In this document: piece by piece, positions 1-64,000 of the stretch
How the letters are laid out: every line of letters begins with the position of its first letter
Position numbering within the stretch: the first letter of the stretch is position 1
The notes under the pieces: model-generated
Seen by the model: the letters and a program-made list of their open reading frames with translations, nothing else
Database searches by the model: none
Told to the model about the DNA's origin: nothing
Program-made: the position numbers and the translations under genes
DNA from: Gammaproteobacteria bacterium
Lineage (GTDB): Bacteria > Pseudomonadota > Gammaproteobacteria > Steroidobacterales > Steroidobacteraceae
Assembly (NCBI GenBank): GCA_013289615.1
Contig: JABCZO010000009.1
Coordinates: 1-64,000 of the forward strand
Direction: 5' to 3'
DNA: 64,000 bases

Positions 1-821
1 CGCCGTATTTCAACCCAAGCTTCCTGGTGCCCATCCTGCCGATGCTGTCGCTGGTGGCGCTGGGGATGCACGCGCGCTGGCGTCGCGGTGGCCTGGGTGA
101 GGCGCCGCGGCCGCTGCTGCTCGCGTTGGGCGTGGCGCTGATACTCGGACTGGCCCTGAGCCTGGGTGTTTATGCGCATCCGCTCAAGCTGACGCCGATC
201 GGTGCCACGCTCGGCTTGTGGATCATCCTGTCGGCGCTGCTCGATCCGGTCGATCGGCTGCGGCGCGGCCTGCGCCTGCCGGGCAGCGTGGCGGGCATGT
301 CGATTGCGCACATCGGGCTGGGTGTATTCGTACTCGGCATCACCTTCGTGCAGTCGAACACCATCGAGCGCGACATCGCGCTCAAGCCGGGAGAGTCGGC
401 GCGGGTCGGCGTCTATCAGTTTCGCTACGAGGGCGGCCAGAACATCATCGGGCCCAACTATGAAGGCTTTCGCGGCAAGGTCAGCATTACCCGCAACGGC
501 AAGCCGGTGAGCGTGCTCTACCCTGAGAAGCGCCGCTACTGGGTCCAGGGAACGGTGCAGACCACCGCCGCCATCGCGCCGGCGTTCAATCGCGACCTGC
601 TGGCCGCAATGGGCGAGGATGTCGGCGCCGGGGCCTGGAGCCTGCGTCTGCAATACCGCCCGCTGATCCGCTTCGTCTGGATCGGCGCGCTGATCATGGC
701 CATCGGCGGGGTCACCGCTGTGGTCGGGCGGCGCCAGCGCGGACTGGTGGCGGATGGCGCAGCGTCAGCGCTCGGCGCGGCCGAGCCCGGCGAACTGCGC
801 GGCCAGGGCGGCGCACATTGA
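1..821 (+). CDS. ccmF: Cytochrome c-type biogenesis protein CcmF, 3' part only
   Basis: CcmF is the inner-membrane heme lyase subunit of System I cytochrome c maturation. The reading frame is open to the left edge (it reads PYFNPSFLVP in frame before the first in-window GTG at 27), so the gene starts upstream and this is its C-terminal ~270 residues. What remains shows transmembrane segments, a periplasmic stretch resembling the end of CcmF (IERDIALKPGESARVG, then YEGFRGKVSI and LYPEKRRY), and a last membrane helix near 670-720. The stop codon overlaps the TTG start of ccmG (TTGA, 818-821), indicating translational coupling in a ccmF-G-H-I operon. Identity rests on the sequence features plus gene order, which is canonical. 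Confidence 0.93.
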   Translation, partial: PYFNPSFLVPILPMLSLVALGMHARWRRGGLGEAPRPLLLALGVALILGLALSLGVYAHPLKLTPIGATLGLWIILSALLDPVDRLRRGLRLPGSVAGMSIAHIGLGVFVLGITFVQSNTIERDIALKPGESARVGVYQFRYEGGQNIIGPNYEGFRGKVSITRNGKPVSVLYPEKRRYWVQGTVQTTAAIAPAFNRDLLAAMGEDVGAGAWSLRLQYRPLIRFVWIGALIMAIGGVTAVVGRRQRGLVADGAASALGAAEPGELRGQGGAH

Positions 822-1357
822 ACCGATTCCTGCTGCCGCTTGCGGGCTTTGTGCTGCTGCTGGTGGTACTGCTGGTGGGCCTGAAGCGCGCGCCGGATAA
901 ATCGAACCTGCCATCGCCGCTGATCGGCAAACAGGTACCGCAATTCACGCTGCCTAACCTGTTCGATAACACGCAGCGGGTGAGCGCCGAGACGCTCAAG
1001 GGACACTGGTCGCTGGTCAATGTCTGGGGCACCTGGTGCGTCGAGTGCCGCGCCGAGCACGAGGTGCTGCTGCAGATCAAGCAGGAAGCGCGCGTGCCGA
1101 TCATCGGTATCGACTGGAAGGATCAGAACGAGGATGCGCTGAGCTGGCTGGCGCAGCTCGGCAATCCCTACGAGCGCATCGGTACCGATAACGATGGCCG
1201 GGTGGCGATCGACTGGGGAGTGTACGGGGCGCCGGAGAGTTTTCTGATCAGCCCGGCCGGCACCGTGGTCTACAAACATATCGGTGCCATGACACAGCAG
1301 GTGTGGCAGCGTGAGTTCCTGCCGCGCGTCAGCGGCACCGTGGGCCCCGGCGCATGA
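818..1357 (+). CDS. ccmG: CcmG/DsbE periplasmic thiol:disulfide oxidoreductase
   Basis: 179-residue membrane-anchored thioredoxin-fold protein that keeps apocytochrome CxxCH cysteines reduced before heme ligation. Residues 5-22 form a single N-terminal signal anchor. The thioredoxin-like domain carries the redox motif WCVEC with C74 and C77, and the family's acidic segment follows. TTG start overlaps the ccmF stop, and the gene's own stop overlaps the ATG of ccmH (1354-1357), so the operon is fully overlapping. Length is normal for the family. Given the 67 c-heme sites encoded downstream in two genes, the demand for this system is evident. Confidence 0.93.
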   Translation: MNRFLLPLAGFVLLLVVLLVGLKRAPDKSNLPSPLIGKQVPQFTLPNLFDNTQRVSAETLKGHWSLVNVWGTWCVECRAEHEVLLQIKQEARVPIIGIDWKDQNEDALSWLAQLGNPYERIGTDNDGRVAIDWGVYGAPESFLISPAGTVVYKHIGAMTQQVWQREFLPRVSGTVGPGA

Positions 1358-1806
1358 GGCTGGCGCGCCGGATGGGTGCGCAGGCGCTGTTGTGCGCCGT
1401 ACTGGCGCTCGGCGGCGCGGCGGTCGCGGTCGATACCACCCCGCCGCTGCCCGATCCGCTGCTGCAGCAGCGCTATTACGCGCTCACGCACGAGCTGCGC
1501 TGCATGCAGTGCCAGAGCGAGGCGCTGGCCGACTCCTCGGTGGGCCTGGCCGCGGATCTGCGCGTGCAGGTGCGCGAGCTGCTGCTGGCCGGGCAGACCG
1601 ACGATCAGATCCGTGATCATATGGTGGCGCGCTACGGTGAGTTCATCCTGTTTCGCCCGCGCATGATCTGGCGCAACGCCTGGCTGTGGGCAGCGCCGGC
1701 CGTGCTGATGGCGATCGGAGGGCTGGTCGGGTGGCGCATCCTGCGCAATCGCGCGCGCCTGGCCGACGCCGATGAGTCGCGCGTGGACGACTTGCCCGAA
1801 CCATGA
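1354..1806 (+). CDS. ccmH: CcmH/CycL cytochrome c maturation thioredoxin-like subunit
   Basis: 150-residue protein with a signal sequence (1-25), the diagnostic LRCMQCQ motif (C50, C53) that forms mixed disulfides with apocytochrome c, and a C-terminal transmembrane helix around residues 110-130 followed by a short polar tail. This is the short CcmH type (CcmH proper without the TPR half), consistent with a separate ccmI gene immediately downstream, whose ATG (1803) overlaps this stop. Confidence 0.93.
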   Translation: MRLARRMGAQALLCAVLALGGAAVAVDTTPPLPDPLLQQRYYALTHELRCMQCQSEALADSSVGLAADLRVQVRELLLAGQTDDQIRDHMVARYGEFILFRPRMIWRNAWLWAAPAVLMAIGGLVGWRILRNRARLADADESRVDDLPEP

Positions 1807-2786
1807 CGGCGTTTGTGCTGGCCGCGCTGCTGCTGGCGCTGCTGGCGGCGCTGTTCCTGGTGGTACCGTTGCTGCGTCGTGCGCCACGGTCGACGTCCGC
1901 GCCGATCGTCGCCGCGCTCGCGGCGCTGGTGCTGATCATCGCAAGCGCGATCATCTATCGCTTCATCGGCAATCGCGCCTGGAGCGAGCTTGCCAGCGCC
2001 AACCAGGGCAACCGCACGATCGCCGAGCTGGTGCGTCACCTCGAGGATCAGCCGCAGGACCAGGCGGGCTGGCTGTCGCTTGGGGCAGCCTACGGCGGCC
2101 TGGGCCAATATGCGCTGGCACTGCGAGCTTACGAGCGTGCCAATCGCCTGAGCGCGGGCGGTAATGCTGTCGCGCTGGCCGGCATGGGCGAGGCCATCAT
2201 GCTCAGCGGCGACGCTACGCGGGCGGAGCAGGCGGCCGAATTGTTCGAGCGCGCGCTGAAGCTCGATCCCACGGGCCCCAAGGCGCTGTTCTATGGGGCG
2301 ATCATTGCCTACCGTGAGGGCCGTCTCGACGTCGCGCGGGCGCGTTTTTCGGCGATGCTGGCGCTGTCGCCGCCCGAGAGCGTGCGCGCGGCGCTGCAAA
2401 AGGAGATCGACGAGATCGACGCCAAGCAGCATCCGGCGATCGACGCGGCCACGGCGATTCATTTGCATGTCACGCTGGCCCCGGCGCTGGCCGGCAAGCT
2501 GCCTGCAAACGCCTCGCTGTTCGTGTTCGTGCCCTCGCCCCAGGGCGGGCCACCGCTGGCCGCCAAGCGCAGTGCCGCCAGCCTGCCGCAGGACGTGGAC
2601 CTGTCCGCGGCCGACTCGATGATCGAGGGCCGCGGCGTGCAGGCGGGGCAGAAGGTGTCGGTAATCGCGCGCATATCGACCTCGGGTAGCCCGACTTCGC
2701 ACAGCGGCGACCTGTATGGGCAGATCGAGTACGTGACCGGCAAAAGCGGCCCGCGTGCGCTCGAGATTGATAGACTGAGCCCCTGA
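1803..2786 (+). CDS. ccmI: CcmI/CycH apocytochrome c chaperone (TPR protein)
   Basis: 327-residue inner-membrane protein with two N-terminal membrane helices, a TPR region (about 85-210; repeats such as WLSLGAAYGGLGQYALALRAYERA) and a periplasmic C-terminal domain typical of CcmI (VTLAPALAGKLPANASLFVF, then VSVIARIS and SGDLYG). It presents apocytochrome C-termini to the heme ligation complex. Start overlaps ccmH stop. A second protein with the same architecture lies at 9132-10469 next to multiheme cytochrome genes. Confidence 0.92.
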   Translation: MTAFVLAALLLALLAALFLVVPLLRRAPRSTSAPIVAALAALVLIIASAIIYRFIGNRAWSELASANQGNRTIAELVRHLEDQPQDQAGWLSLGAAYGGLGQYALALRAYERANRLSAGGNAVALAGMGEAIMLSGDATRAEQAAELFERALKLDPTGPKALFYGAIIAYREGRLDVARARFSAMLALSPPESVRAALQKEIDEIDAKQHPAIDAATAIHLHVTLAPALAGKLPANASLFVFVPSPQGGPPLAAKRSAASLPQDVDLSAADSMIEGRGVQAGQKVSVIARISTSGSPTSHSGDLYGQIEYVTGKSGPRALEIDRLSP

Positions 2787-2814
2787 ATTGCCTCCAAGGT
2801 CGAGTCGAACAAGC

Positions 2815-3738
2815 ATGAGCAGCGTGGCTCTGGAACGGCGGCTGCGCGCCGGCGAATTTGTCATCACCGCTGAAATCACACCGCCGCTGTCGGCCGATCC
2901 GCAGGATCTGCTGGATGTGGCGCTGCCGCTGCGCGGCGTGGCCGACGCCGTCAACGTCACCGATGGAGCCAGCGCCAGGGCGCATCTGGACGTGCTGACC
3001 GCTGCGGCCATCCTGCAACGCTCGGGCTTGGATCCGGTGGTGCAACTGACCTGTAGAGACCGTAATCGCATCGCGCTGCAGAGCATGCTGGTAGGGGCTG
3101 CCGTGCAGGGGCTGCGCAACATCCTCATACTCCGGGGCGATAACCCGGAAGCCGGCGACCAGCCCGATGCCAAGCCGGTGTTCGACCTGGATTCCAATAC
3201 ACTGCTGGCTACCGCGGCGGCGATTCGCGATCGCGGCGAGCTGCCGCACGGCCGCCCGGTAGGCGGCAAGGCCGAATTTTTCCTCGGGGCCGCCGACACG
3301 CCGATCGATCCGCCGGCCGACTGGAAACCCGAGGGGCTCAAGCGCAAGCTCAAGGCCGGCGCCCAGTTCGTGCAGACGCAGTTCTGCCTCGATCCCGGCG
3401 TGGTGCGCCGCTACATCGAGCGCCTGCGCGAGTACCAGCTCACCGAGCAGCTCTTCATGCTGATCGGCCTGGCACCGCTGGCCTCGGCGCGATCGGCGCG
3501 CTGGATTCGCAAGCACCTGTACGGTTCGGTCATCCCCGAGGCATTGATCGAACGGCTCGAGGCGGCCGCAGACCAGAAGCTCGAAGGCCATCGCATCTGC
3601 ATCGAGCTGATGCAGCAGATGCAGCAGATTCCGGGCGTCGCCGGGGTGCACCTGATGGCGCCGCTCAACACCGGCGCGGTGCCGCAGGTGATCAGCGAGT
3701 TTCGCGCCGGCGCCTCGAGCACGCGCCGGGCGAGCTAA
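2815..3738 (+). CDS. Methylenetetrahydrofolate reductase (MetF) family protein
   Basis: About 307 residues from the ATG at 2815. An in-frame TTG at 2788 would add nine residues with no obvious ribosome binding site, so I prefer the ATG. The sequence has the features of the flavin-dependent (beta/alpha)8 MTHFR family: EFVITAEITPP near the N-terminus (family Glu), VTDGASARAH, the stretch NILILRGDNP that lines the FAD site, and FVQTQFCLDP before the last third. The expected reaction is NAD(P)H- or ferredoxin-linked reduction of 5,10-methylene-THF to 5-methyl-THF in the cytoplasm. It is a divergent short form, not the E. coli-type MetF, and its electron donor cannot be read from sequence. Convergent with the next gene: the two stop codons overlap at 3735-3738. 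Confidence 0.8.
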   Translation: MSSVALERRLRAGEFVITAEITPPLSADPQDLLDVALPLRGVADAVNVTDGASARAHLDVLTAAAILQRSGLDPVVQLTCRDRNRIALQSMLVGAAVQGLRNILILRGDNPEAGDQPDAKPVFDLDSNTLLATAAAIRDRGELPHGRPVGGKAEFFLGAADTPIDPPADWKPEGLKRKLKAGAQFVQTQFCLDPGVVRRYIERLREYQLTEQLFMLIGLAPLASARSARWIRKHLYGSVIPEALIERLEAAADQKLEGHRICIELMQQMQQIPGVAGVHLMAPLNTGAVPQVISEFRAGASSTRRAS

Positions 3739-4187
3739 CTGTCGAGACACACCACCAGGCGGGCCTGATAGCTGCGCCAGGCGATCGGAATCACGATCGG
3801 GCGCCTATGCGGCGGATACACCATCGGTGCATCGCCCTCATGTACCACCGAGCGTACCGAGACGCTGTATTGATGCCGGAAGTTGCGCTGCGCATCGCCG
3901 GACAGTGTGCCGGCAATCTCGCCGACCAGCTCACGCAGGTGCTCATGGCTCAGGTCGGTGTCCTGCATGCACATCAGCATCACGCACAGCATGCTGCGTG
4001 GGGCGGTAAACAACACCACGCCGTCGCGCTGGCCGCTGATCCTGACGATGCCGGTGTAGTCGGCGAGCTCTGGACTGCGGCGCACCGCCAGATGCGGTAT
4101 GCCGCATGCCGCCGGTTGCTGTACCGCGCTTTCGAAATAGTGCATCACACTGTTCACGAACACGCCGACTTCGAATTCGGTACTCAC
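3735..4187 (-). CDS. CheX/CheC-like phosphatase-fold protein lacking the catalytic Asn
   Basis: 150-residue protein with the CheX fold pattern: an N-terminal helix (FVNSVMHYFESAV), a central sheet segment DYTGIVRISG..GVVLF, then the helix LRELVGEIAGTLSGDA that corresponds to the CheX signature helix. CheC/CheX phosphatases dephosphorylate response regulators with an E-x-x-N pair. Here the motif reads E90-I-A-G93, so the Asn is replaced by Gly and phosphatase activity is doubtful (inference). Its ATG overlaps the stop of the upstream gene (4184-4187), so the two are co-translated and probably act together. Confidence 0.72.
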   Translation of the reverse strand: MSTEFEVGVFVNSVMHYFESAVQQPAACGIPHLAVRRSPELADYTGIVRISGQRDGVVLFTAPRSMLCVMLMCMQDTDLSHEHLRELVGEIAGTLSGDAQRNFRHQYSVSVRSVVHEGDAPMVYPPHRRPIVIPIAWRSYQARLVVCLDS

Positions 4188-5419
4188 GACAGATCGAGCG
4201 CCACCGGTGCGCTGTTGACAGTTGACTCGCGCAGGTCGAGCGCAGCCAGCGCCGCCGAGGCCGCGCGCAGCAGCACGATGTGCTGCTGGATGGCGCGCAT
4301 CGTCGCCGCGTGGCTCATGAGTTCGTCGAGCCTGATCACGACCGGCAGGAAATCATTGCCGGTGAGCGACGTCTTGGCGCTCAGCCCCGTCAACAGGTCG
4401 TCGATGCTCTGCAGGCGCTGCGCGAAGCTCGCAAATGGCAGCGCCTCGGCCGCGCTCGTGACCGCATCGAGTTCCCGCAGCACGCCGATGAGTCGCCTGC
4501 GCAGCTGCTGCTGGCTGATACCGGCCGCGGTCAGGATCGCATTGCTCTTGCGAAAGGCGGTATCGGCATCGTCGAGAAAAGCCACCAGCGCCACCGGGTC
4601 CGCCCGCACCAACTGCAGCAGCAAGTCCGCCTGCGAGTCGCCATTGACTTCCGCCTGTTCGAGCTCCAGAGCCAGCAGCACCCGATCGGTGACATCGGCG
4701 ACCAGCCCGAGGATGCAATCATCGCTGCTGCCATCGCCAGCCACGCGCCGGAATGCGAAGCTCAGATAGCGCCGCTCGCAGCCGCCGCGCGGGTCAGCGA
4801 AGGACACCTTCACCTGACTCAGCGGATTGAGCGATTCGATCGCATCCTCATCGGCCTCGTCATTCCACAACAGCTGCAGGAACGTCAGCGCCGCGGCCAG
4901 CGTTTCTTCGTCGTCGAGCAGCGGCCGCAGCACGTCTTCCAGATGCCGGCCGGCGGGCGCGCTCAGATGCAGCAGTTCGCCCATCGACGCGGAACAGGTG
5001 GCGCTCAGCCGCAGGTCGCGTCCGATCAGGAATACGCCTTCGCGCAGGTTCTCGAGGATATTGGCCTGGTGGCGGCGTGCGGCGGCTACCTCGGTGCCGA
5101 GCGTGCGGGCACGCCGCCACAGGTAGAGCATGATCGTCAGCAGCAGCGCCGTCACGGCGCTGCTCACCGGCACGCCGCGCAGCGCATGGCCGCCGTGTTC
5201 AGCCGCCAGCCACCAGGCACCACCCGCCATCGCCAGCGTCGCCGCGACCAGCATCGGCAGCGCCGAGCGCAGCAGTGCGAGCGGGGCAGTGCCGCCGGAG
5301 CGGGCAGCGCGCACGGGTGCGGGGCACTGATGGACACTAGCGCTTGATTTGCCGGGGCGTGGGATAGGTACCGCTTGGATGTCGGCAAGCTGTGTCCAAT
5401 CATGCGGTTGTAGCTTCAT
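4184..5419 (-). CDS. Membrane PAS-domain protein with degenerate HPt-like domain
   Basis: 411 residues. Two predicted membrane helices (about 49-71 and 85-101) separate a proline-rich N-terminus from a PAS-like sensor region (about 118-245: NILENLREGVFLIGRDLRL through LGLVADVTDR). A helical segment (about 263-400) resembles HPt/CheA-P1 domains. In functional HPt domains the segment reads H-x-x-K-G; here it reads D318-A-V-T-S, so the phospho-accepting His is absent. No kinase ATPase domain is present. Together with the overlapping CheX-like gene it looks like a remnant or non-catalytic chemotaxis-type signalling pair. PAS ligand unknown. Confidence 0.65.
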   Translation of the reverse strand: MKLQPHDWTQLADIQAVPIPRPGKSSASVHQCPAPVRAARSGGTAPLALLRSALPMLVAATLAMAGGAWWLAAEHGGHALRGVPVSSAVTALLLTIMLYLWRRARTLGTEVAAARRHQANILENLREGVFLIGRDLRLSATCSASMGELLHLSAPAGRHLEDVLRPLLDDEETLAAALTFLQLLWNDEADEDAIESLNPLSQVKVSFADPRGGCERRYLSFAFRRVAGDGSSDDCILGLVADVTDRVLLALELEQAEVNGDSQADLLLQLVRADPVALVAFLDDADTAFRKSNAILTAAGISQQQLRRRLIGVLRELDAVTSAAEALPFASFAQRLQSIDDLLTGLSAKTSLTGNDFLPVVIRLDELMSHAATMRAIQQHIVLLRAASAALAALDLRESTVNSAPVALDLS

Positions 5420-5596
5420 CGCAGCGCCGACTGTGCGACGCCGTGTAACGCAGAGTAATGCCCGGGATCACAATCCGGTGTCGGACAAATGGAAATGCTA
5501 CCGTCACCATCGATGGATTGTGGCTCCGGTCACAGATTTGCGGCGCGCGCGGCACGGTCCCATAATCGCGTTCCCCGACTGCTTAAGGTGACGATC

Positions 5597-6133
5597 ATGA
5601 AACGATTTCTGCTGCTGCTGCTGGTGAGCGCCGGCATGGGCTCGGCCTGGGCCACATTGCAGCCGGGTGCCAGCGCGCCGAATTTCACCACACAGGCGAC
5701 GCTGGCCGGCAAAGCCTTCCAGTTCTCGCTGGCCGACGCGCTGAAGAAGGGCCCGGTGGTGCTGTATTTCTACCCAGCCGCGTTCACGCCGGGCTGCACC
5801 GTTGAAGCGCACGAGTTTGCCGAGGCGACGGCCGACTTCCAGGCCCTTGGCGCCACCGTCATTGGTGTCTCGCACGATGACATCGAGACACTGAACAAGT
5901 TCTCGGTCAGCGAATGCCGAAACAAATTTGCGGTGGCAGCCGATCCCGACCAGCACATCATGAAGGCCTATGACGCGGTGCTCAAGATGAAACCGAGTCT
6001 GGCCGACCGCACCTCGTACGTGATTTCGCCCGAGGGCAAGATCCTCTACAGCTATTCGGCCATGAGCCCCGACCAGCATGTCGCCAACACGCTCGCCGCG
6101 GTGAAGAAATGGGCGGCCGATCGGCCGCACTGA
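5597..6133 (+). CDS. Periplasmic peroxiredoxin (AhpC/TSA family)
   Basis: 178 residues from the ATG at 5597, chosen because AAGGTG at 5585-5590 is a good ribosome binding site and the protein then begins with a clean signal peptide (MKRFLLLLLVSAGMGSAWA). An upstream in-frame ATG at 5489 gives no signal peptide. The catalytic motif YPAAFTPGCTVE places the peroxidatic Cys at C67; a second Cys at C107 could be the resolving Cys. PrxQ/BCP-like enzymes reduce peroxides with thiol reductants. The next gene starts inside its 3' end (6109), so they are probably co-transcribed. Confidence 0.88.
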   Translation: MKRFLLLLLVSAGMGSAWATLQPGASAPNFTTQATLAGKAFQFSLADALKKGPVVLYFYPAAFTPGCTVEAHEFAEATADFQALGATVIGVSHDDIETLNKFSVSECRNKFAVAADPDQHIMKAYDAVLKMKPSLADRTSYVISPEGKILYSYSAMSPDQHVANTLAAVKKWAADRPH

Positions 6134-7104
6134 TCCTTTATGCGACGCTGCTGAGCAGCCTCAGTTCGATAGCCGCTCGCGCTGCCACGGCGGGGCCGGC
6201 GGCTGCCGCGGCGCCGCAGCAGCTCGAGGAGATCGCGATCGTCGGCGAGCGGCCGGGACCGCGGCTGTGGAAAGTCTCCAAAGGCGATCACGTGCTGTGG
6301 CTGCTCGGCACGCTCAATCATCTGCCCAAGCGCATGACCTGGCGCTCGAGCGAAGTCGACGCGGCGCTGGCCGATGCCCAGGAGCTGCTGACCAGCGGTC
6401 CCTCGGTATCGGCGAGCATTGGGCCGATCGGTGCCATCCGGCTGTACGTTCAATGGCGCCGCACCCAGAAGAGTCCCGATCGCCTGAAGCTCAACGTCTG
6501 GCTACCGGCACCGCTGTACGCGCGCTTTGAAGCGCTCAAGGCTCGCTTCGATCCCGGCGATAACAGTATCGAAGAGCTGCGGCCGAGCTTCGCGGCGCTA
6601 CGCTTGTACGAGCATGCGGTGGAAGCCGCAGGCATGACGGCGCACGATGAGGTCGAACAGACCGTCGTCAAGCTGGCCAAGCGGCGGCGCATCCCGATCC
6701 AGCGAGCCGAGCTCAAGGTCGACGACCCATCGGGGGCGCTCAAGGAAGTCAGCGCGCTGCCACCGACCGTGGAAATCGATTGTGTTGCGGCGACCGTGAC
6801 CCGCATCGAGACCGATCTGCCGAGCATGCAGGAACGTGCCAAGGCCTGGGCAATCGGTGACGTCGATCGCCTGCGCGCGCTGCCGTACCCCAATCAACGC
6901 GAAGTGTGTCTGAGCGCGCTGGCGAACGCGCCGCGCATCAAGGGGCTGATAGACAGGGTGGCACAGGCGTGGCGCAGCGAGGCGGAGTCGGCCCTGACAC
7001 GTAATCGGGTCAGCTTTGCGATGCGGCCGATCTATGAACTGCTCGACACCGATGGCCCGCTGGCAAAGTTTCGCGCCGAAGGTTACGTGGTTGAGGGTCC
7101 GTAG
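6109..7104 (+). CDS. TraB/GumN family protein (putative exported)
   Basis: 331 residues with a probable signal sequence (about 1-28), then the family hallmark WLLGTLNHLPKRMTW (GT..H motif) and a helical middle with an acidic/His pattern (LYEHAVEAAGMTAHDEVEQ). TraB/GumN proteins are related to erythromycin-esterase/ChaN-like folds and include putative metalloproteases, but the cellular role is not established. It overlaps the end of the peroxiredoxin gene by 25 nt in another frame. One in-frame ATG gives a full family-length product. Function beyond family is unknown. Confidence 0.8.
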   Translation: MGGRSAALILYATLLSSLSSIAARAATAGPAAAAAPQQLEEIAIVGERPGPRLWKVSKGDHVLWLLGTLNHLPKRMTWRSSEVDAALADAQELLTSGPSVSASIGPIGAIRLYVQWRRTQKSPDRLKLNVWLPAPLYARFEALKARFDPGDNSIEELRPSFAALRLYEHAVEAAGMTAHDEVEQTVVKLAKRRRIPIQRAELKVDDPSGALKEVSALPPTVEIDCVAATVTRIETDLPSMQERAKAWAIGDVDRLRALPYPNQREVCLSALANAPRIKGLIDRVAQAWRSEAESALTRNRVSFAMRPIYELLDTDGPLAKFRAEGYVVEGP

Positions 7105-7128
7105 CGCGACACCGGTGGCGGTGCCCGA

Positions 7129-8436
7129 TCACACGGTGCCGTACTTGGTCTCAACTTCGATACCGATCGAGCGCAGGAAATCGTTCGGCAATACCCCGCC
7201 GGCGTTGACGATGACCGCGTCGTTGGGCAAATCCAATTCGCGCTTGTCGTGCACCAGCTGTGCACTGTCGGGCTGGATCGATTTCACCACCGAGCCGAGC
7301 AATACCTGCAACTTGCCCGCCTCGGTGGCGTTGGCGACTCGCTGGCGATTGCGCGGCTTGGCACGGGTGAACGCGTCGCCGCGATAGCTGAGAGTGACAT
7401 AGCTGTCGGGCACCTCTGCGATGCTGGCGGCGGCCTCCAGTGCGCTGTCGCCGCCGCCGACTACGAGCACCTGCTGGCCCCGGTATTGTTCCGCGTCGAT
7501 CAGGCGGTACACCACCTTGGGCAACTCTTCGCCCGGGACGCCCAGTTTGCGCGGCGTGCCGCGCCGCCCGATCGTGAGCAGGACCGTGGAGGCTGGATAG
7601 GAGGCGTTCTCGGTGCGCACTAGGAAGCCGCGGCCATCCGGTTCGATCTTCGTCACATGCTGCAGTGTCTTGATGTTCAGCTGCTGCTGTTCGCAGGCCT
7701 TGACCCAGAACTCCAGCAGCTGTTCTTTCGAGATGGTCTTGAAATGCATGCGACCGACCAGCGGCAATTGGACCGGTTGTGTCATCACCAGCTTGGCGCG
7801 CGGATACTGAAACACGCAGCCGCCGAGCGATTCCTGCTCGAGCACCAGGTGTGTCAGGCCGATCGATTTGGCGGCCAGCGCGGCCGCGAACCCGGACGGG
7901 CCGGCGCCGATGATGACGACGTCATGACGGGCCGGATCGCGGCGCTGTGCCTTGGCGATCGACTCCACGGCCTGGCAACCCTGGGTGATGGCGTTGCGGA
8001 TCAACCCCATGCCGCCCAGTTCGCCGGCGATGTAGATGCCGGGCACGTTGGTCTCGAAATTCGGCGTCAACATGGGAATGTCCACGCCGCGCGTCTCGCT
8101 GCCGAACACCAGCTCGATCGCCTGGGTCGGGCACGCGGTCTTGCAGGCGCCATGGCCGATGCAGTCGGTGGGTCCGACCAGTTGCGCCTTGCCATCGATC
8201 ACCCCGAGCACCTGATGCTCGGGCATCTGCGGGCAGGCCGAGACGCAGGCACCGCAACCGATGCACTGGCTGGCGTCGATCATCGGGTGCAACGACGCCG
8301 GCTCGAGCAGGCCAGCGGCTACGGAGTCCTCGAGCGTGGCGCGATAGCGCGATTCCTTCGCGCGACGCCGCCACAAGTACCATGCATAGATGAACAGCAA
8401 TGGCATGACATAGAGCGCGAGGATCAGGTTCTGCAT
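7129..8436 (-). CDS. Membrane-tethered ferredoxin / FAD-NAD(P)-dependent oxidoreductase
   Basis: 435 residues. Residues 3-22 are a membrane helix. A dicluster ferredoxin domain follows: first cluster C58-x2-C61-x2-C64-x3-C68; second cluster C92-x2-H95-x2-C98-x3-C102, where one Cys position is His. From about 172 there is a thioredoxin-reductase-like flavoprotein domain with the FAD motif VVIIGAGPSGFAAA, and a second dinucleotide motif VLVVGGGDSALEAA for NAD(P)H. The dithiol CxxC of thioredoxin reductases is missing, as in ferredoxin-NADP reductase/YpdA-type enzymes. It is divergent from the cytochrome cluster to the right and could exchange electrons between NAD(P)H, Fe-S clusters and a membrane partner (inference). 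Confidence 0.85.
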   Translation of the reverse strand: MQNLILALYVMPLLFIYAWYLWRRRAKESRYRATLEDSVAAGLLEPASLHPMIDASQCIGCGACVSACPQMPEHQVLGVIDGKAQLVGPTDCIGHGACKTACPTQAIELVFGSETRGVDIPMLTPNFETNVPGIYIAGELGGMGLIRNAITQGCQAVESIAKAQRRDPARHDVVIIGAGPSGFAAALAAKSIGLTHLVLEQESLGGCVFQYPRAKLVMTQPVQLPLVGRMHFKTISKEQLLEFWVKACEQQQLNIKTLQHVTKIEPDGRGFLVRTENASYPASTVLLTIGRRGTPRKLGVPGEELPKVVYRLIDAEQYRGQQVLVVGGGDSALEAAASIAEVPDSYVTLSYRGDAFTRAKPRNRQRVANATEAGKLQVLLGSVVKSIQPDSAQLVHDKRELDLPNDAVIVNAGGVLPNDFLRSIGIEVETKYGTV

Positions 8437-8517
8437 GGGGGGAATGTGCCGGCGCTGAGCGAGTGAATCAATCTAACCGCTGAACCGACATGGCGACACG
8501 ACCGACCTCACATCTAC

Positions 8518-8533
8518 GTAGTAACCCTACTAC
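8518..8533. promoter_or_regulatory. Perfect 6+4+6 inverted repeat, possible operator
   Basis: GTAGTA-ACCC-TACTAC is a perfect palindrome with 6-bp arms, 82 nt upstream (minus direction) of the oxidoreductase start and about 360 nt before the 57-residue gene. No regulator family is assigned. Confidence 0.35.
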
Positions 8534-8670
8534 TTCACGCACAGTATTGCTGCCGATAATACGCCAGCCTACGTTCGCACAGATTTTCAAGGAGGCGAAA
8601 GCCGTCGCGAGCTTGCGACATACTGCAAGTAACTCTGAGCAAGTTAGGATTAGCCTTGATTTATCCTCGA

Positions 8671-8687
8671 TTGATGAGCCGCATCAA
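8671..8687. promoter_or_regulatory. Perfect TTGATG-N5-CATCAA inverted repeat, possible operator
   Basis: 17-nt palindrome. It resembles FNR half sites (TTGAT..ATCAA), but the spacing (N7 between TTGAT and ATCAA) does not fit the FNR/CRP consensus of N4, so it may serve another dimeric regulator or be chance. Confidence 0.35.
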
Positions 8688-8894
8688 ATGCGTCTGAGTT
8701 ACTTATGGCTGACAGTGAATACAATAATTCTAGGTTTGCCGCCGGGCAATTGACCGCCCTGGCGACAGGGTTTGTCTTGCTGCCGATACTGCCATCAGCG
8801 CCAGTGCCGGGGACGCCTTCGCGCACCGCCGGCAAAGACGTTCGACCCGCCATCGATCGGGTCATCGGCTAAAGACAACAGGACGGCGGTACTC

Positions 8895-9068
8895 ATGCAA
8901 GCGCTCCTGCGTCACTTCTCTCCGGTACAGCTCTTTGCCGCGGCAATCGCGATGGTGCTGATCTATCCGGCGCGCAAACGCGTCGCGCGGCATGTACGGC
9001 ATATGCCGCTGTTCAGCCTGTTGCCGATTGCGGGCGCCGTGCACGTGATCTCCTTCGAATTTTACTGA
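8895..9068 (+). CDS. 57-residue membrane protein with paired-His heme-helix motif
   Basis: From the ATG at 8895 the product has two hydrophobic segments and ends HMPLFSLLPIAGAVH followed by VISFEFY. This closely resembles the extreme C-terminus of the membrane cytochrome at 10466-11467 (HIPLFFMLLIAAVAH followed by VIAVNIY), including two His separated by 13 residues and an extra His three residues earlier. It is either a genuine small heme-binding subunit or the tail of a decayed duplicate. A T-rich stretch follows at 9101-9118. No strong ribosome binding site is visible, which keeps confidence moderate. Confidence 0.5.
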   Translation: MQALLRHFSPVQLFAAAIAMVLIYPARKRVARHVRHMPLFSLLPIAGAVHVISFEFY

Positions 9069-9131
9069 CCACGCGCACCGGGCGTGCAGGGTGTCTTATC
9101 GATTTTTTCTGATTTTTAAAGTGAGTAGCGA

Positions 9132-10469
9132 TTGGAAGCATTCTGGCTATTAGCTGGCGTACTGAGCACGCTTGCGGCGCTGTTCGTGCTGCTGCCGTGG
9201 CTGCGCACCGTGCCGCGCATTGGGCCGCTGCCCAGCGTCTCCTGGCCGGTGCTCGCCGTCGCGGCGGTGGTGCTGGCCGGCGTGGTCGGCCTGTACGTCA
9301 AGCTCGGGCGCCCGGAGCTGGTCAGTCGGACGCGATCGGCCGCTAACGGCGCGCCGGCCCCTACGGCCGGCGGCGCCGGCCTGATGGGTGGAGCGGGCCC
9401 AGCGCCCGGCGGCGCCTCGATGGGCGCGGCAGGGTCGATGGACAGTGCCATTGCCAGCCTGCAGGCGCGCCTGGCTAAAGGCGGCGGGAGCGCCGACGAG
9501 TGGGAGTTGCTGGCCAAATCGTACGAATTTCTCGGCCGCCCGGCCGATGCCGCCAAGGCCCGCGCCAGGCAATTGCCGGCGCTGCCGGTGACCGCGCCCG
9601 GCTCGGCGGCGGCGACGCTGCCTGCGCCCGCACCGCTGACGAGCCTCCCAGTGCTGACGGCGGAATCGAGCAAGCTACTGGCGCAGGCAAGTGCCGCGCG
9701 GCGCAACAAGAAATTTCCAGCAGCCGTTGCCATCTACTCGAAGCTCGCCGCGACGAACCAGATGAGCGCTGATAGCTGGGCCGACTACGCGGACACTGCG
9801 GCCGCGCTGCAGGGCAATAAACTCGCGGGCGCGCCGAGCACCTATATCGCGCACGCACTCGAGCTCGACCCGCAGCACCCCAAAGCCCTGTGGCTGCTGG
9901 CGAGCGCCGACGAGGAGGGCGGGCGCTGGAATGATGCCATCGGCGCCTGGCAGCGCCTCATGGCAGTGCTCGATCCGAATTCCTCCGATGCCAAGCTGAT
10001 TGCCGCCAATCTGCAGCAGGATCTGAAACTCGCCAGCGCTTCGGCGCCGCTGGGCGCGGCCGGTGCTGCGCCGGCAACGAGCGGGCCGGCAACCGCAGCG
10101 TCCGCAATGTCCGCGACGCCCGGGATTGCGCTGACGGGCGAAGTGACGCTGGCGGACGCACTCAGCGGCAAGGTCGCCAAGGACGCTACGCTCTTCATCG
10201 TGGCGAAGTCGGTCGATGCCCCTGGGATTCCGGTGGCGGTGTATCGCGGCATGGTCGGGGCCTGGCCGGTGAATTTCACGCTCGACGATTCGCAGGCGAT
10301 GATGCCGGGCCGTAACCTGTCCAGCGCCGGCCGCGTGACGGTCGAGGCCCGCATCTCCCGCAGTGGTCAGGCGATGCCGTCGAGCGGTGATCTGTCGGGT
10401 ACCAGCGGCATCATTGTTCCGGCGACCCGCCAGCCGCTGAAGATCCTGATCGACCGGGAAATCCCATGA
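9132..10469 (+). CDS. CcmI-like TPR protein linked to multiheme cytochrome genes
   Basis: 445 residues from TTG 9132. Two N-terminal membrane helices (about 3-22 and 38-56) match the CcmI/CycH layout, then a Gly/Ala/Pro-rich linker, TPR-like repeats (about 175-300: WADYADTAAALQGN, HALELDPQHPKALWLLASADEEGGRW) and a C-terminal domain with the CcmI pattern (ATLFIVAKSVDAPGIPVAVYR, VTVEARISRSGQAMPSSGDL). It is a paralogue of ccmI at 1803, placed directly before the cytochrome genes. A dedicated apocytochrome-handling role for the very large cytochromes downstream is likely (inference). Its stop overlaps the ATG of the next gene (10466-10469). Confidence 0.78.
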   Translation: MEAFWLLAGVLSTLAALFVLLPWLRTVPRIGPLPSVSWPVLAVAAVVLAGVVGLYVKLGRPELVSRTRSAANGAPAPTAGGAGLMGGAGPAPGGASMGAAGSMDSAIASLQARLAKGGGSADEWELLAKSYEFLGRPADAAKARARQLPALPVTAPGSAAATLPAPAPLTSLPVLTAESSKLLAQASAARRNKKFPAAVAIYSKLAATNQMSADSWADYADTAAALQGNKLAGAPSTYIAHALELDPQHPKALWLLASADEEGGRWNDAIGAWQRLMAVLDPNSSDAKLIAANLQQDLKLASASAPLGAAGAAPATSGPATAASAMSATPGIALTGEVTLADALSGKVAKDATLFIVAKSVDAPGIPVAVYRGMVGAWPVNFTLDDSQAMMPGRNLSSAGRVTVEARISRSGQAMPSSGDLSGTSGIIVPATRQPLKILIDREIP

Positions 10470-11467
10470 ACGTGGTCGCTCGCTCGCTGCCGGGCGGCGA
10501 CTCGCCGCCACCTCAGCCAGGGGCGGCACGACCCGGTGCGGCCACCCACCAGGAGTCGAGCACCCCGTTGCCGGCGCCGGCCGCAGAGCGGCCCAGAGCG
10601 ACGCCGCCTAAAGCACGCCCCGCGGGCGGTCCAAATCTGCATTGGCCGATCACCTGGGCCGTCGTGGTTGCGGCAGTGATTATCGTGGGAGCCAGAGCGC
10701 CACTCGAGCGCTATATCACCCCGCAGCGTGGCATCGGCTACTGGCTCGGGATCATCGGCGGCTCGATGATGCTGCTGCTGCTGCTGTACTCGGCGCGCAA
10801 GCGCGCATCCTGGCTGCGATGGATGGGCGGCATCCCACAATGGTTTCAGTTCCACATGACGCTCGGGGTGGTTGGTCCCTTGCTGGTGCTGTTTCACTGC
10901 AATTTCAGCCTCGGTTCGACTAACAGCAACGTGGCCCTGATATGCATGCTGCTGGTCGCGGGCAGCGGCGTGGTCGGTCGCTATATCTATACCCGCATCC
11001 ACGCCAATCTCGACGGCAAGCAGGACAGCCTTGAGGATCTGCAGGCGGTGGCCGAGAAGATCCGCGCGCAGACGACCAAGATCACATTCCTGCCGGGACT
11101 GCTCGATGCGATCGACCGCGAACAGCAGCGGCTGGTCTATCGAGCCAAGGGACCGGCGGGCCGATTTCTGTACATCGTCACCGCCGGCGCGCGCGCCGGG
11201 CTGGCGCGCTGGCGGCTGCATCGGCTGATCAAGCGCACCGTGGCCAAAGCGGTGGTCGACGAGTCGGAGGACATCGTGCGGCATGCGCCCGGCATCGCCG
11301 CGGCTGCCTGTGGCTACGCCGACCGGCGGCTCGACGCCGGGCGGCGCGTCGCCGAGTACCGCCTGTATGCCCGACTGTTCTCGTTCTGGCACGTATTGCA
11401 CATACCGTTGTTTTTCATGCTGCTGATCGCAGCTGTCGCACATGTAATTGCGGTCAACATCTACTGA
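10466..11467 (+). CDS. Membrane b-type cytochrome-like protein (predicted di-heme)
   Basis: 333 residues: a disordered Pro/Ala-rich N-terminus (1-58), then membrane helices. Two pairs of His with 13 intervening residues are visible: one in FHMTLGVVGPLLVLFH and one in HIPLFFMLLIAAVAH, the spacing used for bis-His b hemes in cytochrome b561/ferric-reductase-type proteins. A cytoplasmic helical loop rich in Arg/Lys lies between. I infer an inner-membrane cytochrome that moves electrons between the quinone pool or a cytoplasmic donor (perhaps the oxidoreductase at 7129) and the periplasmic multiheme cytochromes. Translationally coupled to the CcmI-like gene. Confidence 0.7.
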   Translation: MNVVARSLPGGDSPPPQPGAARPGAATHQESSTPLPAPAAERPRATPPKARPAGGPNLHWPITWAVVVAAVIIVGARAPLERYITPQRGIGYWLGIIGGSMMLLLLLYSARKRASWLRWMGGIPQWFQFHMTLGVVGPLLVLFHCNFSLGSTNSNVALICMLLVAGSGVVGRYIYTRIHANLDGKQDSLEDLQAVAEKIRAQTTKITFLPGLLDAIDREQQRLVYRAKGPAGRFLYIVTAGARAGLARWRLHRLIKRTVAKAVVDESEDIVRHAPGIAAAACGYADRRLDAGRRVAEYRLYARLFSFWHVLHIPLFFMLLIAAVAHVIAVNIY

Positions 11468-11475
11468 CGCGTTAC

Positions 11476-13047
11476 ATGACCCGCCCAGGGATCGGCAAGC
11501 TATTGCGAGTGTCATTGATGACTGGGATATCGATTCTGGCTGCCTCGAATGCCACCGCAGCGGCAGTGGAGACATTGCTGATGCCCGGCAAGGTCATCCG
11601 CGGCCATGAGAAATGGGAAGACAAGTGCGGCAATTGCCACGATCGCAGTGGCGCGCACACCCAGACCTCACTGTGCCTTGATTGTCACAAGGACATCGCC
11701 ACCGACGTGCGCACGCGGCACGGCTTTCACGGCCGCATGAGCAATGCCGGTGAGGGCGAATGCCGCGCTTGCCACACCGAGCACAAGGGCCGCGAGGCCG
11801 ACATCGTGCAACTCGGCCGCGCGCAGTTTGATCACAAGCTGACGGAGTTTGCGCTCGAAGGGGCCCACGTCGCGCTCGCCTGCGAGAGCTGTCACAAGAA
11901 GGGCGAGGCGTGGAGGAAGGCGCCGGTCACCTGTATCGGCTGCCACAAGAACGATGACGTCCACCTCGGCCAATTCACCCAGTCATGCAGCGAATGCCAC
12001 AGTTCGATGAGCTGGAGCGGCGGCCGATTTGACCACGACAAGACCGACTTCAAGCTCACCGGCGCACACCAGACTATCACCTGCAATGCATGCCACATCG
12101 CCGGCCACTTCAAGGCGACACCCAAGAGCTGCAACGCCTGTCATGAGACGGACGACGAGCACCGTGGCTCGCGCGGCGTGGACTGTGGTCGCTGTCATAC
12201 CACCGCGGACTGGAAAACCGCGAAATACGATCACCTCAAGGAGACCGGTTTCGGGCTGGTCGGCTCACATGCCAAGCTCGACTGCCTGACCTGCCACCGC
12301 AGCGGCAATTACAAGGAAAAGATTCCAAAGGACTGCAACGGCTGCCACCGGGCCGACGACGCGCACGCGGGGCGCTTTGGCGGCAAGTGCGAGGACTGCC
12401 ACGATAACGATCGATGGAAGCCGGTCGACTACGATCACCTCGGGCGTCACAAATTCGCACTCCTCGGTGCGCATGCCAAGATCTCCTGCTACGCCTGCCA
12501 CAGTGCGCTGATTGCCAAACAGAAGCTCGGCAAGGACTGCGTGGACTGCCATCGCAGCGAGGATCCGCACGCCGGCAAGGTCAAGGGCGGCTGCGAGGCC
12601 TGCCATGGACAGGATTCATGGCGTGCCGGCATCAGTTTCGACCATGACCTGAGCGCGTTTCCGCTGCTCGGACTGCACCGCGCCGTCAGCTGCACGCAGT
12701 GTCATACGACCCTGGCGTACGGCGCCGCGCCAATCACCTGTGTGGACTGCCACAGCCGCGAGGACGTGCACAAGGGCGGGCTCGGGAAAAAATGCGAGAG
12801 CTGTCACTCGGCGAACGGCTGGCCGCTATGGAACTTCAATCACGCCAAGGAGACTGGCTTTGCGCTGATCGGCGGGCACGCCAATCTCAAGTGCGCCGAC
12901 TGTCATCGAGAGGCGCCCGGCTCGGTCAAGACCTCGTCGCTGTGCATCTCCTGCCACCGCAAGGATGACCGGCACCTGGGTGCCTATGGCAGCCAGTGCG
13001 AGCGCTGCCATACGACGTATTCATGGAAAGGCGCCAGGGTTCAATAG
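11476..13047 (+). CDS. 21-heme periplasmic c-type cytochrome
   Basis: 523 residues with a signal sequence (an alternative internal Met at 11518 would still leave one) and 21 CxxCH heme-binding motifs by manual count. After the first three, the hemes fall in repeating three-heme modules of about 65-70 residues: FDH....F.L.GAH....C..CH, then C..CHxxDD.H.G....C..CH, giving seven triplets. Many additional His residues could be the distal ligands. The protein has no membrane anchor, so it is expected to be a soluble periplasmic electron wire. It starts eight nt after the membrane cytochrome gene and ends ten nt before the 46-heme gene, consistent with one operon. Confidence 0.92.
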   Translation: MTRPGIGKLLRVSLMTGISILAASNATAAAVETLLMPGKVIRGHEKWEDKCGNCHDRSGAHTQTSLCLDCHKDIATDVRTRHGFHGRMSNAGEGECRACHTEHKGREADIVQLGRAQFDHKLTEFALEGAHVALACESCHKKGEAWRKAPVTCIGCHKNDDVHLGQFTQSCSECHSSMSWSGGRFDHDKTDFKLTGAHQTITCNACHIAGHFKATPKSCNACHETDDEHRGSRGVDCGRCHTTADWKTAKYDHLKETGFGLVGSHAKLDCLTCHRSGNYKEKIPKDCNGCHRADDAHAGRFGGKCEDCHDNDRWKPVDYDHLGRHKFALLGAHAKISCYACHSALIAKQKLGKDCVDCHRSEDPHAGKVKGGCEACHGQDSWRAGISFDHDLSAFPLLGLHRAVSCTQCHTTLAYGAAPITCVDCHSREDVHKGGLGKKCESCHSANGWPLWNFNHAKETGFALIGGHANLKCADCHREAPGSVKTSSLCISCHRKDDRHLGAYGSQCERCHTTYSWKGARVQ

Positions 13048-13057
13048 CGACGCGCAC

Positions 13058-16000
13058 ATGAAACCAGCTGCCAGCAAAACATCGATAGCGCTGATGGTGG
13101 TGGCCCTGGCGGCCGCGGCGCTGACGCCGGCATCGGCCGGGGCGGCGAGTGCTGCGCCGATCACGGTGGCCTTTGACCACCTGACGACCGGCTTCGAGCT
13201 CGATGGCGTACATCGGGACCTGCCGTGCGAGGCGTGTCATCTGAATGCGGTGTTCAGGGGCACGCCGCTCGACTGCGGCACCTGTCATATCACCGGCTCG
13301 CCGTTCAACGCGACGCCAAAGACGGCGACTCACATTCCGACTACCAATAATTGCACCGCCTGTCACAACACGATCTCGTTCCGCCCGGACGTGCACTTCG
13401 ATCACGCCGAAGTACTTGGCAGCTGCGTCAGTTGTCATAACGGCACGATCGCGCAGGGCGAGGGCCCGAGCCATCCGGCCACCAGCCAGAACTGCGCCGC
13501 CTGCCACACGGTGATGAGCTGGAATCCGACCAAGACGGTCGATCATTCGCAGATCCCGCAGGCGGTTGCCGGCTTGTGCATCGTCTGCCACAACGGGGTG
13601 CAGGCTTCGGGCAAACCGGCCGGGCACGAGGTCACGAACCTGGAATGTGGTGATTGCCACACGACCACCAGCTGGCTCGGCGCCAACTTCGATCACACCG
13701 GCATTACGAAGGGCTGCGTCTCGTGCCACAACGGCACGAAAGCGACCGGCAAGCAGGCCAGTCACATGGCCACCACCAATCTATGCGAGAACTGCCACAC
13801 GACCGGGATCGGGACCCAGACGCCGAGCTGGGTGCCGTCGGCGTTCGACCACACGCAGATGACAGTCACGACCTGCGTGACCTGTCATAACGGCACCGTC
13901 AAGATCTCCACCGGGGTCGTGCCGGGTCAGCCCGGCAACCACGTGCCGCCGGTACCCTCGTCAGAGGACTGCAGTGTGTGCCACGGCAATAACCCCGCGG
14001 CCGAGACCTGGACGGTACTTGCGGTGAGCATACCGATGCTGCATGCGGGCCTACCGGTCAACAACTGCCTGCAGTGCCACGCCGGCGAGACCTTCGCCGG
14101 TGTGCCGGCACCGTACATTCCGATGTCCACGTCGGGAATATCCCCGACGCACCCGACAGCGCTGGCACCCCCGCACATTCCGATCCTCTCGGGGGTGGAC
14201 TGCAGCTCCTGCCACGCCGCGGCCTACCAGGTGGGTGGCTTCGGCCCCGCCACGGCGATGAGTGCCGCCAGACACTCGTTCGTGGCCAAGTCTTGCGTGA
14301 CCTGCCACGAGGCGGGCAAGAGCTACTACACGGGCAGCGGCACGGCGCTGCAGCTGCGGCCGGCGGATCACCTGAAGAGCAGCTCCGCGAACATGGTGTC
14401 GGGCGATTGCGCGCAGTGCCACACGACCATCGATTGGACCAGTACGGCTTTGCCGGTCGGTCACATGCCTGATCCGGGCAACCAGACCTGCAACGTATGC
14501 CACATCGCCGCGCCCGGCAACTACACCACGCTGGCCTCCGTTGCAGTGCTGCACACGGGTATCAGCGGCAACTGCGCGCAGTGCCATGGCAACACCATCA
14601 CGGTGCTGACCTGGTTCAATAATTTCACGCCCAAGGATGCGATTCTATCGCCCGCGCACATCCCGTACCTGGCCGGTACCGACTGCAGTTCCTGCCATGC
14701 GTCAAACTATGTCGCCGGCGGCTTTGGGCCGATGAACATGACCCAGGGCAAGCATGCGTTCGTGCCCACGGCCTGCGATACCTGCCATGAAGCGGGCTTG
14801 AACTTCTACATGGGCGCCGCGAGTCCTGTGTTGCAGGGCCGCCCGGCCGATCACACCGTCGGTCAGATGGGGGCGCCGAATGACTGCAGCATCTGCCATT
14901 CGACCGCGAACTGGAACAGCAACAGGCTGCCGGCGGGCCACATGCCCAATCCGGCCAACACTGGCTGTACCGTGTGTCACACCAGCGCGCCGGCGGACTA
15001 TTCCACCGCGACGCTGGCGGCAATCTCGGTGCTGCACACGGGCATCAGTGGCAGCTGCGGACTGTGCCACGGCGGCGCGAGCGCGCTGACTTGGTACAAC
15101 AACTACACGCCCAAGGACGGTGTGCTCGCGCCCGCGCATATCCCGTACCTGGCCGGGACCGACTGTAGTTCCTGCCATGCGGGGAACTACGTCGCGGGCG
15201 GCTTCGGTCCGACGAACATGAGCGCGGCCAAGCATGCCTTCGTGCCCACTACCTGCGACACCTGCCACGAAGCGGGCCTTGGCAACTCGTTCTACCTGGG
15301 CGCGTCAACGCCGGCGCTGCAGGGCCGCCCGGCCGACCATCTCTCCAGCGGCATCCCGCAGGAGGTTACCGGTGACTGCTCTGGTTGCCACGAAACGACG
15401 GACTGGAACAGCACCGTGCTGCCCGCCGGTCACATGCCGAACCCCGGTGGCCAGGTGTGTGCCGTCTGCCACACCGCGGCACCCGGCAACTTTGCTCCAT
15501 TGGCGAGCATCGCGGTACTGCACACCGGCATCACCAGCGGCTGCGCCCAGTGCCATGGCGCCACCAGTCAGCTGACGTTCTACAACAATACTGATAACCC
15601 GAAGGATGGCGTGCTCACGCCCCCGCATATCCCGTACCTGGCCGGGACCGACTGCAGTTCCTGCCATGCGGCGAACTACGTTGCGGGCGGCTTCGGTCCG
15701 ACGAATATGAGCGCCGCCAAGCACGCCTTCGTGCCCACGACCTGCGACACCTGCCACGAAGCGGGCCTTGGCAGCTCGTTCTACCTGGGCGCCTCGACGC
15801 CGGCGCTGCAGGGCCGTCCCGCCGATCACACCACGGGTCAGATGGTGGCGCCGAACGACTGCAGCATCTGTCACACGACCGCGAACTGGAACAGTACCGC
15901 GCTGCCGGCTGGCCACATGCCCAATCCGGCCAACGATGCCTGCACCGTTTGCCATACCACCGCGCCGGCGGATTATTCCCCCGCGACGCTGGCGGCGAAT

Positions 16001-17638
16001 TCGGTGTTGCACACGGGCATCAGCGGCAACTGCGGGCAATGTCACGGCGGCACCACGGCGCTGACCTGGTACAACAATTTCACGCCCAAGGACGGCGTGC
16101 TCACTCCGGCGCACATTCCGTACCTGTCCGGTACCGACTGCAGCTCCTGCCATTCCTCGACCACCTATGCGATCGGCAGCTTTGGGCCGATGAACATGAC
16201 CCAGGCCAAGCATGCGTTCGTCACCGCTACCTGCACCGTATGCCATGAGAAGGGCCTGTCGTTCTACATGGGCGCGGCCAGTCCCGCGCTGCAGGGCCGT
16301 CCGGCCGATCACACCTCTGGTCAGATGGTGGCACCGAACGACTGCAGCATCTGCCACACGACCGCGAACTGGAACAGCAACGCGATGCCAGCCGGCCACA
16401 TGCCCAATCCGGCCAATACGGCTTGCTCGGTCTGCCACACCACCGCGCCGGCGGATTACTCCCCCGCAACGCTGGCGGCGAATCCGGTGCTGCATACGGG
16501 TATTACCAGCGGCTGCATCACCTGTCACGGCAGCCCCGCCGGTGCATTGACCTTCTACAACAACTTCACGCCCAAGTCCGCCGTGCTGTCCCCGGTGCAC
16601 ATCCCCACCGCGACCACGCCGTGCGAGGACTGCCACAGCGCGACGACGTTTACCGCCTTCAGCGGCACGACGATGAGCGCGGCCAAGCACACGCTGATGT
16701 TTGCCTTCATCGGCAGCACCTGCGACGCCTGCCACAACAAAGTCACGCCGGCCCTGAGTTTCTACGGCGTGACCAACCTGCAGACCCGCCCAAGCGATCA
16801 CAACAACGGCAACAAGGCGACTGCGGATTGCAAAGGTTGCCACAGCCCCAATGACTGGGGCGGTGGTGCGCAGACCAAGGCGAAGGCGACGGTCACCACC
16901 AATGCGGCCACCACCAACGCGGCCACCACCAATGCGTCCGCCACTAAGACGAGCGCTAGCGGCGTGACCGCCAGCAACACGATCATCAACAGCGCGTCGA
17001 AACTGGTGAGTCAGCCTGCGATCGAGGCGCTGCTGTCGGTGCCGATGACGCCTGCCTCGGTCACCGCGGCAGCATCGGCGGCAGTGGCGGACGCGGTAAC
17101 GGCACCGGCAGCGACGCCGGGTCGCCCGGGTGCGGCCGCACATGTCTTGGCCGCACCGTTCACTCATGTCGGCGTGGTGGGCAACTGCGTGAGCTGTCAC
17201 AACGGTGTCGCGGCGAGCGGCAAGGCGCCGACGCACATCGCCAGTGGCGATCGTTGCGAGAACTGCCACACGACGATTGCCTGGTTGCCGGCGCGCTTCG
17301 ATCACCAGGGTGTCAGCGCGCCGTGCGCCAGCTGCCACAACGGCGTCTTGGCCGTGGGCAAGCCGGTCTACCACGTGCCCACGAACCAGGACTGCAGCGC
17401 CTGCCACGGCACGATCGGCTGGCGGCCGGCACGCTTCAGCCACCTGAGCGTCACCGGCACTTGCCAGAGCTGTCACAACAGCCTGATTGCCACCGGCAAG
17501 CCGCTGCAGCATGTGGCCACGACGCTCGACTGCGCCAGCTGTCACAACACCACGACCTGGACCACGACCAGTGCGCCGCCTGCGCAGCCGCGGGTATCTC
17601 CCGCCCAGCGCGGTGGCCGGATCGGCCCGGGGCAGTGA
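13058..17638 (+). CDS. 46-heme giant c-type cytochrome with five tandem 5-heme repeats
   Basis: 1,526 residues from ATG 13058, chosen because it begins a signal peptide (MKPAASKTSIALMVVALAAA...); the frame also opens upstream inside the 21-heme gene. Manual count gives 46 CxxCH motifs: 12 in an N-terminal part built largely from short CxxCHNG...C..CH..W units, 25 in five near-identical units of about 161 residues (starting at nt 14201, 14684, 15164, 15653, 16139), three in a partial sixth unit (from 16622), and six in a C-terminal domain resembling the N-terminal one. An Ala/Thr-rich heme-free linker (about 16860-17150) separates the C-terminal domain. The stop overlaps the start of the outer-membrane barrel gene (TGATG, 17636-17640), suggesting a stoichiometric cytochrome-porin pair. 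Confidence 0.93.
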   Translation: MKPAASKTSIALMVVALAAAALTPASAGAASAAPITVAFDHLTTGFELDGVHRDLPCEACHLNAVFRGTPLDCGTCHITGSPFNATPKTATHIPTTNNCTACHNTISFRPDVHFDHAEVLGSCVSCHNGTIAQGEGPSHPATSQNCAACHTVMSWNPTKTVDHSQIPQAVAGLCIVCHNGVQASGKPAGHEVTNLECGDCHTTTSWLGANFDHTGITKGCVSCHNGTKATGKQASHMATTNLCENCHTTGIGTQTPSWVPSAFDHTQMTVTTCVTCHNGTVKISTGVVPGQPGNHVPPVPSSEDCSVCHGNNPAAETWTVLAVSIPMLHAGLPVNNCLQCHAGETFAGVPAPYIPMSTSGISPTHPTALAPPHIPILSGVDCSSCHAAAYQVGGFGPATAMSAARHSFVAKSCVTCHEAGKSYYTGSGTALQLRPADHLKSSSANMVSGDCAQCHTTIDWTSTALPVGHMPDPGNQTCNVCHIAAPGNYTTLASVAVLHTGISGNCAQCHGNTITVLTWFNNFTPKDAILSPAHIPYLAGTDCSSCHASNYVAGGFGPMNMTQGKHAFVPTACDTCHEAGLNFYMGAASPVLQGRPADHTVGQMGAPNDCSICHSTANWNSNRLPAGHMPNPANTGCTVCHTSAPADYSTATLAAISVLHTGISGSCGLCHGGASALTWYNNYTPKDGVLAPAHIPYLAGTDCSSCHAGNYVAGGFGPTNMSAAKHAFVPTTCDTCHEAGLGNSFYLGASTPALQGRPADHLSSGIPQEVTGDCSGCHETTDWNSTVLPAGHMPNPGGQVCAVCHTAAPGNFAPLASIAVLHTGITSGCAQCHGATSQLTFYNNTDNPKDGVLTPPHIPYLAGTDCSSCHAANYVAGGFGPTNMSAAKHAFVPTTCDTCHEAGLGSSFYLGASTPALQGRPADHTTGQMVAPNDCSICHTTANWNSTALPAGHMPNPANDACTVCHTTAPADYSPATLAANSVLHTGISGNCGQCHGGTTALTWYNNFTPKDGVLTPAHIPYLSGTDCSSCHSSTTYAIGSFGPMNMTQAKHAFVTATCTVCHEKGLSFYMGAASPALQGRPADHTSGQMVAPNDCSICHTTANWNSNAMPAGHMPNPANTACSVCHTTAPADYSPATLAANPVLHTGITSGCITCHGSPAGALTFYNNFTPKSAVLSPVHIPTATTPCEDCHSATTFTAFSGTTMSAAKHTLMFAFIGSTCDACHNKVTPALSFYGVTNLQTRPSDHNNGNKATADCKGCHSPNDWGGGAQTKAKATVTTNAATTNAATTNASATKTSASGVTASNTIINSASKLVSQPAIEALLSVPMTPASVTAAASAAVADAVTAPAATPGRPGAAAHVLAAPFTHVGVVGNCVSCHNGVAASGKAPTHIASGDRCENCHTTIAWLPARFDHQGVSAPCASCHNGVLAVGKPVYHVPTNQDCSACHGTIGWRPARFSHLSVTGTCQSCHNSLIATGKPLQHVATTLDCASCHNTTTWTTTSAPPAQPRVSPAQRGGRIGPGQ
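14201..16621 (+). repeat. Five tandem ~483-nt coding repeats (5 hemes each)
   Basis: Unit starts, marked by the TGC of a CSSCH motif, are at 14201, 14684, 15164, 15653 and 16139 (spacings 483, 480, 489, 486), with a degenerate sixth unit from 16622. Each unit contains CSSCH, CxTCHE or CxVCHE, CSxCH/CAQCH, CxVCH and CxxCHG in the same order. Length changes are multiples of three, as expected for in-frame duplication. Confidence 0.9.
16895..16939 (+). repeat. Three 15-nt tandem repeats in the 46-heme linker
   Basis: Three copies of ACCACCAAYGCGKCC encode TTNA-A units in the heme-free Ala/Thr-rich linker, at 16895, 16910 and 16925. Confidence 0.8.
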
Positions 17639-20076
17639 TGCCGCCGCGGGGTCCCGCTCGGCGGCCGCGCGCGCCCGCGGCGACGCTGCCGATCGCATTG
17701 CTGGCGCTGTCGGGCAGCGCTCTCGGCGCACCGTTGACCGGCCTGTCGGGCATGCAACTGGTGCAGGTGATCGACACCGACGAGCGCGACGGTCACGCGG
17801 ATATTTCGGTGCTGTTTGCCTGCACCGTGCACTACCTGGGCAACGCCCCTTTGAACCACGGCAAGAACACGGTGATCACCCTTCGCCTTGGGCCCGATTG
17901 CGGGCCGTTCCTGGGGGGGATAAATCCGGAGTTTCCGCTGGTCGGCGGCGGCGCGCAGCTGGTCTCCGGAGCGCGCCTGGAGTCGGTAGTCCCGGGTGAG
18001 GTGACGCTTGAATTCAGCTTCACCCGTGATCTGGATTTTGTGATGGCACCGACTTCCAACGGGCAGGGACTGCGCATCCGGCTGCTCAACACCACGCGCA
18101 AGCAAGCGGGCGGCTTTGCAACGTTGAACGAGGCACCGGAGGGATATGCCGTCAACCTGGACTCCTCATTGGAAAAAATCGATCCGGCAGTGGTGCAATC
18201 GGCAGCCACGCTGCTGGGAGCCGCCGCGTATGTCTCGGAGGCAGACCTCGAGGACAAGCACTGGTATCGGCTTCGCGTGGGCCCGTTCACGACCCGCCTG
18301 GAGGCGGAGCGCGTGCTGCGTATTGCGCAGTCGAGCTACCCGCGCGCCTGGATCGCGATCAACGATGAGACTGCGGACCTGACGGCCGTGGAACGCGCCG
18401 CCGTGCAGGCGGTCGGCGCCAGCGGCAAGACCGACGCCGCGCTTGCCGATGAGCAACGCGTGCAGATTCTGCGCGATGCGCGCGTCGCGCTCGCCAAGCG
18501 CCAGTTCCCCGAGGCGGTCGAGCTGTTGACGCGCCTGGTGCGCCAGCCCGAGTACCCGGGCAGGGCCGACGCCCAGGAGCTGATTGGCCTGGTTCGTGAG
18601 CGAGCCGGCCAGCTCGCGCATGCCAAGGCCGAGTACGAGGAGTACCTGCGCCGCTACCCGCAGGGGCCGGCCGCGGATCGGGTACGCAGCCGCCTGCTGG
18701 CGCTCGCCACCGCACCGCAGAGCCCGGAGTCGGCGGGTGAATTCGGCGGCGCGCCGCCCAAGAGCACCTGGAGCATCGTCGGGAGCGGGGCGGTCACTTA
18801 TGAGTACGGCAAGGATCAGATCAGCAGCGGGGGCGTGAGCACCAACAGCACCTCGCTCAATGGCTTTCTGGTCTATGGCGACCTGCTGGTCCGCGACCGC
18901 GGTCAGCGCTACGAATTCACCGGCCGCGCAGACAGCGGCTACACCACCAACCTGGTGCCGAACACCGGTGGCAGCCAGGACCGTACTACCGTGGCCTACG
19001 TCGAACTTGACGATCGGGTGTCGGGACTGAGCGGCAGGGTGGGACGCCAGTCGCTCTCCAGCGTGGGCGACATCGGCCTGTTCGACGGCGCCTACGTCGG
19101 CTATCAGCCCGCATCCAAGCTTACGGTCAGCGCGGCGGCGGGTTTTCCGGCATATACCAGCTACTCGCAATTTGGCACGCAACAGAAATTTGCCACGCTG
19201 ACCGTGGAGCTCGGGCCCTATCGCAAGGCCTGGGTATTCGATGGCTACATCTTCGATGAAGTGAATGGCAGTGCGACCGAGCGCCGCGCGCTCGGATTTC
19301 AGACGCGTTATTCGGTGCCGGGCCGCTCGCTGATGCTGCTGGCGGACTACGATATCGCGTTCCAGCAGCTCAATTCAGCGACGCTGATCGGAAACCTGAG
19401 CGCGTGGAATCACTGGGTGTTCGGCTTTGACGCGGATCATCGCCGCAGTCCGCTGCTACTGCTGAGCAACGCCCTGGTCGGCCAGACCGCGACCGACCTG
19501 GCAATGCTGGAGACCGAGTTCACGCCCTCGCAGATCAAGCAGCTCGCGCTCGATCGCACGGCCATCAGCGATACCTTTACGCTGTCGGCGAGCCATCCTC
19601 TCGGTGAGCGCTGGCAATTCATCGGCAACCTGACAGCCCTGCAACTCGGCGGCACGCCCGCCTCCGGCGGCGTAGTCGCCACGCCCTCGACCGGGCTGGA
19701 CAAGACGGTGTCGCTGCAGATGTCCGGCTCGAGCCTGATGCAGACCGGAGACCTGCATTTCTTCGGCGTGCGCTACGATAATTCTCCGCTCGCGCGCAGT
19801 GAAACCGTGTCGTGGGACGCGCGCTTCGTGCTGCCCGGGGCCTGGCGCTTCGGACCGCGCTTCAGCGTCGAGCGACTGCAGGATCCGGAACTCGGTGGCA
19901 CTCAGATGCTGTATCTGCCGGAGCTGCGCAGCGACTGGACCGGCCGCAGGACGGTGTTCGAATTCATTGGAGGCTACCAGTTGCAGCAGCAGCAGGCGCT
20001 GGTCGGGCAGAACCAGAACGGTGCGGAAGCCGCACGCCACCTGTACGTGTCGGCGGCGTACCGAGTGCGCTTCTGA
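17638..20076 (+). CDS. SPOR-TPR-outer-membrane beta-barrel protein (cytochrome partner)
   Basis: 812 residues from ATG 17638, which overlaps the 46-heme stop. The longer open frame upstream is only the shadow of the cytochrome gene. Layout: signal sequence (about 1-30); an N-terminal beta domain; a SPOR-like segment around 208-245 (HWYRLRVGPFTTRLEAERVL); helical TPR-like repeats (about 275-365, VALAKRQFPEAVELLTRLV and AKAEYEEYLRRYPQG); and from about 378 a long series of alternating amphipathic strands with aromatic girdles, ending in the outer-membrane signature YVSAAYRVRF. I infer an outer-membrane porin that could sheath or dock the multiheme cytochromes, analogous in logic to MtrB/PioB but with extra periplasmic domains. 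Homology to those porins cannot be shown here. Confidence 0.75.
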   Translation: MPPRGPARRPRAPAATLPIALLALSGSALGAPLTGLSGMQLVQVIDTDERDGHADISVLFACTVHYLGNAPLNHGKNTVITLRLGPDCGPFLGGINPEFPLVGGGAQLVSGARLESVVPGEVTLEFSFTRDLDFVMAPTSNGQGLRIRLLNTTRKQAGGFATLNEAPEGYAVNLDSSLEKIDPAVVQSAATLLGAAAYVSEADLEDKHWYRLRVGPFTTRLEAERVLRIAQSSYPRAWIAINDETADLTAVERAAVQAVGASGKTDAALADEQRVQILRDARVALAKRQFPEAVELLTRLVRQPEYPGRADAQELIGLVRERAGQLAHAKAEYEEYLRRYPQGPAADRVRSRLLALATAPQSPESAGEFGGAPPKSTWSIVGSGAVTYEYGKDQISSGGVSTNSTSLNGFLVYGDLLVRDRGQRYEFTGRADSGYTTNLVPNTGGSQDRTTVAYVELDDRVSGLSGRVGRQSLSSVGDIGLFDGAYVGYQPASKLTVSAAAGFPAYTSYSQFGTQQKFATLTVELGPYRKAWVFDGYIFDEVNGSATERRALGFQTRYSVPGRSLMLLADYDIAFQQLNSATLIGNLSAWNHWVFGFDADHRRSPLLLLSNALVGQTATDLAMLETEFTPSQIKQLALDRTAISDTFTLSASHPLGERWQFIGNLTALQLGGTPASGGVVATPSTGLDKTVSLQMSGSSLMQTGDLHFFGVRYDNSPLARSETVSWDARFVLPGAWRFGPRFSVERLQDPELGGTQMLYLPELRSDWTGRRTVFEFIGGYQLQQQQALVGQNQNGAEAARHLYVSAAYRVRF

Positions 20077-20130
20077 TATGCCCGCCATCATGGACAAGGC
20101 CATCAGTCGCCAGTGGGGAGCTGCCTGATC

Positions 20131-22113
20131 ATGCGGTACCCGAAGTGCCGTGCGCGCATTGCATCCTGTCTCGCGATCAGCCTGCTCGGATCGGCGCTGT
20201 TCGCCAAGCAGCTGCCCTCGAGCGCCAAGGATCCGCTGGAACCGGCACTCGCGGCGCTGCGGACGCTGCAATACCAGCGCGCCATCGGGCTGTTCGATAC
20301 CGCCGCCAATGCGGGCAACACCCGCGCCCAGTATCTGCTCGGCTTGATCTATCTGAACGGCGTCGGTGTCGCCGCCGATCCGACGCGGGCGCGTGCGCTG
20401 CTGCGATCGGCGGCCGAACACGGCTACGGCGCGGCCGCCTACGTGCTGGCCGGGGAACTGGCGAGGGACACGCCGCCGGATCCTGCCGCTGTGCGCCAGT
20501 GGCTCGATCGCGCCGCCGCGCTCGGTTACGCACGGGCCACGGATGCGCTCAAATCGGAGCGGCCGCTGCTCGATCGGCAGACGCGCGGTGAGACGGACAG
20601 CGCCCTGCTCGGCGCCTGGGTCATCGACTGCGCCGTCGCGAATGATGCCGCGGAGCTGCGCCGGCTCGGTGCCGCGGCCGCATCGACGCGCGATGAGTTC
20701 GGTCGCAGCGCGCTGGCGCGTGCGGTCGAGGCGGGCGCACCGGACGCGGCGCTGGCGCTGCTGGATCTGGGAGCCAACGTCAACGCCAAGGATCAGTTCG
20801 GGACCACTGCGCTGATGCTGGCGGCCGAGCGGCCTGACACACGATTGGCCGAGCTGCTGCTGCAGCGTGGCGCGGATACTAAAGTCGCCGACGCTGAGCA
20901 GCGTACGGCATTGTTTTACGCGGCCCGTGCCGACCGCCCCGCAGCCATTGATGTCCTGCAACGCGCCGGCGCTGCACTCGATGCACAGGACAGCCATGCC
21001 TACACGCTGCTCGATGAGGCGATCGCGATGCGCGCGGACGCTGCCGCATCCGCGCTGCGTACCCTGGGCGTCAAGGCTAGCGTGGTGATGGCGGAACGCC
21101 GGGCAAGTGGCAAGTTTGATCCGGTGCACCCGGGGGAGATCTACCGCGGCTGGCAGACACTGGCGCTGGCGATCGCGCGTAACGACACGGCCACCGTGCG
21201 GCAACTGCTCGGCGCCGACGGCGATGCCAACCTGCGGCTGCCGCAGGGCGATACGCTGCTGCAGGTGGCCGCCGACGCGCACGCGCTCGACAGCATGGCG
21301 CTATTGCTGGCGCACGGCGCCAATCCGACACTGACCGATCGTGGCGGTCATAGCGTGTTGTGGCTGGCTGCGACACGTAATGATTCTGCGATTATCAAGG
21401 CGCTGCTCGCTGGCGGTGTCGGGGCCGACAGTCATGCCGCGGGGGAAGAGACGCCGCTGTGCGCGGCGATCCGCGCGCGCCAGGCCGACAGTGTCCAATG
21501 GCTGCTGGACGCAGGGGCCAAGGTGGATGCCACTGAGGATCGCGGCCTGACGCCGCTGATGATTGCCGCTGCCGACGGCAACGCGGGCCTGGTTCGGCAG
21601 CTGCTGGCACACCACGCCAGTCTCGCTGCCCAGGATCGCGAGCGCCGTACCGCCCTGTGGTACGCGGCCTGGTCGGGAACGCCCGACACCGTGGACGCGC
21701 TGCTTGCGGTCGGCGCCGATCCGGACGCGGCCGATGCGCTGGGTCTGAACAGCCTGCATGCGGCGGCAGCGCATGGGCAGGCCGGCGTGATCGCACGGCT
21801 GCTGGCCCACGACGCACGCATCAACGCGCGCAGCGCTGCAGGCGACACGCCGCTGCTGATCGCCGCCGCCAGCGGTCGGGACGATGCGGTGAAGCTGCTG
21901 CTGGGAAAATCTGCGGCGCTGGATGTGCAAGACAGCGCCGGGGATACCGCGTTGATTGCCGCCAGCCGCGGCGGCTTCACGGCGATCTGCCACGCGCTGG
22001 TGCTCGCCGGAGCCAACAAGGCACTGCGCAACGGCGCCCAGGTCTCCGCGGCCGATGTCGCCGGCGGTCGCGGCTTCAGCGCGCTGGCCAAGGAGCTGGC
22101 CACCAGAACCTGA
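20131..22113 (+). CDS. Exported Sel1-like and ankyrin-repeat protein
   Basis: 660 residues from ATG 20131; the GGGGAG at 20114-20119 is a fitting ribosome binding site, making the GTG at 20113 less likely. A signal sequence (about 1-24) is followed by Sel1-type repeats (ARAQYLLGLIYLNGVGVAADPTRA, about 55-140) and then around a dozen ankyrin repeats to the C-terminus (G.TALMLAAE, LLLQRGADTKVAD, G.TPLLIAAASGRDDAVKLLL). Such proteins are periplasmic scaffolds for protein interaction. Its position right behind the porin gene suggests it organises or protects the electron-conduit proteins (inference). Confidence 0.8.
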   Translation: MRYPKCRARIASCLAISLLGSALFAKQLPSSAKDPLEPALAALRTLQYQRAIGLFDTAANAGNTRAQYLLGLIYLNGVGVAADPTRARALLRSAAEHGYGAAAYVLAGELARDTPPDPAAVRQWLDRAAALGYARATDALKSERPLLDRQTRGETDSALLGAWVIDCAVANDAAELRRLGAAAASTRDEFGRSALARAVEAGAPDAALALLDLGANVNAKDQFGTTALMLAAERPDTRLAELLLQRGADTKVADAEQRTALFYAARADRPAAIDVLQRAGAALDAQDSHAYTLLDEAIAMRADAAASALRTLGVKASVVMAERRASGKFDPVHPGEIYRGWQTLALAIARNDTATVRQLLGADGDANLRLPQGDTLLQVAADAHALDSMALLLAHGANPTLTDRGGHSVLWLAATRNDSAIIKALLAGGVGADSHAAGEETPLCAAIRARQADSVQWLLDAGAKVDATEDRGLTPLMIAAADGNAGLVRQLLAHHASLAAQDRERRTALWYAAWSGTPDTVDALLAVGADPDAADALGLNSLHAAAAHGQAGVIARLLAHDARINARSAAGDTPLLIAAASGRDDAVKLLLGKSAALDVQDSAGDTALIAASRGGFTAICHALVLAGANKALRNGAQVSAADVAGGRGFSALAKELATRT

Positions 22114-22146
22114 ACGCGGCTGCCGCTCGCGCGGCGGGCACTTGCC

Positions 22147-23409
22147 TCAATAGGCGAAGTAAGGTCCGGTGTAGACACCGGCGATGCGTTGATCGATCCC
22201 GATGTAGATTTTTCTGCCGTAGAAGTACGGCATGCCCCACACGAAGGTGGTTGATCCGCCGCCGCCGGCGAGGCCGGCGAGGGCGGCCGCACCGGCTACA
22301 AAGAAATTGGGATTGTTGACCGCAAACTGCACCGTGCTGCTGGCGTTGAATGCACCGACGCCGCTGTTGACCGCCGATAATGGCAGCGGCGCGGCGGTCG
22401 GGCAGTAGTAACCGACGAACCCGCCGCTGGCGCAGGTGGCAATGCTTTGATCGTTGAAATCGTAGGCATCGGCTCCGGAATCGATCCACGCCGGCAGCCC
22501 CGCAGCGCCATTGAAGTTCGCGGTGAAGTCGCCGGCCGCGTTCGTCCCCAGCACCGTCAGGTTGTTCGCCGGTAGCGCATTGTCGGTCTGGGTGCCCAGA
22601 CCAAAGATGAGTGAACCCTGGAGCGTTGCGTCGCCGTTCGCATTCTGCAGAGCAGGCAGATCGACGATGATGCCGTTGTTATCCGCGGCAAACATCGCCA
22701 CCGGATTGGTGACCTGTGCGGTGAGCGCGACATTCTCGGCCGTACACACCCCGGCCGCTCCGGCGGTGCAGCCGTAGTACAGCGGCATCGGGCTAGGTGC
22801 GCTCACGCAAGCCGCGCCGCAGTCCTGGGCGAAGACGCCGACGCCGAGTACGCCATTGGCAGAGAAGCCGGAAACCGAGTTGATCAGCGAGGCGTTGGCC
22901 CCGCAGCTGGACGGCGGCGGGGCATAGGCGAGGGTGTCATCCATCACCTGGATCGGAAGATCGGTGGCGATCTCGCCCGCCAGCGTGACATCGGCCAGCG
23001 CCACCGGTCCCCAGGTCTGGCCGCCCCCGAAGGTCACGCATTCCTCGATGGTGCGATTGCTGCTGTCGCTCTCGTTCGTCAGCGCCACCTTGTTCGCCGC
23101 CAGAACCGAGCCGACCAGCCGCAGACCCCAGGAGCCGGTGTCGAGCAGGACATGATCGATGTCTGCGCACTGGGTCGCACTGCCGTGCGCACAAACCTTT
23201 AGCGTCACGTAGCCATGATTGATCGCGCCGCTGGCAGCAGCGGGCCCGCCATCGATCGTCAGGGCGATGGTATTGAGCACCGGTGGTGGTGGCGGAGGAG
23301 GGCTGCTCGCCGCCGCCTTGGTGCCATTGCCGCCGACGCAGGCACTCAGCACACTGCCGGCCAGCAGGCTCGCCGCCAGCACGATTCCCAGATGCAGCAT
23401 CCAGCGCAT
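22147..23409 (-). CDS. DUF3443 family lipoprotein with aspartic-protease-like fold
   Basis: 420 residues with a lipoprotein signal (LLAGSVLSAC, lipidated C24) and a Pro-rich linker. Two motifs, VLLDTGSWGLRL and AWIDSGADAYDF, sit at the spacing of the two catalytic lobes of pepsin-like aspartic proteases; many Cys suggest disulfides. DUF3443 proteins are commonly paired with DUF2844, as here (13 nt upstream). A secreted or outer-membrane protease-like role is inferred; catalysis is not demonstrated for the family as far as I know. Confidence 0.82.
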   Translation of the reverse strand: MRWMLHLGIVLAASLLAGSVLSACVGGNGTKAAASSPPPPPPPVLNTIALTIDGGPAAASGAINHGYVTLKVCAHGSATQCADIDHVLLDTGSWGLRLVGSVLAANKVALTNESDSSNRTIEECVTFGGGQTWGPVALADVTLAGEIATDLPIQVMDDTLAYAPPPSSCGANASLINSVSGFSANGVLGVGVFAQDCGAACVSAPSPMPLYYGCTAGAAGVCTAENVALTAQVTNPVAMFAADNNGIIVDLPALQNANGDATLQGSLIFGLGTQTDNALPANNLTVLGTNAAGDFTANFNGAAGLPAWIDSGADAYDFNDQSIATCASGGFVGYYCPTAAPLPLSAVNSGVGAFNASSTVQFAVNNPNFFVAGAAALAGLAGGGGSTTFVWGMPYFYGRKIYIGIDQRIAGVYTGPYFAY

Positions 23410-23422
23410 GTCAGGCTTTGGG

Positions 23423-23878
23423 CTAGCGAAGATCAGCGACGCTCACGCCCGCGGGCATGAGTGCGGGCAGATAGGCCCGTCCGCTATAGGCCCGCAGGTG
23501 TCCACTCGACTCGACGATCAGGTCCGCGAGCGCGATGCGCACGGATCGGTTGCGTCCCGGGGTTTTTAGCGCTGCCAGTCCGGCCGCGTAGGCGCCGAAG
23601 TAATTGCCGAGCAGCAGCTGCAGATCGGGTGGCACCGGCCCGGCCCAGCTCAGCGCAAAGACGGTGCCGCCGCGAGTGACGAACTCGCGCACCGTCAGGC
23701 CGGCCGCCGCGTCGATCTCGTGCACGTCGTAATCCACCAGGCCAGTGGTACGCACCACGCCGTGCAGCACGATCGAATCCGCCTGGACGCTCGACAGGTC
23801 GCTGCCGAGATGGGCACTAACCGAGCCGCTCCACACCAGCATTGAACCAAGTTGCAGAACAGCCAGTCTGCTGATCAT
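23423..23878 (-). CDS. DUF2844 family exported protein
   Basis: 151 residues from ATG 23878. The open frame continues to 24142, but this ATG is followed by a signal peptide (MISRLAVLQLGSMLVWSGSVSA) and the upstream extension looks non-coding. The mature part has the DUF2844 pattern: YDVHEIDAAAGLTVREFVTRGGTVFALSWAGPVPPDL and LLGNYFGAYAAG. Always seen beside DUF3443 genes; probably co-transcribed with the lipoprotein gene downstream. Function unknown. Confidence 0.8.
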   Translation of the reverse strand: MISRLAVLQLGSMLVWSGSVSAHLGSDLSSVQADSIVLHGVVRTTGLVDYDVHEIDAAAGLTVREFVTRGGTVFALSWAGPVPPDLQLLLGNYFGAYAAGLAALKTPGRNRSVRIALADLIVESSGHLRAYSGRAYLPALMPAGVSVADLR

Positions 23879-24045
23879 GGGGTTAGAATCCACCAATTCG
23901 CGTTGCCATACAAGCGAGCGGCCGTTTACTGTTGGCATGCGGCAGCGGTAACTGCCGGATCGATCGCGGCTCACGGTTGCAGGATAGCGCAAAGCGCCGG
24001 AGCTGCGGATCGGTAGCCATATTGCGACACATTCGAGGTGCGTTA

Positions 24046-24660
24046 GTGCTGAAACGGCAGGCAAATATCGTGGGCGCACCGGCGCGTCGGCTGAGCTGGA
24101 TGCTGGCGCTGGCACTATTGCCCCTGCTGGGGGCTTGCGCATCGCCCTCGAGAGCGCAAACCAGGGAGCTGCTGGACGAATCGAGCGGCTCGACGTTGCT
24201 GATTGTTCAGCGGCCGATCGTGTTTGCGCGCGCCAGAACGGACGTGGCGGCCAATGTTCGCGACTATGCCACGGTCGTGGCGCTGCACGAGGATCGCAGC
24301 GGCAAGTATTCGACCTGGCTGATCGTGCATCGCTGGTCGACCGTGGATCCGCGCTTTGCCGGCGCGGCTGGCGCCGGATCGGGACAACTGCGCATCATCG
24401 CCGATGATCGCGAGCTCACGTTCAAAGCTGCCGTGCCGGAACCTTTGTTCTTGCAGCGGCGCAATGGGCTATTCGAACCGAGCACCCACGGGGCGCAGTC
24501 GAGTGCCTATTCGGTGGACTCGCCGACGCTGCATTACATTGCATCAGCGCAGACACTGTCACTGCGCTACAGCGATGACCCATTGCCAATTCCCTATATG
24601 GTATGGGAGGACGGTCGCACGGCGTTGCAGGCATGGCTAGCCGACACGCACACGCCCTGA
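24046..24660 (+). CDS. Hypothetical lipoprotein
   Basis: 204 residues from GTG 24046, preceded by GAGG at 24035-24038. Lipobox LLGAC lies near residue 29. The mature domain contains alternating beta strands (STLLIVQRPIVFARARTDVAANVRDYATVVALHEDRSGKYSTWLIVHRWSTVD is one extended region), with no family I can name. Convergent with the ExeA-FHA gene. Confidence 0.7.
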   Translation: MLKRQANIVGAPARRLSWMLALALLPLLGACASPSRAQTRELLDESSGSTLLIVQRPIVFARARTDVAANVRDYATVVALHEDRSGKYSTWLIVHRWSTVDPRFAGAAGAGSGQLRIIADDRELTFKAAVPEPLFLQRRNGLFEPSTHGAQSSAYSVDSPTLHYIASAQTLSLRYSDDPLPIPYMVWEDGRTALQAWLADTHTP

Positions 24661-24683
24661 GACCCCGACCTATGGCTCGGGTC
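24661..24683. terminator. Possible bidirectional terminator hairpin
   Basis: GACC(c)CGA...TCGGGTC forms a 7-bp stem with one bulged C in the 22-nt gap between convergent genes. There is no T-run, so this is a weak candidate. Confidence 0.3.
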
Positions 24684-26071
24684 TACAGGTACTTCAGCAG
24701 GAAATCGCCGACCAGAATCAGATCGCCGGCGACCAGTTTTTGACGTGCCGTGAGCTTGCCGTTGACCAGCGTGCCGTTGCTACTGCCAAGATCAATCAGG
24801 GTGGTACTGCGGGATGAACCGTTCACCACCGTGACCAGTGCACAGTGCGTGCGGCTCACGTAATTGCTGTCGAGCATCAGATCATTTTCGCGCGCGCGTC
24901 CGATCTTGAGCTGGCCCGGCTTGAGCGGCAGGTCGGCGATAGTGACTGCATTGCGCGTCACGACAAGCCGGAAGCGTGCGGCCGTGGTAGCTTCAGGGGC
25001 TGGCGCAACATCGACAGTGCTGAGCACGCCGGGTTTTGCCGCCGCGCTCGGGACGCCAGGCAGGCTGCGCGCCGGGGCAGAATTTGCCGCGGCCTGCGCC
25101 TCGTCGCTGCGATCTGCGGCGACCTTGCCCACGAGCGGCGCGTCGGCGGGCGCGGCGGATGGCTCGGCATCCGCGCCCGGCTGACTGACAATCGGTGCGA
25201 TTGGCGCGGGAGTCGATCGAACATCCGACGCCTGTAGATTGCGCCAGTGCGGCTCGCGCGTGGCTGCAAGCACCTCTGCCTCGCTGATTCGCTGTAGCGC
25301 GCGACTGCAGGCGAGGCTCATCGCAGCGTCACACAACGCGTTGACCAGCCGCGGGATACCGCGCGAATATTCGAACAAGGTGCGGTAGGTCGGCTTGGCA
25401 AATAGCTCCGGGTCGTGCGCGCCGGCAATGGACAGGCGCCGCTCGATATAGGGCCCGATGCGCTCGGCGGTCATTGGCAGCACCGTGATCGCATCGATCC
25501 TGGCGGCCAGTACATCGCCGCCGGCCCACGCGGGCGGCGCTGCGCTGTCGGCGGGCCCGATCAGGACCAGATCGATCGGAGCGCGCCCGCCGTTTAGCTG
25601 CCTCAATGCGCGCAGTGTCTCAGTCGCAAGCAACTGCGCCTGGTCAACAATCAGCACCGGCCGGCGCCCGAGTGCCGATAGCGCGCGCAGCAAGCGCGGC
25701 AAATCATCCGCTAGCTGATGATCCAGTGGTAGCTGGGAAGGTTGATGCTCAGTAGCGTGGGCATTTTCGGCCGCGCGGACCGCGCCCCTCAGCTGCTCGA
25801 GTATGGCGGGAACCAGCTCATCGGGCGACATCTGCGGTTGGCCGATCCGCAGCGCCATTCGCGACTCGCGCAGCTGCTCCAGCGCGCTCTCAAGCAACAG
25901 CGTCTTGCCAACGCCCGCTTGCCCGCTCAGCACGATGATCGAGCCCTCGCGCCCGAGCGCGCGCACCAAGGCCTCGCGCGAGGCGGCGTACGCCGCGTCT
26001 AGATGCAGGAACTCGCGATCGGGTCGCAGCCGAAATGGCAGCCGTTGCAGTCCGAAGAACTTGAGATACAT
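24683..26071 (-). CDS. ExeA/MshM-like AAA ATPase fused to a C-terminal FHA domain
   Basis: 462 residues from ATG 26071, where the protein begins with the ExeA-type signature MYLKFFGLQRLPFRL; the open frame extends upstream without support. Walker A is GQAGVGKT (50-57). Walker B reads VLIVDQAQ (139-146), so the usual DE pair is D143-Q144, which may impair hydrolysis. A flexible Ala/Pro-rich linker leads to a forkhead-associated domain (about 385-460) with the phosphothreonine-binding motifs IGR, SRTHC and SSNGTLVNG. ExeA-type proteins help assemble type II/type IV secretion complexes, and such an operon lies at 56119-64000. The FHA domain suggests Thr-phosphorylation-dependent recruitment. Confidence 0.85.
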   Translation of the reverse strand: MYLKFFGLQRLPFRLRPDREFLHLDAAYAASREALVRALGREGSIIVLSGQAGVGKTLLLESALEQLRESRMALRIGQPQMSPDELVPAILEQLRGAVRAAENAHATEHQPSQLPLDHQLADDLPRLLRALSALGRRPVLIVDQAQLLATETLRALRQLNGGRAPIDLVLIGPADSAAPPAWAGGDVLAARIDAITVLPMTAERIGPYIERRLSIAGAHDPELFAKPTYRTLFEYSRGIPRLVNALCDAAMSLACSRALQRISEAEVLAATREPHWRNLQASDVRSTPAPIAPIVSQPGADAEPSAAPADAPLVGKVAADRSDEAQAAANSAPARSLPGVPSAAAKPGVLSTVDVAPAPEATTAARFRLVVTRNAVTIADLPLKPGQLKIGRARENDLMLDSNYVSRTHCALVTVVNGSSRSTTLIDLGSSNGTLVNGKLTARQKLVAGDLILVGDFLLKYL

Positions 26072-26279
26072 CGAGCCGGGTCCGCCTGTGAAGATCTTAT
26101 TATGGAACGTCCAGTGACAAAATTGCGCCGCCTGGCGTCCCCTACGCTGTTTCCCGACCTTCAATGCCAGCAGTGCGTGCGCGTAGAGTGGAGCCAATCG
26201 AAATATCACACAACCGGGCCGTGGACCGCGGCCCGGAACGTCTGCGGCGATCGACATTCACCTTGCAGGAGAGTTCCGG

Positions 26280-27035
26280 ATGGGTAGCAGTTGCACGCGC
26301 TGGCTTTGGCTTATGTTGCCCGCGGCCTTGTTGAGTGTGGCCCAGGCAGGCACCACGGCGACGGATCCGTCTTCGGCGGCCGCAAAATCGGCGCACCCAG
26401 CCGCGCCAACGCGCGCGGAAGAGGACAAGACGCTGTATGAACTGGGCGTGCTGCTCAGCCGTGGCCTGGACAGCTTTCAGCTCTCCGAGGCGGAGTTCAA
26501 CCAGGTAAAAGCCGGTATCGCCGACGGCTATCATCGGCGCGCCAGTGACGCGGATGCTGAGGCTTCCATGCCCAAAGTGCAGGCGCTGGAGAAGGCGCGC
26601 TCGATGGTCGCGGCAGAACACGAGAAAGTGGCCGGGCGGGCGTATCTGGCCAAGGCGGCGGAACAGCCCGGCGCCAGGAAAATGGCCAGCGGTCTGCTCT
26701 ATGTCCCGATCGCGCAGGGCAGCGGCGCCACGCCGACACGTGCCGACCAGGTTAAGGTCAACTACGAGGGCCGGCTGATCGACGGAACCGTATTCGACAG
26801 CTCAAGTAAGCGCGGCCAACCCGCCGATCTGAGCGTCGCCGGCGTCATTCCGTGCTGGTCCGAGGCGCTGCAACTGATGAAGGTCGGGGATAAGAGCCGA
26901 ATCATCTGCCCCGCGGATCTGGCCTATGGCGATCATGGCGCGCTGCCGAAGATCAAGCCCGGGGCAACGCTGGTTTTTGACGTGGAGCTGCTCGGGGTGC
27001 TCGCCCCCACACCCGCGAGCGGCCCGACGCAGTGA
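26280..27035 (+). CDS. FKBP-type peptidyl-prolyl isomerase (FkpA/Mip-like, periplasmic)
   Basis: 251 residues with signal peptide (1-23), an N-terminal dimerisation region (about 48-125: LYELGVLLSRGLDSFQLSEAEF) and a C-terminal FKBP domain (VKVNYEGRLIDGTVFDSS, VIPCWSEALQLMKVGDKSR, PADLAYGDHGALPKIKPGATLVFDVEL). AGGAGAG at 26267-26273 is a good ribosome binding site. It would assist folding of exported proteins; a PPIase gene also accompanies a Mn-oxidase gene in Leptothrix (mof cluster), but here the two are not adjacent. Confidence 0.92.
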   Translation: MGSSCTRWLWLMLPAALLSVAQAGTTATDPSSAAAKSAHPAAPTRAEEDKTLYELGVLLSRGLDSFQLSEAEFNQVKAGIADGYHRRASDADAEASMPKVQALEKARSMVAAEHEKVAGRAYLAKAAEQPGARKMASGLLYVPIAQGSGATPTRADQVKVNYEGRLIDGTVFDSSSKRGQPADLSVAGVIPCWSEALQLMKVGDKSRIICPADLAYGDHGALPKIKPGATLVFDVELLGVLAPTPASGPTQ

Positions 27036-27130
27036 CCTGAGGATAAAAAAAAGCCGGATTGCCCTTCCTATAGTGTGCCTACTCACTTGTACTACCTTAC
27101 CGGGGAGTCCCAAGCTCGTACAGTGAGGGC

Positions 27131-27769
27131 ATGATGCGGCCCATCGTCATCGGTGCGCTGGTTGCGGCCTTGGGTTGTGCTGAAGCGGCCAGAGCCGACA
27201 TTTACGCCTATACCGACCAGGCCGGCATCACGCATTTCAGCAATGTGCCCAATGACGATCGCTATCAGCTGCTGCTTGCTTCACCTGCCGATGATCTGGC
27301 CGGCACGGCAACGGCCCATCGATCCGCGCATTCGGCCGCCGAATGGCTCGCCAAGTCCGCCCAATACGATGCACTGATCGACCGTGCCGCTCGAGCCGAC
27401 ACTGTGCAGGCCGCGCTGGTGCGGGCGGTGATCGTGGTGGAATCCGGCTTCAATCCCAAAGCGGTGTCGAAAAAGGGCGCTGTCGGTCTGATGCAGCTGC
27501 AGCCGGCGACTGCCCAGCGCTACGGGGTGAAGCACCGGTTCGATACGGACCAGAATGTGCGCGCCGGGGTCCACTATCTGCACGACCTGCTGGCCCGCTA
27601 CGACAGTAATATCGAACTGGCGCTGGCGGCCTATAACGCTGGCGAGGACGCGGTCGAGCGCTACGGCCGGCGCATTCCGCCGTTTCCCGAAACGCGCAAT
27701 TACGTGCCCAGCGTGATGGCCGTGTATCAGAAGCTGCTTGCCTTCGGCGCGATGAAGCACAGCTCCTGA
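27131..27769 (+). CDS. Lytic transglycosylase (SLT domain) with N-terminal DUF4124-like region
   Basis: 212 residues with signal peptide (about 1-22), a DUF4124-like stretch (DIYAYTDQAGITHFSNVP) and a lysozyme-like SLT domain: catalytic Glu in VESGFNPKAVS, followed by GAVGLMQLQPATAQRYGV and LALAAYNAGEDAVERYG. It cleaves peptidoglycan glycan strands in the periplasm. Such enzymes often open the wall for trans-envelope machines. GAGGG at 27125-27129 precedes the ATG. Confidence 0.9.
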   Translation: MMRPIVIGALVAALGCAEAARADIYAYTDQAGITHFSNVPNDDRYQLLLASPADDLAGTATAHRSAHSAAEWLAKSAQYDALIDRAARADTVQAALVRAVIVVESGFNPKAVSKKGAVGLMQLQPATAQRYGVKHRFDTDQNVRAGVHYLHDLLARYDSNIELALAAYNAGEDAVERYGRRIPPFPETRNYVPSVMAVYQKLLAFGAMKHSS

Positions 27770-27866
27770 AGAGCCACCCCGGGCACGGCCGGGTGCGCAG
27801 ATCGTCGATTAACCCGTTACTATTGGTCTGCTTGTCAGCCGCCATGCCTGGCTCGGAGACACGGCG

Positions 27867-28766
27867 ATGGGTACGCGCGAGCCGCCGCCGGCGGCCACAG
27901 AAACCGGGGCTGTTCCCAATGCAGCGCTCGAACTCGAGCTCGAGCGCCTGCGTGCGCACATAGCCGACACCCACGAGCAGCTGCGACAGGAAATCGCCCG
28001 GCGCGAAGACTGCGATCGGCGCTGCGATGCCGCCGAGCAGGTATTGCGGGGTCGACAGCGCCTGGAGGCGCTCGGAACGCTGGCCGGTGGAGTCGCCCAC
28101 GAGATCAACAACTGTGTCCTGCCGATCATGCTGTACGTACAGGGGATACTCGAGCGCGGCGGCATCAGCACGGCCGCGCGCGAGGATCTTGAGCTGGTGC
28201 TGAACACGGCGCGACGAGCCAAACAGGTGGTCGAACAGGTATTGCGCTACGCGCGCCAACCCGCCAGCCACGAGCTACGGCGCGTAGACCTGCGCGAGCC
28301 GGTCGACGAGGCGCTGCGTCTCATCCGCGCGCTGGCGTCGCCGGCGATCGAGCTGCGATCGGAGGTTGTCGCGGATTGTCCGGCGGTCATGGCGGATCCG
28401 GCAGCACTGGTGCAGGTAGTGGTCAATCTGTGTACCAACGCCCTGCAGGCGATGCAGCCGAAGGCCGGCACACTGTGCGTGACGCTGAGCGAACACCGCG
28501 CCGACGGGTCGGATCCCACGATCCCACGAGCGCGCTACGCCAGGATGCTGGTCGCCGACAGCGGCAGCGGCATGGATCGCGCAACGCTTGAGCAGATGTT
28601 CCAGCCCTTCTTCACCACCCGGCCGCCGGGGCAGGGCACCGGGCTCGGACTGCTCATGGTGCAGAGAATCGTGCAGAGCATGCATGGTCTGATCAGCGTC
28701 AGCTCCGTGCCCGATCAGGGCACCGCCGTGCAGATCCTGTTTCCCGAGGCCGAACAACCAGGCTAG
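27867..28766 (+). CDS. Soluble histidine kinase, no obvious sensor domain
   Basis: 299 residues. No membrane helix. A coiled-coil N-terminus (about 20-62) leads to the H box GGVAHEINN with H78, then N box NLCTNALQAM, G1 ADSGSGMD, F box FQPFFTTRP and G2 GTGLGL. This is the NtrB-like HisKA/HATPase_c class. No response regulator gene is adjacent, so it is an orphan or works with the regulators at 52272-54190. GGAG at 27855-27858 supports the start. Its stop overlaps that of the convergent cytochrome-binding-protein gene (CTAG, 28763-28766). Confidence 0.85.
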   Translation: MGTREPPPAATETGAVPNAALELELERLRAHIADTHEQLRQEIARREDCDRRCDAAEQVLRGRQRLEALGTLAGGVAHEINNCVLPIMLYVQGILERGGISTAAREDLELVLNTARRAKQVVEQVLRYARQPASHELRRVDLREPVDEALRLIRALASPAIELRSEVVADCPAVMADPAALVQVVVNLCTNALQAMQPKAGTLCVTLSEHRADGSDPTIPRARYARMLVADSGSGMDRATLEQMFQPFFTTRPPGQGTGLGLLMVQRIVQSMHGLISVSSVPDQGTAVQILFPEAEQPG

Positions 28767-30388
28767 GGCACGATCCAGGATCCGTCGGGCGTGACCGTGT
28801 GCGTGGCTGCATCGGAAATATGCACCAGGTAGCCGCCCTTGGAGGCAAATCGCTGGCCCGGCCCCAGACCCAGGTGTGGGTAATAGCCGTTCAGCGTGCG
28901 AAAGCTCATTAGATTTTCATACTGCTCGACCAGGTAGTCGCGCATGAAGTTGCCAAATTCGGCGCCCAGCGCTTCAGCCAGAATCACACACGCCAGATAA
29001 GAGTCCACCTGCGTGCGCTCCTCGGTCACGGCGATGCCTTGAACCTTGAACCAGGTGAGCGCCCAGCTGAGTCGCAGACGTCGCTGCTCGGGCAAGTCCA
29101 CCGGATAGGTCAGGAATGTGCTCGCCAGCCACGCCGACGGCAGCGGCGAGCGCTCGAGGCCACCGATCAGACCCGAGGCCCACAGGCTCGACGGCGGCGC
29201 AGCGGCCGGCAGTCGGCGCAGGTCCTCGGCTCGCAACCACAGGATCAGCGCGTCGCCTGCAGCCGCGTGCCCGACTGCCGCTGCCAACTGCGTCGCATCG
29301 GCGTCAGCCGTGAGCACCTCGTTGTCCACGCTGATCGAGCGCTGCGCCATCGACGCGGCCAGCGCTTTGGCGGCGGGCGCGCCGATGTCATCGGCACGGT
29401 AGACCTGCACGACATGGCGCGTGCTGGCCGGCAATCGCGCAGCAATCAGCTCGGCTTCGAGCAGCACGCCGGCCGAGTAATACACCGAGTAGAAGTCGCC
29501 TTCGTGCTCTACCGGCAGATCCACATTCGGCAGCAGACACGGCAGTTGAGCGTCTTCACAGAACTGATGGATCGGCCACCAGGCGCGCCCTGCGATTCCC
29601 GAGACCACCGCCATGACTGGCTCGGCGCGCAGTTTGGCGCGCAGCTGTGCCTGCCACGTCTCCGCTGCTCCGCTCAGAGTCCACACGTGCAACTGCCAGC
29701 GTCGCAGCACCCGATAGTGGATCCGCCGCGCCGACTCGAGCGGCGGTGCATCGCCGCGATAGTAGGCGTCCTTGTTGTCGAAGAAATGGTGCAGCACTTC
29801 GAGCATCGCGCGGGCGCGTTCAGGATCGGCGTCCGGGGTCACGATGGTTGCAAAATGAATAGTGTCGGTGTCGACCCCCGGTGCCATGGTCGGCGACAGC
29901 GTTCGCAGGTAGGCAATCAACCCCGCCATGGTGGCATCGTCGAGCGCGTAGTGCGGCATCAATGCGCTCAGCGGTTGGCCGGTGGGTCCAAGGCCACTGC
30001 GAATCGCGCGCGCCAGGGTCGCGTCGGTGTAGCGCACGCGATTGTAGGCCGCTGCCGGCCGCGGGCCCGACGGACTCTCCGGCGCCGGGCGCTCACCGGG
30101 ATTGAACAGGTAGTGACCGGTGATTGGCGGTATCACCACGCGGCCTTCCGCCACCCCAAGGCCGCTGCGCCGGTGGCAGCTTACGCAAGCCGCGTTCTTG
30201 CCGCTGACCTGAGCCCCGCCATCGCGCGCGCCGATAAGCGCTGCGCCGGACGGCAACATGCCGCTTCGATACAGCGCTTGCGCGCCGCTCTGACCGAGTA
30301 CATCGGCCGCCTGGGCGTCGCCACACGCCCATGCACCGAGCAGCGCCAGCGCAACTGCGAGTGAACCCAGCCCGCGCTTGGCACGCAA
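28763..30388 (-). CDS. Cytochrome c - periplasmic binding protein fusion (left copy)
   Basis: 541 residues with a TTG start (GGAG lies 10 nt upstream on the minus strand). Signal peptide about 1-27; one heme motif C68-V-S-C71-H72 in a mono-heme cytochrome c domain, whose likely axial Met is in ALMPHY; from about 180 a type 1 periplasmic binding domain like those of branched-chain amino-acid ABC transporters (FATIVTPDADPERA, ...VVQVYRADDIGAPAAKALAAS). The product resembles the protein at 49420-51063 along its entire length. The SCO gene lies 15 nt upstream. Role unknown; I infer a redox-linked ligand-binding subunit serving the copper-protein cluster. Confidence 0.85.
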   Translation of the reverse strand: MRAKRGLGSLAVALALLGAWACGDAQAADVLGQSGAQALYRSGMLPSGAALIGARDGGAQVSGKNAACVSCHRRSGLGVAEGRVVIPPITGHYLFNPGERPAPESPSGPRPAAAYNRVRYTDATLARAIRSGLGPTGQPLSALMPHYALDDATMAGLIAYLRTLSPTMAPGVDTDTIHFATIVTPDADPERARAMLEVLHHFFDNKDAYYRGDAPPLESARRIHYRVLRRWQLHVWTLSGAAETWQAQLRAKLRAEPVMAVVSGIAGRAWWPIHQFCEDAQLPCLLPNVDLPVEHEGDFYSVYYSAGVLLEAELIAARLPASTRHVVQVYRADDIGAPAAKALAASMAQRSISVDNEVLTADADATQLAAAVGHAAAGDALILWLRAEDLRRLPAAAPPSSLWASGLIGGLERSPLPSAWLASTFLTYPVDLPEQRRLRLSWALTWFKVQGIAVTEERTQVDSYLACVILAEALGAEFGNFMRDYLVEQYENLMSFRTLNGYYPHLGLGPGQRFASKGGYLVHISDAATHTVTPDGSWIVP

Positions 30389-30403
30389 GGGACGCTATCT
30401 CCG

Positions 30404-31024
30404 CTAGCGCGCGGCTAACAGTTGCCGATAGGAGTGCAACAGTTGTGTCGGGGTCAAAAATCCATCGATGCGCGTCCACGGCTGCCCGGGGGCGAGCCTG
30501 AGAAAGGTTTGCGGCGTATGCGCCATCTTATCGCCGCGATAGACGCCAAAGGCGCGTTGCACGGCGAAGCTGGCTGCACGCGTGCCGGTGAAATAGTCCC
30601 AGTTGCTGTCGACTTGAAACTGCCTGGCGTAGTTGCGCAAGATCTTGGGCGTGTCCTGCTCAGGATCGATGGAGATGGAAACCACGTGCACCTGCGAGCG
30701 CTCCTCGCCCAGCCGTGCACGAAAATCGGCCACGACCTGGCTGAGCAGCGGACAGATCGAGGTGCAGCTGGTGTAGATGAAGTTCAGTACCAGCGGGCGG
30801 CCGTCATCCAGGGCGGCGCGCAGTGACAGCTCCTTGCCATCGGCCCGGATCAATTGCACATCGGGCACCGTGATCACGGCCGATGAGAACCGCGCGCTGT
30901 CGGTCATCTCGACCGCTGCGCGCTCTTGCGCCTGCGCATGCGCGGACGCGAGCGACAGCACGCTGCTGCACACCAGGCTTGCGGCCAGGCGGCACAGGCC
31001 TGCTGGATCGGATTCCCATTTCAT
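30404..31024 (-). CDS. SCO1/SenC copper chaperone (left copy)
   Basis: 206 residues, signal sequence (about 1-30), thioredoxin-fold SCO domain with the copper motif C87-T-S-I-C91 in FIYTSCTSICPLLS, the downstream conserved His in DKMAHTPQTF, and SIDPEQDTP. SCO proteins deliver copper to, or reduce cysteines at, CuA and other copper sites. Here no cytochrome oxidase is nearby, so the likely clients are the multicopper proteins encoded divergently at 31685-35662. A paralogue is at 48728. Confidence 0.93.
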   Translation of the reverse strand: MKWESDPAGLCRLAASLVCSSVLSLASAHAQAQERAAVEMTDSARFSSAVITVPDVQLIRADGKELSLRAALDDGRPLVLNFIYTSCTSICPLLSQVVADFRARLGEERSQVHVVSISIDPEQDTPKILRNYARQFQVDSNWDYFTGTRAASFAVQRAFGVYRGDKMAHTPQTFLRLAPGQPWTRIDGFLTPTQLLHSYRQLLAAR

Positions 31025-31684
31025 GTCGATGTCTCCGGACTTTTCATCCTAGGACGGCTGCGGCTCGTTTATCGGTCTGCTGCGTGGATCTTACCGAGGA
31101 TGGCGGCGTTGGGGCAGATGCGCGTCTCGCTCTAAGGTGAATCCTACGAGCCAACTGCAGCATCACACCGCTGAGCTCGCCGATCGGCGCTGCGCCAGCC
31201 GTCAACAACTGCGCCCTGGATCAGTAATCGCGCGCCATCAAACATAATCCTAGTCGTTCCGCAGTGGAAGCTGCGGTTGCGATTCACCAGTCGTCCGCTC
31301 ACCTAGAGCAATTCCTACTGCCGAAATGCAGTTTTGCCTCCCGAACAACTGCCGCGGGGCAGGGCATCTTTGTACCCGGCCGGAGTCGCGACCGGATTGA
31401 GCACAACTAATGAAGCATGGCGGCCGGTGGATTTGGGGAGTCGAGGGAGTAGAGAAATCTACATGAAGTCCAAAATCAGTTTTCTTATCAGCCTCGCGCG
31501 CTCGGTGTTGCGAGGCCTGTTCGGTGCCGACGCGATGCCAATCGGGCTGTGGCGATTCGGCCAAACCATGTCGCGGATCTCGCAACCATGCGCGATCACC
31601 AGCAACGCCGCGAACTACACCCCACACGTCTATCGACACGCGATTGGGTCACGCCGTACGACCGCCGATCTGGAGGGAAGGCTT
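31025..31684. other. Divergent control region before the multicopper-oxidase genes
   Basis: 660 nt between the SCO gene (leftward) and the first multicopper gene (rightward). It likely holds both promoters. I find one inverted repeat, CCGCAG-N6-CTGCGG at 31259-31276, and no convincing -35/-10 pair. An in-frame ATG at 31463 could extend the first multicopper protein by 74 residues, but its ribosome binding site is poorly spaced. The 129-codon minus-strand frame at 31250-31639 shows no family features. Confidence 0.5.
31259..31276. promoter_or_regulatory. Inverted repeat CCGCAG-N6-CTGCGG
   Basis: Perfect 6-bp arms with a 6-nt spacer in the divergent region, a possible operator for the copper island. 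No regulator is assigned. Confidence 0.3.
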
Positions 31685-33901
31685 ATGGTCAGCACACGTC
31701 TTTGTCGCTACGGATTGGTGCTTGCGCTGATGTTTTTATTCGCAGGCAATGCACACGCGCAGAATTTCATGGTGCAGTGTCCGTACAGCACGCTGTGGCA
31801 CCCGGGCGGTATGGGTGCGGGAGCGGGGTCCACCAACCCCTATGCCTTGTGGCCCAACTCCAGTACCTCAGGTGAGCCGCTCTACCACGGCCCACTCGCC
31901 TATAGCCCCGTGACCACCTTAACGAACAGCGTGCCGCTGAGCTACACGCTCAGCGGCGGCGCGGTCAAGTGCCAGCAGATCTCCGGCGGCGACGGCTACA
32001 TGACCGAGGCCGATGGCAACCAGACCTTCATGTTCTCGTTCGGACCCTTAAGCGGTCTGGACAAGATCCAGAACGGCGGGGCCGGAACCGATTATCCGGA
32101 CGAGTTCGACCAGCCTTATTGCAATACGTCGAAGCCTTATAACAACGGTCAGCCGAATCCGTACGTGGCCGGACAGCCGAATCCTCTGGCGCCGAACACC
32201 CTACTGAAATCGTGCAGCAACAACGCTGCGGTCGGCTACCTGCCGCCTGCGGGCTACAACCCGGCGATCGGCCAGTCGGTCCTCGTCGGTAATGGGAACC
32301 CGATCACCACACCCACCGGAGTCTTTGCAGTCGTCCTGCTTGCGGATGCCGATACTCCGGGTGTGACCCAGGGCTCCGGTTACGCCTCGCCCCCGCTGGT
32401 GACCTTTGGCCCCCCGGATTGCAAGACCGCCGGCCAGGTGATCCCCGGCTATGCCCCGTGCCCGGCGCCGGTACAGGCCACTGGATCGGCGACCATCGGC
32501 CAAGGCGCAGTGATCGCGGTTGCCATCACCAATCCGGGCAACGGTTACGTAAACCCGCCGAGCACGACGTTCACGCCGACCTCGCCCACCAGCACGATCC
32601 CCGGAACCGACCCGGCAGCGATCATGAATACCGGGGTAATGAACGGCAACATCCCGGCCCCTGAAATCGCGTTCGACGAGGACGACGAGTTTTTCCTGAC
32701 GCTGACCAACGTCGGCATGATCATGCGGCCGGACCTGTTCGAGCAGCACACCGTCCACTTCCATGGCTACCCGAACGCCTCCTCGTTCTATGACGGCGTG
32801 CCCGATGCCTCGCTCGCGATCAACATCGGCGCCAGCTTCACCTATTACTACCTGGCGCCGGATGCTGGAACGTACTTCTGGCACTGCCACATCACGCCGC
32901 CAGAGCATCTGCAGATGGGCATGGTCGGGCAGCTGTACGTGCGGCCGCGACAGAATCGCGTGCCGGTCGGAACGGATCTGTATCAGTCGCTTGCCGCCCC
33001 GGCGGGCATTGCGGTCACGTACGGCGACGGCAAGGTGGGTTTGAGCCAGCAGAGCGACCTGCGCACCGCGTGCAATTCGAACGGCGAGAGCAACCTGTAC
33101 GCCGGAACGACCTCGGCGCCCAGCGCTGACATCCTGTGCTCGGTGCCCTCGCCGGCGGCGGACCTCAAAACCGTGCAGATCGCGGGCGCCAAGTACGTCT
33201 ACAACGACGGCGACGGCTCGACGCGCTACGACGTCGACGTGCCGCTCCAGATGCACGACTTTGATCCGAACTTCCACTTCGTCGGCATGACCTTCAACCC
33301 CGAAGGCTTTGCCGACATGAAGGGTAAGTATTTCCTGCTCGACGGCCGTAGCTATCCAGACACGGTCGGCCTGAAGGCCGGAAGCTTTGCGGGCTGGAGC
33401 GGCGGAGTGCCTTCCACGGGCACGACCAATCCGGACCCGGTCACGAATGCGATCTTCACGCAAGGCTCGGATGGCCAATCGCGGCCCGAGCAGCCGATTC
33501 CATCGCTGATCGTGCTGAGCCAGACCGGCAGCGTGGATGGCAACGGGAAAGCGACGCCGCAGCGCGCCGCGCTGCGCCTGGTGAACCTGTCGGTGGAGCA
33601 ATACCACACGCTGGCCTCGCTGAGCATCCCGATGCATGTGATCGGCTGGAACGCGAAGATGCTGCGCGATCAGGCCGGCAACAACATGGACTACTACACC
33701 AATTCGATCACGATCGGTGGCGGCGAGTCGATGGACGCCATCCTCGATACCTGCGCGGTGCGTGGGCCGGCGCCGGCGTACGCCTGCACGACACCGGTAC
33801 CGGTGGGCACCTATTTCATCTACACGCCCAACCTCGACCATCTTTCGAACGACGCGGAGAACTTCGGTGGAATGATGACCGAAGTGGTCGTCACGCCCTA
33901 G
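31685..33901 (+). CDS. Multicopper oxidase-type protein 1 (type 1 Cu plus half of trinuclear ligands)
   Basis: 738 residues from ATG 31685, chosen for the GGAGG at 31672-31676 and a clear signal peptide (MVSTRLCRYGLVLALMFLFAG, AHA cleavage). A cupredoxin domain contains H355-T-V-H358-F-H360-G and then H400-C401-H402-ITPPE-H408-x4-M413, i.e. a complete type 1 copper set (H355, C401, H408, M413) and four His of a trinuclear site (358, 360, 400, 402). The remaining cupredoxin-like domains lack HxH motifs (the C-terminal region reads YTPNLDHLSNDAENFGGMM), so this chain alone cannot build a full laccase-type centre. Gly-Asn-Pro-rich insert around 170-320. Twelve nt before the next multicopper gene. 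Confidence 0.87.
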   Translation: MVSTRLCRYGLVLALMFLFAGNAHAQNFMVQCPYSTLWHPGGMGAGAGSTNPYALWPNSSTSGEPLYHGPLAYSPVTTLTNSVPLSYTLSGGAVKCQQISGGDGYMTEADGNQTFMFSFGPLSGLDKIQNGGAGTDYPDEFDQPYCNTSKPYNNGQPNPYVAGQPNPLAPNTLLKSCSNNAAVGYLPPAGYNPAIGQSVLVGNGNPITTPTGVFAVVLLADADTPGVTQGSGYASPPLVTFGPPDCKTAGQVIPGYAPCPAPVQATGSATIGQGAVIAVAITNPGNGYVNPPSTTFTPTSPTSTIPGTDPAAIMNTGVMNGNIPAPEIAFDEDDEFFLTLTNVGMIMRPDLFEQHTVHFHGYPNASSFYDGVPDASLAINIGASFTYYYLAPDAGTYFWHCHITPPEHLQMGMVGQLYVRPRQNRVPVGTDLYQSLAAPAGIAVTYGDGKVGLSQQSDLRTACNSNGESNLYAGTTSAPSADILCSVPSPAADLKTVQIAGAKYVYNDGDGSTRYDVDVPLQMHDFDPNFHFVGMTFNPEGFADMKGKYFLLDGRSYPDTVGLKAGSFAGWSGGVPSTGTTNPDPVTNAIFTQGSDGQSRPEQPIPSLIVLSQTGSVDGNGKATPQRAALRLVNLSVEQYHTLASLSIPMHVIGWNAKMLRDQAGNNMDYYTNSITIGGGESMDAILDTCAVRGPAPAYACTTPVPVGTYFIYTPNLDHLSNDAENFGGMMTEVVVTP

Positions 33902-33913
33902 GAGACTGCAACG

Positions 33914-35662
33914 ATGAGCTACTCCATCAACAAGAACTGCGGCACACCGGTACGGCGCTCATGGGGCGGGTCGATCGCGCTCGGGGTGCTCGCCTGCGCA
34001 ATGGGGACGGCCTCAGCCGCGGTGCCCGGCATCACCGGTACGTCGTTCGCCCTGCAGGCCAACCAAGGCTACAGCTCACAGCCGGACGGCATGCAGATCT
34101 ACTCGTGGGGCTATGGCTGCGCCGCTACATATTCGCCGCTGTTTGCGCCGGCCATCTTCAACGCGCCCGCCACCCAGGGAGTTTGTCCGGCCATGCAGCT
34201 GCCCGGCCCGACCCTGATCGTGACCGAGGGCCAGACGGTCACGGTGACGCTGACCAACAACCTGCCACCTGCAGCAGGCAACACCTCGATCGTTTTCACC
34301 GGCTTCACGCCGGTCACGACGACCGGTAGTCCCGGGGCCGGTCAGCTGACGTCAACTGGAGGCACTCAGGGGGTGATGGCGATGGAGGCGGGCACCGGTA
34401 CGACGGTGACCTATACGCTGAACACGACCGGCAAGGCCGGCACGCACGCCTACTACAGCGGCACGCAACCCGATCTTCAGGTCGAGATGGGCCTGTACGG
34501 CGCGCTGGTGGTGCTGCCGATCACCCCCGGAGTGATGCCCGGAAGCAGCGCGCCATCGCCTTGCACGAAGCTCGGCGCCCGGCTCGAGGGCGGTGTGGAA
34601 TATCGGCTGTCCACCGCCGCCTATGATCATCCGGCCACCTGCTACGACATCGAGTACCTGTGGCAGTGGGGCGAGATCGACCCGGTCATCCACGCGCAGG
34701 CCCAGGCGCAGGTCGCAGCGACGCCAGCCTGCACATTGGCGAAGGGATGCCTGTCGGTGGTCACCGAACCCTACCACCCGCGCTATTTCGTGATCAACGG
34801 CCGCTCGATGCCGGACGACATGGATCCGGACTATGCGCCCAATTACCCGGCTCAGCCGTACAACGGCAATCCGCACATGCATCCGCTCGATGCGGTGCTG
34901 GTGCGCACGATCGGGCAGGGGCGCTGGGAGCATCCGTTCCACGAGCACGCCAACCACGTGCGCATTCTGGCACGTGACGGCAATCTCATTCTGAGCCAGA
35001 CCGATCAAACCAAACTCGCCGGCCTCATGATGTTCGACACCGACACCTGGCCGGGCCAGGCGTTCGATGGCATCTTCTACTGGAGTGGCCACGGACTGGG
35101 TTGGGACATCTACGGCCACACCCCGAAGTTGGTAGACGGCACCGTCCGGCCGGCCTGCACCGGCGCGTCCAGCATGAAGGGGATATCGGCCGCGTGCGAA
35201 CCGGAGTGCATACCGGATGCGAACGGCTACTTCACGCATGCGACCGGCGCGGTGGCGCCGGTGTTCGCCAAAACTGCGCCGTACGCACTCTCGAACCCAA
35301 CCGCGGCGTCGCTGAACTACGGCGAGTGGTGCGCGGATCATGAACATCCGCTAGAGGCCAGCCCTGCCGGCCAGGTCGGCGTCGGAGGACCGGCGACGCT
35401 GCCCGATCCACTGGTGGCGACTAACGGTCTGTGGTTCAACGGCACGCCCTACCTCGGTCCGGATGCAGTGAACCGAAGTCGCGGACCGACACCGCTGCCG
35501 CCGGGCGGCGCGCTACAGAACCCGCCGCTGGAGTCCGGTATCGCCTTCATGTGGCACTCGCATAACGAGCGAGAAATCACCACCAACGATGTCTTTCCGG
35601 GCGGCATGCTGATGATGATGCTGGTCGATCCGCCGGTTTGGTACATCGACGAAACGCTGTGA
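33914..35662 (+). CDS. Multicopper oxidase-type protein 2 (complementary trinuclear ligands, no type 1 Cu)
   Basis: 582 residues, signal peptide about 1-35, GGAG at 33901-33904. The first cupredoxin domain has the MCO scaffold (GPTLIVTEGQTVTVTLTNNLP; MGLYGALVVLP) but its usual HxHG and HSH motifs are replaced (IVFTGF and YYSGTQ). The C-terminal cupredoxin carries H340-P-F-H343-E-H345-ANH and W-H548-S549-H550-NERE. With Ser instead of Cys and no following His/Met pair there is no type 1 site, but the four His (343, 345, 548, 550) are exactly the half-set missing from protein 1. I infer a heteromeric oxidase. The stop lies 17 nt before the start of the giant gene. Confidence 0.85.
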   Translation: MSYSINKNCGTPVRRSWGGSIALGVLACAMGTASAAVPGITGTSFALQANQGYSSQPDGMQIYSWGYGCAATYSPLFAPAIFNAPATQGVCPAMQLPGPTLIVTEGQTVTVTLTNNLPPAAGNTSIVFTGFTPVTTTGSPGAGQLTSTGGTQGVMAMEAGTGTTVTYTLNTTGKAGTHAYYSGTQPDLQVEMGLYGALVVLPITPGVMPGSSAPSPCTKLGARLEGGVEYRLSTAAYDHPATCYDIEYLWQWGEIDPVIHAQAQAQVAATPACTLAKGCLSVVTEPYHPRYFVINGRSMPDDMDPDYAPNYPAQPYNGNPHMHPLDAVLVRTIGQGRWEHPFHEHANHVRILARDGNLILSQTDQTKLAGLMMFDTDTWPGQAFDGIFYWSGHGLGWDIYGHTPKLVDGTVRPACTGASSMKGISAACEPECIPDANGYFTHATGAVAPVFAKTAPYALSNPTAASLNYGEWCADHEHPLEASPAGQVGVGGPATLPDPLVATNGLWFNGTPYLGPDAVNRSRGPTPLPPGGALQNPPLESGIAFMWHSHNEREITTNDVFPGGMLMMMLVDPPVWYIDETL

Positions 35663-35679
35663 GAGTTCCGGAGCAGAAC

Positions 35680-38600
35680 ATGCGTATGAACAAAAAGTCA
35701 CTCAGCACTGCGATCCTGACCGGATCGGCCCTTCTGCTCACCGCGGGTGTCGCGGTGGCGCAGTCGGTGGTCAACCTGACAGCGCTGCGTCAGACGATCG
35801 TCACGCCCGACGGCAACATCGTGCCGATGTGGGGCTGGCAGTGTGCCGCGAGCACCACGACCCCGACCAATGTGCCCTGCACGCAGACCAACGGTGTGGC
35901 GCAGGCCGGTGGCACGACCTGGCAGCCGCCGCTGATTACCGTGCCCTATACGGTCAACACGACGACCGGCGCCAGCACGACCGGCCTGACGATCTACCTG
36001 ACCAACAATTTGCCGGTACCGACCTCCCTGACCCTGGTCGGACAGATTCCAAGCGGTACGCTCTCCGGCACCGTAACAACGCCGACCGACACGAATGGGC
36101 CCGGCAACCCGACGCGTGAGAGCGGACGGCTTCAGCATAGCGCGCAGACCTCGACCACCTGGACCACGGTGGTCAGCAACCAGCTAGCGTTCACGCCGCC
36201 GACCCAGGGCCAGCGCGCGCAGTCGTTCGTGCAGGAGGCCGCGGCGACCACCGGCACTATCACCTATAAGTGGAACTCCCTGACGCCGGGCACGTACCTG
36301 ATCGAGACCGGCTCCTATCCGTCGATCCAGGGCCCGATGGGCCTGTACGGCGTGCTGGTCGTCACCAACGCTCCGACCGGTAGCGGGACGACTTCGTTCG
36401 TGCCCGGCACAGCGTATCCAAGTCCGGCAGGCGCAGTGACGACGACGGGTGTTCCGTACGACGCCGACGGCGTGCTGCTGATGAGCGAAATCGACGCGGT
36501 GCAGAACCAGGCGGCCGACACCGCGGCGCGCACCACCGGGTTTAGCCCGTTCAAGACCTGGAGCCCCGCGTGCTCGCCCACCGGACCTGCCGGGACTGCA
36601 AACACCTGCTATCCGGCAGCCGTGGACTACACGCCGACCTATTACCTGATCAATGGCCATTCCTTCGACCGCACCAACCCGGCGTTCTCGGCTGTGAATG
36701 TTGGTTCGAATGATTCGAGCGGCACCGTGCTGCTGCGCTTCGTGAATGCCGGCCTGCGCATGCACATGCCGTCGGTGTACGGCCTGCAGATGACGCTGAT
36801 CGCCGATGACGGCCACCTGCAACCCGACGTGGCGCTGGCGCTGACCAAGGGAACGACGTTGGCCACCTGTCCGAGCGGCAACACGCCGATCGTAGGCGGC
36901 TGCCCCAAGACGCAGAACGACTTTTTCATGCCGGCCGGCAAGGTGCTTGACATCGCGGTGAAGCCGGCGGGTACGACCGCAGCCGGCTACACCTCCAGCT
37001 ACTATCCTGCCTTCGATCGCGCGCTCAGCCTCTCTACCAACAACGAGCGCGACGGCGGCATGCAGGCTTACCTCGTGATCAACGGTGGGGCGCCGACTAC
37101 AACCGCCGGGGTGACCACGGGATTCACCAATGTGTCGCTGACGAGCGTGACGGTAGCCGTGCAGGCCAATCCCGACAAATTCACGCTACCGGCCAATAGT
37201 CTTGCGCCGTTCACCTTCAACGTGCTGGCCAACGATGTGGGCATCAGCGGCGCGGTCCCGTTTGGCGTGCCCGCGTGCACCGCTCCCGGACAGACTAACT
37301 GTCTGTACCCGAACGGCATGTATACCTACGTGCCGACCGCCGTGAACACGGCGTTGACGTTTAACTATTGCGGCAACGGCACCACGACTTATGCAGCAGG
37401 CCCCACCTGCGCGACCGTCACGGTCGCATCGGCGGCGCTTGGCGGCGGGCCGACAGGGGTCGCCAGCAAATTCGCCAGCAAGGTCAACACGCTGCTGAAT
37501 GTGCAGGAGCCTGGCGTGCTGGCGGTCGACAGCGATCCGACCGGCTACCGCCTCTATGCGAGCATTTGCAACAACACGACTTCTGCTGGCTGCACGCCCG
37601 GGTCGCCCGGCACGTCGCCGGCGAACCCGGCCATCGGTGTGGCCGCACCGGCCAACGTCGTCGATGGCGCCGCGCACGTCACCAGCGGCGCCTGCACGGT
37701 CACGCTGCAGTCCAACGGATCGTTCACCGCGGCGACGCCGGCCAACCTGGCCGGCAGTAGCTGCACGTTCCAGTACTACGCGATTAATGCGCAGGGCACG
37801 GCCAGCGCAGCGACCAGCGTTACACTGACGTTCCCGCCGCCGAGCGGTCTGAATGTGGTGGTGCAGGACGCCACCACCAACGTGGTGATGGGCGACTACA
37901 AGTGGGTCATCGAGCAGGACCTGACGTTCAAGATCGACCCGGCCTGCCAGACCAACGCAAGCACGAGCACTACGCCTCTGCTCGGATCGGACGGCAAACC
38001 CTGTCCGAAGGTTGCCACCGGAGTTCCGCCGACGCTGGGTACCAACTTCCACACCAGTTACATGCCGGTGATCGCCAGCGGCTGCACCGGCCCGCAGAGC
38101 TGCGAGCGAGGTCAAAGCGTATACAACCCGGTGACCGGCACGCATCAGCCGGCGACCTGCAACCACGGTGTCTGCCTTCCGAACGGGACCAGCTTGCCGA
38201 CGTCACTTCCGAAAGACGTTCAGCTCAACGCCTTCGATCCGGACGGCGTCACACCGGCCCGCTACTACATCTCGATACTGCCCGGCGACTCGGCCAATCC
38301 CGCGAACGTCGGCGCCAATGGATACCCCGGTCCATTTACGCAGCCGGCCTGCGAGGGCGCACTGACAGCGACGACAGCCACGGGTCTGACCGTTCCGGTC
38401 TGCGGGCACACGATGAGCGGTGCACCGATTTCTGCGCCGAGCTGCACCGGGACCGCCGCGACGGCTGGAGTGACCTGCACGTTTCCCAACGGTACCGGAG
38501 GCCTGACGGGAGGCACCCCGCTGCCCGGATCACCGGGCTACGCGCTCACGATCCCGGTTCAGCCGAACCCGCTGCTGACCGCGCAGCTGACGATCTTCGT

Positions 38601-41600
38601 GTTCGAGGACGACGCGCCACTGAACGGCGAGCACGACGTCGGCGGCAACAACAACGAGCCGGCACTGGGAGGATTCCAGGTCGAGCTGTGGGACGAGATG
38701 GCCCAGTCCGGCGATTTCACCGGTCAGATGACCTACGACATCTTCAACATGCCGCTGTCGAACGCATTGAACGGCACCATCGACCCGCTGACCGGGCGCA
38801 ATGCCTGTCCGGTAGGGGCCACTGGGCCCGACAACAGCGGCAATTTGAACCAGGTGGCCTCGGGCATGATCATCGTGTGCCCGCAGTACGAGGACGATGG
38901 CGTCACGCCGTCGCCGCTGGCTGGTAACGCGCTGGTCAAGAACCTGATGCCGGGCCGCTTCGGCGTGATCGTGCACCCGTCCGCCGCACGCGAGGCGGCC
39001 GGCGAGGTCTGGTACCAGACCAACACGCTGGATGGCACTCATTTCCTCGATTCGTTCGTGAAAGTGGGCGAGCCGGCCTACTTCCAGGAATACGGGCCGG
39101 GCGGCTACCACGTGTTCATGGGCATGGCCAACCCGGCCGTGATCAATGCGCGCAAGGCCTCGTTCTGTAATGGCCCGCCGGCGGTGTCATGCACAAACAC
39201 GGTCACCGGCCAGGTGAGTAACTTGCACGAGAACCGCGCGCCGGACGAGACGCTCTATGACAGCGGCGTGTTCCCGATTGGCAACCCGGCCAACTACCGG
39301 GCGTTCGCGCACACCACCTGCTGGGCATCGCTGGGTGATCCGGATGGCCTGACGTTCGCCTTCACCAATTGCGACGCCAACGGCAACTATAGCTTCACCG
39401 GGATTCCCGATGGCAACTGGTCGCTGGTGGTCGGAGATCAGTGGAATGACCTGATCGTCGATGGTTCATCGAAGCCAGTGGATGTGTGCAGCGGGTCCAG
39501 CTGTACCGTCAAGACGCCGAATCCCTACCTGATCGATTCGTCGACATTTTCCTGGCAGACGCACGTCTGGAACAGCGTCTTCATGGACCTGAACGGTAAC
39601 GGTATTCAGGACGGTGAGCCCGGCTTGATCCAGGTGCCGGTGCGGATACGCTTCCGCAATGGCCGTTTCAATAATACCCAGTTCACCGACGTCACCGGCC
39701 ACGCCAACTTCAACGAGACCTTCCCGCTGTTCAACTGGTACGTGATCGAATCGGACGACACCCGCTTCAAGAACACCGGCGTGCACGTCGTGTACGACTA
39801 CGGCGGTCAGATCGACGGGCCTTCCGGCACCAATTGCCTGGGTGCGGCTTCCGGCGGCAGCAGCAATCAGTCCAACTCGGCGACCAACCCGTGCGGCAAC
39901 GGCAACGCCGGTTCCTACCAGGGGTTGCTGAACTCCAATGAACGCATCCCGGTTCCGGCTAACCTGCGCTATCCGGGATCCTATTACTGTCAGTTCGGCG
40001 ATTGCTCGGAGCTGAACGGAACGACGGGCTTTCCCGCTGCCGGCGGCCCCGGCGGCTCGACCGGCCGGGTCGATCCAGGCAGCGTCGTGACGGAAGGTTT
40101 GCAGGGCTTTCTGAGCCAGACCGAAGTGCTCGAGTGGGGCAAGCTGCCCTACCTTCCGGGTGAGAACGGCGGCGTCCGCGGCCACGTAGTGTATTCATCT
40201 ACGCGTCCGTTCGACGATCCGACCATCCTGTTCCAGAACCTGTGGGAACCACTGGTTCCGAACGTCACGATCAACTTGTACCAGGAGCTGGCGCAGCCGG
40301 ACGGTACGGTCGGTCTGAAATTGGTCGACACAACTCTAACGAGTAGCTGGGATGCCTATACCCAGGGCTCTCGCTCGGGCGCAGGTACGGCATCTGCCAT
40401 CCCGAACCTGAACTGCACCGGCCAGACCACGGCCGATCCGTTCTTCGGCTACACGCTGGCCGGCACGCCGCAGTATCTGTATCCCAATACGCCGCTGCCC
40501 TACAACAGCCAGTACAAGTGCTATGACGGCTTGCATAACTTCAACCAGGTGCAGCCGGCGCCGTACGACGGGCTGTACCTGTTCCCAAGCGTGACCAACA
40601 ACCCGGTGACCGGTGCGGTGGGTACGAACTGCACCGCCTGTATCGCCAATCCGAACGCCGGTGCCCCCGGATCCGCCGCATCCATCCTGCCGGCGGGCAA
40701 GTACGTGGTCGAGGTGGTCGTGCCGCCGGGCTACGAGCTGGTCAAGGAAGAAGACAAGAACATCCTGATCGGCGACGCGTTTATCGCCTCAGCCACGGTA
40801 TCGCCACAGTTCGTCGGACTGGGCGACATCTTCATCGTGCCCGATCAGGCGTCGATCAACCAGAACAACATCAACGGCGTGTACAACCCGGCGATGAACA
40901 GCAACTTTGCCAACCCGTCCTATACCGGTCCTGTCACCGGCGGAGCGAACCCGTACACCAACTGCACCACCGCGTCCACGACCGGCTGCCCGCCGGCCGG
41001 CAACAACGGCAACCCGACCGCGACCATGGGCCGCGACCAGTTCGGCGGCTTCGGACCGGGCGGACTGACTACGCTGAATACGCCTTGCGTGGGCGAGGAG
41101 CGCATCGTTCCGGACTTCATGAGTATCTCGCCCGAGTCGGGCCAGGTCGCTCCGTTCGCCGGGGCGACGCGTCCGCTGTGTGACCGCAAGGAACTGGTGC
41201 TCAACGATCAGATGCAGGCGCAGACCGACTTCTTCATCTGGACCAAGACGCCGGCCGCCACGCACTACACCGGGTTCATCCTGGATGATTTCTCGTCCGA
41301 GTTCGACCAGTCCTCGCCCAGCTTCGGCGAGAAGTTCGCGGTACCCAACCTGAACGTGTCGTTGAAGGACTTCAACGGCGTTGAGGTGTCCCGCGTCTAC
41401 TCTGACCAGTGGGGTCTCTACAACGGGCTGCTGTTCTCCACCTGGGAAGTGAACCCGCCCAATCCGACCGGCTACTCGCCCGGCATGTACATCACCGAGA
41501 TGAACAGCCCGGGCCCGATCTTCGCGCCGGCCTGCATCACCCCGCCCACTAGCACCACGGCCGGGTTCCCGCTCGGGTGCGTGACCAATCAGACCAATCC

Positions 41601-44600
41601 GCCGACCATCAGGATCACCGATCCGTACTACAACCCGGGCTACAGCACGTTCGATTACGAGAATCCGTTCATGCCGGGCGACACGACGTACCTCGACACG
41701 CCGGTGATTCCGTTGATGGCGTTCGCCGAGGCGTACAACCCGCCCGACTGCGCCTACCCGGATGCGACACCCGCGATTGCGAGCGTGACCGCGCCGGCTG
41801 ATACGCTGAGCTTGAATAGCGCGTCCGCCGCAGGTACCGGTACGTATTCCGGACCCTGGGTCAGCGCCGCCGGGCACAGCCTGGTGATCAGCGCGCTGGG
41901 CGACCAGATCGTGCCGAACTACGCGTACTCGGGTCCCTCGACTTCTACCTCGCCGTTCAACCAGAGAACCATCACGCGCCACTATGGCTTTGGCGCGCAG
42001 TGCACCGCGGTGAGCGGCGCCTGCACCAACGTATCTACCGTCACCATCGGCGGCGCGACTGCGCCGGTAACGGCCTGGACCGACACGTCGATCACCGTCA
42101 CCGTGCCGACCCTGACTACGGCCCAGTCGAGCTGCACGTTCCAGCAGAGTGGGGTGGCTACGCCAACCTTGTGCGGTCAACTGGTGGTTACCACCGGCAC
42201 CGGCCAGCACTCGATCGATGCCGTGACCGTCACCATCGGCGGCAAGCCGCCGACCTACATCGCTCAGGAAAAACTGACTCCCGACACCTTCGGCAGCACG
42301 CTGCCCAACGCGCTGCAAACAGCCATTGACAATGCCGCCTCAGGTGACCTGATCATCGTCGGGCCCGGCACCTACACCGAGATGCTGCAGATGTGGAAGC
42401 CGGTGCGCCTGCAGGGTGTGGCGGCGGCCACCACGATCATCAACGCGAACACGCAGCCGGCTGGAAAGCTTGATCCCTGGCGCCGGCGGCTCAATTGCCT
42501 GTTCGGCCTGGGCTTGAGCGGCCAGGAGATGGGCGCGACGGTCACCACGACGACCGCGACCGGCCCGGCCAGCTACACGACGGTGTACGACCCGACCGGG
42601 GTGTACAGCTGCAACTTTGGCGTAATCACCAATGGAAGCACGGTTGAGGCGGCGGTTGACCCGATCGAATTGGAGCCGATCATCGGCTGGGATTCGAACC
42701 TGAACGGCAACCTGTCGGAACTGTTGCAGGAACCGACGCTGATGGGCGCTTACGAAGGCGCGGCCATCACGGTCCTGGGCAAGGGAGTGGAGAACTACCA
42801 GTTCAGCTCCACCGCCACGGCCTGCGGCGCGGAAGGTAATACCAGCTGCGTCGTGCTGAACAACTGCGCGGGCTCTATTACGACCAATACGACCACCGGC
42901 GCGGTGACCTGCCACGTGCCCGCCGTGACCGGCCAGGCTCTTGGCGACTGCAATCCGGCGAGCAATTTCTATACCGGCAACTTCCTGTGCAATCCGGCGC
43001 GCATCGACGGCCTTACGCTCACCAACAGTTCGCAGGGCGGCGGGGCGCTGTTCGTGCACGGCTGGAACCATTACCTGGAGATTTCCAATAACCGCATGAC
43101 CGGCAATGCGGGCACGCTGACCGGCGGTATCACGCTGGGGCAGCCGGAAGTTCCTGATCCGACCTATGTCACGGTCGGCAGCGGTGCCGGGGCGTACATG
43201 GCGGCCACGCCGCTGGCGATCGACCAGTACGTGAACATGCATAACAATGCAGTCACGTTCAACTCCGCCTACGGCGATGAGCTGAACTCCAACACGCCGG
43301 CGGCAGGCGGCGGTGTCACCGTCAACACGGGCTCGGATTACTACAAGTTCGCCTACAATTTCGTGTGCGGCAACCTGAGCTCCGGTGACGGCGGCGGCAT
43401 GACTCACTTTGGCTTGAGCTTCGGCGGCAACATCTCGCACAACGCGTTCCTGTACAACCAAAGCACCAACCCGTCGCTGACTACCAACGGCGGCGGGCTG
43501 ATCATCGAGGGCAACGCGCCGGATGGGACGCTGGCCGAGAACAGCCAGGTCGACGTCGATTTGGGCCCGTCACTGTCCGACGGCATCGGATCCGGGATGG
43601 TGGTCGACTCCAACCTGATCATGGGCAACACCGCCGAGAGCGGTGAGGGCGGCGGCCTGCGGCTGCAGAGCATCAACGGCAACGACATCGTCAACAACCC
43701 GAGCAATTCGGCCCACTGGTACACGATCTCGGTGATCAACAACATCATCGCGAACAACGTCGCCGGCTGGGAAGGAGGCGGGGTGTCGATCCAGGACGCC
43801 GTGGCGGTGGATTTCAGGAACAACACGGTGGTCTCCAACGATGTGACCGCCACGGCCGGTGTGCTGTTCGACACACTGGGCGCCCAGTACGCCAACACGT
43901 CGCCGCCGAACTGCAACCCGGACACGGGAGTGGGCTGCACCAACCCGATCACGACGTCGGTGCCGCTGCCGGCCGGGCTGGTGACGCATCCGCACAGCCT
44001 GCTGCTGAGCCCCGCGTTCACTGACCCGACCGTCACCTGCCCCAATGCGACTGCGGCTGGCTACACGACCGGCACGTCGGCGGCGAACCCGAGCGACTGC
44101 GCGCGGGTGTCGAAGCCAGTGATCGCCAACGACATCATCTTCAACAACCGGCCGTTCTACATGACTACCGCTGGCAGTCCGTCGGTGGTCGTGTTGACGC
44201 CCGCGTTGAGCCAGCCCGCGACGCCTGCAGTCACCAACGGGGTGGTCACCGGCGGCACCGGCGCGTGTCCGACCGGCGCGACCCACTGGGACATCGGCGT
44301 GTACGGAGACAACACCATCTCGGGAGGCAACCCGGGCGGGTACAAGTTGAATCCGACCTACTCGATTCTTACTGACCTGACCGGACCCGCCGGAGGCTAT
44401 GCGGCTGGGAACAACCTGGCACCTCCGGCTGGCGGCTTGTTCACCAGCATGTACTGCAACGGCTCGCGCGTACCGCCGGAAATCTCCCCGACCGTCTGCA
44501 CCAGCACCGCCAACGCGGCCGGCTGCACCTATCCGGGAGCCTTGGGAATCACGGTGCCTCCGGGCGTGCCGGACAACAATCCGTTCTATGCGAATTTCAA

Positions 44601-47061
44601 TCTGACCCCGGCGGCGACGGTGGACGAGGGCAACAACTGGATCAACATGTTCTACGGTCCGCTCACCAATGTGAATCCGACCGTCGCCAGGGGAACTACC
44701 GGTTACGGAACGGCATTGGGTAGTTACTCGCCCGCGTCGAGCTCCTCGCCGGCCGTCAATGTGATACCGGTGTCGGTTTCACACCCGGCGCTGGACTTCT
44801 TCGGCAATCCGCGCCCGGACAACACGAGCGATACATATTTTGATATCGGCGCAGTTGAGATCGGCGCCGGCGCGGCGATCGCGAGCGTCACACCCACCTC
44901 ATTGGCCTTTGGCAGCGTGCCGGACGGTACCACCAGTACCGCGCAGACGCTGACGCTGCATAACACCGGAACCGCGAGCCTGACCGGCATCACGGTTGTG
45001 GTCACGGCGCCGTACTCCCGCCCCGCCGGCGTGGCAGGCGGTACCTGCACCGCGACGCTGGCAGCGGTGAGCACCTGCACGATCAACATCGTGTTCTCGC
45101 CGACGGCCACGGGCGCGGCCCCTGGCACGGCAACGATCACCGGCAGTGCCGCTGTAACCGGCTCGCCCGTGGCGCTGACCGGCACTGGCGCGACGGCATC
45201 GACCGCGAGCGTCACGGGTGGTCCGCTGGCGTTTGGCAGCGTGGCCGTCAGTACGACCAGTGCCGCGCAGACGCTGACGCTGCACAACACCGGAACTGTG
45301 GGCCTGACTGGCATTACGATCACGGACACGCCACCGTTCCATCACGTGGGCGGTAGCTGCGGCCCGACGCTGGCCGCTGCGAGCACCTGCACGATCACCA
45401 TTGTGTACCAGCCGACCGCCACCGGTGCGGCGACCGGCACGACGACGATCACCAGCAACCTTGCGGTGACCGGCTCGCCGGTGGCGGACTCGGGCACCGG
45501 CGTGACGGGGCCATCGACCGCGAGCGTCACGGGCGGTCCGCTGGCGTTTGGCAGCGTAGCCGTGGGTGCCACCAGTGCAGCGCAGACGCTGACACTTACC
45601 ACCGGAACGGTGGGCCTGACCGGCATTAATATCTCCGACACGGCACCGTTCCATCACCTGGGCGGTACCTGCGGCACGACGCTGGCGGCTGCGAGCAGCT
45701 GCACGTTCACCGTTGTGTTCCAGCCGACCGCCGCCGGTGCGGTGAGCGGCACCTCGACGATTACCAGCAACGTTGCGATTAACGGTTCGCCGGTGGCGGA
45801 CTCGGGCACCGGCGTGACGGGGCCATCGACCGCGAACGTCACACCCACCTCATTGGCCTTTGGCAGCGTGGCCGTCGGTACCACCAGTGCCGCGCAGACG
45901 CTGACGCTCAGTAACACCGGAACGACGGGCATGACCGGCATTACGATCTCGGACACGGCACCGTTCCATCACCTGGACGGTACCTGCGGCACGACGCTGG
46001 CCGCTGGCAGCAGCTGCACGTTCACCGTTGTGTTCCAGCCGACCGCCACCGGTGCGGCGAGCGGCACGACGATGATCACCAGTAACGTTGCGGTGACCGG
46101 CTCGCCGGTGGCGGACACGGGCACCGGCGTGACCGCGGCATCGACCGCGAACGTCACCGGTGGTCCGCTGGCCTTTGGCAGCGTAGCGGTCGGGGCGACC
46201 AGTGCCCCGCTGACGCTCACGCTGCACAACACCGGAACGACCGGCCTGACCGGCGTTAACATCTCGGACACGGCACCGTTCCATCACCTGGGCGGAACCT
46301 GCGGCACGACGCTGGCAGCTGGCAGCACCTGCACGTTCACCGTTGTGTTCCAGCCGACCGCCACCGGTGCGGCGAGCGGCACCTCGACGATCACCAGTAA
46401 CGTTGTAGTTAGCGGCTCGCCGGTGGCGGACTCGGGCACCGGGACATCGACCGCGAGCGTCACCGGTGGTCCGCTGGCCTTTGGCAGCGTGGCGGTCGGG
46501 GCAACCAGTGCTCCGCTGACGCTGACGCTGCACAACACCGGAACGACCGGCCTGACCGGCGTTAACATCTCGGACACGGCACCGTTCCATCACCTGGGCG
46601 GAACCTGCGGCACGACGCTGGCAGCTGGCAGCACCTGCACGTTCACCGTTGTGTTCCAGCCGACCGCCACCGGTGCGGCGAGCGGCACCTCGACGATCAC
46701 CAGTAACGTTGCGGTGACCGGCTCGCCCGTGGCGGACTCGGGAACCGGGACATCGACCGCGAGCGTCACGGGCGGTCCGCTCGCGTTTGGCAGCGTGGCA
46801 GTCGGGGCGACCAGTGCCCCGCTGACACTGACGCTGCACAACACCGGGACGACGGGACTGACCGGCGTTAACATCTCGGACACGGCACCGTTCCATCACT
46901 CGGGCGGTACCTGCGGCACGACGCTGGCCGCGGGGGCCACCTGCACGTTCACCGTGGTGTTCCAGCCGACGGCCGCCGGTTCATTCACCGGCACCTCGAC
47001 GATCACCAGCAACGTTGCGGTTACCGGCTCGCCGGTGGCGGACTCCGGGAGCGCACCCTAG
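35680..47061 (+). CDS. Giant secreted multidomain protein (3,793 aa): degenerate MCO, SdrD-like, IPT, beta-helix, ASH repeats
   Basis: Start ATG 35680 with CCGGAG at 35669-35674 and a signal peptide (MRMNKKSLSTAILTGSALLL...). Domains in order, rough positions: degenerate multicopper-oxidase cupredoxins homologous to protein 2's N-terminus but without copper ligands (30-480; GTYLIETGSYPSIQGPMGLYG replaces the HSH loop); Ig/cadherin-like VLANDVG region (490-725); several prealbumin/SdrD-like domains (about 970-1720; DLNGNGIQDGEPG); a further one near 1865-1960; IPT/TIG-like (2030-2190); right-handed beta-helix (2200-2820; IIVGPGTYTE, NNRMTGNAG); a FDIGAVEIG motif near 3055; seven choice-of-anchor/ASH-type repeats to the C-terminus. 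No membrane anchor or LPXTG. Probably an extracellular or surface scaffold for the oxidase proteins (inference). The MCO part is followed by nothing catalytic that I recognise. Confidence 0.87.
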   Translation: MRMNKKSLSTAILTGSALLLTAGVAVAQSVVNLTALRQTIVTPDGNIVPMWGWQCAASTTTPTNVPCTQTNGVAQAGGTTWQPPLITVPYTVNTTTGASTTGLTIYLTNNLPVPTSLTLVGQIPSGTLSGTVTTPTDTNGPGNPTRESGRLQHSAQTSTTWTTVVSNQLAFTPPTQGQRAQSFVQEAAATTGTITYKWNSLTPGTYLIETGSYPSIQGPMGLYGVLVVTNAPTGSGTTSFVPGTAYPSPAGAVTTTGVPYDADGVLLMSEIDAVQNQAADTAARTTGFSPFKTWSPACSPTGPAGTANTCYPAAVDYTPTYYLINGHSFDRTNPAFSAVNVGSNDSSGTVLLRFVNAGLRMHMPSVYGLQMTLIADDGHLQPDVALALTKGTTLATCPSGNTPIVGGCPKTQNDFFMPAGKVLDIAVKPAGTTAAGYTSSYYPAFDRALSLSTNNERDGGMQAYLVINGGAPTTTAGVTTGFTNVSLTSVTVAVQANPDKFTLPANSLAPFTFNVLANDVGISGAVPFGVPACTAPGQTNCLYPNGMYTYVPTAVNTALTFNYCGNGTTTYAAGPTCATVTVASAALGGGPTGVASKFASKVNTLLNVQEPGVLAVDSDPTGYRLYASICNNTTSAGCTPGSPGTSPANPAIGVAAPANVVDGAAHVTSGACTVTLQSNGSFTAATPANLAGSSCTFQYYAINAQGTASAATSVTLTFPPPSGLNVVVQDATTNVVMGDYKWVIEQDLTFKIDPACQTNASTSTTPLLGSDGKPCPKVATGVPPTLGTNFHTSYMPVIASGCTGPQSCERGQSVYNPVTGTHQPATCNHGVCLPNGTSLPTSLPKDVQLNAFDPDGVTPARYYISILPGDSANPANVGANGYPGPFTQPACEGALTATTATGLTVPVCGHTMSGAPISAPSCTGTAATAGVTCTFPNGTGGLTGGTPLPGSPGYALTIPVQPNPLLTAQLTIFVFEDDAPLNGEHDVGGNNNEPALGGFQVELWDEMAQSGDFTGQMTYDIFNMPLSNALNGTIDPLTGRNACPVGATGPDNSGNLNQVASGMIIVCPQYEDDGVTPSPLAGNALVKNLMPGRFGVIVHPSAAREAAGEVWYQTNTLDGTHFLDSFVKVGEPAYFQEYGPGGYHVFMGMANPAVINARKASFCNGPPAVSCTNTVTGQVSNLHENRAPDETLYDSGVFPIGNPANYRAFAHTTCWASLGDPDGLTFAFTNCDANGNYSFTGIPDGNWSLVVGDQWNDLIVDGSSKPVDVCSGSSCTVKTPNPYLIDSSTFSWQTHVWNSVFMDLNGNGIQDGEPGLIQVPVRIRFRNGRFNNTQFTDVTGHANFNETFPLFNWYVIESDDTRFKNTGVHVVYDYGGQIDGPSGTNCLGAASGGSSNQSNSATNPCGNGNAGSYQGLLNSNERIPVPANLRYPGSYYCQFGDCSELNGTTGFPAAGGPGGSTGRVDPGSVVTEGLQGFLSQTEVLEWGKLPYLPGENGGVRGHVVYSSTRPFDDPTILFQNLWEPLVPNVTINLYQELAQPDGTVGLKLVDTTLTSSWDAYTQGSRSGAGTASAIPNLNCTGQTTADPFFGYTLAGTPQYLYPNTPLPYNSQYKCYDGLHNFNQVQPAPYDGLYLFPSVTNNPVTGAVGTNCTACIANPNAGAPGSAASILPAGKYVVEVVVPPGYELVKEEDKNILIGDAFIASATVSPQFVGLGDIFIVPDQASINQNNINGVYNPAMNSNFANPSYTGPVTGGANPYTNCTTASTTGCPPAGNNGNPTATMGRDQFGGFGPGGLTTLNTPCVGEERIVPDFMSISPESGQVAPFAGATRPLCDRKELVLNDQMQAQTDFFIWTKTPAATHYTGFILDDFSSEFDQSSPSFGEKFAVPNLNVSLKDFNGVEVSRVYSDQWGLYNGLLFSTWEVNPPNPTGYSPGMYITEMNSPGPIFAPACITPPTSTTAGFPLGCVTNQTNPPTIRITDPYYNPGYSTFDYENPFMPGDTTYLDTPVIPLMAFAEAYNPPDCAYPDATPAIASVTAPADTLSLNSASAAGTGTYSGPWVSAAGHSLVISALGDQIVPNYAYSGPSTSTSPFNQRTITRHYGFGAQCTAVSGACTNVSTVTIGGATAPVTAWTDTSITVTVPTLTTAQSSCTFQQSGVATPTLCGQLVVTTGTGQHSIDAVTVTIGGKPPTYIAQEKLTPDTFGSTLPNALQTAIDNAASGDLIIVGPGTYTEMLQMWKPVRLQGVAAATTIINANTQPAGKLDPWRRRLNCLFGLGLSGQEMGATVTTTTATGPASYTTVYDPTGVYSCNFGVITNGSTVEAAVDPIELEPIIGWDSNLNGNLSELLQEPTLMGAYEGAAITVLGKGVENYQFSSTATACGAEGNTSCVVLNNCAGSITTNTTTGAVTCHVPAVTGQALGDCNPASNFYTGNFLCNPARIDGLTLTNSSQGGGALFVHGWNHYLEISNNRMTGNAGTLTGGITLGQPEVPDPTYVTVGSGAGAYMAATPLAIDQYVNMHNNAVTFNSAYGDELNSNTPAAGGGVTVNTGSDYYKFAYNFVCGNLSSGDGGGMTHFGLSFGGNISHNAFLYNQSTNPSLTTNGGGLIIEGNAPDGTLAENSQVDVDLGPSLSDGIGSGMVVDSNLIMGNTAESGEGGGLRLQSINGNDIVNNPSNSAHWYTISVINNIIANNVAGWEGGGVSIQDAVAVDFRNNTVVSNDVTATAGVLFDTLGAQYANTSPPNCNPDTGVGCTNPITTSVPLPAGLVTHPHSLLLSPAFTDPTVTCPNATAAGYTTGTSAANPSDCARVSKPVIANDIIFNNRPFYMTTAGSPSVVVLTPALSQPATPAVTNGVVTGGTGACPTGATHWDIGVYGDNTISGGNPGGYKLNPTYSILTDLTGPAGGYAAGNNLAPPAGGLFTSMYCNGSRVPPEISPTVCTSTANAAGCTYPGALGITVPPGVPDNNPFYANFNLTPAATVDEGNNWINMFYGPLTNVNPTVARGTTGYGTALGSYSPASSSSPAVNVIPVSVSHPALDFFGNPRPDNTSDTYFDIGAVEIGAGAAIASVTPTSLAFGSVPDGTTSTAQTLTLHNTGTASLTGITVVVTAPYSRPAGVAGGTCTATLAAVSTCTINIVFSPTATGAAPGTATITGSAAVTGSPVALTGTGATASTASVTGGPLAFGSVAVSTTSAAQTLTLHNTGTVGLTGITITDTPPFHHVGGSCGPTLAAASTCTITIVYQPTATGAATGTTTITSNLAVTGSPVADSGTGVTGPSTASVTGGPLAFGSVAVGATSAAQTLTLTTGTVGLTGINISDTAPFHHLGGTCGTTLAAASSCTFTVVFQPTAAGAVSGTSTITSNVAINGSPVADSGTGVTGPSTANVTPTSLAFGSVAVGTTSAAQTLTLSNTGTTGMTGITISDTAPFHHLDGTCGTTLAAGSSCTFTVVFQPTATGAASGTTMITSNVAVTGSPVADTGTGVTAASTANVTGGPLAFGSVAVGATSAPLTLTLHNTGTTGLTGVNISDTAPFHHLGGTCGTTLAAGSTCTFTVVFQPTATGAASGTSTITSNVVVSGSPVADSGTGTSTASVTGGPLAFGSVAVGATSAPLTLTLHNTGTTGLTGVNISDTAPFHHLGGTCGTTLAAGSTCTFTVVFQPTATGAASGTSTITSNVAVTGSPVADSGTGTSTASVTGGPLAFGSVAVGATSAPLTLTLHNTGTTGLTGVNISDTAPFHHSGGTCGTTLAAGATCTFTVVFQPTAAGSFTGTSTITSNVAVTGSPVADSGSAP
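44881..47058 (+). repeat. Seven tandem ~310-nt repeats encoding ASH/choice-of-anchor-type Ig domains
   Basis: Units begin at 44881, 45205, 45520, 45832, 46147, 46453 and 46759, each starting A-S/N-V-T..(S/P)LAFGSV and ending near TGSPVADSGTG. Each carries a Cys pair (GGTCGTTLAA...CTFTVVFQPTA). The last three units are almost identical at nucleotide level. Confidence 0.9.
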
Positions 47062-47080
47062 CGGCCGAGCTGATGGAATT

Positions 47081-47121
47081 GGTCAGGCAATCTAGCGACA
47101 CAGTCGCTAGTTTGCCTGACC
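47081..47121 (+). terminator. Strong 19-bp hairpin after the giant gene
   Basis: Arms 47081-47099 and 47103-47121 pair with a single T/T mismatch (47091/47111) around a 3-nt loop, 19 nt after the giant gene's stop. No T-run follows, so it could be a transcription attenuator, an mRNA 3'-end stabiliser, or a DNA-binding site rather than a classic intrinsic terminator. Confidence 0.6.
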
Positions 47122-47195
47122 TCGGTGTTGTATATGGAAATAAGCCAATAGTCCCATTAGCGGTCGCGGGGCCCAATGGAAGTAGGAATGCGCGA

Positions 47196-47720
47196 ATGCT
47201 CTTAGGTGATCGGCTGCATGGGGAACTGCTGTTTGCTGTGTTGACGGCGGCTTGCCTGCTCATGTGTGCTGCGGGTGCCCGGGCGGACGTCGCGCAGCCA
47301 CAGCCGACGAAACCGCAGGCTGGCGCCTCACCGCAGGCGGCCGCCGCGCCGCAGGTGATGGTCCCGCGCAGCACACGCGGCGAGATGTGGGTGGCGGCCC
47401 GCTATGGGGTCGATCACCTGCAGGTGCACTACACGGCCTCGGGCTCCTCCCTGGTGTTTCGCTACCACGTGGTGGATGCGGACAAGGCGATGCTGTTGAG
47501 CGATAAGCACGCCACGCCCTACCTGATCGACCAGAAGAGCGGCATCAAGCTCCTGGTGCCGGTGATGGACCAGATCGGTGCGTTGCGCGAGACCACGCCC
47601 CCCGAGCAAGGGCACGAGTATTTCCTGGTGTTCGGCAATGCCGGCAAGATCGTGAAACCGGGGCAGCGCGTCGACGTGTCGATCGGTGCGTTCCACGTCT
47701 ACGGACTGACGGTCGAGTAG
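47196..47720 (+). CDS. Hypothetical exported protein
   Basis: 174 residues from ATG 47196, preceded by AGGA at 47184-47187 and followed by a signal peptide (LLFAVLTAACLLMCAAGARA). The mature part has beta-rich segments (SSLVFRYHVVDADKAMLLSD, GIKLLVPVMDQIGAL, VDVSIGAFHVYGLTVE) reminiscent of small Ig-like periplasmic folds, but I cannot assign a family. One Pro/Ala/Gln-rich linker. It sits between the giant gene and the second SCO module, so a role in the same system is likely. Confidence 0.75.
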   Translation: MLLGDRLHGELLFAVLTAACLLMCAAGARADVAQPQPTKPQAGASPQAAAAPQVMVPRSTRGEMWVAARYGVDHLQVHYTASGSSLVFRYHVVDADKAMLLSDKHATPYLIDQKSGIKLLVPVMDQIGALRETTPPEQGHEYFLVFGNAGKIVKPGQRVDVSIGAFHVYGLTVE

Positions 47721-47770
47721 CGCACGCGGATGGACGCGGCGTTGCGGTTGACAGAATTCTCCACCCAACT

Positions 47771-48715
47771 ATGAAGGCGCCTGCAGCTATGTCGAAACTC
47801 ACGTTGGCGTGCGGCCTCGCACTGACGCTCGCAATCTGGGCGTACGCTCCTGGCGCATCGGCGCAGAAGATCGTGCGCGATCCCACCGCGCCGGCGACCG
47901 CGCTGCCGCCGCCGCCGCGGCCGGCCGCCGCCCCGGTGCCCGCCAAACTCCCCCAGCTCAGCGTGAGCCAGATCGTGGACAAGAACGTGGCGGCGCGCGG
48001 TGGCCTCAGCGCCTGGCGGGCGATCCAGTCGATGAGCATTTCTGGCAAGATCGATGCCGGCGGGAAGAAGGACACGCTGTTGCCCTACACCCTGCAGGTG
48101 AAGCGGCCCAATAAACAGCGCCTGGCGATCGACTTCGCCGGTCTCACGTCGCTGCAGGTGTTCGACGGCGAGCACGGCTGGAAGCTGCGTCCGTATCTCA
48201 ATCGTCCGGATCCCGAGCCGTTCTCACCGGACGAGTTGCGCAAAGCCACCGAGGCCCCGGATCTGGATGGCCTGCTGATCGACTACGCCGCCAAGGGCAG
48301 CAAGGTCGAGCTGGAGGGCACGGAGATGATCGACAATCAGGGGACTTACCGACTCAAGGTGACCACCAGGCACGGCCACGCGCAGCATGTCTGGATCGAC
48401 GGCAGCAGCTTCCTCGAGGCGAAGATAGAAGCCAATCCGCGCCGTTTCGACGGCAAGATGCGCAACGTGGCGAGCTATCCGCGTGACTACCGCAGCGTCC
48501 AGGGGGTGATGATGCCTTTCGTGGCGGAGACCCGGATCGAAGGCGTGCGTGGCGGCCACAACATGACCATCGAGAAGGTGGTGATGAACGAGAAGATTGA
48601 CGACAGCGCGTTCGCCAAACCGCCATCGCTGACCGCGGCTGCGATGCAGAAGTCGCCGCGCATGGTCACGCTGCCCGCTGCGGGTCCGGCCACCAGCTCG
48701 CCGCAGCCGCCCTGA
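47771..48715 (+). CDS. LolA/outer-membrane-lipoprotein-sorting-like exported protein
   Basis: 314 residues, signal peptide (about 1-31), Pro-rich linker, then a half-barrel pattern typical of LolA/LolB-like proteins: IVDKNVAARGGLSAWRAIQSMSISGKID, LQVKRPNKQRLAIDF, VFDGEHGWKLRPY, YRLKVTTRHGHAQHVWID, FLEAKIEA. Such proteins carry lipids or lipidated partners in the periplasm. Ends with KEGV-like Pro/Ser-rich tail. The SCO gene follows after 12 nt with AAGGAG overlapping this gene's end, so co-translation is likely. Confidence 0.75.
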   Translation: MKAPAAMSKLTLACGLALTLAIWAYAPGASAQKIVRDPTAPATALPPPPRPAAAPVPAKLPQLSVSQIVDKNVAARGGLSAWRAIQSMSISGKIDAGGKKDTLLPYTLQVKRPNKQRLAIDFAGLTSLQVFDGEHGWKLRPYLNRPDPEPFSPDELRKATEAPDLDGLLIDYAAKGSKVELEGTEMIDNQGTYRLKVTTRHGHAQHVWIDGSSFLEAKIEANPRRFDGKMRNVASYPRDYRSVQGVMMPFVAETRIEGVRGGHNMTIEKVVMNEKIDDSAFAKPPSLTAAAMQKSPRMVTLPAAGPATSSPQPP

Positions 48716-48727
48716 AGGAGTGACGCA

Positions 48728-49414
48728 GTGAGCGGGCGCGGCAATATCCCGGTCAGTTTGCGCGCAATGCTGATAAGCGTGCTGGCCGCGCCGCTGACGC
48801 TGTGGGCTGCAGCCGCCCCGGTGAGTGATCCTGGCGCCGCGGATCAGCACGAGTTCGCGGCGGCGCCGGCGGCGCACTCACCGGACGCATTGCCGCTGGC
48901 GACCCGCTCGCTGGTCAACTATCTGGTGCCCGCCATCCGGCTGGTGCGCGACGATGGCAAGGACGTCACGTTGATCGACGAGCTGAATGACGGCCGCCCG
49001 GTGGTGCTCAACTTCATCTACACCAGTTGCTCGGGCATCTGCCCGCTGGCGAGCCATATTTTTTCCCAGCTGCAGTACCAGCTGGGAGCTGAGCGCGATC
49101 ACGTGCACCTGGTTTCCATCTCGGTGGATCCTGAGCAGGACACCCCGGCGCGATTACGCGCGTACGCGCAGCAGTATTCGGCCGGTCCGAGCTGGCAGCA
49201 CTATACCGGCAGCGCGGATGCGAGCAGCGCCGCTCAGCGCGCCTTCGACGTGTATACGGGCGATAAGATGGGGCATACCCCGGTGACCCTGGTGCGGATG
49301 GCACCCGGGCAGCCCTGGGTGCGATTCGATGGCTTCGCGACGGCCGATATGCTCCTCAAGGAACTGCACGGCCAAGGCCAGGTCATGGCCGCCGCGTCGC
49401 CCACGAGACCGTAA
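48728..49414 (+). CDS. SCO1/SenC copper chaperone (right copy)
   Basis: 228 residues, GTG start after AAGGAG (48715-48720). Signal sequence about 1-31; SCO copper motif C101-S-G-I-C105 in FIYTSCSGICPLAS; SVDPEQDTP; conserved His in DKMGHTPVT. Closely resembles the left copy, especially around RPxVLNFIYTSC, SxDPEQDTP and RMAPGQPWxRxDGF. Stop is five nt before the following cytochrome-binding-protein gene, the same gene order as the left module but on the opposite strand. Confidence 0.93.
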   Translation: MSGRGNIPVSLRAMLISVLAAPLTLWAAAAPVSDPGAADQHEFAAAPAAHSPDALPLATRSLVNYLVPAIRLVRDDGKDVTLIDELNDGRPVVLNFIYTSCSGICPLASHIFSQLQYQLGAERDHVHLVSISVDPEQDTPARLRAYAQQYSAGPSWQHYTGSADASSAAQRAFDVYTGDKMGHTPVTLVRMAPGQPWVRFDGFATADMLLKELHGQGQVMAAASPTRP

Positions 49415-49419
49415 GGCCG

Positions 49420-51063
49420 TTGCCCGTGCTGTCGTGGCGTCGGTCGGCCGCAATGCTGGCGTGCAGCCTGCTCGCGGTGAGCGCCTGGGGGCGCCTGAAA
49501 CCGCTGTCGGAACCGGCGTTGAAAGATGCCGAGGCGCTGTATCGCGAGGGCGTGCTTCCCGACGGTCAATCTCTGCGCGGCACACGCGCGGGCGGCGAAG
49601 CTATCGAGGGTCGCGCTGCCGCCTGCGCCAATTGTCACCGGCGCAGCGGCTTCGGGGTCGAGGAAGGCCGGACCATTGTCCCCCCGATCACTGGCCGATA
49701 CCTGTTTCGCGAATCCACCGGTGCCTCGCCGATGGTGCATTCGGGCGCCGAGGCAGTCTCGTCGCAGCGCAGCCGCTACAGCTCTGAAACCTTGGCCCGT
49801 GCCATTCGCGAGGGCATCGATCCTGACGGGCGCACGCTCGATTATCTGATGCCGCGCTTTGCGCTCGATGACGCGTCGATGGCGTTGCTGACCGGGTATC
49901 TGAAACAGTTGTCGTCGCACCCGGTGCCGGGCGCGCTTACCGACATCGTGGAATTCGCCACGATCGTGACGCCGGATGCCGATCCGGTCAAACGTGACGC
50001 GATGCTCGATGTGCTCAATCACTTCTTCGACAGGAACAATGCCTTCTACCGCGGGGCCGATCCGACGCTGCAAGGTCCGCTCAGAAGCCATGTCGCGACC
50101 GGGCGCAGCTGGCAACTGCGCGTCTGGGAGCTCACTGGCTCGCCGGAGACCTGGGAGGAGCAGCTGCAGCGGCGATTCAAGGCAGACCCGGTTTTTGCCG
50201 TGATTTCCGGCATCGGCGCCAACACCTGGGAGCCGGTGCATCGTTTCTGTGAACGCCAATCTCTGCCCTGCCTGATGCCCAACGTCGACCTGCCGGTGGT
50301 CGCGGAGAGCGACTTCTACCCCGTCTATTTCTCCCGTGGTGTGCTGCTGGAGGCGGACGTCATCGCCAGTCGCCTCGGCGCCGAGGCCAATGCCGGCAAG
50401 CCGCGGCGCGTGATCCAGGTCTTCAGGTCCGACGATATCGGCGCTGCGGCAGCCCGACAGTTGGCGGGCGCACTGGCAGCGGCCGGCGTGACGGTCGCGA
50501 TGCACGAGCTCACGTCCCGGCACCCGGCGCGCGAGCTGTCAGGGGTAGCGCGCGATGCGGCTAGCGCCGATGCCCTGGTGCTGTGGCTGCGACCTGAGGA
50601 TCTCAAGGCCTTGCCCGCCGATGCCAGCGCGCCCAGGCGTGTATTCGTGTCGGGCCTGATGGGTGGCCTGGAGAAGGCCCCCTTGCCGCAGACCTGGCGC
50701 GACCCCACGCGCCTGACTTACCCCTTCGACCTGCCGACACGGCGCGCGATTCCGATGGACTACCCGCTCGGCTGGTTCAGGATCCAGCACATTCCGGTCG
50801 TGGACGAGCGCATACAGATAGACACCTACATCGCCTGTTCCATACTGGGCGAAGCCGCGAGCACCATGCGCAACGACCTGGTCCCTGACTACCTTGTCGA
50901 GCGGGTCGAAGTCGAACTCAGCCATCGGCTCATCAACGGCTACTATCCGCGCCTGGGGCTTGCGCCGGGACAGCGCTTTGCGTCCAAGGGGGCCTACCTG
51001 GTTCGTTTCGCGGATCCAAGTGGCGAACGCATCGTCGCCGACAGTGATTGGATCGTCCCGTAG
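49420..51063 (+). CDS. Cytochrome c - periplasmic binding protein fusion (right copy)
   Basis: 547 residues from TTG 49420 (GTG 49426 is an equally plausible start, with better spacing from AAGG at 49413). Signal peptide, mono-heme motif C69-A-N-C72-H73, probable axial Met in LDYLMPRFALDD, then the type 1 periplasmic binding fold (FATIVTPDADPVKRDAML, VISGIGANTWEPVHRFCE, LPCLMPNVDLPV). Shares long collinear stretches with the left copy (VTPDADP, LPC.LPNVDLPV, NGYYP.LGL.PGQRFASKG.YLV). As no permease genes are near, a transporter role is unlikely; a redox or sensing role is inferred. Confidence 0.85.
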   Translation: MPVLSWRRSAAMLACSLLAVSAWGRLKPLSEPALKDAEALYREGVLPDGQSLRGTRAGGEAIEGRAAACANCHRRSGFGVEEGRTIVPPITGRYLFRESTGASPMVHSGAEAVSSQRSRYSSETLARAIREGIDPDGRTLDYLMPRFALDDASMALLTGYLKQLSSHPVPGALTDIVEFATIVTPDADPVKRDAMLDVLNHFFDRNNAFYRGADPTLQGPLRSHVATGRSWQLRVWELTGSPETWEEQLQRRFKADPVFAVISGIGANTWEPVHRFCERQSLPCLMPNVDLPVVAESDFYPVYFSRGVLLEADVIASRLGAEANAGKPRRVIQVFRSDDIGAAAARQLAGALAAAGVTVAMHELTSRHPARELSGVARDAASADALVLWLRPEDLKALPADASAPRRVFVSGLMGGLEKAPLPQTWRDPTRLTYPFDLPTRRAIPMDYPLGWFRIQHIPVVDERIQIDTYIACSILGEAASTMRNDLVPDYLVERVEVELSHRLINGYYPRLGLAPGQRFASKGAYLVRFADPSGERIVADSDWIVP

Positions 51064-51139
51064 TCGCCCATGGATGTTATGTCATCGCTTTCAGTGATTA
51101 ATGTCGCCGCAGAAGCGCAACAGAATGACGAGCATCCCA

Positions 51140-51159
51140 GGCTACACGAGGCTACACGA
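51140..51159 (+). repeat. Two copies of a 10-nt direct repeat
   Basis: GGCTACACGA occurs twice in tandem in the 184-nt spacer after the right cytochrome-binding-protein gene. Significance unknown. Confidence 0.5.
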
Positions 51160-51247
51160 GGGTCAGCGCCTGGTGCCGAGCCAGCAGGCGCCACGGCATC
51201 TGGTTACGCTAATATGAACCTGCGAAATAAATTCAGCTGAGGTGACC

Positions 51248-51940
51248 ATGAGATATCAACTCGCGCTCGCGGCACTGTTCGTGATCGCCGCCGCGGTCAG
51301 CGCACAGGAGCCGCCGCCGGCGGCCAGCGCTTCGGTGCCGCCGCCTGCAGTCGACAGTGCCAGCGTCACGGGCTCCGAATTTGTATCGGACCGATTCAAG
51401 CTCCACTACCGGTTGCCCGACGGCTGGAAGGCGCTGAGCGATGCGACTCGGGTCGCGGACAATCAGCGTTATCGGGACCAATACGCACATCCGGTGTACG
51501 TCAACGTGCCCTCATCAAAGTCCAAGAGCGTTCCGACCAAGCCAGCGGCCAACGGCAATGCGACACATCGGGCGAAGGCGCCCGTCGTGCCGGAAAATTA
51601 CTGTCTGATGGCGGCAAGTCCTAATGGCATGAGCTCGCTCGATGACGCGGTATTGCCACGCATCAACATCTGGGCGGATCAGAGGGTTCCCACCGTGGAC
51701 AGTGCCGAGGATCACATCCGAATGCTCAAGGCGCGCGGCGAGGTCCTGCTGGCGCCCGCACCGCTGTCCTTGGCCGCTCACACCTTCGTTCGCATCGACG
51801 TGCTGCAGGCTAACGGCATATACCATTCGCAGTTCGTCACCGTGGCGGGCGATTATCTGGTCGGCTTTGATTTGTACGCCGCGACGGACGAACAGTTGAT
51901 GGCGATGGTACAGACCATGCAGTCCGTGCACTTTGATTGA
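51248..51940 (+). CDS. Hypothetical exported protein
   Basis: 230 residues from ATG 51248, with GAGG at 51239-51242. Signal peptide MRYQLALAALFVIAAAVSA. The mature domain (FKLHYRLPDGWKALSDATRVADNQRY, LDDAVLPRINIWADQRVPTVDSAEDHI, FVRIDVLQANGIYHSQFVTVAGDYLVGFDLYAATDEQL) resembles small beta-rich periplasmic proteins of the PsbP/Mog1-like type by pattern only. Positioned after the right SCO module; link to it is unproven. Confidence 0.7.
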   Translation: MRYQLALAALFVIAAAVSAQEPPPAASASVPPPAVDSASVTGSEFVSDRFKLHYRLPDGWKALSDATRVADNQRYRDQYAHPVYVNVPSSKSKSVPTKPAANGNATHRAKAPVVPENYCLMAASPNGMSSLDDAVLPRINIWADQRVPTVDSAEDHIRMLKARGEVLLAPAPLSLAAHTFVRIDVLQANGIYHSQFVTVAGDYLVGFDLYAATDEQLMAMVQTMQSVHFD

Positions 51941-52271
51941 GCACGCCGCGTCTGACTGCGCCGGCAACGCCAAGCTCAGCGCCGCGGTTGCATGATCCGG
52001 TTCGATATCGATGACAGCGAGCACGGTGGCGACAATGCTTCGCGCTTCGCGGCGGACATGGCTGGGGTTTTAAGAGCAGATATAAGTGACGGCAATATGA
52101 CCGCGCAGCTGCGGCGTGCCGACACACCCGATTGACCATAATGATCGACCACGCGCTGCAATGGCGGCGGTAGCGTGCCGCATCGGCTGCAGATTAGAGG
52201 TGTCGCATGGACAAACAGGCCGATAACTGTTCTTATCGTCCTACGAGAATTGTAGAATTTGCCGCGGAAAT
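51941..52271. other. 331-nt intergenic region, no gene seen
   Basis: Separates the copper island from the two-component genes. It becomes A/T-richer toward 52220-52270, as expected for a promoter of the regulator gene, but I do not see a confident -35/-10 pair or structured RNA. Confidence 0.4.
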
Positions 52272-53060
52272 ATGGATATCCAAACTGAAGCTGGAACTGT
52301 CGCTACAGAGATCACGACCGAGGTGTGGCCCGGCTGGACGCCTCGCCGTGCCGCGCGCATTCGTCTGATGCTGATCGACGATCACCTGCTGATCCGCGAG
52401 GGTATCGAGGCGCTGCTGTCGCTCGAGCGTGATCTGGAGGTCGTCGGCACGGCATCATCTATTCCCGACGGGATCGAACTAGCGCGCGCACTGGGTCCGG
52501 ATCTGGTGATCTCGGACCTGACCTTTCCGGGCTGCAACGGCAGCACGGCGGTGCGAACGCTGTGCCAGGCGTGCCCCGAGACCCGGGTGCTGGTGCTCAG
52601 CGTGCATGATTCGCTCGAGTGCATTCGCGCGGCCTTTGCCGCCGGCGCCGTTGGCTATCTGCGAAAAGATGCTTCGCGGGAAGAAATGCTCTACGCCGTC
52701 CGGCGCGCGGTCGCCGGTGGACGTTCCACCTGCCTGGCTGTCGGCGACATCGTGGTGCAGGACTGGTTGGAGCGCGGCGGGCTGAGGGAACCAGCCGCCA
52801 ATGCCTGCCTTAGCGCCGAAGACCGCCGGGCATTGCGACTGATCGCGCTCGGTGTGCCGACCTGGCGCATCGCCGAGGAATTCGGTCGCGGGGTCAAGAC
52901 AGTCGAGAAATATCGGGCCAGCCTGATGCGGCGCCTGAGCTTGAAGAACACCGCAGCCGTGACCCGCTTTGCGGTCGACATGCATCTGCTGTCACACAGT
53001 GAAGTCGATCGACTGCTGGCGGCCGACGCGGTCAGCGGCAGCACGGCGCGGGAAGCCTGA
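52272..53060 (+). CDS. NarL/LuxR-type response regulator
   Basis: 262 residues: a 28-residue polar N-terminus, receiver domain (about 30-150) with the acidic pair DD36-37, phospho-acceptor D82 in VISDLTFPG and the Lys in RKDAS, then a C-terminal LuxR-type helix-turn-helix (about 188-240: LIALGVPTWRIAEEFGRGVKTVEKYRASLMRRL is the core region). A DNA-binding transcription factor. Its stop abuts the GTG of the lone receiver gene (53061). Confidence 0.9.
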   Translation: MDIQTEAGTVATEITTEVWPGWTPRRAARIRLMLIDDHLLIREGIEALLSLERDLEVVGTASSIPDGIELARALGPDLVISDLTFPGCNGSTAVRTLCQACPETRVLVLSVHDSLECIRAAFAAGAVGYLRKDASREEMLYAVRRAVAGGRSTCLAVGDIVVQDWLERGGLREPAANACLSAEDRRALRLIALGVPTWRIAEEFGRGVKTVEKYRASLMRRLSLKNTAAVTRFAVDMHLLSHSEVDRLLAADAVSGSTAREA

Positions 53061-53477
53061 GTGAGAAACATCCTGATCGTTGACGATGAGCCCTACGTCT
53101 GCCAAGCGCTGCGGCGAGTGCTGGAGACATCGGGCAACTCGGTCCTGACTGCGGCCAGTGCGGAAGAGGGGCTGCAGCGCCTGCGAGAGCACACTGCAGA
53201 TCTGGCGATCGTCGACATCGTTATGCCGGGGTTGGACGGGGTCGGGCTGATCGCGCAGATTCGCAGCGAGTTTCCGAACGTGCGCGTCATCGCGATGAGC
53301 GGCGGTGGCAATTTCGGACTCAGTGAGTATTTGCCTGAGACCATCATCACGCACGCTTACCTGGAAGCGGCCAGAAAGGCCGGCGCCCAAGGAACACTGT
53401 TCAAGCCGTTTGAAACCCAGCAACTGCGCGACCTGATCGAGCAGGTGGCCGGACCCATGCCGGCCGAGGCGCTGTAG
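53061..53477 (+). CDS. Single-domain receiver (CheY-like) protein
   Basis: 138 residues, GTG start right after the previous stop. Receiver with DD8-9, phospho-acceptor D52 in IVDIVMPGLDG, the switch Ser in AMSGGG and Lys in LFKPF. Between these last two is an extra segment (about 88-112) compared with CheY-type receivers, suggesting a modified alpha4-beta5 output face. No output domain, so it would act by phosphotransfer or protein binding with the kinases nearby. Confidence 0.88.
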   Translation: MRNILIVDDEPYVCQALRRVLETSGNSVLTAASAEEGLQRLREHTADLAIVDIVMPGLDGVGLIAQIRSEFPNVRVIAMSGGGNFGLSEYLPETIITHAYLEAARKAGAQGTLFKPFETQQLRDLIEQVAGPMPAEAL

Positions 53478-53482
53478 CCGCG

Positions 53483-54190
53483 CTAGTTCACCGATCCCTG
53501 ATCCTTGCCCACGAGGCCATAACGGATCGCGAACATGGTGAGGGACGCGGTGTTGTGCAGCTTGAGTTTGCGCATCAGGTTGGAGCGGTGTTTTTCCACG
53601 GTCTTGACCGACAGGCCCAGGGCGCGCGCAGCGTGCTTGTTCGACTGGCCGAGCGCGATGCGTGTGAGTACTTCACGTTCGCGTTCCGTGATCAACGCGT
53701 CGGGGGTCCGGCCAGGTTCTCCATTGATATCGCCGACGTAGCGCGACAGGATGGAGGTGCTCGCCGACCCGCACAGAAACTTGCGTCCCGCGCTGACCGC
53801 GCGCATGCCCTGCATCAGCTCGGCGTAGTTGGAGTCCTTGAGCAGATAGCCTGAGGCACCGGCACGAAACGCGGCGCGGATGTATTCCGCACTCTTGTGC
53901 TGGCTCAGGATCAGAATCGGTACCTGGCTGCCGCGGGCACGCAGTTCAGTGATCAGGTCGATCCCGGATTGGTCCGGTAGTGCGATGTCGGTAATGATCA
54001 GCGCCGGATCGCTTGCCTCGATGGTGGCGAGGGCGTCCTGGTAACATCCGGCCGAGCCCACGATTTCCACGCCGGGGTCCAATTCCAGCAGGGCGATCAG
54101 GCCCTCGCGCAGCAGGACATGGTCTTCCACCAGCACGACTCGGAGTCGTCCTGGACGTTTCAACTTGGTCTCAATGACTTCCTGTGTCAT
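53483..54190 (-). CDS. NarL/LuxR-type response regulator
   Basis: 235 residues: receiver (about 16-135) with ED22-23, phospho-acceptor D68 in LIITDIALPD and KD in LLKDSN; LuxR-type HTH (about 165-225) with TEREREVLTRIALGQSNKHAARALGLSVKTVEKHR region. Convergent with the lone receiver gene (5-nt gap) and divergent from the NarX-type kinase gene, its most likely partner. Confidence 0.92.
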   Translation of the reverse strand: MTQEVIETKLKRPGRLRVVLVEDHVLLREGLIALLELDPGVEIVGSAGCYQDALATIEASDPALIITDIALPDQSGIDLITELRARGSQVPILILSQHKSAEYIRAAFRAGASGYLLKDSNYAELMQGMRAVSAGRKFLCGSASTSILSRYVGDINGEPGRTPDALITEREREVLTRIALGQSNKHAARALGLSVKTVEKHRSNLMRKLKLHNTASLTMFAIRYGLVGKDQGSVN

Positions 54191-54796
54191 CGGTCACACT
54201 GCTGCTGCAATCCCGGCGCTAACGCCCTTAATGGAACGATTGTGGCGTCGATGGCAGGCCGCATTTTATCGGCCACCACGCAGCCGCGCCGGCGCGCAGC
54301 CCTCCCGGGGGATAGCTTACATCCTGCGTCGATAGTTCCCATTGATTTTTAAGCCCGCGGCCGCCACCTGCAAGTCAGTAGGATAGGCCGGCAGCGGGTT
54401 CGCCCGGCGCCCACTGGGTCGCGATTTTGCAATATGCTGCCCTCGGGCCGGTCTGCGCTTCAGATTTGGCGCTCCGGGCGCACGGCAAGGGCAGGGCGCT
54501 CGCACAGGCCGGTCATAATCCGTGCGGCTAGCGGCCCTGCGAGCGCTGAAGCGCGCGGCGCGATGCCCGCTAACACCTCGCCCGGACTCAGGTTTTTTGT
54601 TAACTCGGCTCGCCACTACCGTATTTTCCTACCTTCGCGCACGGGTGCGACCTTGTAGAGTCCAGTCGATGAAATCCGCGGATCCGCCAGTCTTGTGCGG
54701 CGTGCTGGGCAGCCGCCTCAGGGTGGCACGTGCGGGCCCGCCGCCACACGCCCGGTGCGCGCTTACGATAATCGTGCGCGGTCGCGCGGCGCGGCC
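54191..54796. other. Divergent intergenic region, no gene supported
   Basis: 606 nt between the regulator (leftward) and kinase (rightward). Open frames inside it (e.g. 54434-54658) lack ribosome binding sites or family features. The kinase frame is open from 54695, so its start could lie up to 102 nt farther left. Probably holds both promoters; no operator recognised. Confidence 0.4.
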
Positions 54797-56122
54797 ATGA
54801 CCGCGCGCTTACCACCACTCACCAGGCGCAAGTCCGACGCTCGGGTGCGCGGCGCGGCGCGTCACGCGCTCGTGCCGGCGCGACTCGATCAAGCGCTCAT
54901 TGCGCGCGCCAAGGTCGAATGGGAAAGCGCCGTGGATTCGGTGCCGGAACTCATTTGCCTGCTCGACGCCCAGCGTCGTGTGGTACGCATCAATCGAAGC
55001 GTCGAGCGCTGGGGATTCTCGCCATTGCGGGCCGCACTCGGCCTGAACATGCACCGTATCCTGCACCCGCACTGTTCCGGCCGGCGCTGCGTCCTGAATC
55101 GGGGTCTCAAAGAATTGTGGTCGACGCTGCCCGACCACGGACGCGCGACGCTGCACCTGGAGGACCCGACGCTCGGCAAGGTGCTCGCCTTCGAAGGCCA
55201 GCGTATCGGATTGCCGGGCGATCGTGCGTCATTGCAAACCAAGAGTTACGCCTTGCTGGTGGTCTCGGATGTCACCGAGCTTACGCGTACCCAGGAAGAG
55301 CTGCGGCTACTCAACGAACGGCTCGAAGGGCGGGTTCGCGAGCGCACGCTCGAGCTGGAACAGTCCAACGACGCATTGCGCGAAGAAATCCGTCGGCGCG
55401 AATTGGCCGAAGCGGCCCTGTTCGCCTCGCGCAACGAGCTGCGCAACCTGTCGATCCAGCTCATGCGCGCGCAGGAAATCGAGCGCAAACGCATCGCCCG
55501 CGAGCTGCACGATTCGGTCGGTCAATCACTATCTGCCATCAAATACACGCTAGAGCACACCGTGCAGCTGGTGCTCAAGCCCACGCTAGGTGATGCCATG
55601 AGCCGACTGTCGCAGGCGGTCGACCAGGTGCAGCGCCTGATCGGTGAGGTGCGCTCGATTTCGGCCGACCTGCGGCCTAAGGTGCTCGATGACCTGGGAG
55701 TAGCCTCCGCGGTGCGTGGCTTCTGTCGACAATGGGCCGAGGTCTACCAGGACATCCAACTGACGGTGCACGTTTCAGTCGAAGACGACGATGTGCCCGA
55801 AGCGCTGCGCACGATCATATTCCGCACCGTTCAGGAAGCGCTGAACAACATCGCCAAGCATGCCGCGGCGTCCCATGCCTGGGTGACGATCCATCGACAG
55901 GACGGCGAGCTGGCGGTGGAGATTGCTGACGACGGCAGCGGGTTTTCCGGCGGCGCGCGCCTGTCCGGCACGCGCACCGGGCTGGGACTGCGCGGCCTGC
56001 GCGAGCGCGCCCGACACAGCGGCGGCCGACTGCACGTGGATTCGGAGCCTGGCAAAGGCACGCGGCTGCGCATCGCCTGGTCGGTGCAGGATCCTTCCGC
56101 GGCACAGGGACAAGTGGCATGA
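54797..56122 (+). CDS. NarX-type PAS-domain histidine kinase (HisKA_3)
   Basis: 441 residues from ATG 54797. No membrane helix, so cytoplasmic. PAS domain about 45-160 (VPELICLLDAQRRVVRINRSVERWG) contains an unusual HPHCSGRRC segment (C93, C98) that could bind a metal or be redox-active. Coiled coil 163-215. Dimerisation domain with H238 in RIARELHDSVGQ, N box QEALNNIAKHA, G1 ADDGSGF and G2 GLGLRGLRERA. This class phosphorylates NarL-type regulators, two of which are beside it. The stop overlaps the gspG start (56119-56122), tying kinase expression to the secretion operon. Confidence 0.9.
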   Translation: MTARLPPLTRRKSDARVRGAARHALVPARLDQALIARAKVEWESAVDSVPELICLLDAQRRVVRINRSVERWGFSPLRAALGLNMHRILHPHCSGRRCVLNRGLKELWSTLPDHGRATLHLEDPTLGKVLAFEGQRIGLPGDRASLQTKSYALLVVSDVTELTRTQEELRLLNERLEGRVRERTLELEQSNDALREEIRRRELAEAALFASRNELRNLSIQLMRAQEIERKRIARELHDSVGQSLSAIKYTLEHTVQLVLKPTLGDAMSRLSQAVDQVQRLIGEVRSISADLRPKVLDDLGVASAVRGFCRQWAEVYQDIQLTVHVSVEDDDVPEALRTIIFRTVQEALNNIAKHAAASHAWVTIHRQDGELAVEIADDGSGFSGGARLSGTRTGLGLRGLRERARHSGGRLHVDSEPGKGTRLRIAWSVQDPSAAQGQVA

Positions 56123-56547
56123 ACCGCATGCGCATCGCCGCACGCTCGGACGGCTTCACGCTGCTCGAGCTGCTGGTCGTCATGGTGATTATCGGCCTGC
56201 TGGCCGGATTCGTCGCGCCGCGCTATTTCTCGCAGGTCGGAAAGTCTCAGGTCAAGGCCGCAATTGCGCAGATCGATGCCCTCGACAAGGCGCTCGAAGC
56301 ATTTCGTCTGGATGTGGGGCGTTTGCCCACCAGCGAGGAGGGGCTGGCGGTGCTCAATACGGCGCCACCCAATGAGCCCAACTGGGCCGGCCCCTATCTG
56401 AAGAAAGATGTACCCAAGGATCCCTGGGGCCGGCCGTACATTTATGTGCAGCCCGGTACCCATAACAATGACTTCGACCTGATGAGCTATGGCAAGGACG
56501 GTCAGCCGGGGGGCACCGGCGAGAACGCCGACCTGGGTAACTGGTGA
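56119..56547 (+). CDS. gspG: Type II secretion major pseudopilin GspG
   Basis: 142 residues with prepilin peptidase site G12/F13 (DG-FTLLELLVVMVIIGLLA, mature Glu5 = E17), and the GspG hallmarks: LPTSEEGLAVL, WAGPYLKKDVPKDPWGRPY, and the Ca-site region FDLMSYGKDGQPGG. It forms the pseudopilus that pushes folded proteins through the secretin. First gene of the secretion operon. Confidence 0.96.
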   Translation: MNRMRIAARSDGFTLLELLVVMVIIGLLAGFVAPRYFSQVGKSQVKAAIAQIDALDKALEAFRLDVGRLPTSEEGLAVLNTAPPNEPNWAGPYLKKDVPKDPWGRPYIYVQPGTHNNDFDLMSYGKDGQPGGTGENADLGNW

Positions 56548-56550
56548 GAT

Positions 56551-57735
56551 GTGCAATATCGCATCAAAGCCCTGAGCCCAGCCCATGCGGTATTGACACA
56601 CTCGGTCGACGCCGTGGACGAGGCCGATGTGCGCCGCCAGTTCACGCTGCGCGGGCTGCGCATCATATCCGTGGCAGCGGTGGGTCGGCGCAAGCTGTTC
56701 GCGCGTCAGGCGAAACTGCCATTGGTGATCCTGAGCCAGGAACTGGTCGCGTTGCTGGATGCGGGCCTGTCGCTGGTGGAGTCGATCGAAGCGCTCACCG
56801 AGAAGGAGAGCAGTGCGACGCTGCGCCAGCCGCTCGAGCGAATCCTGCAACGCCTGTACGAAGGCCAAACGCTGGCGACAGCGCTGAGCGAACATCCGCA
56901 TGCTTTTCCGAGCCTGTACGTCGCCACGGTGCGAGCGAGCGAGCGTACCGGCGCGCTGCGCGAGGCCCTGACGCGCTACGTCGCCTACCAGCAGCAGGTC
57001 GATGCGCTGCGTAAGACCCTGATCAACGCATCGATCTACCCGACGGTGCTGCTCGGTGCCGGTATGCTGGTGACCCTGTTCCTGCTCGGCTACGTGGTGC
57101 CGCGCTTCAGCACCATCTATGAAGAGCTGGGCTCGGATCTGCCGTTCGCCTCGCGCATGCTGCTGCGGTGGGGCCAGCTGCTCGAGGCGCATACCTTAGG
57201 CGTATTGCTGTCGCTGGCGGCTGCTGTCGCCGGCGCGCTCTATGCGCTCAGTCGTAGCAGTACCCGCGCCGCGCTCGGTGCCTGGATCACGCGCATTCCG
57301 ACCATCGGCCGGCAGCTGCACCTGTATCAGCTGGCACGCCTGTACCGCACCGTCGGCATGCTGCTGCGCGGTGGCATGCCCGCCGTGACCGCGCTGCAGA
57401 TGTCCTCGGGGGTCCTCGGTGAGGCCCTGAAGGTGCGCTTTGCACTGGCCATCCAGGCGGTGCGCAACGGGCAGTCACTGGCCAATGCGATGGAGCTTAA
57501 TAAGCTGACCACGCCGGTGGCCAGCCGCATGCTGCGCGTCGGTGAGCGCAGCGGCAACATGGGCGAGATGACCGAACGAATTGCCGCCTTCTACGACGAG
57601 GAACTCTCGCGCTGGGTGGCCATCGTGACACGCCTGATCGAGCCGGTGCTGATGACGCTGATCGGCTTGCTGATCGGTGTGATCGTGGTGCTGATGTATT
57701 TCCCGATCTTCCAGCTCGCCGGGAGCATCCAATGA
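56551..57735 (+). CDS. gspF: Type II secretion inner-membrane platform protein GspF
   Basis: 394 residues, GTG start three nt after gspG. Two T2SSF domains (about 60-190 and 265-385), each with the LSxxL..LL.AGL pattern (LVALLDAGLSLVESIEAL and RTVGMLLRGGMPAVTALQM), and three membrane helices (about 165-185, 210-230, 365-390). Its stop overlaps the gspE start (57732-57735). Confidence 0.95.
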   Translation: MQYRIKALSPAHAVLTHSVDAVDEADVRRQFTLRGLRIISVAAVGRRKLFARQAKLPLVILSQELVALLDAGLSLVESIEALTEKESSATLRQPLERILQRLYEGQTLATALSEHPHAFPSLYVATVRASERTGALREALTRYVAYQQQVDALRKTLINASIYPTVLLGAGMLVTLFLLGYVVPRFSTIYEELGSDLPFASRMLLRWGQLLEAHTLGVLLSLAAAVAGALYALSRSSTRAALGAWITRIPTIGRQLHLYQLARLYRTVGMLLRGGMPAVTALQMSSGVLGEALKVRFALAIQAVRNGQSLANAMELNKLTTPVASRMLRVGERSGNMGEMTERIAAFYDEELSRWVAIVTRLIEPVLMTLIGLLIGVIVVLMYFPIFQLAGSIQ

Positions 57736-59444
57736 ACGCCCTGGCGAAAGAGGTAGAGCACGCGCTGGTGGACGATCTGCCCTCGCGACTGGATGAGGCG
57801 CTGCTGGCGCGCGCCGTGCAGGCCGCCGAACAGAGCGAGCGCCCGACGCTCGATGTACTGAAGGAGATCGCAGGGCTGCCGCCCCGGGCGCTGGCGCGCG
57901 AACTGGCGGCGCTGCTCGATTACCGCTTCATCAGCACCGAGGAGCTCGCCGCCGTCGAGCCGGCGTTTGACCTGCTCGCGCCGGCGGAGGCGACCCGGCG
58001 GCTGTGCATACTCGCGCGTGGCAAGGCCGGCCTCACCGCCATTCTGGCCGACCCGTTCGATCAGTCGCTGCGCGGCTGGCTCGAGATCCGGATTTCCGAT
58101 CCGATCGAGTGGGCGCTGGCCGAGGGCGATGCGCTCGCGAACGTCATCGCGCGCCACGCCGAGGGGTTGCGAGCGATCGATTCGGTGCTGCCGCAGGCCC
58201 AGTCCCACGGCGATGCGGCTGCCGGTGTCGATAACCTGTCCTATGTCTCCATCAGCGAAGATGCCAGTCCCGTGGTGCGCCTGGTGCATTCGACGGTCTA
58301 CGACGCACTGCGCGCTGGCGCGAGCGATATTCACCTCGAGTCGACCGCCGCCGGCCTCGTGGTTCGCTACCGCATCGACGGCGTACTGGTGCACATCGCC
58401 ACGGTCAAGGGCACCGCCGTGTCGGAACAGGTGATCTCTCGCATCAAGGTCATGTCGGAACTGGATATCGCCGAGCGCCGGGTGCCGCAGGACGGCCGCT
58501 TCACGATCGCACTCGATAATCGGCCGATCGATTTTCGCGTGTCGGTGATTCCGAGCATCTTCGGCGAGGATGCGGTACTGCGCGCACTCGATAAGCAGGC
58601 CCTGACCGAACGCATGAACGGCCTGCGGCTCGACACGCTCGGCTTTGATCCCGCGGTGGTGTCGCAGGTGCGCCGCCTGAGCCTGCTGCCCTACGGCATG
58701 CTGCTGGTCACGGGTCCCACGGGCAGCGGCAAGACGACCACGCTGTATGCGGCAATCTCCGAGACTCAGACCGGCAACGACAAGATCGTCACGATCGAGG
58801 ACCCGGTTGAATATCAGCTGTCGGGCGTATTGCAGATCCCGGTGAACGAAAAGAAGGGCCTGACCTTTGCGCGCGGGCTGCGCTCCATCCTGAGGCACGA
58901 TCCCGACAAGATCATGGTCGGGGAGATTCGCGACCCCGAGACCGCGCAGATCGCCATTCAATCGGCGCTCACCGGTCACCTGGTGTTCACCACGGTCCAT
59001 GCCAATAACGTATTCGACGTCGTCAGCCGTTTCGTCCACATGGGGGTGGACAGCTACAGCTTTGTCTCCGCGCTGTCGGGGGTGCTGGCGCAGCGACTGA
59101 TTCGCGTGGTGTGTGAGCAATGCGCCGAGCGCTATATGCCCTCGCGCCGCCTGCTCGAGGAGTCGCAATTGCCGGCGGCGGCAAGCGCGTCCTATAACTT
59201 CCAGATAGGTCGCGGCTGTTCGCATTGCCGCGGTACCGGCTATCGCGGTCGCAAGGCGGTCGGTGAGCTGCTGATGATGACCGATGAAATCCGTGAGGCA
59301 ATCATCAACCGCGCGCCGGTCCGGCAGCTGAAGGAGCTGTCGCTTCGAAATGGCGCGCGCCTGATCCGCACGGTCGCGATGGATCTGGTGCGCGATGGCG
59401 AAACCACCCTCGAGGAGGTCAACCGTGTCACGGTTATGGCCTGA
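57732..59444 (+). CDS. gspE: Type II secretion ATPase GspE
   Basis: 570 residues. N-terminal GspE/PilB domain (about 1-150), then the AAA-like secretion ATPase with Walker A GPTGSGKT (K334), Asp box with DIHLE, Walker B region IMVGEIRDPETAQIA, His box LTGHLVFTTVHAN, and the zinc-binding tetracysteine CEQC...CSHC typical of GspE/PilB. It powers pseudopilus assembly. The following gene starts inside its 3' end. Confidence 0.95.
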   Translation: MNALAKEVEHALVDDLPSRLDEALLARAVQAAEQSERPTLDVLKEIAGLPPRALARELAALLDYRFISTEELAAVEPAFDLLAPAEATRRLCILARGKAGLTAILADPFDQSLRGWLEIRISDPIEWALAEGDALANVIARHAEGLRAIDSVLPQAQSHGDAAAGVDNLSYVSISEDASPVVRLVHSTVYDALRAGASDIHLESTAAGLVVRYRIDGVLVHIATVKGTAVSEQVISRIKVMSELDIAERRVPQDGRFTIALDNRPIDFRVSVIPSIFGEDAVLRALDKQALTERMNGLRLDTLGFDPAVVSQVRRLSLLPYGMLLVTGPTGSGKTTTLYAAISETQTGNDKIVTIEDPVEYQLSGVLQIPVNEKKGLTFARGLRSILRHDPDKIMVGEIRDPETAQIAIQSALTGHLVFTTVHANNVFDVVSRFVHMGVDSYSFVSALSGVLAQRLIRVVCEQCAERYMPSRRLLEESQLPAAASASYNFQIGRGCSHCRGTGYRGRKAVGELLMMTDEIREAIINRAPVRQLKELSLRNGARLIRTVAMDLVRDGETTLEEVNRVTVMA

Positions 59445-60240
59445 TGAGCTGGGGGCGTATGTGGCGCCGGCGCGGCTGTGCCTGGTGCGCCTGCGGCGGC
59501 GGTATCGCCGGGCGCTGGTACGCGAACAGGAGCTGCCGGTGATGACCGGTGGGCAGGGCGATTGGGTTGGCACGCTGGCCGCTCTTGAAGCCAAGCTGTC
59601 GGAAGCCGACTGGTCCGGCGCATTGCTGCGCGTCGTCGTCGCCGATCACTGGGTGCGCTACAGCGCGCTGCCGTATTCGCCCGAATTGAACAGCGCCGAG
59701 GAGTGTGAGGCGCACGCGCGGGCGCTGCTGGCGAGCACCTATGGGGACGCGATCATCGACTGGCAGTTGAGCCTGTCGGAGGCTCCTCCGGGGGCGACGC
59801 GCATCGTGTGTGCGATGCCGGCGGCGCTGCTGTCGGGATTGCGCGATCTGTGCGTGCGCAGCGGTACCAGACTGGCATCGGTGCAGCCGCAGCTCATTGC
59901 CGCGTACAACAGCTGGCGGCACCGGATTCCCGCCGATGGCGCCTGGTTCGTCACCGTGGAGCGCGGAACGCTGGCGGCCGCTCGGGTCGGGCTCAACGGC
60001 TTCGAGCGCGTACACACGGTGCGGATTGGCAATGACTGGACGCGCGAGATCAAGCGGCTGCAGATTTTTGGGCGCCTGGTCAGTGCCAGTGCGCCCAATG
60101 GCCGTGTGTTTGTCGATGCACCGTTGGCCTGGCGACCGGCAGCGCTGCCGGCCGGTCCCGAGCTTGAATGGCTCGAGGACAGCGCGCCACCGCTGACCAC
60201 CCTGCATCGGCTCGAACACCTGCGGAGGCTGGCGGCATGA
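59425..60240 (+). CDS. PilM/GspL-N-like cytoplasmic protein of the secretion operon
   Basis: 271 residues from GTG 59425, chosen for the strong GAGGAGG at 59412-59418; it overlaps gspE by 20 nt. No membrane helix. The pattern (LLRVVVADHWVRYSALPYSP..., IVCAMPAALLSGLRDLC, LQPQL-type IAAYNSWRH) resembles the actin-like PilM/GspL cytoplasmic domain or MshI in a divergent form, with no intact nucleotide-binding motif visible. Position between gspE and a PilN-like gene supports that reading. Confidence 0.7.
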   Translation: MSRLWPDELGAYVAPARLCLVRLRRRYRRALVREQELPVMTGGQGDWVGTLAALEAKLSEADWSGALLRVVVADHWVRYSALPYSPELNSAEECEAHARALLASTYGDAIIDWQLSLSEAPPGATRIVCAMPAALLSGLRDLCVRSGTRLASVQPQLIAAYNSWRHRIPADGAWFVTVERGTLAAARVGLNGFERVHTVRIGNDWTREIKRLQIFGRLVSASAPNGRVFVDAPLAWRPAALPAGPELEWLEDSAPPLTTLHRLEHLRRLAA

Positions 60241-60764
60241 GAGCGCTCGTGCATCTGGATTTCGTCGAGCGCCGCGCTCGTTCCCCGTTGCTGAGCGGCG
60301 TGCTGCTGGCGCTCGGGCTGGTCGCTGCCGGGGCGGTGTTACTGGCCTGTCGCATTGACGTGCAGCGCCGCGACGGCATGGAACTCAGACTCGCCGCACT
60401 CACCAGCGCGGTGCATTCGAGCCCGGAGCAGGAAGCTCGCGCGGCGCGTGAAGCGGCGGCCTCCTCCAAGACCGAGCAGGAATTGGCCACTCCCTGGACC
60501 GGTCTGCTGGCCGAACTGGAGGCTGCGAGCAAGGACGCCGACGGCCAGGTCTCGGTGCTCGCGGTCGAACCGGATCATGCCAAGCACAAGGTTCACATTA
60601 ACGGTGAATCGCAGAATCTTGCGCTCGCCATTGCGTTTGTGCAGCGCCTGCAGATGAGCCGTGCGCTGAAGTTTCCGATGTTCGACAGCCACGAACTGCG
60701 GGCTGACGACCCGCAGCACCCGATTCGCTTTGAACTCACCGCCGACTGGCAGGACAGTCTGTGA
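60237..60764 (+). CDS. PilN/GspL-C-like inner-membrane protein
   Basis: 175 residues from ATG 60237 (ATGA overlap with the previous stop). Short cytoplasmic N-terminus (HLDFVERR), one membrane helix (about 18-40), coiled coil with Ala/Glu-rich residues, then a ferredoxin-like periplasmic domain (VSVLAVEPDHAKHKVHINGESQNLALAIAFVQRL). This is the PilN layout. In classic T2SS this domain is fused in GspL; here it is a separate gene. Confidence 0.75.
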   Translation: MRALVHLDFVERRARSPLLSGVLLALGLVAAGAVLLACRIDVQRRDGMELRLAALTSAVHSSPEQEARAAREAAASSKTEQELATPWTGLLAELEAASKDADGQVSVLAVEPDHAKHKVHINGESQNLALAIAFVQRLQMSRALKFPMFDSHELRADDPQHPIRFELTADWQDSL

Positions 60765-61423
60765 GCGAGCCGACGGCGGTGGTGACCCGATTGCCGGTGG
60801 CGCACGCCGCGGCGCCGGAGCGAGTCGCCGCCGCGGTGCCGCTCATGCCGCCGAGCGTTCAGCAGCGTGCGACGCGCGCCGTGGCGGGCACGCAGCGGGC
60901 ATTCACGCGCCTGATCCCGCAGCTGCAGTATCAGCTGCAGCGCGTCGGACCCGCCGGACTGACCGGTCTGGCCGCGCTGATCGTGGCCGCCATCGTGGCG
61001 GTGGTAGTGTGGCTGCCGGCGCACAACGCCGGCGTTGCGCTGCGCACCGAGCTGCTGCAGTCCGCTGCCCATGGGCAGGGCAGCGGCGCGCCGGCCGGCC
61101 CCGATCACCTGGTGGCGTTGCTGCCGACCCGCGCGCAGATACCGGCAGTGCTCGGCCAGATGCTGGTCGAGGCCGATAAAGCCGGGGTCGCACTCGATCA
61201 TGGTCACTATGATTTCCGGCCGCCGCAGGCCGGCGCGCTGGGTCGCTATGCCTTTGAGTTTCCAGTCAAGGCCAGCTACCCGACCGTTCGCGATTTCATC
61301 GACCGCACACTGACGCAGGTGCCGGCCGCCGGGCTCGACAAGCTGCGCATCGAGCGCAAGACCGTGGGCGATACGCTGATCAACGCCGACATCGGTTTCG
61401 TTGTCTACGTGCGGGGAGAGTAA
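60761..61423 (+). CDS. PilO/GspM-like inner-membrane protein
   Basis: 220 residues, GTG start overlapping the previous stop. Polar N-terminus (1-65), one membrane helix (about 66-86), then a PilO/GspM-type periplasmic alpha-beta domain (VALLPTRAQIPAVLGQMLVEADKAGVAL, YAFEFPVKASYPTVRDFIDRTL, DKLRIERKT). PilN and PilO partner in the alignment complex. Confidence 0.75.
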   Translation: MSEPTAVVTRLPVAHAAAPERVAAAVPLMPPSVQQRATRAVAGTQRAFTRLIPQLQYQLQRVGPAGLTGLAALIVAAIVAVVVWLPAHNAGVALRTELLQSAAHGQGSGAPAGPDHLVALLPTRAQIPAVLGQMLVEADKAGVALDHGHYDFRPPQAGALGRYAFEFPVKASYPTVRDFIDRTLTQVPAAGLDKLRIERKTVGDTLINADIGFVVYVRGE

Positions 61424-61427
61424 GCCA

Positions 61428-61952
61428 ATGCACCTGACGCTGCGCACCAAGGCCCTGATCGCGATCTGCGCTGGAGTCGGCGGCTTCGTGATCTTTGGTC
61501 CCTCCGGCACCGAGACCGTGGCGCCTGCGGCCGAGCATGCCGTCGCGCGCGCCGCGGCGCGCACGCCCAGCGCCGCTGCGCACCAGAGCGTCGGGCGGGC
61601 ACTCCATGATCTGAGCCATCGCGTGGCGGACGCGGCGTCCGCCGCCACTCTGTTTCAAGTGCATTCCTGGTACGTGCCGCCGCCGCCGCCGCCACCACCC
61701 CCACCGGTGGTCGAGGCGCCGCCGCCGGCCCCCACCGCCCCGCCGCTGCCGTTTGCCTACATGGGCAGCTACCTGGCCGATGGCCACGCGCCGGTGTACT
61801 TCGTGACCCGCAACGATCGCATCTACGACCTGAAAGTCGGCGATACGATCGAAGGCAGCTACAGCTTCGACGGGCCCAAAGGCAACCAGCTGGTGTTCAC
61901 TTATAAGCCGCTGAACGTGCAGCAGACGCTTGCGATGAGTCTCAATGAATAA
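61428..61952 (+). CDS. PilP/GspC-like periplasmic linker protein
   Basis: 174 residues from ATG 61428 after GGGGAGAG (61413-61420). N-terminal membrane helix (about 7-24), Ala-rich region, a run of ten prolines near residues 84-93, then an HR-type beta domain (FAYMGSYLADGHAPVYFVTRNDRIYDLKVGDTI, YSFDGPKGNQLVFTYKPL) as in GspC/PilP, which contacts the secretin. Its end overlaps the secretin start. Confidence 0.78.
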   Translation: MHLTLRTKALIAICAGVGGFVIFGPSGTETVAPAAEHAVARAAARTPSAAAHQSVGRALHDLSHRVADAASAATLFQVHSWYVPPPPPPPPPPVVEAPPPAPTAPPLPFAYMGSYLADGHAPVYFVTRNDRIYDLKVGDTIEGSYSFDGPKGNQLVFTYKPLNVQQTLAMSLNE

Positions 61953-64000
61953 ATATCTTCGCCGCGTGTCCTGTATCGCCGTGACTCTGGGCCTGGTATC
62001 CGGCTGCGCTGCAGAGCGGCTGCATCGCCAGGGTCTCGCCTCGGTCGAGCAGGGCAATTATGAGGTCGGCGTCACGCAGTTGGCCGAGGCCGCAAAGCGC
62101 GACCCCAGCAACATGACCTACAAGCTCGATCTGCAGGCGCGCCGCGATGCGTCGGTGCAGAAGCTGATCGAGGCGGCCGATACCGCCCGCGGCGCCGGGC
62201 AGTTGGACGGCGCCGCAGGGATCTATCATCGCGTGCTCACGCTCGAGCCGTCGAACGATCGCGCACTGAGGGGCCTGCAGGGACTGGAGTTGGACCGGCG
62301 ACACGGCGCTGCGGTCGCGGAAGCGCGCAAGGACTTCGAGCACCGGGACCTGGATGCGGCCGAGGCCAAGGTGCGCGCTGTGCTCAGCGAGGACCCGGGC
62401 TATGCGCCAGCGGTCGATCTGAACGTCGAACTCAACCTGGCGCGCGGACAGACCACCGTGGTGCCGAAGCTCAAATCGCACAACGATGCCAAGGTGACGC
62501 TGCAGTTTCGCGACGCCCCGACCAAGATGGTGTTTGAGGTGCTGTCGCGCCAGACCGGTATCAATTTCATTCTCGACAAGGACGTCAAGAGCGACGGCAA
62601 GACCACGATTTTCGTGCAGGACGTACCGATCGAGCAGGCCATCGACCTGGTGCTCGACCAGAATGCGCTCGCGCGGCAGATTCTTTCCTCCAACATGGTG
62701 CTGATCTACCCGAATACCCCGGCCAAGCAGAAGGACTACGAACAGCAGATCGTGCGCTCGTTTTACCTGACCAACGCGGCGCCGAAGGATGTCGAGAGCA
62801 TGCTCAAGACCGTACTGGGTGCGAAGACGCTGTTCATCCAGGAGAAGGCCAACCTGGTCGTGATGCGTGATACGCCCGATGCGGTGCGCATGGCCGAGAA
62901 ACTGGTCGCCTCGCTGGACGTGCCCGAATCGGAAGTGATGCTCGAGGTGCAGGTGCTGGAGATCTCGCGCAGCAACGTGCTGAATCTGGGCATCGCCTAT
63001 CCGACCTCGGTCACGGCGACGGCCGGGTCACCGTCGGGCGCCGCCGCCGGCCTGGTGCTGTCCGACCTGCAGCACCTGAATTCGCACACCACTTCCATTT
63101 CATCGCTGGCCGTCACGCTGAATGCGATGGAGACCGCGGGCCTCGCCAACACGCTGGCCAATCCGCGCATTCGGGTGCGCAACCGGGAAAAGGCCAAGAT
63201 CCTGATCGGCAGCCGCGTACCGGTGATCACCAACAGTGTGACGCCCACGTCCTCCGGCAGCGCCGTGGTGACCGGCAGCGTGCAGTACCTGGATGTCGGA
63301 CTGACGCTGGAAGTGGAGCCCACGATCCACCTCGACGGCGAAGTCGCCATCAAGATCGCGATGGAAGTCAGCTCGATCCAGAATGAGATCACCACGGCTT
63401 CGGGCACCGTGGCCTATGCCATCGGCACGCGCAACGCCAATACGCTGCTCGAGCTCAAGGACGGTGAGACCCAGATCCTGGCCGGACTGATCCAGGATTC
63501 CGATACCCGCAGCGCGGCCAATATCCCAGGATTGGGTGACATTCCGATCATTGGCCGGCTGTTCGGCTCGCGTAACAGCGATCTGGAAAAGAGTGAGATC
63601 GTCCTATCGATAACACCGCGGCTGATCCGCACCCAGTCGCGGCCGCCCAGCGACGTGACTGAGTTCTGGTACGGCAGTGAGAGCCGCATGATGACCTCGC
63701 CGTTTGGCGCCGCCTACAGCGACTCGGCTGCCTCAACGTCACCCGCTGCACAGGGTGCGGCCGCTCGCAGCGCGGGACAGAGCGCAGCCCTGCCGGTGAT
63801 GGCCGCGGTGTCGGGTGGATCCAGCGCCAGCGCCGCGGCCACGCCCACCGCTGCGGCTGGCTCGATGGCGGCGACCGCGGACGCGGTGCGCACCGCCGTG
63901 CAGAGCGGCCCGGCCGGGCCGACACCGCGACCGGTGCTGACCCTCAATGGGCCGAACGAGGTGAACGTGGGGCAGGAGTTTGACGTGACGGTGCGCCTGG
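61945..64000 (+). CDS. gspD: GspD/MshL-type lipoprotein secretin, 3' end outside window
   Basis: Frame open from ATG 61945 to the window edge (at least 685 residues). Lipoprotein signal with C21 (LVSGC). Residues about 25-150 form TPR-like helices, unusual for GspD but seen in MSHA/Tad-type secretins. Next come an STN/N0-like domain (VTLQFRDAPTKMVFEVLSRQTGINFILD), an N1 domain (VRSFYLTNAAPKDVESMLKTVL...VVMRDTPDAVRMAEKLVASLD) and the secretin core (VEVQVLEISRSNVLNLGI, LANPRIRVRNREKAKILIG, GTRNANTLLELKDGETQILAGLIQD, IPGLGDIPIIGRLFGS). After it comes an Ala/Ser-rich extension and the start of another beta domain (TPRPVLTLNGPNEVNVGQEF...) possibly cohesin-like. It forms the outer-membrane exit gate. 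Confidence 0.9.
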   Translation, partial: MNKYLRRVSCIAVTLGLVSGCAAERLHRQGLASVEQGNYEVGVTQLAEAAKRDPSNMTYKLDLQARRDASVQKLIEAADTARGAGQLDGAAGIYHRVLTLEPSNDRALRGLQGLELDRRHGAAVAEARKDFEHRDLDAAEAKVRAVLSEDPGYAPAVDLNVELNLARGQTTVVPKLKSHNDAKVTLQFRDAPTKMVFEVLSRQTGINFILDKDVKSDGKTTIFVQDVPIEQAIDLVLDQNALARQILSSNMVLIYPNTPAKQKDYEQQIVRSFYLTNAAPKDVESMLKTVLGAKTLFIQEKANLVVMRDTPDAVRMAEKLVASLDVPESEVMLEVQVLEISRSNVLNLGIAYPTSVTATAGSPSGAAAGLVLSDLQHLNSHTTSISSLAVTLNAMETAGLANTLANPRIRVRNREKAKILIGSRVPVITNSVTPTSSGSAVVTGSVQYLDVGLTLEVEPTIHLDGEVAIKIAMEVSSIQNEITTASGTVAYAIGTRNANTLLELKDGETQILAGLIQDSDTRSAANIPGLGDIPIIGRLFGSRNSDLEKSEIVLSITPRLIRTQSRPPSDVTEFWYGSESRMMTSPFGAAYSDSAASTSPAAQGAAARSAGQSAALPVMAAVSGGSSASAAATPTAAAGSMAATADAVRTAVQSGPAGPTPRPVLTLNGPNEVNVGQEFDVTVRL

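Follow-up and report, generated by a model that had tools for sequence, protein, structure and literature searches.

A conserved cassette of three paralogous two-cupredoxin proteins as a candidate heterotrimeric multicopper oxidase with a copper site shared between two gene products

Homotrimers are usual in the superfamily that comprises the cupredoxin oxidases and nitrite reductases. NirK is a trimer of two-cupredoxin chains in which domain 1 holds the type 1 site and the catalytic copper lies between protomers; its type 2 site takes one His from domain 2 and has no full HxH quartet. The type C two-domain multicopper oxidases, which include 3g5w and 2zwn (a two-domain laccase) in keeping with their motif positions, are homotrimers in which every ligand is present in each chain, giving three sites. 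Two-domain oxidases are described as trimers in which the trinuclear site is held by two protomers (PMC13151041). For six-domain oxidases, the account in PMC3600357 places the cluster between domains 1 and 6 or between domains 2 and 3, the latter in the bacterial enzymes, whose domain 2 also carries the type 1 site, and it lists MnxG as a six-domain protein. In the Mnx complex, MnxE3F3G, the MnxE and MnxF subunits are given as proteins of ~12 kDa that have no known homologues (PMC5622069).

The locus described here, within a window of 64,000 nucleotides (the whole stretch of DNA that was analysed), consists of three successive genes on the + strand whose products we term P1 (738 aa; 31685..33901), P2 (582 aa; 33914..35662) and P3 (3793 aa; 35680..47061). 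P1-P2-P3 is a fixed cassette: P2 directly follows P1 in all 78 testable loci, P3 comes next in 69 of 69, and the same adjacency is seen in 38 of 38 further regions, 31 of which are distinct. The initial annotation had recognized only the first two genes; the split of copper ligands between them holds, but the set was incomplete, as P3 belongs to it too. The same three genes turn up here and there among Proteobacteria and Acidobacteria, the gene families being represented in Acidobacteria, Burkholderia, Paraburkholderia and Cupriavidus metallidurans CH34, and in the one record with annotation over the cassette (L127) all three genes are designated hypothetical protein. Of 369 genomes, the 10 that have P1 are also the 10 that have P2, with 13 places for each, and no P1 homologue lacking P2 was found among the best 80 of 473 relatives or in the 369 genomes. 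Both results agree with the co-dependence that the annotation had anticipated, while the natural single-chain P1-P2 fusion that it had suggested looking for was not found, every testable P1 having P2 in a separate open frame. An open frame of 1244 aa (G885) was rejected as a fusion, consisting of P1, one stop codon and P2, and in a frame of 1828 aa (L135) P1 is merely preceded by what looks like a spurious extension on its upstream side. Two further frames with weak P2 matches (L128, 1691 aa; L129, 1037 aa) look like ordinary multicopper oxidases with HWH, HSH and HLH motifs and seem to have been extended by chance.

P1 is a two-cupredoxin protein, as defined by its open reading frame and alignments, that is probably exported, judging from its N-terminus. 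The active domain (residues 318-423, Pfam Cu-oxidase_3; 32636..32953, +) contains the motifs H355-x2-H358-x-H360 (32747..32764, +) and H400-C401-H402-x5-H408-x4-M413 (32882..32923, +), in which H355, H358, H360, H400, C401, H402, H408 and M413 are invariant in 39/39 aligned rows (A4) and in 16/16 rows of a more divergent set that partly overlaps the first (A6). H355, C401, H408 and M413 make up a type 1 copper site, situated in the N-terminal domain, and P1 alone among the three proteins has one. Its two HxH pairs (358-360 and 400-402) compare with 0.26 expected by composition, and the second cupredoxin domain (approximate limits 33194..33895, +), which is colinear with domain 2 of P2 by hhalign, has lost its ligands and contains no HxH. 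The reading frames of P1 and P2 and all residues quoted for them in the initial annotation are correct, as is its placement of a type 1 site and two HxH pairs within a single cupredoxin domain of P1. When the P1 profile was compared with the PDB, the top match was domain 1 of 3g5w (1.2e-19), followed by that of 2zwn (2.7e-17), and copper nitrite reductases were also matched by this domain.

P2, defined in the same way, is exported, has two cupredoxin domains and lacks a type 1 Cys. Its first cupredoxin domain (Pfam Cu-oxidase_3 at residues 94-201; 34193..34516, +) has lost its ligands and has no HxH, whereas the active second domain (approximate limits 34766..35659, +) contains the motifs H340-P-F-H343-E-H345 (34931..34948, +) and H548-S-H550 (35555..35563, +), with all five His residues invariant in 41/41 (A3) and 18/18 (A5) rows. 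The best PDB matches of the profile of this domain (A11), although weak, are domain 2 of 2zwn (3.8e-5) and of 3g5w (0.0012), and the alignment sets HPFHEH of P2 over HAMHSH/HAIHTH and WHSH over FHDH/IHDH. An earlier count had given P2 two HxH pairs, with none in the first domain, and the two proteins together exactly four. The empty first domain is confirmed, but P2 has four pairs in all (0.49 expected), the two overlooked being H321-M-H323 and H476-E-H478. Since these are not invariant (H321 in 9/18, H323 in 15/18, H476 in 17/18 and H478 in 2/18 rows of A5), the count of four for P1 and P2 stands for the invariant pairs, though not for the total.

The matches of P1 domain 1 to copper nitrite reductases, together with the prevalence of homotrimers in the superfamily, would accord with an arrangement in which no centre is shared, P1 being a type 1 electron carrier or a nitrite-reductase-like homotrimer and P2 binding copper or another metal by itself. 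We consider this very unlikely, as P1 retains both HxxHxH and HCH, which is more than a nitrite reductase needs, the four His of P2 are the half that P1 is missing, and the two proteins occur together in all 10 carrier genomes of the 369 examined. The best-supported reading is instead the one initially put forward, an obligate heteromer whose trinuclear centre lies between chains, and it rests on complementary and invariant ligands, on domain 1 and domain 2 homology and on strict co-occurrence.

P3 is a giant exported protein whose N-terminal cupredoxin pair (approximate limits 35761..37107, +) aligns by hhalign with P2 (100%, 5.3e-45) and with P1 (99.3%, 1.8e-20). The three proteins are thereby paralogous, with P1, P2 and the P3 N-terminus mutually colinear across both cupredoxin domains (the triple alignment, A10, was built with P2-P3 in-frame rows). 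Beyond the cupredoxin pair lies a huge unrelated tail, and the single HxH in the whole of P3, at residue 2770, is outside the cupredoxin domains. That these domains contain no HxH and are followed by such a tail might indicate that P3 is simply a neighbouring matrix protein that retains the fold, with the trinuclear centre shared in a P1-P2 dimer or mixed trimer. We think this unlikely in view of the presence of P3 as the next gene in each of the 69 testable loci, of the description of two-domain oxidases as trimers (PMC13151041), and of the compact cassettes, in which P1, P2 and P3 each shrink toward two domains. In the smallest version seen (L162), the open frames are 511 aa for P1, 460 aa for P2 and 349 aa for P3, and P3 is just two domains.

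We therefore put forward, with a probability of about 0.8, a mechanism in which P1, P2 and the P3 N-terminus have diverged from copies of a single two-cupredoxin unit of the type C kind and form a heterotrimer with a single four-copper site between domain 1 of P1 and domain 2 of P2. We infer that the three chains most likely assemble with pseudo-threefold symmetry, P1 contributing the type 1 copper together with four His from its domain 1, and P2 four His from its domain 2, whereas P3, having lost both ligand sets, would serve as the structural third protomer, and its long tail would provide an extracellular scaffold. The stoichiometry would then be one four-copper site per trimer. Substrate would be oxidized at the type 1 copper of P1, and the electrons would pass via the Cys-His path to the inter-chain trinuclear cluster, where O2 would be reduced to water. 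On balance we consider it rather more likely than not that the cassette encodes a multicopper oxidase that is a heterotrimer, perhaps the first to be described, and that arose when a type C two-domain unit was triplicated and the copies lost complementary ligands; two gene products would then make up the one four-copper site, and P3 would both brace it and anchor the enzyme in a giant extracellular protein. On this reading the whole would be a dissected analogue of ceruloplasmin with another ancestor.

A total of six cupredoxin domains would also be expected of a single-chain manganese oxidase of the MnxG/MofA kind that had been split into separate genes, and in part the models and the gene neighborhood point the same way. 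AlphaFold models were obtained for stop-read-through chains of P1-P2 from the window (pTM 0.73) and of P1-P2-P3 from locus L138 (pTM 0.77), and these values speak for the proposed heterotrimer; the window model was without P1 residues 1-295, so that the first strands of the P1 domain are missing. Weighing against it, mean local confidence over 10-residue ligand blocks is uneven: the window model spans 39-81 and is low at the first P1 motif, while the L138 model spans 50-89 and is low at the P2 HSH. The top Foldseek match of the P1-P2 model is MnxG (9bxa), and the same six domains as in ceruloplasmin and MnxG are found, but with a TM of ~0.2 and an rmsd of 16-37, so that the global arrangement differs from that of these proteins, which fits another chain order and proves nothing. 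Adjacent to the cassette and divergent from it are genes for an SCO1/SenC-type protein of the copper chaperone family (30404..31024, -; Pfam SCO1-SenC, 2.2e-20), possibly an accessory protein, and a cytochrome c protein (28763..30388, -; Pfam Cytochrom_C, 1.6e-5), possibly an electron partner, and an FKBP gene is also nearby in the window. These recall the content of mof operons, which are reported to include an FKBP-like (mip) gene and a cytochrome c gene and, for one strain, also a gene for a copper chaperone (PMC8218464). Such neighbors are uncommon in relatives, however, accompanying only 7 (SCO), 6 (cytochrome) and 2 (FKBP) of the 57 related loci that have at least 5 kb of upstream sequence, and are thus too rare for the gene neighborhood to be of use as a clue to the substrate. 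A promoter and terminator scan gave no signal exceeding that of shuffles. Moreover, in contrast to the bacterial six-domain enzymes, the type 1 site here is in domain 1 of P1 and the other His residues are in domain 2 of P2, which would put the cluster between domains 1 and 4, and sequence matches lead first to two-domain enzymes, with MnxG absent from the 13 P2 profile matches and from the 60 listed of the 192 P1 matches. On this placement of the active site, which differs from the published one, we regard a split MnxG/MofA enzyme as the least probable of the alternatives, and highly improbable.

The essence of the proposed heterotrimer is that non-identical chains share the site, as an inter-chain site in itself is already the rule in the homotrimeric two-domain oxidases. 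If correct, this would be a natural four-copper, oxygen-reducing site that depends on two different proteins, complementary loss would have turned a homotrimer into an obligate heteromer, single-site six-domain enzymes would have been paralleled by another route, and gene families of Acidobacteria, Burkholderia, Paraburkholderia and C. metallidurans CH34 would gain a testable function. As in type C enzymes, P1, P2 and the P3 N-terminus each have two cupredoxin domains, the type 1 site is N-terminal (in P1 only), His pairs occur in both domain types and the trinuclear site is predicted to lie between protomers; unlike them, the eight trinuclear His are divided, four in P1 and four in P2 with none in the P3 cupredoxin domains, and each trimer is predicted to hold one site rather than three. 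NirK is similar in its two-cupredoxin chains and its type 1 site in domain 1 and, as far as the predicted assembly goes, in being a trimer with catalytic copper between protomers, but P1 and P2 retain all eight trinuclear His as full, invariant quartets. With the Mnx complex, MnxE3F3G, the cassette would have in common that several different gene products make up one oxidase (PMC5622069). Ceruloplasmin, MnxG and MofA/McoA resemble the proposed enzyme in having six cupredoxin domains and a single remaining trinuclear cluster, here predicted, the other sites having been lost; they are single chains, whereas the cassette has three separate open reading frames, and its cluster is predicted to lie between domains 1 and 4 across two chains, as compared with the positions given for six-domain enzymes in PMC3600357.

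The cassette consists of three consecutive genes on the plus strand of the window, P1 at 31685-33901 (738 aa), P2 at 33914-35662 (582 aa) and P3 at 35680-47061 (3793 aa, from a start codon of our choosing). The initial annotation had the first two right and left the third member of the set unreported. Pfam places Cu-oxidase_3 at residues 318-423 of P1 and 94-201 of P2. P1 carries two HxH motifs together with H355, C401, H408 and M413, and all eight ligands are invariant in its two partly overlapping row sets (39/39 and 16/16). P2 has four HxH motifs, at 321-323, 343-345, 476-478 and 548-550; H340, H343, H345, H548 and H550 are invariant in its own partly overlapping row sets (41/41 and 18/18), and the pairs at 321-323 and 476-478 are not invariant in these alignments. 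H321-M-H323 (window 34874-34882) is kept in 40 of the 41 rows of the larger P2 alignment, while in the smaller one, which is richer in compact forms, H321 is present in 9/18 rows and H323 in 15/18, and this is perhaps a clade-specific metal site. The single HxH of P3, at residue 2770, lies beyond its cupredoxin domains.

Profile-profile comparison aligned both cupredoxin domains in every pairing, P1 with P2 (99.8%, 1.7e-27), P2 with P3 (100%, 5.3e-45) and P1 with P3 (99.3%, 1.8e-20), and the ligand positions retained in one of the three are lost in the other two. When six compact loci are aligned jointly, 5/6 still show a histidine in P3 where P2's motif has its first His, perhaps a relic. All three open frames are shorter in divergent loci, with P1 at ~410-510 aa and P2 at ~455-540 aa in most, and P3 as short as 349 aa; P3 of L162, one such related locus, is two cupredoxin domains and nothing more. 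Because the compact forms shrink toward them, we regard the two cupredoxin domains as the core of each protein. The tail of P3 in the window contains SdrD-like, weak NosD-like and choice-of-anchor D repeats, which suggest an extracellular or surface location. A tandem array in its C-terminus (window 45037-47045; period 306 bases, 6.5 copies, 87% matches) falls within the choice-of-anchor D stretch. Many relatives have P3 frames of ~2,700-2,800 aa, ~1,000 aa below that of the window, though in many cases the locus stops before the frame does. In loci L130, L131 and L139 the compact P3 closes with thrombospondin type 3 repeats, and L130 and L131 also have a dockerin-like stretch that scores under the Pfam cut-off; these are unexpected company for a copper-oxidase fold.

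Searching named genome contigs with the P1 alignment gave 473 relatives; the locus counts use the best 80, which contain 81 P1 genes, three of which sit at the end of a contig. P2 follows P1 directly on the same strand in all 78 testable loci, P3 comes next after P2 in 69/69 with enough sequence downstream (9 run off the end), and both are present in 38/38 further regions, 31 of which, judged by contig name and length, are distinct places outside the 80. In a set of 369 genomes of the class, the same 10 genomes hold both genes: P1 (E ≤ 1e-22) at 13 places and P2, by its strong matches (E ≤ 3.6e-97, well ahead of the following hit at 6.6e-24), likewise at 13. The co-occurrence of the two families, proposed as a check in the initial annotation, is borne out in these sets; the natural single-chain fusion sought alongside it did not appear, every testable P1 in the 78 loci and the further regions having P2 in a separate open frame. 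The cassette is scattered rather than general, since carriers are few in every set: P2 is found in 9/196 genomes of the order, 8/149 of an acidobacterium's phylum and 2/398 of the window's phylum, and P1 in 5/250 of one family, with the central carrier genome included in each count. Named carriers include Trinickia, Glaciimonas, Burkholderia, Paraburkholderia, Cupriavidus and Acidobacteria bacterium AB60, and C. metallidurans CH34 and Paraburkholderia also appear in eight plasmid records. The AB60 genome (G561, which holds locus L063) has five strong P2 matches. Of two regions inspected, one has no gene table and the other labels all three genes "hypothetical protein".

P1 and P2 of the window are in frame with a single stop between them, so that reading through gives a tandem chain. 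AlphaFold2 models of the P1(296-738)-P2 tandem (38 rows; pLDDT 64.1, pTM 0.73) and of P1-P2-P3 from locus L138 (1193 aa, 35 rows; pLDDT 76.1, pTM 0.77) are uneven in local confidence around the ligands (blocks of 39-81 and 50-89, respectively). The top Foldseek matches of both are six-domain proteins, MnxG 9bxa (3.3e-21) being best for P1-P2, and 4bxs (prothrombinase complex, factor V-like), ceruloplasmin and factor VIII (1.9e-46 on) leading for L138, with MnxG at rank 15. With TM-scores of ~0.2 and rmsd of 16-21 in the P1-P2 search and 33-37 in the L138 search, the models share domains in order and not global arrangement. Such a mismatch would be expected if P2 takes the third and not the second ring position, as contact between P1 domain 1 and P2 domain 2 needs, given the 1/6 contact of ceruloplasmin, and would be equally compatible with a wrong model.

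In the window, genes for FKBP, cytochrome c and SCO proteins lie near the cassette, a setting that resembles mof operons (PMC8218464), but among 57 related loci that extend 5 kb or more upstream these recur in only 2, 6 and 7, respectively. The gene at 28763-30388 encodes a cytochrome c domain with a long domain after it, and some Burkholderiales also have it close to the cassette; its relative in locus L127 is annotated as an ABC transporter substrate-binding protein. The cassette is most likely not a split MnxG/MofA, as the type 1 site and the predicted cluster are placed differently. Bacterial six-domain oxidases, according to a published survey, have the type 1 site in domain 2 and the cluster between domains 2 and 3 (PMC3600357), whereas here the type 1 site is in domain 1 and the cluster is predicted between domains 1 and 4. 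P1-P2-P3 is most likely an exported oxidase passing four electrons to O2, with metal ions and phenols both possible as substrates. A phrase search of a library thin on subscription journals found no paper naming a multicopper oxidase that is heteromeric or has its trinuclear centre between subunits, and among the papers listed in broader searches no title or abstract opening names one.

Among solved sequences the P1 profile best matches domain 1 of 3g5w (1.2e-19) and 2zwn (2.7e-17), followed by ascorbate oxidase, nitrite reductases and laccases, and the profile of P2 domain 2 best matches domain 2 of 2zwn (3.8e-5) and 3g5w (0.0012), where HPFHEH aligns over HAMHSH/HAIHTH and WHSH over FHDH/IHDH. 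We take both structures to be type C two-domain oxidases, which fits the position of their HCH-H-M motif in domain 1 in the alignments. Two-domain oxidases form trimers in which residues of two protomers hold the cluster, and in type C enzymes it is the N-terminal domain that carries the type 1 site (PMC13151041). Given the domain-level matches and the inter-protomer cluster, the ligand split follows the natural seam of these enzymes, with domain 1 presumably contributed by P1 and domain 2 by P2. A trimer of such chains would have three seams with ligands kept at one alone, which would also account for a third chain that is ligand-free yet constant.
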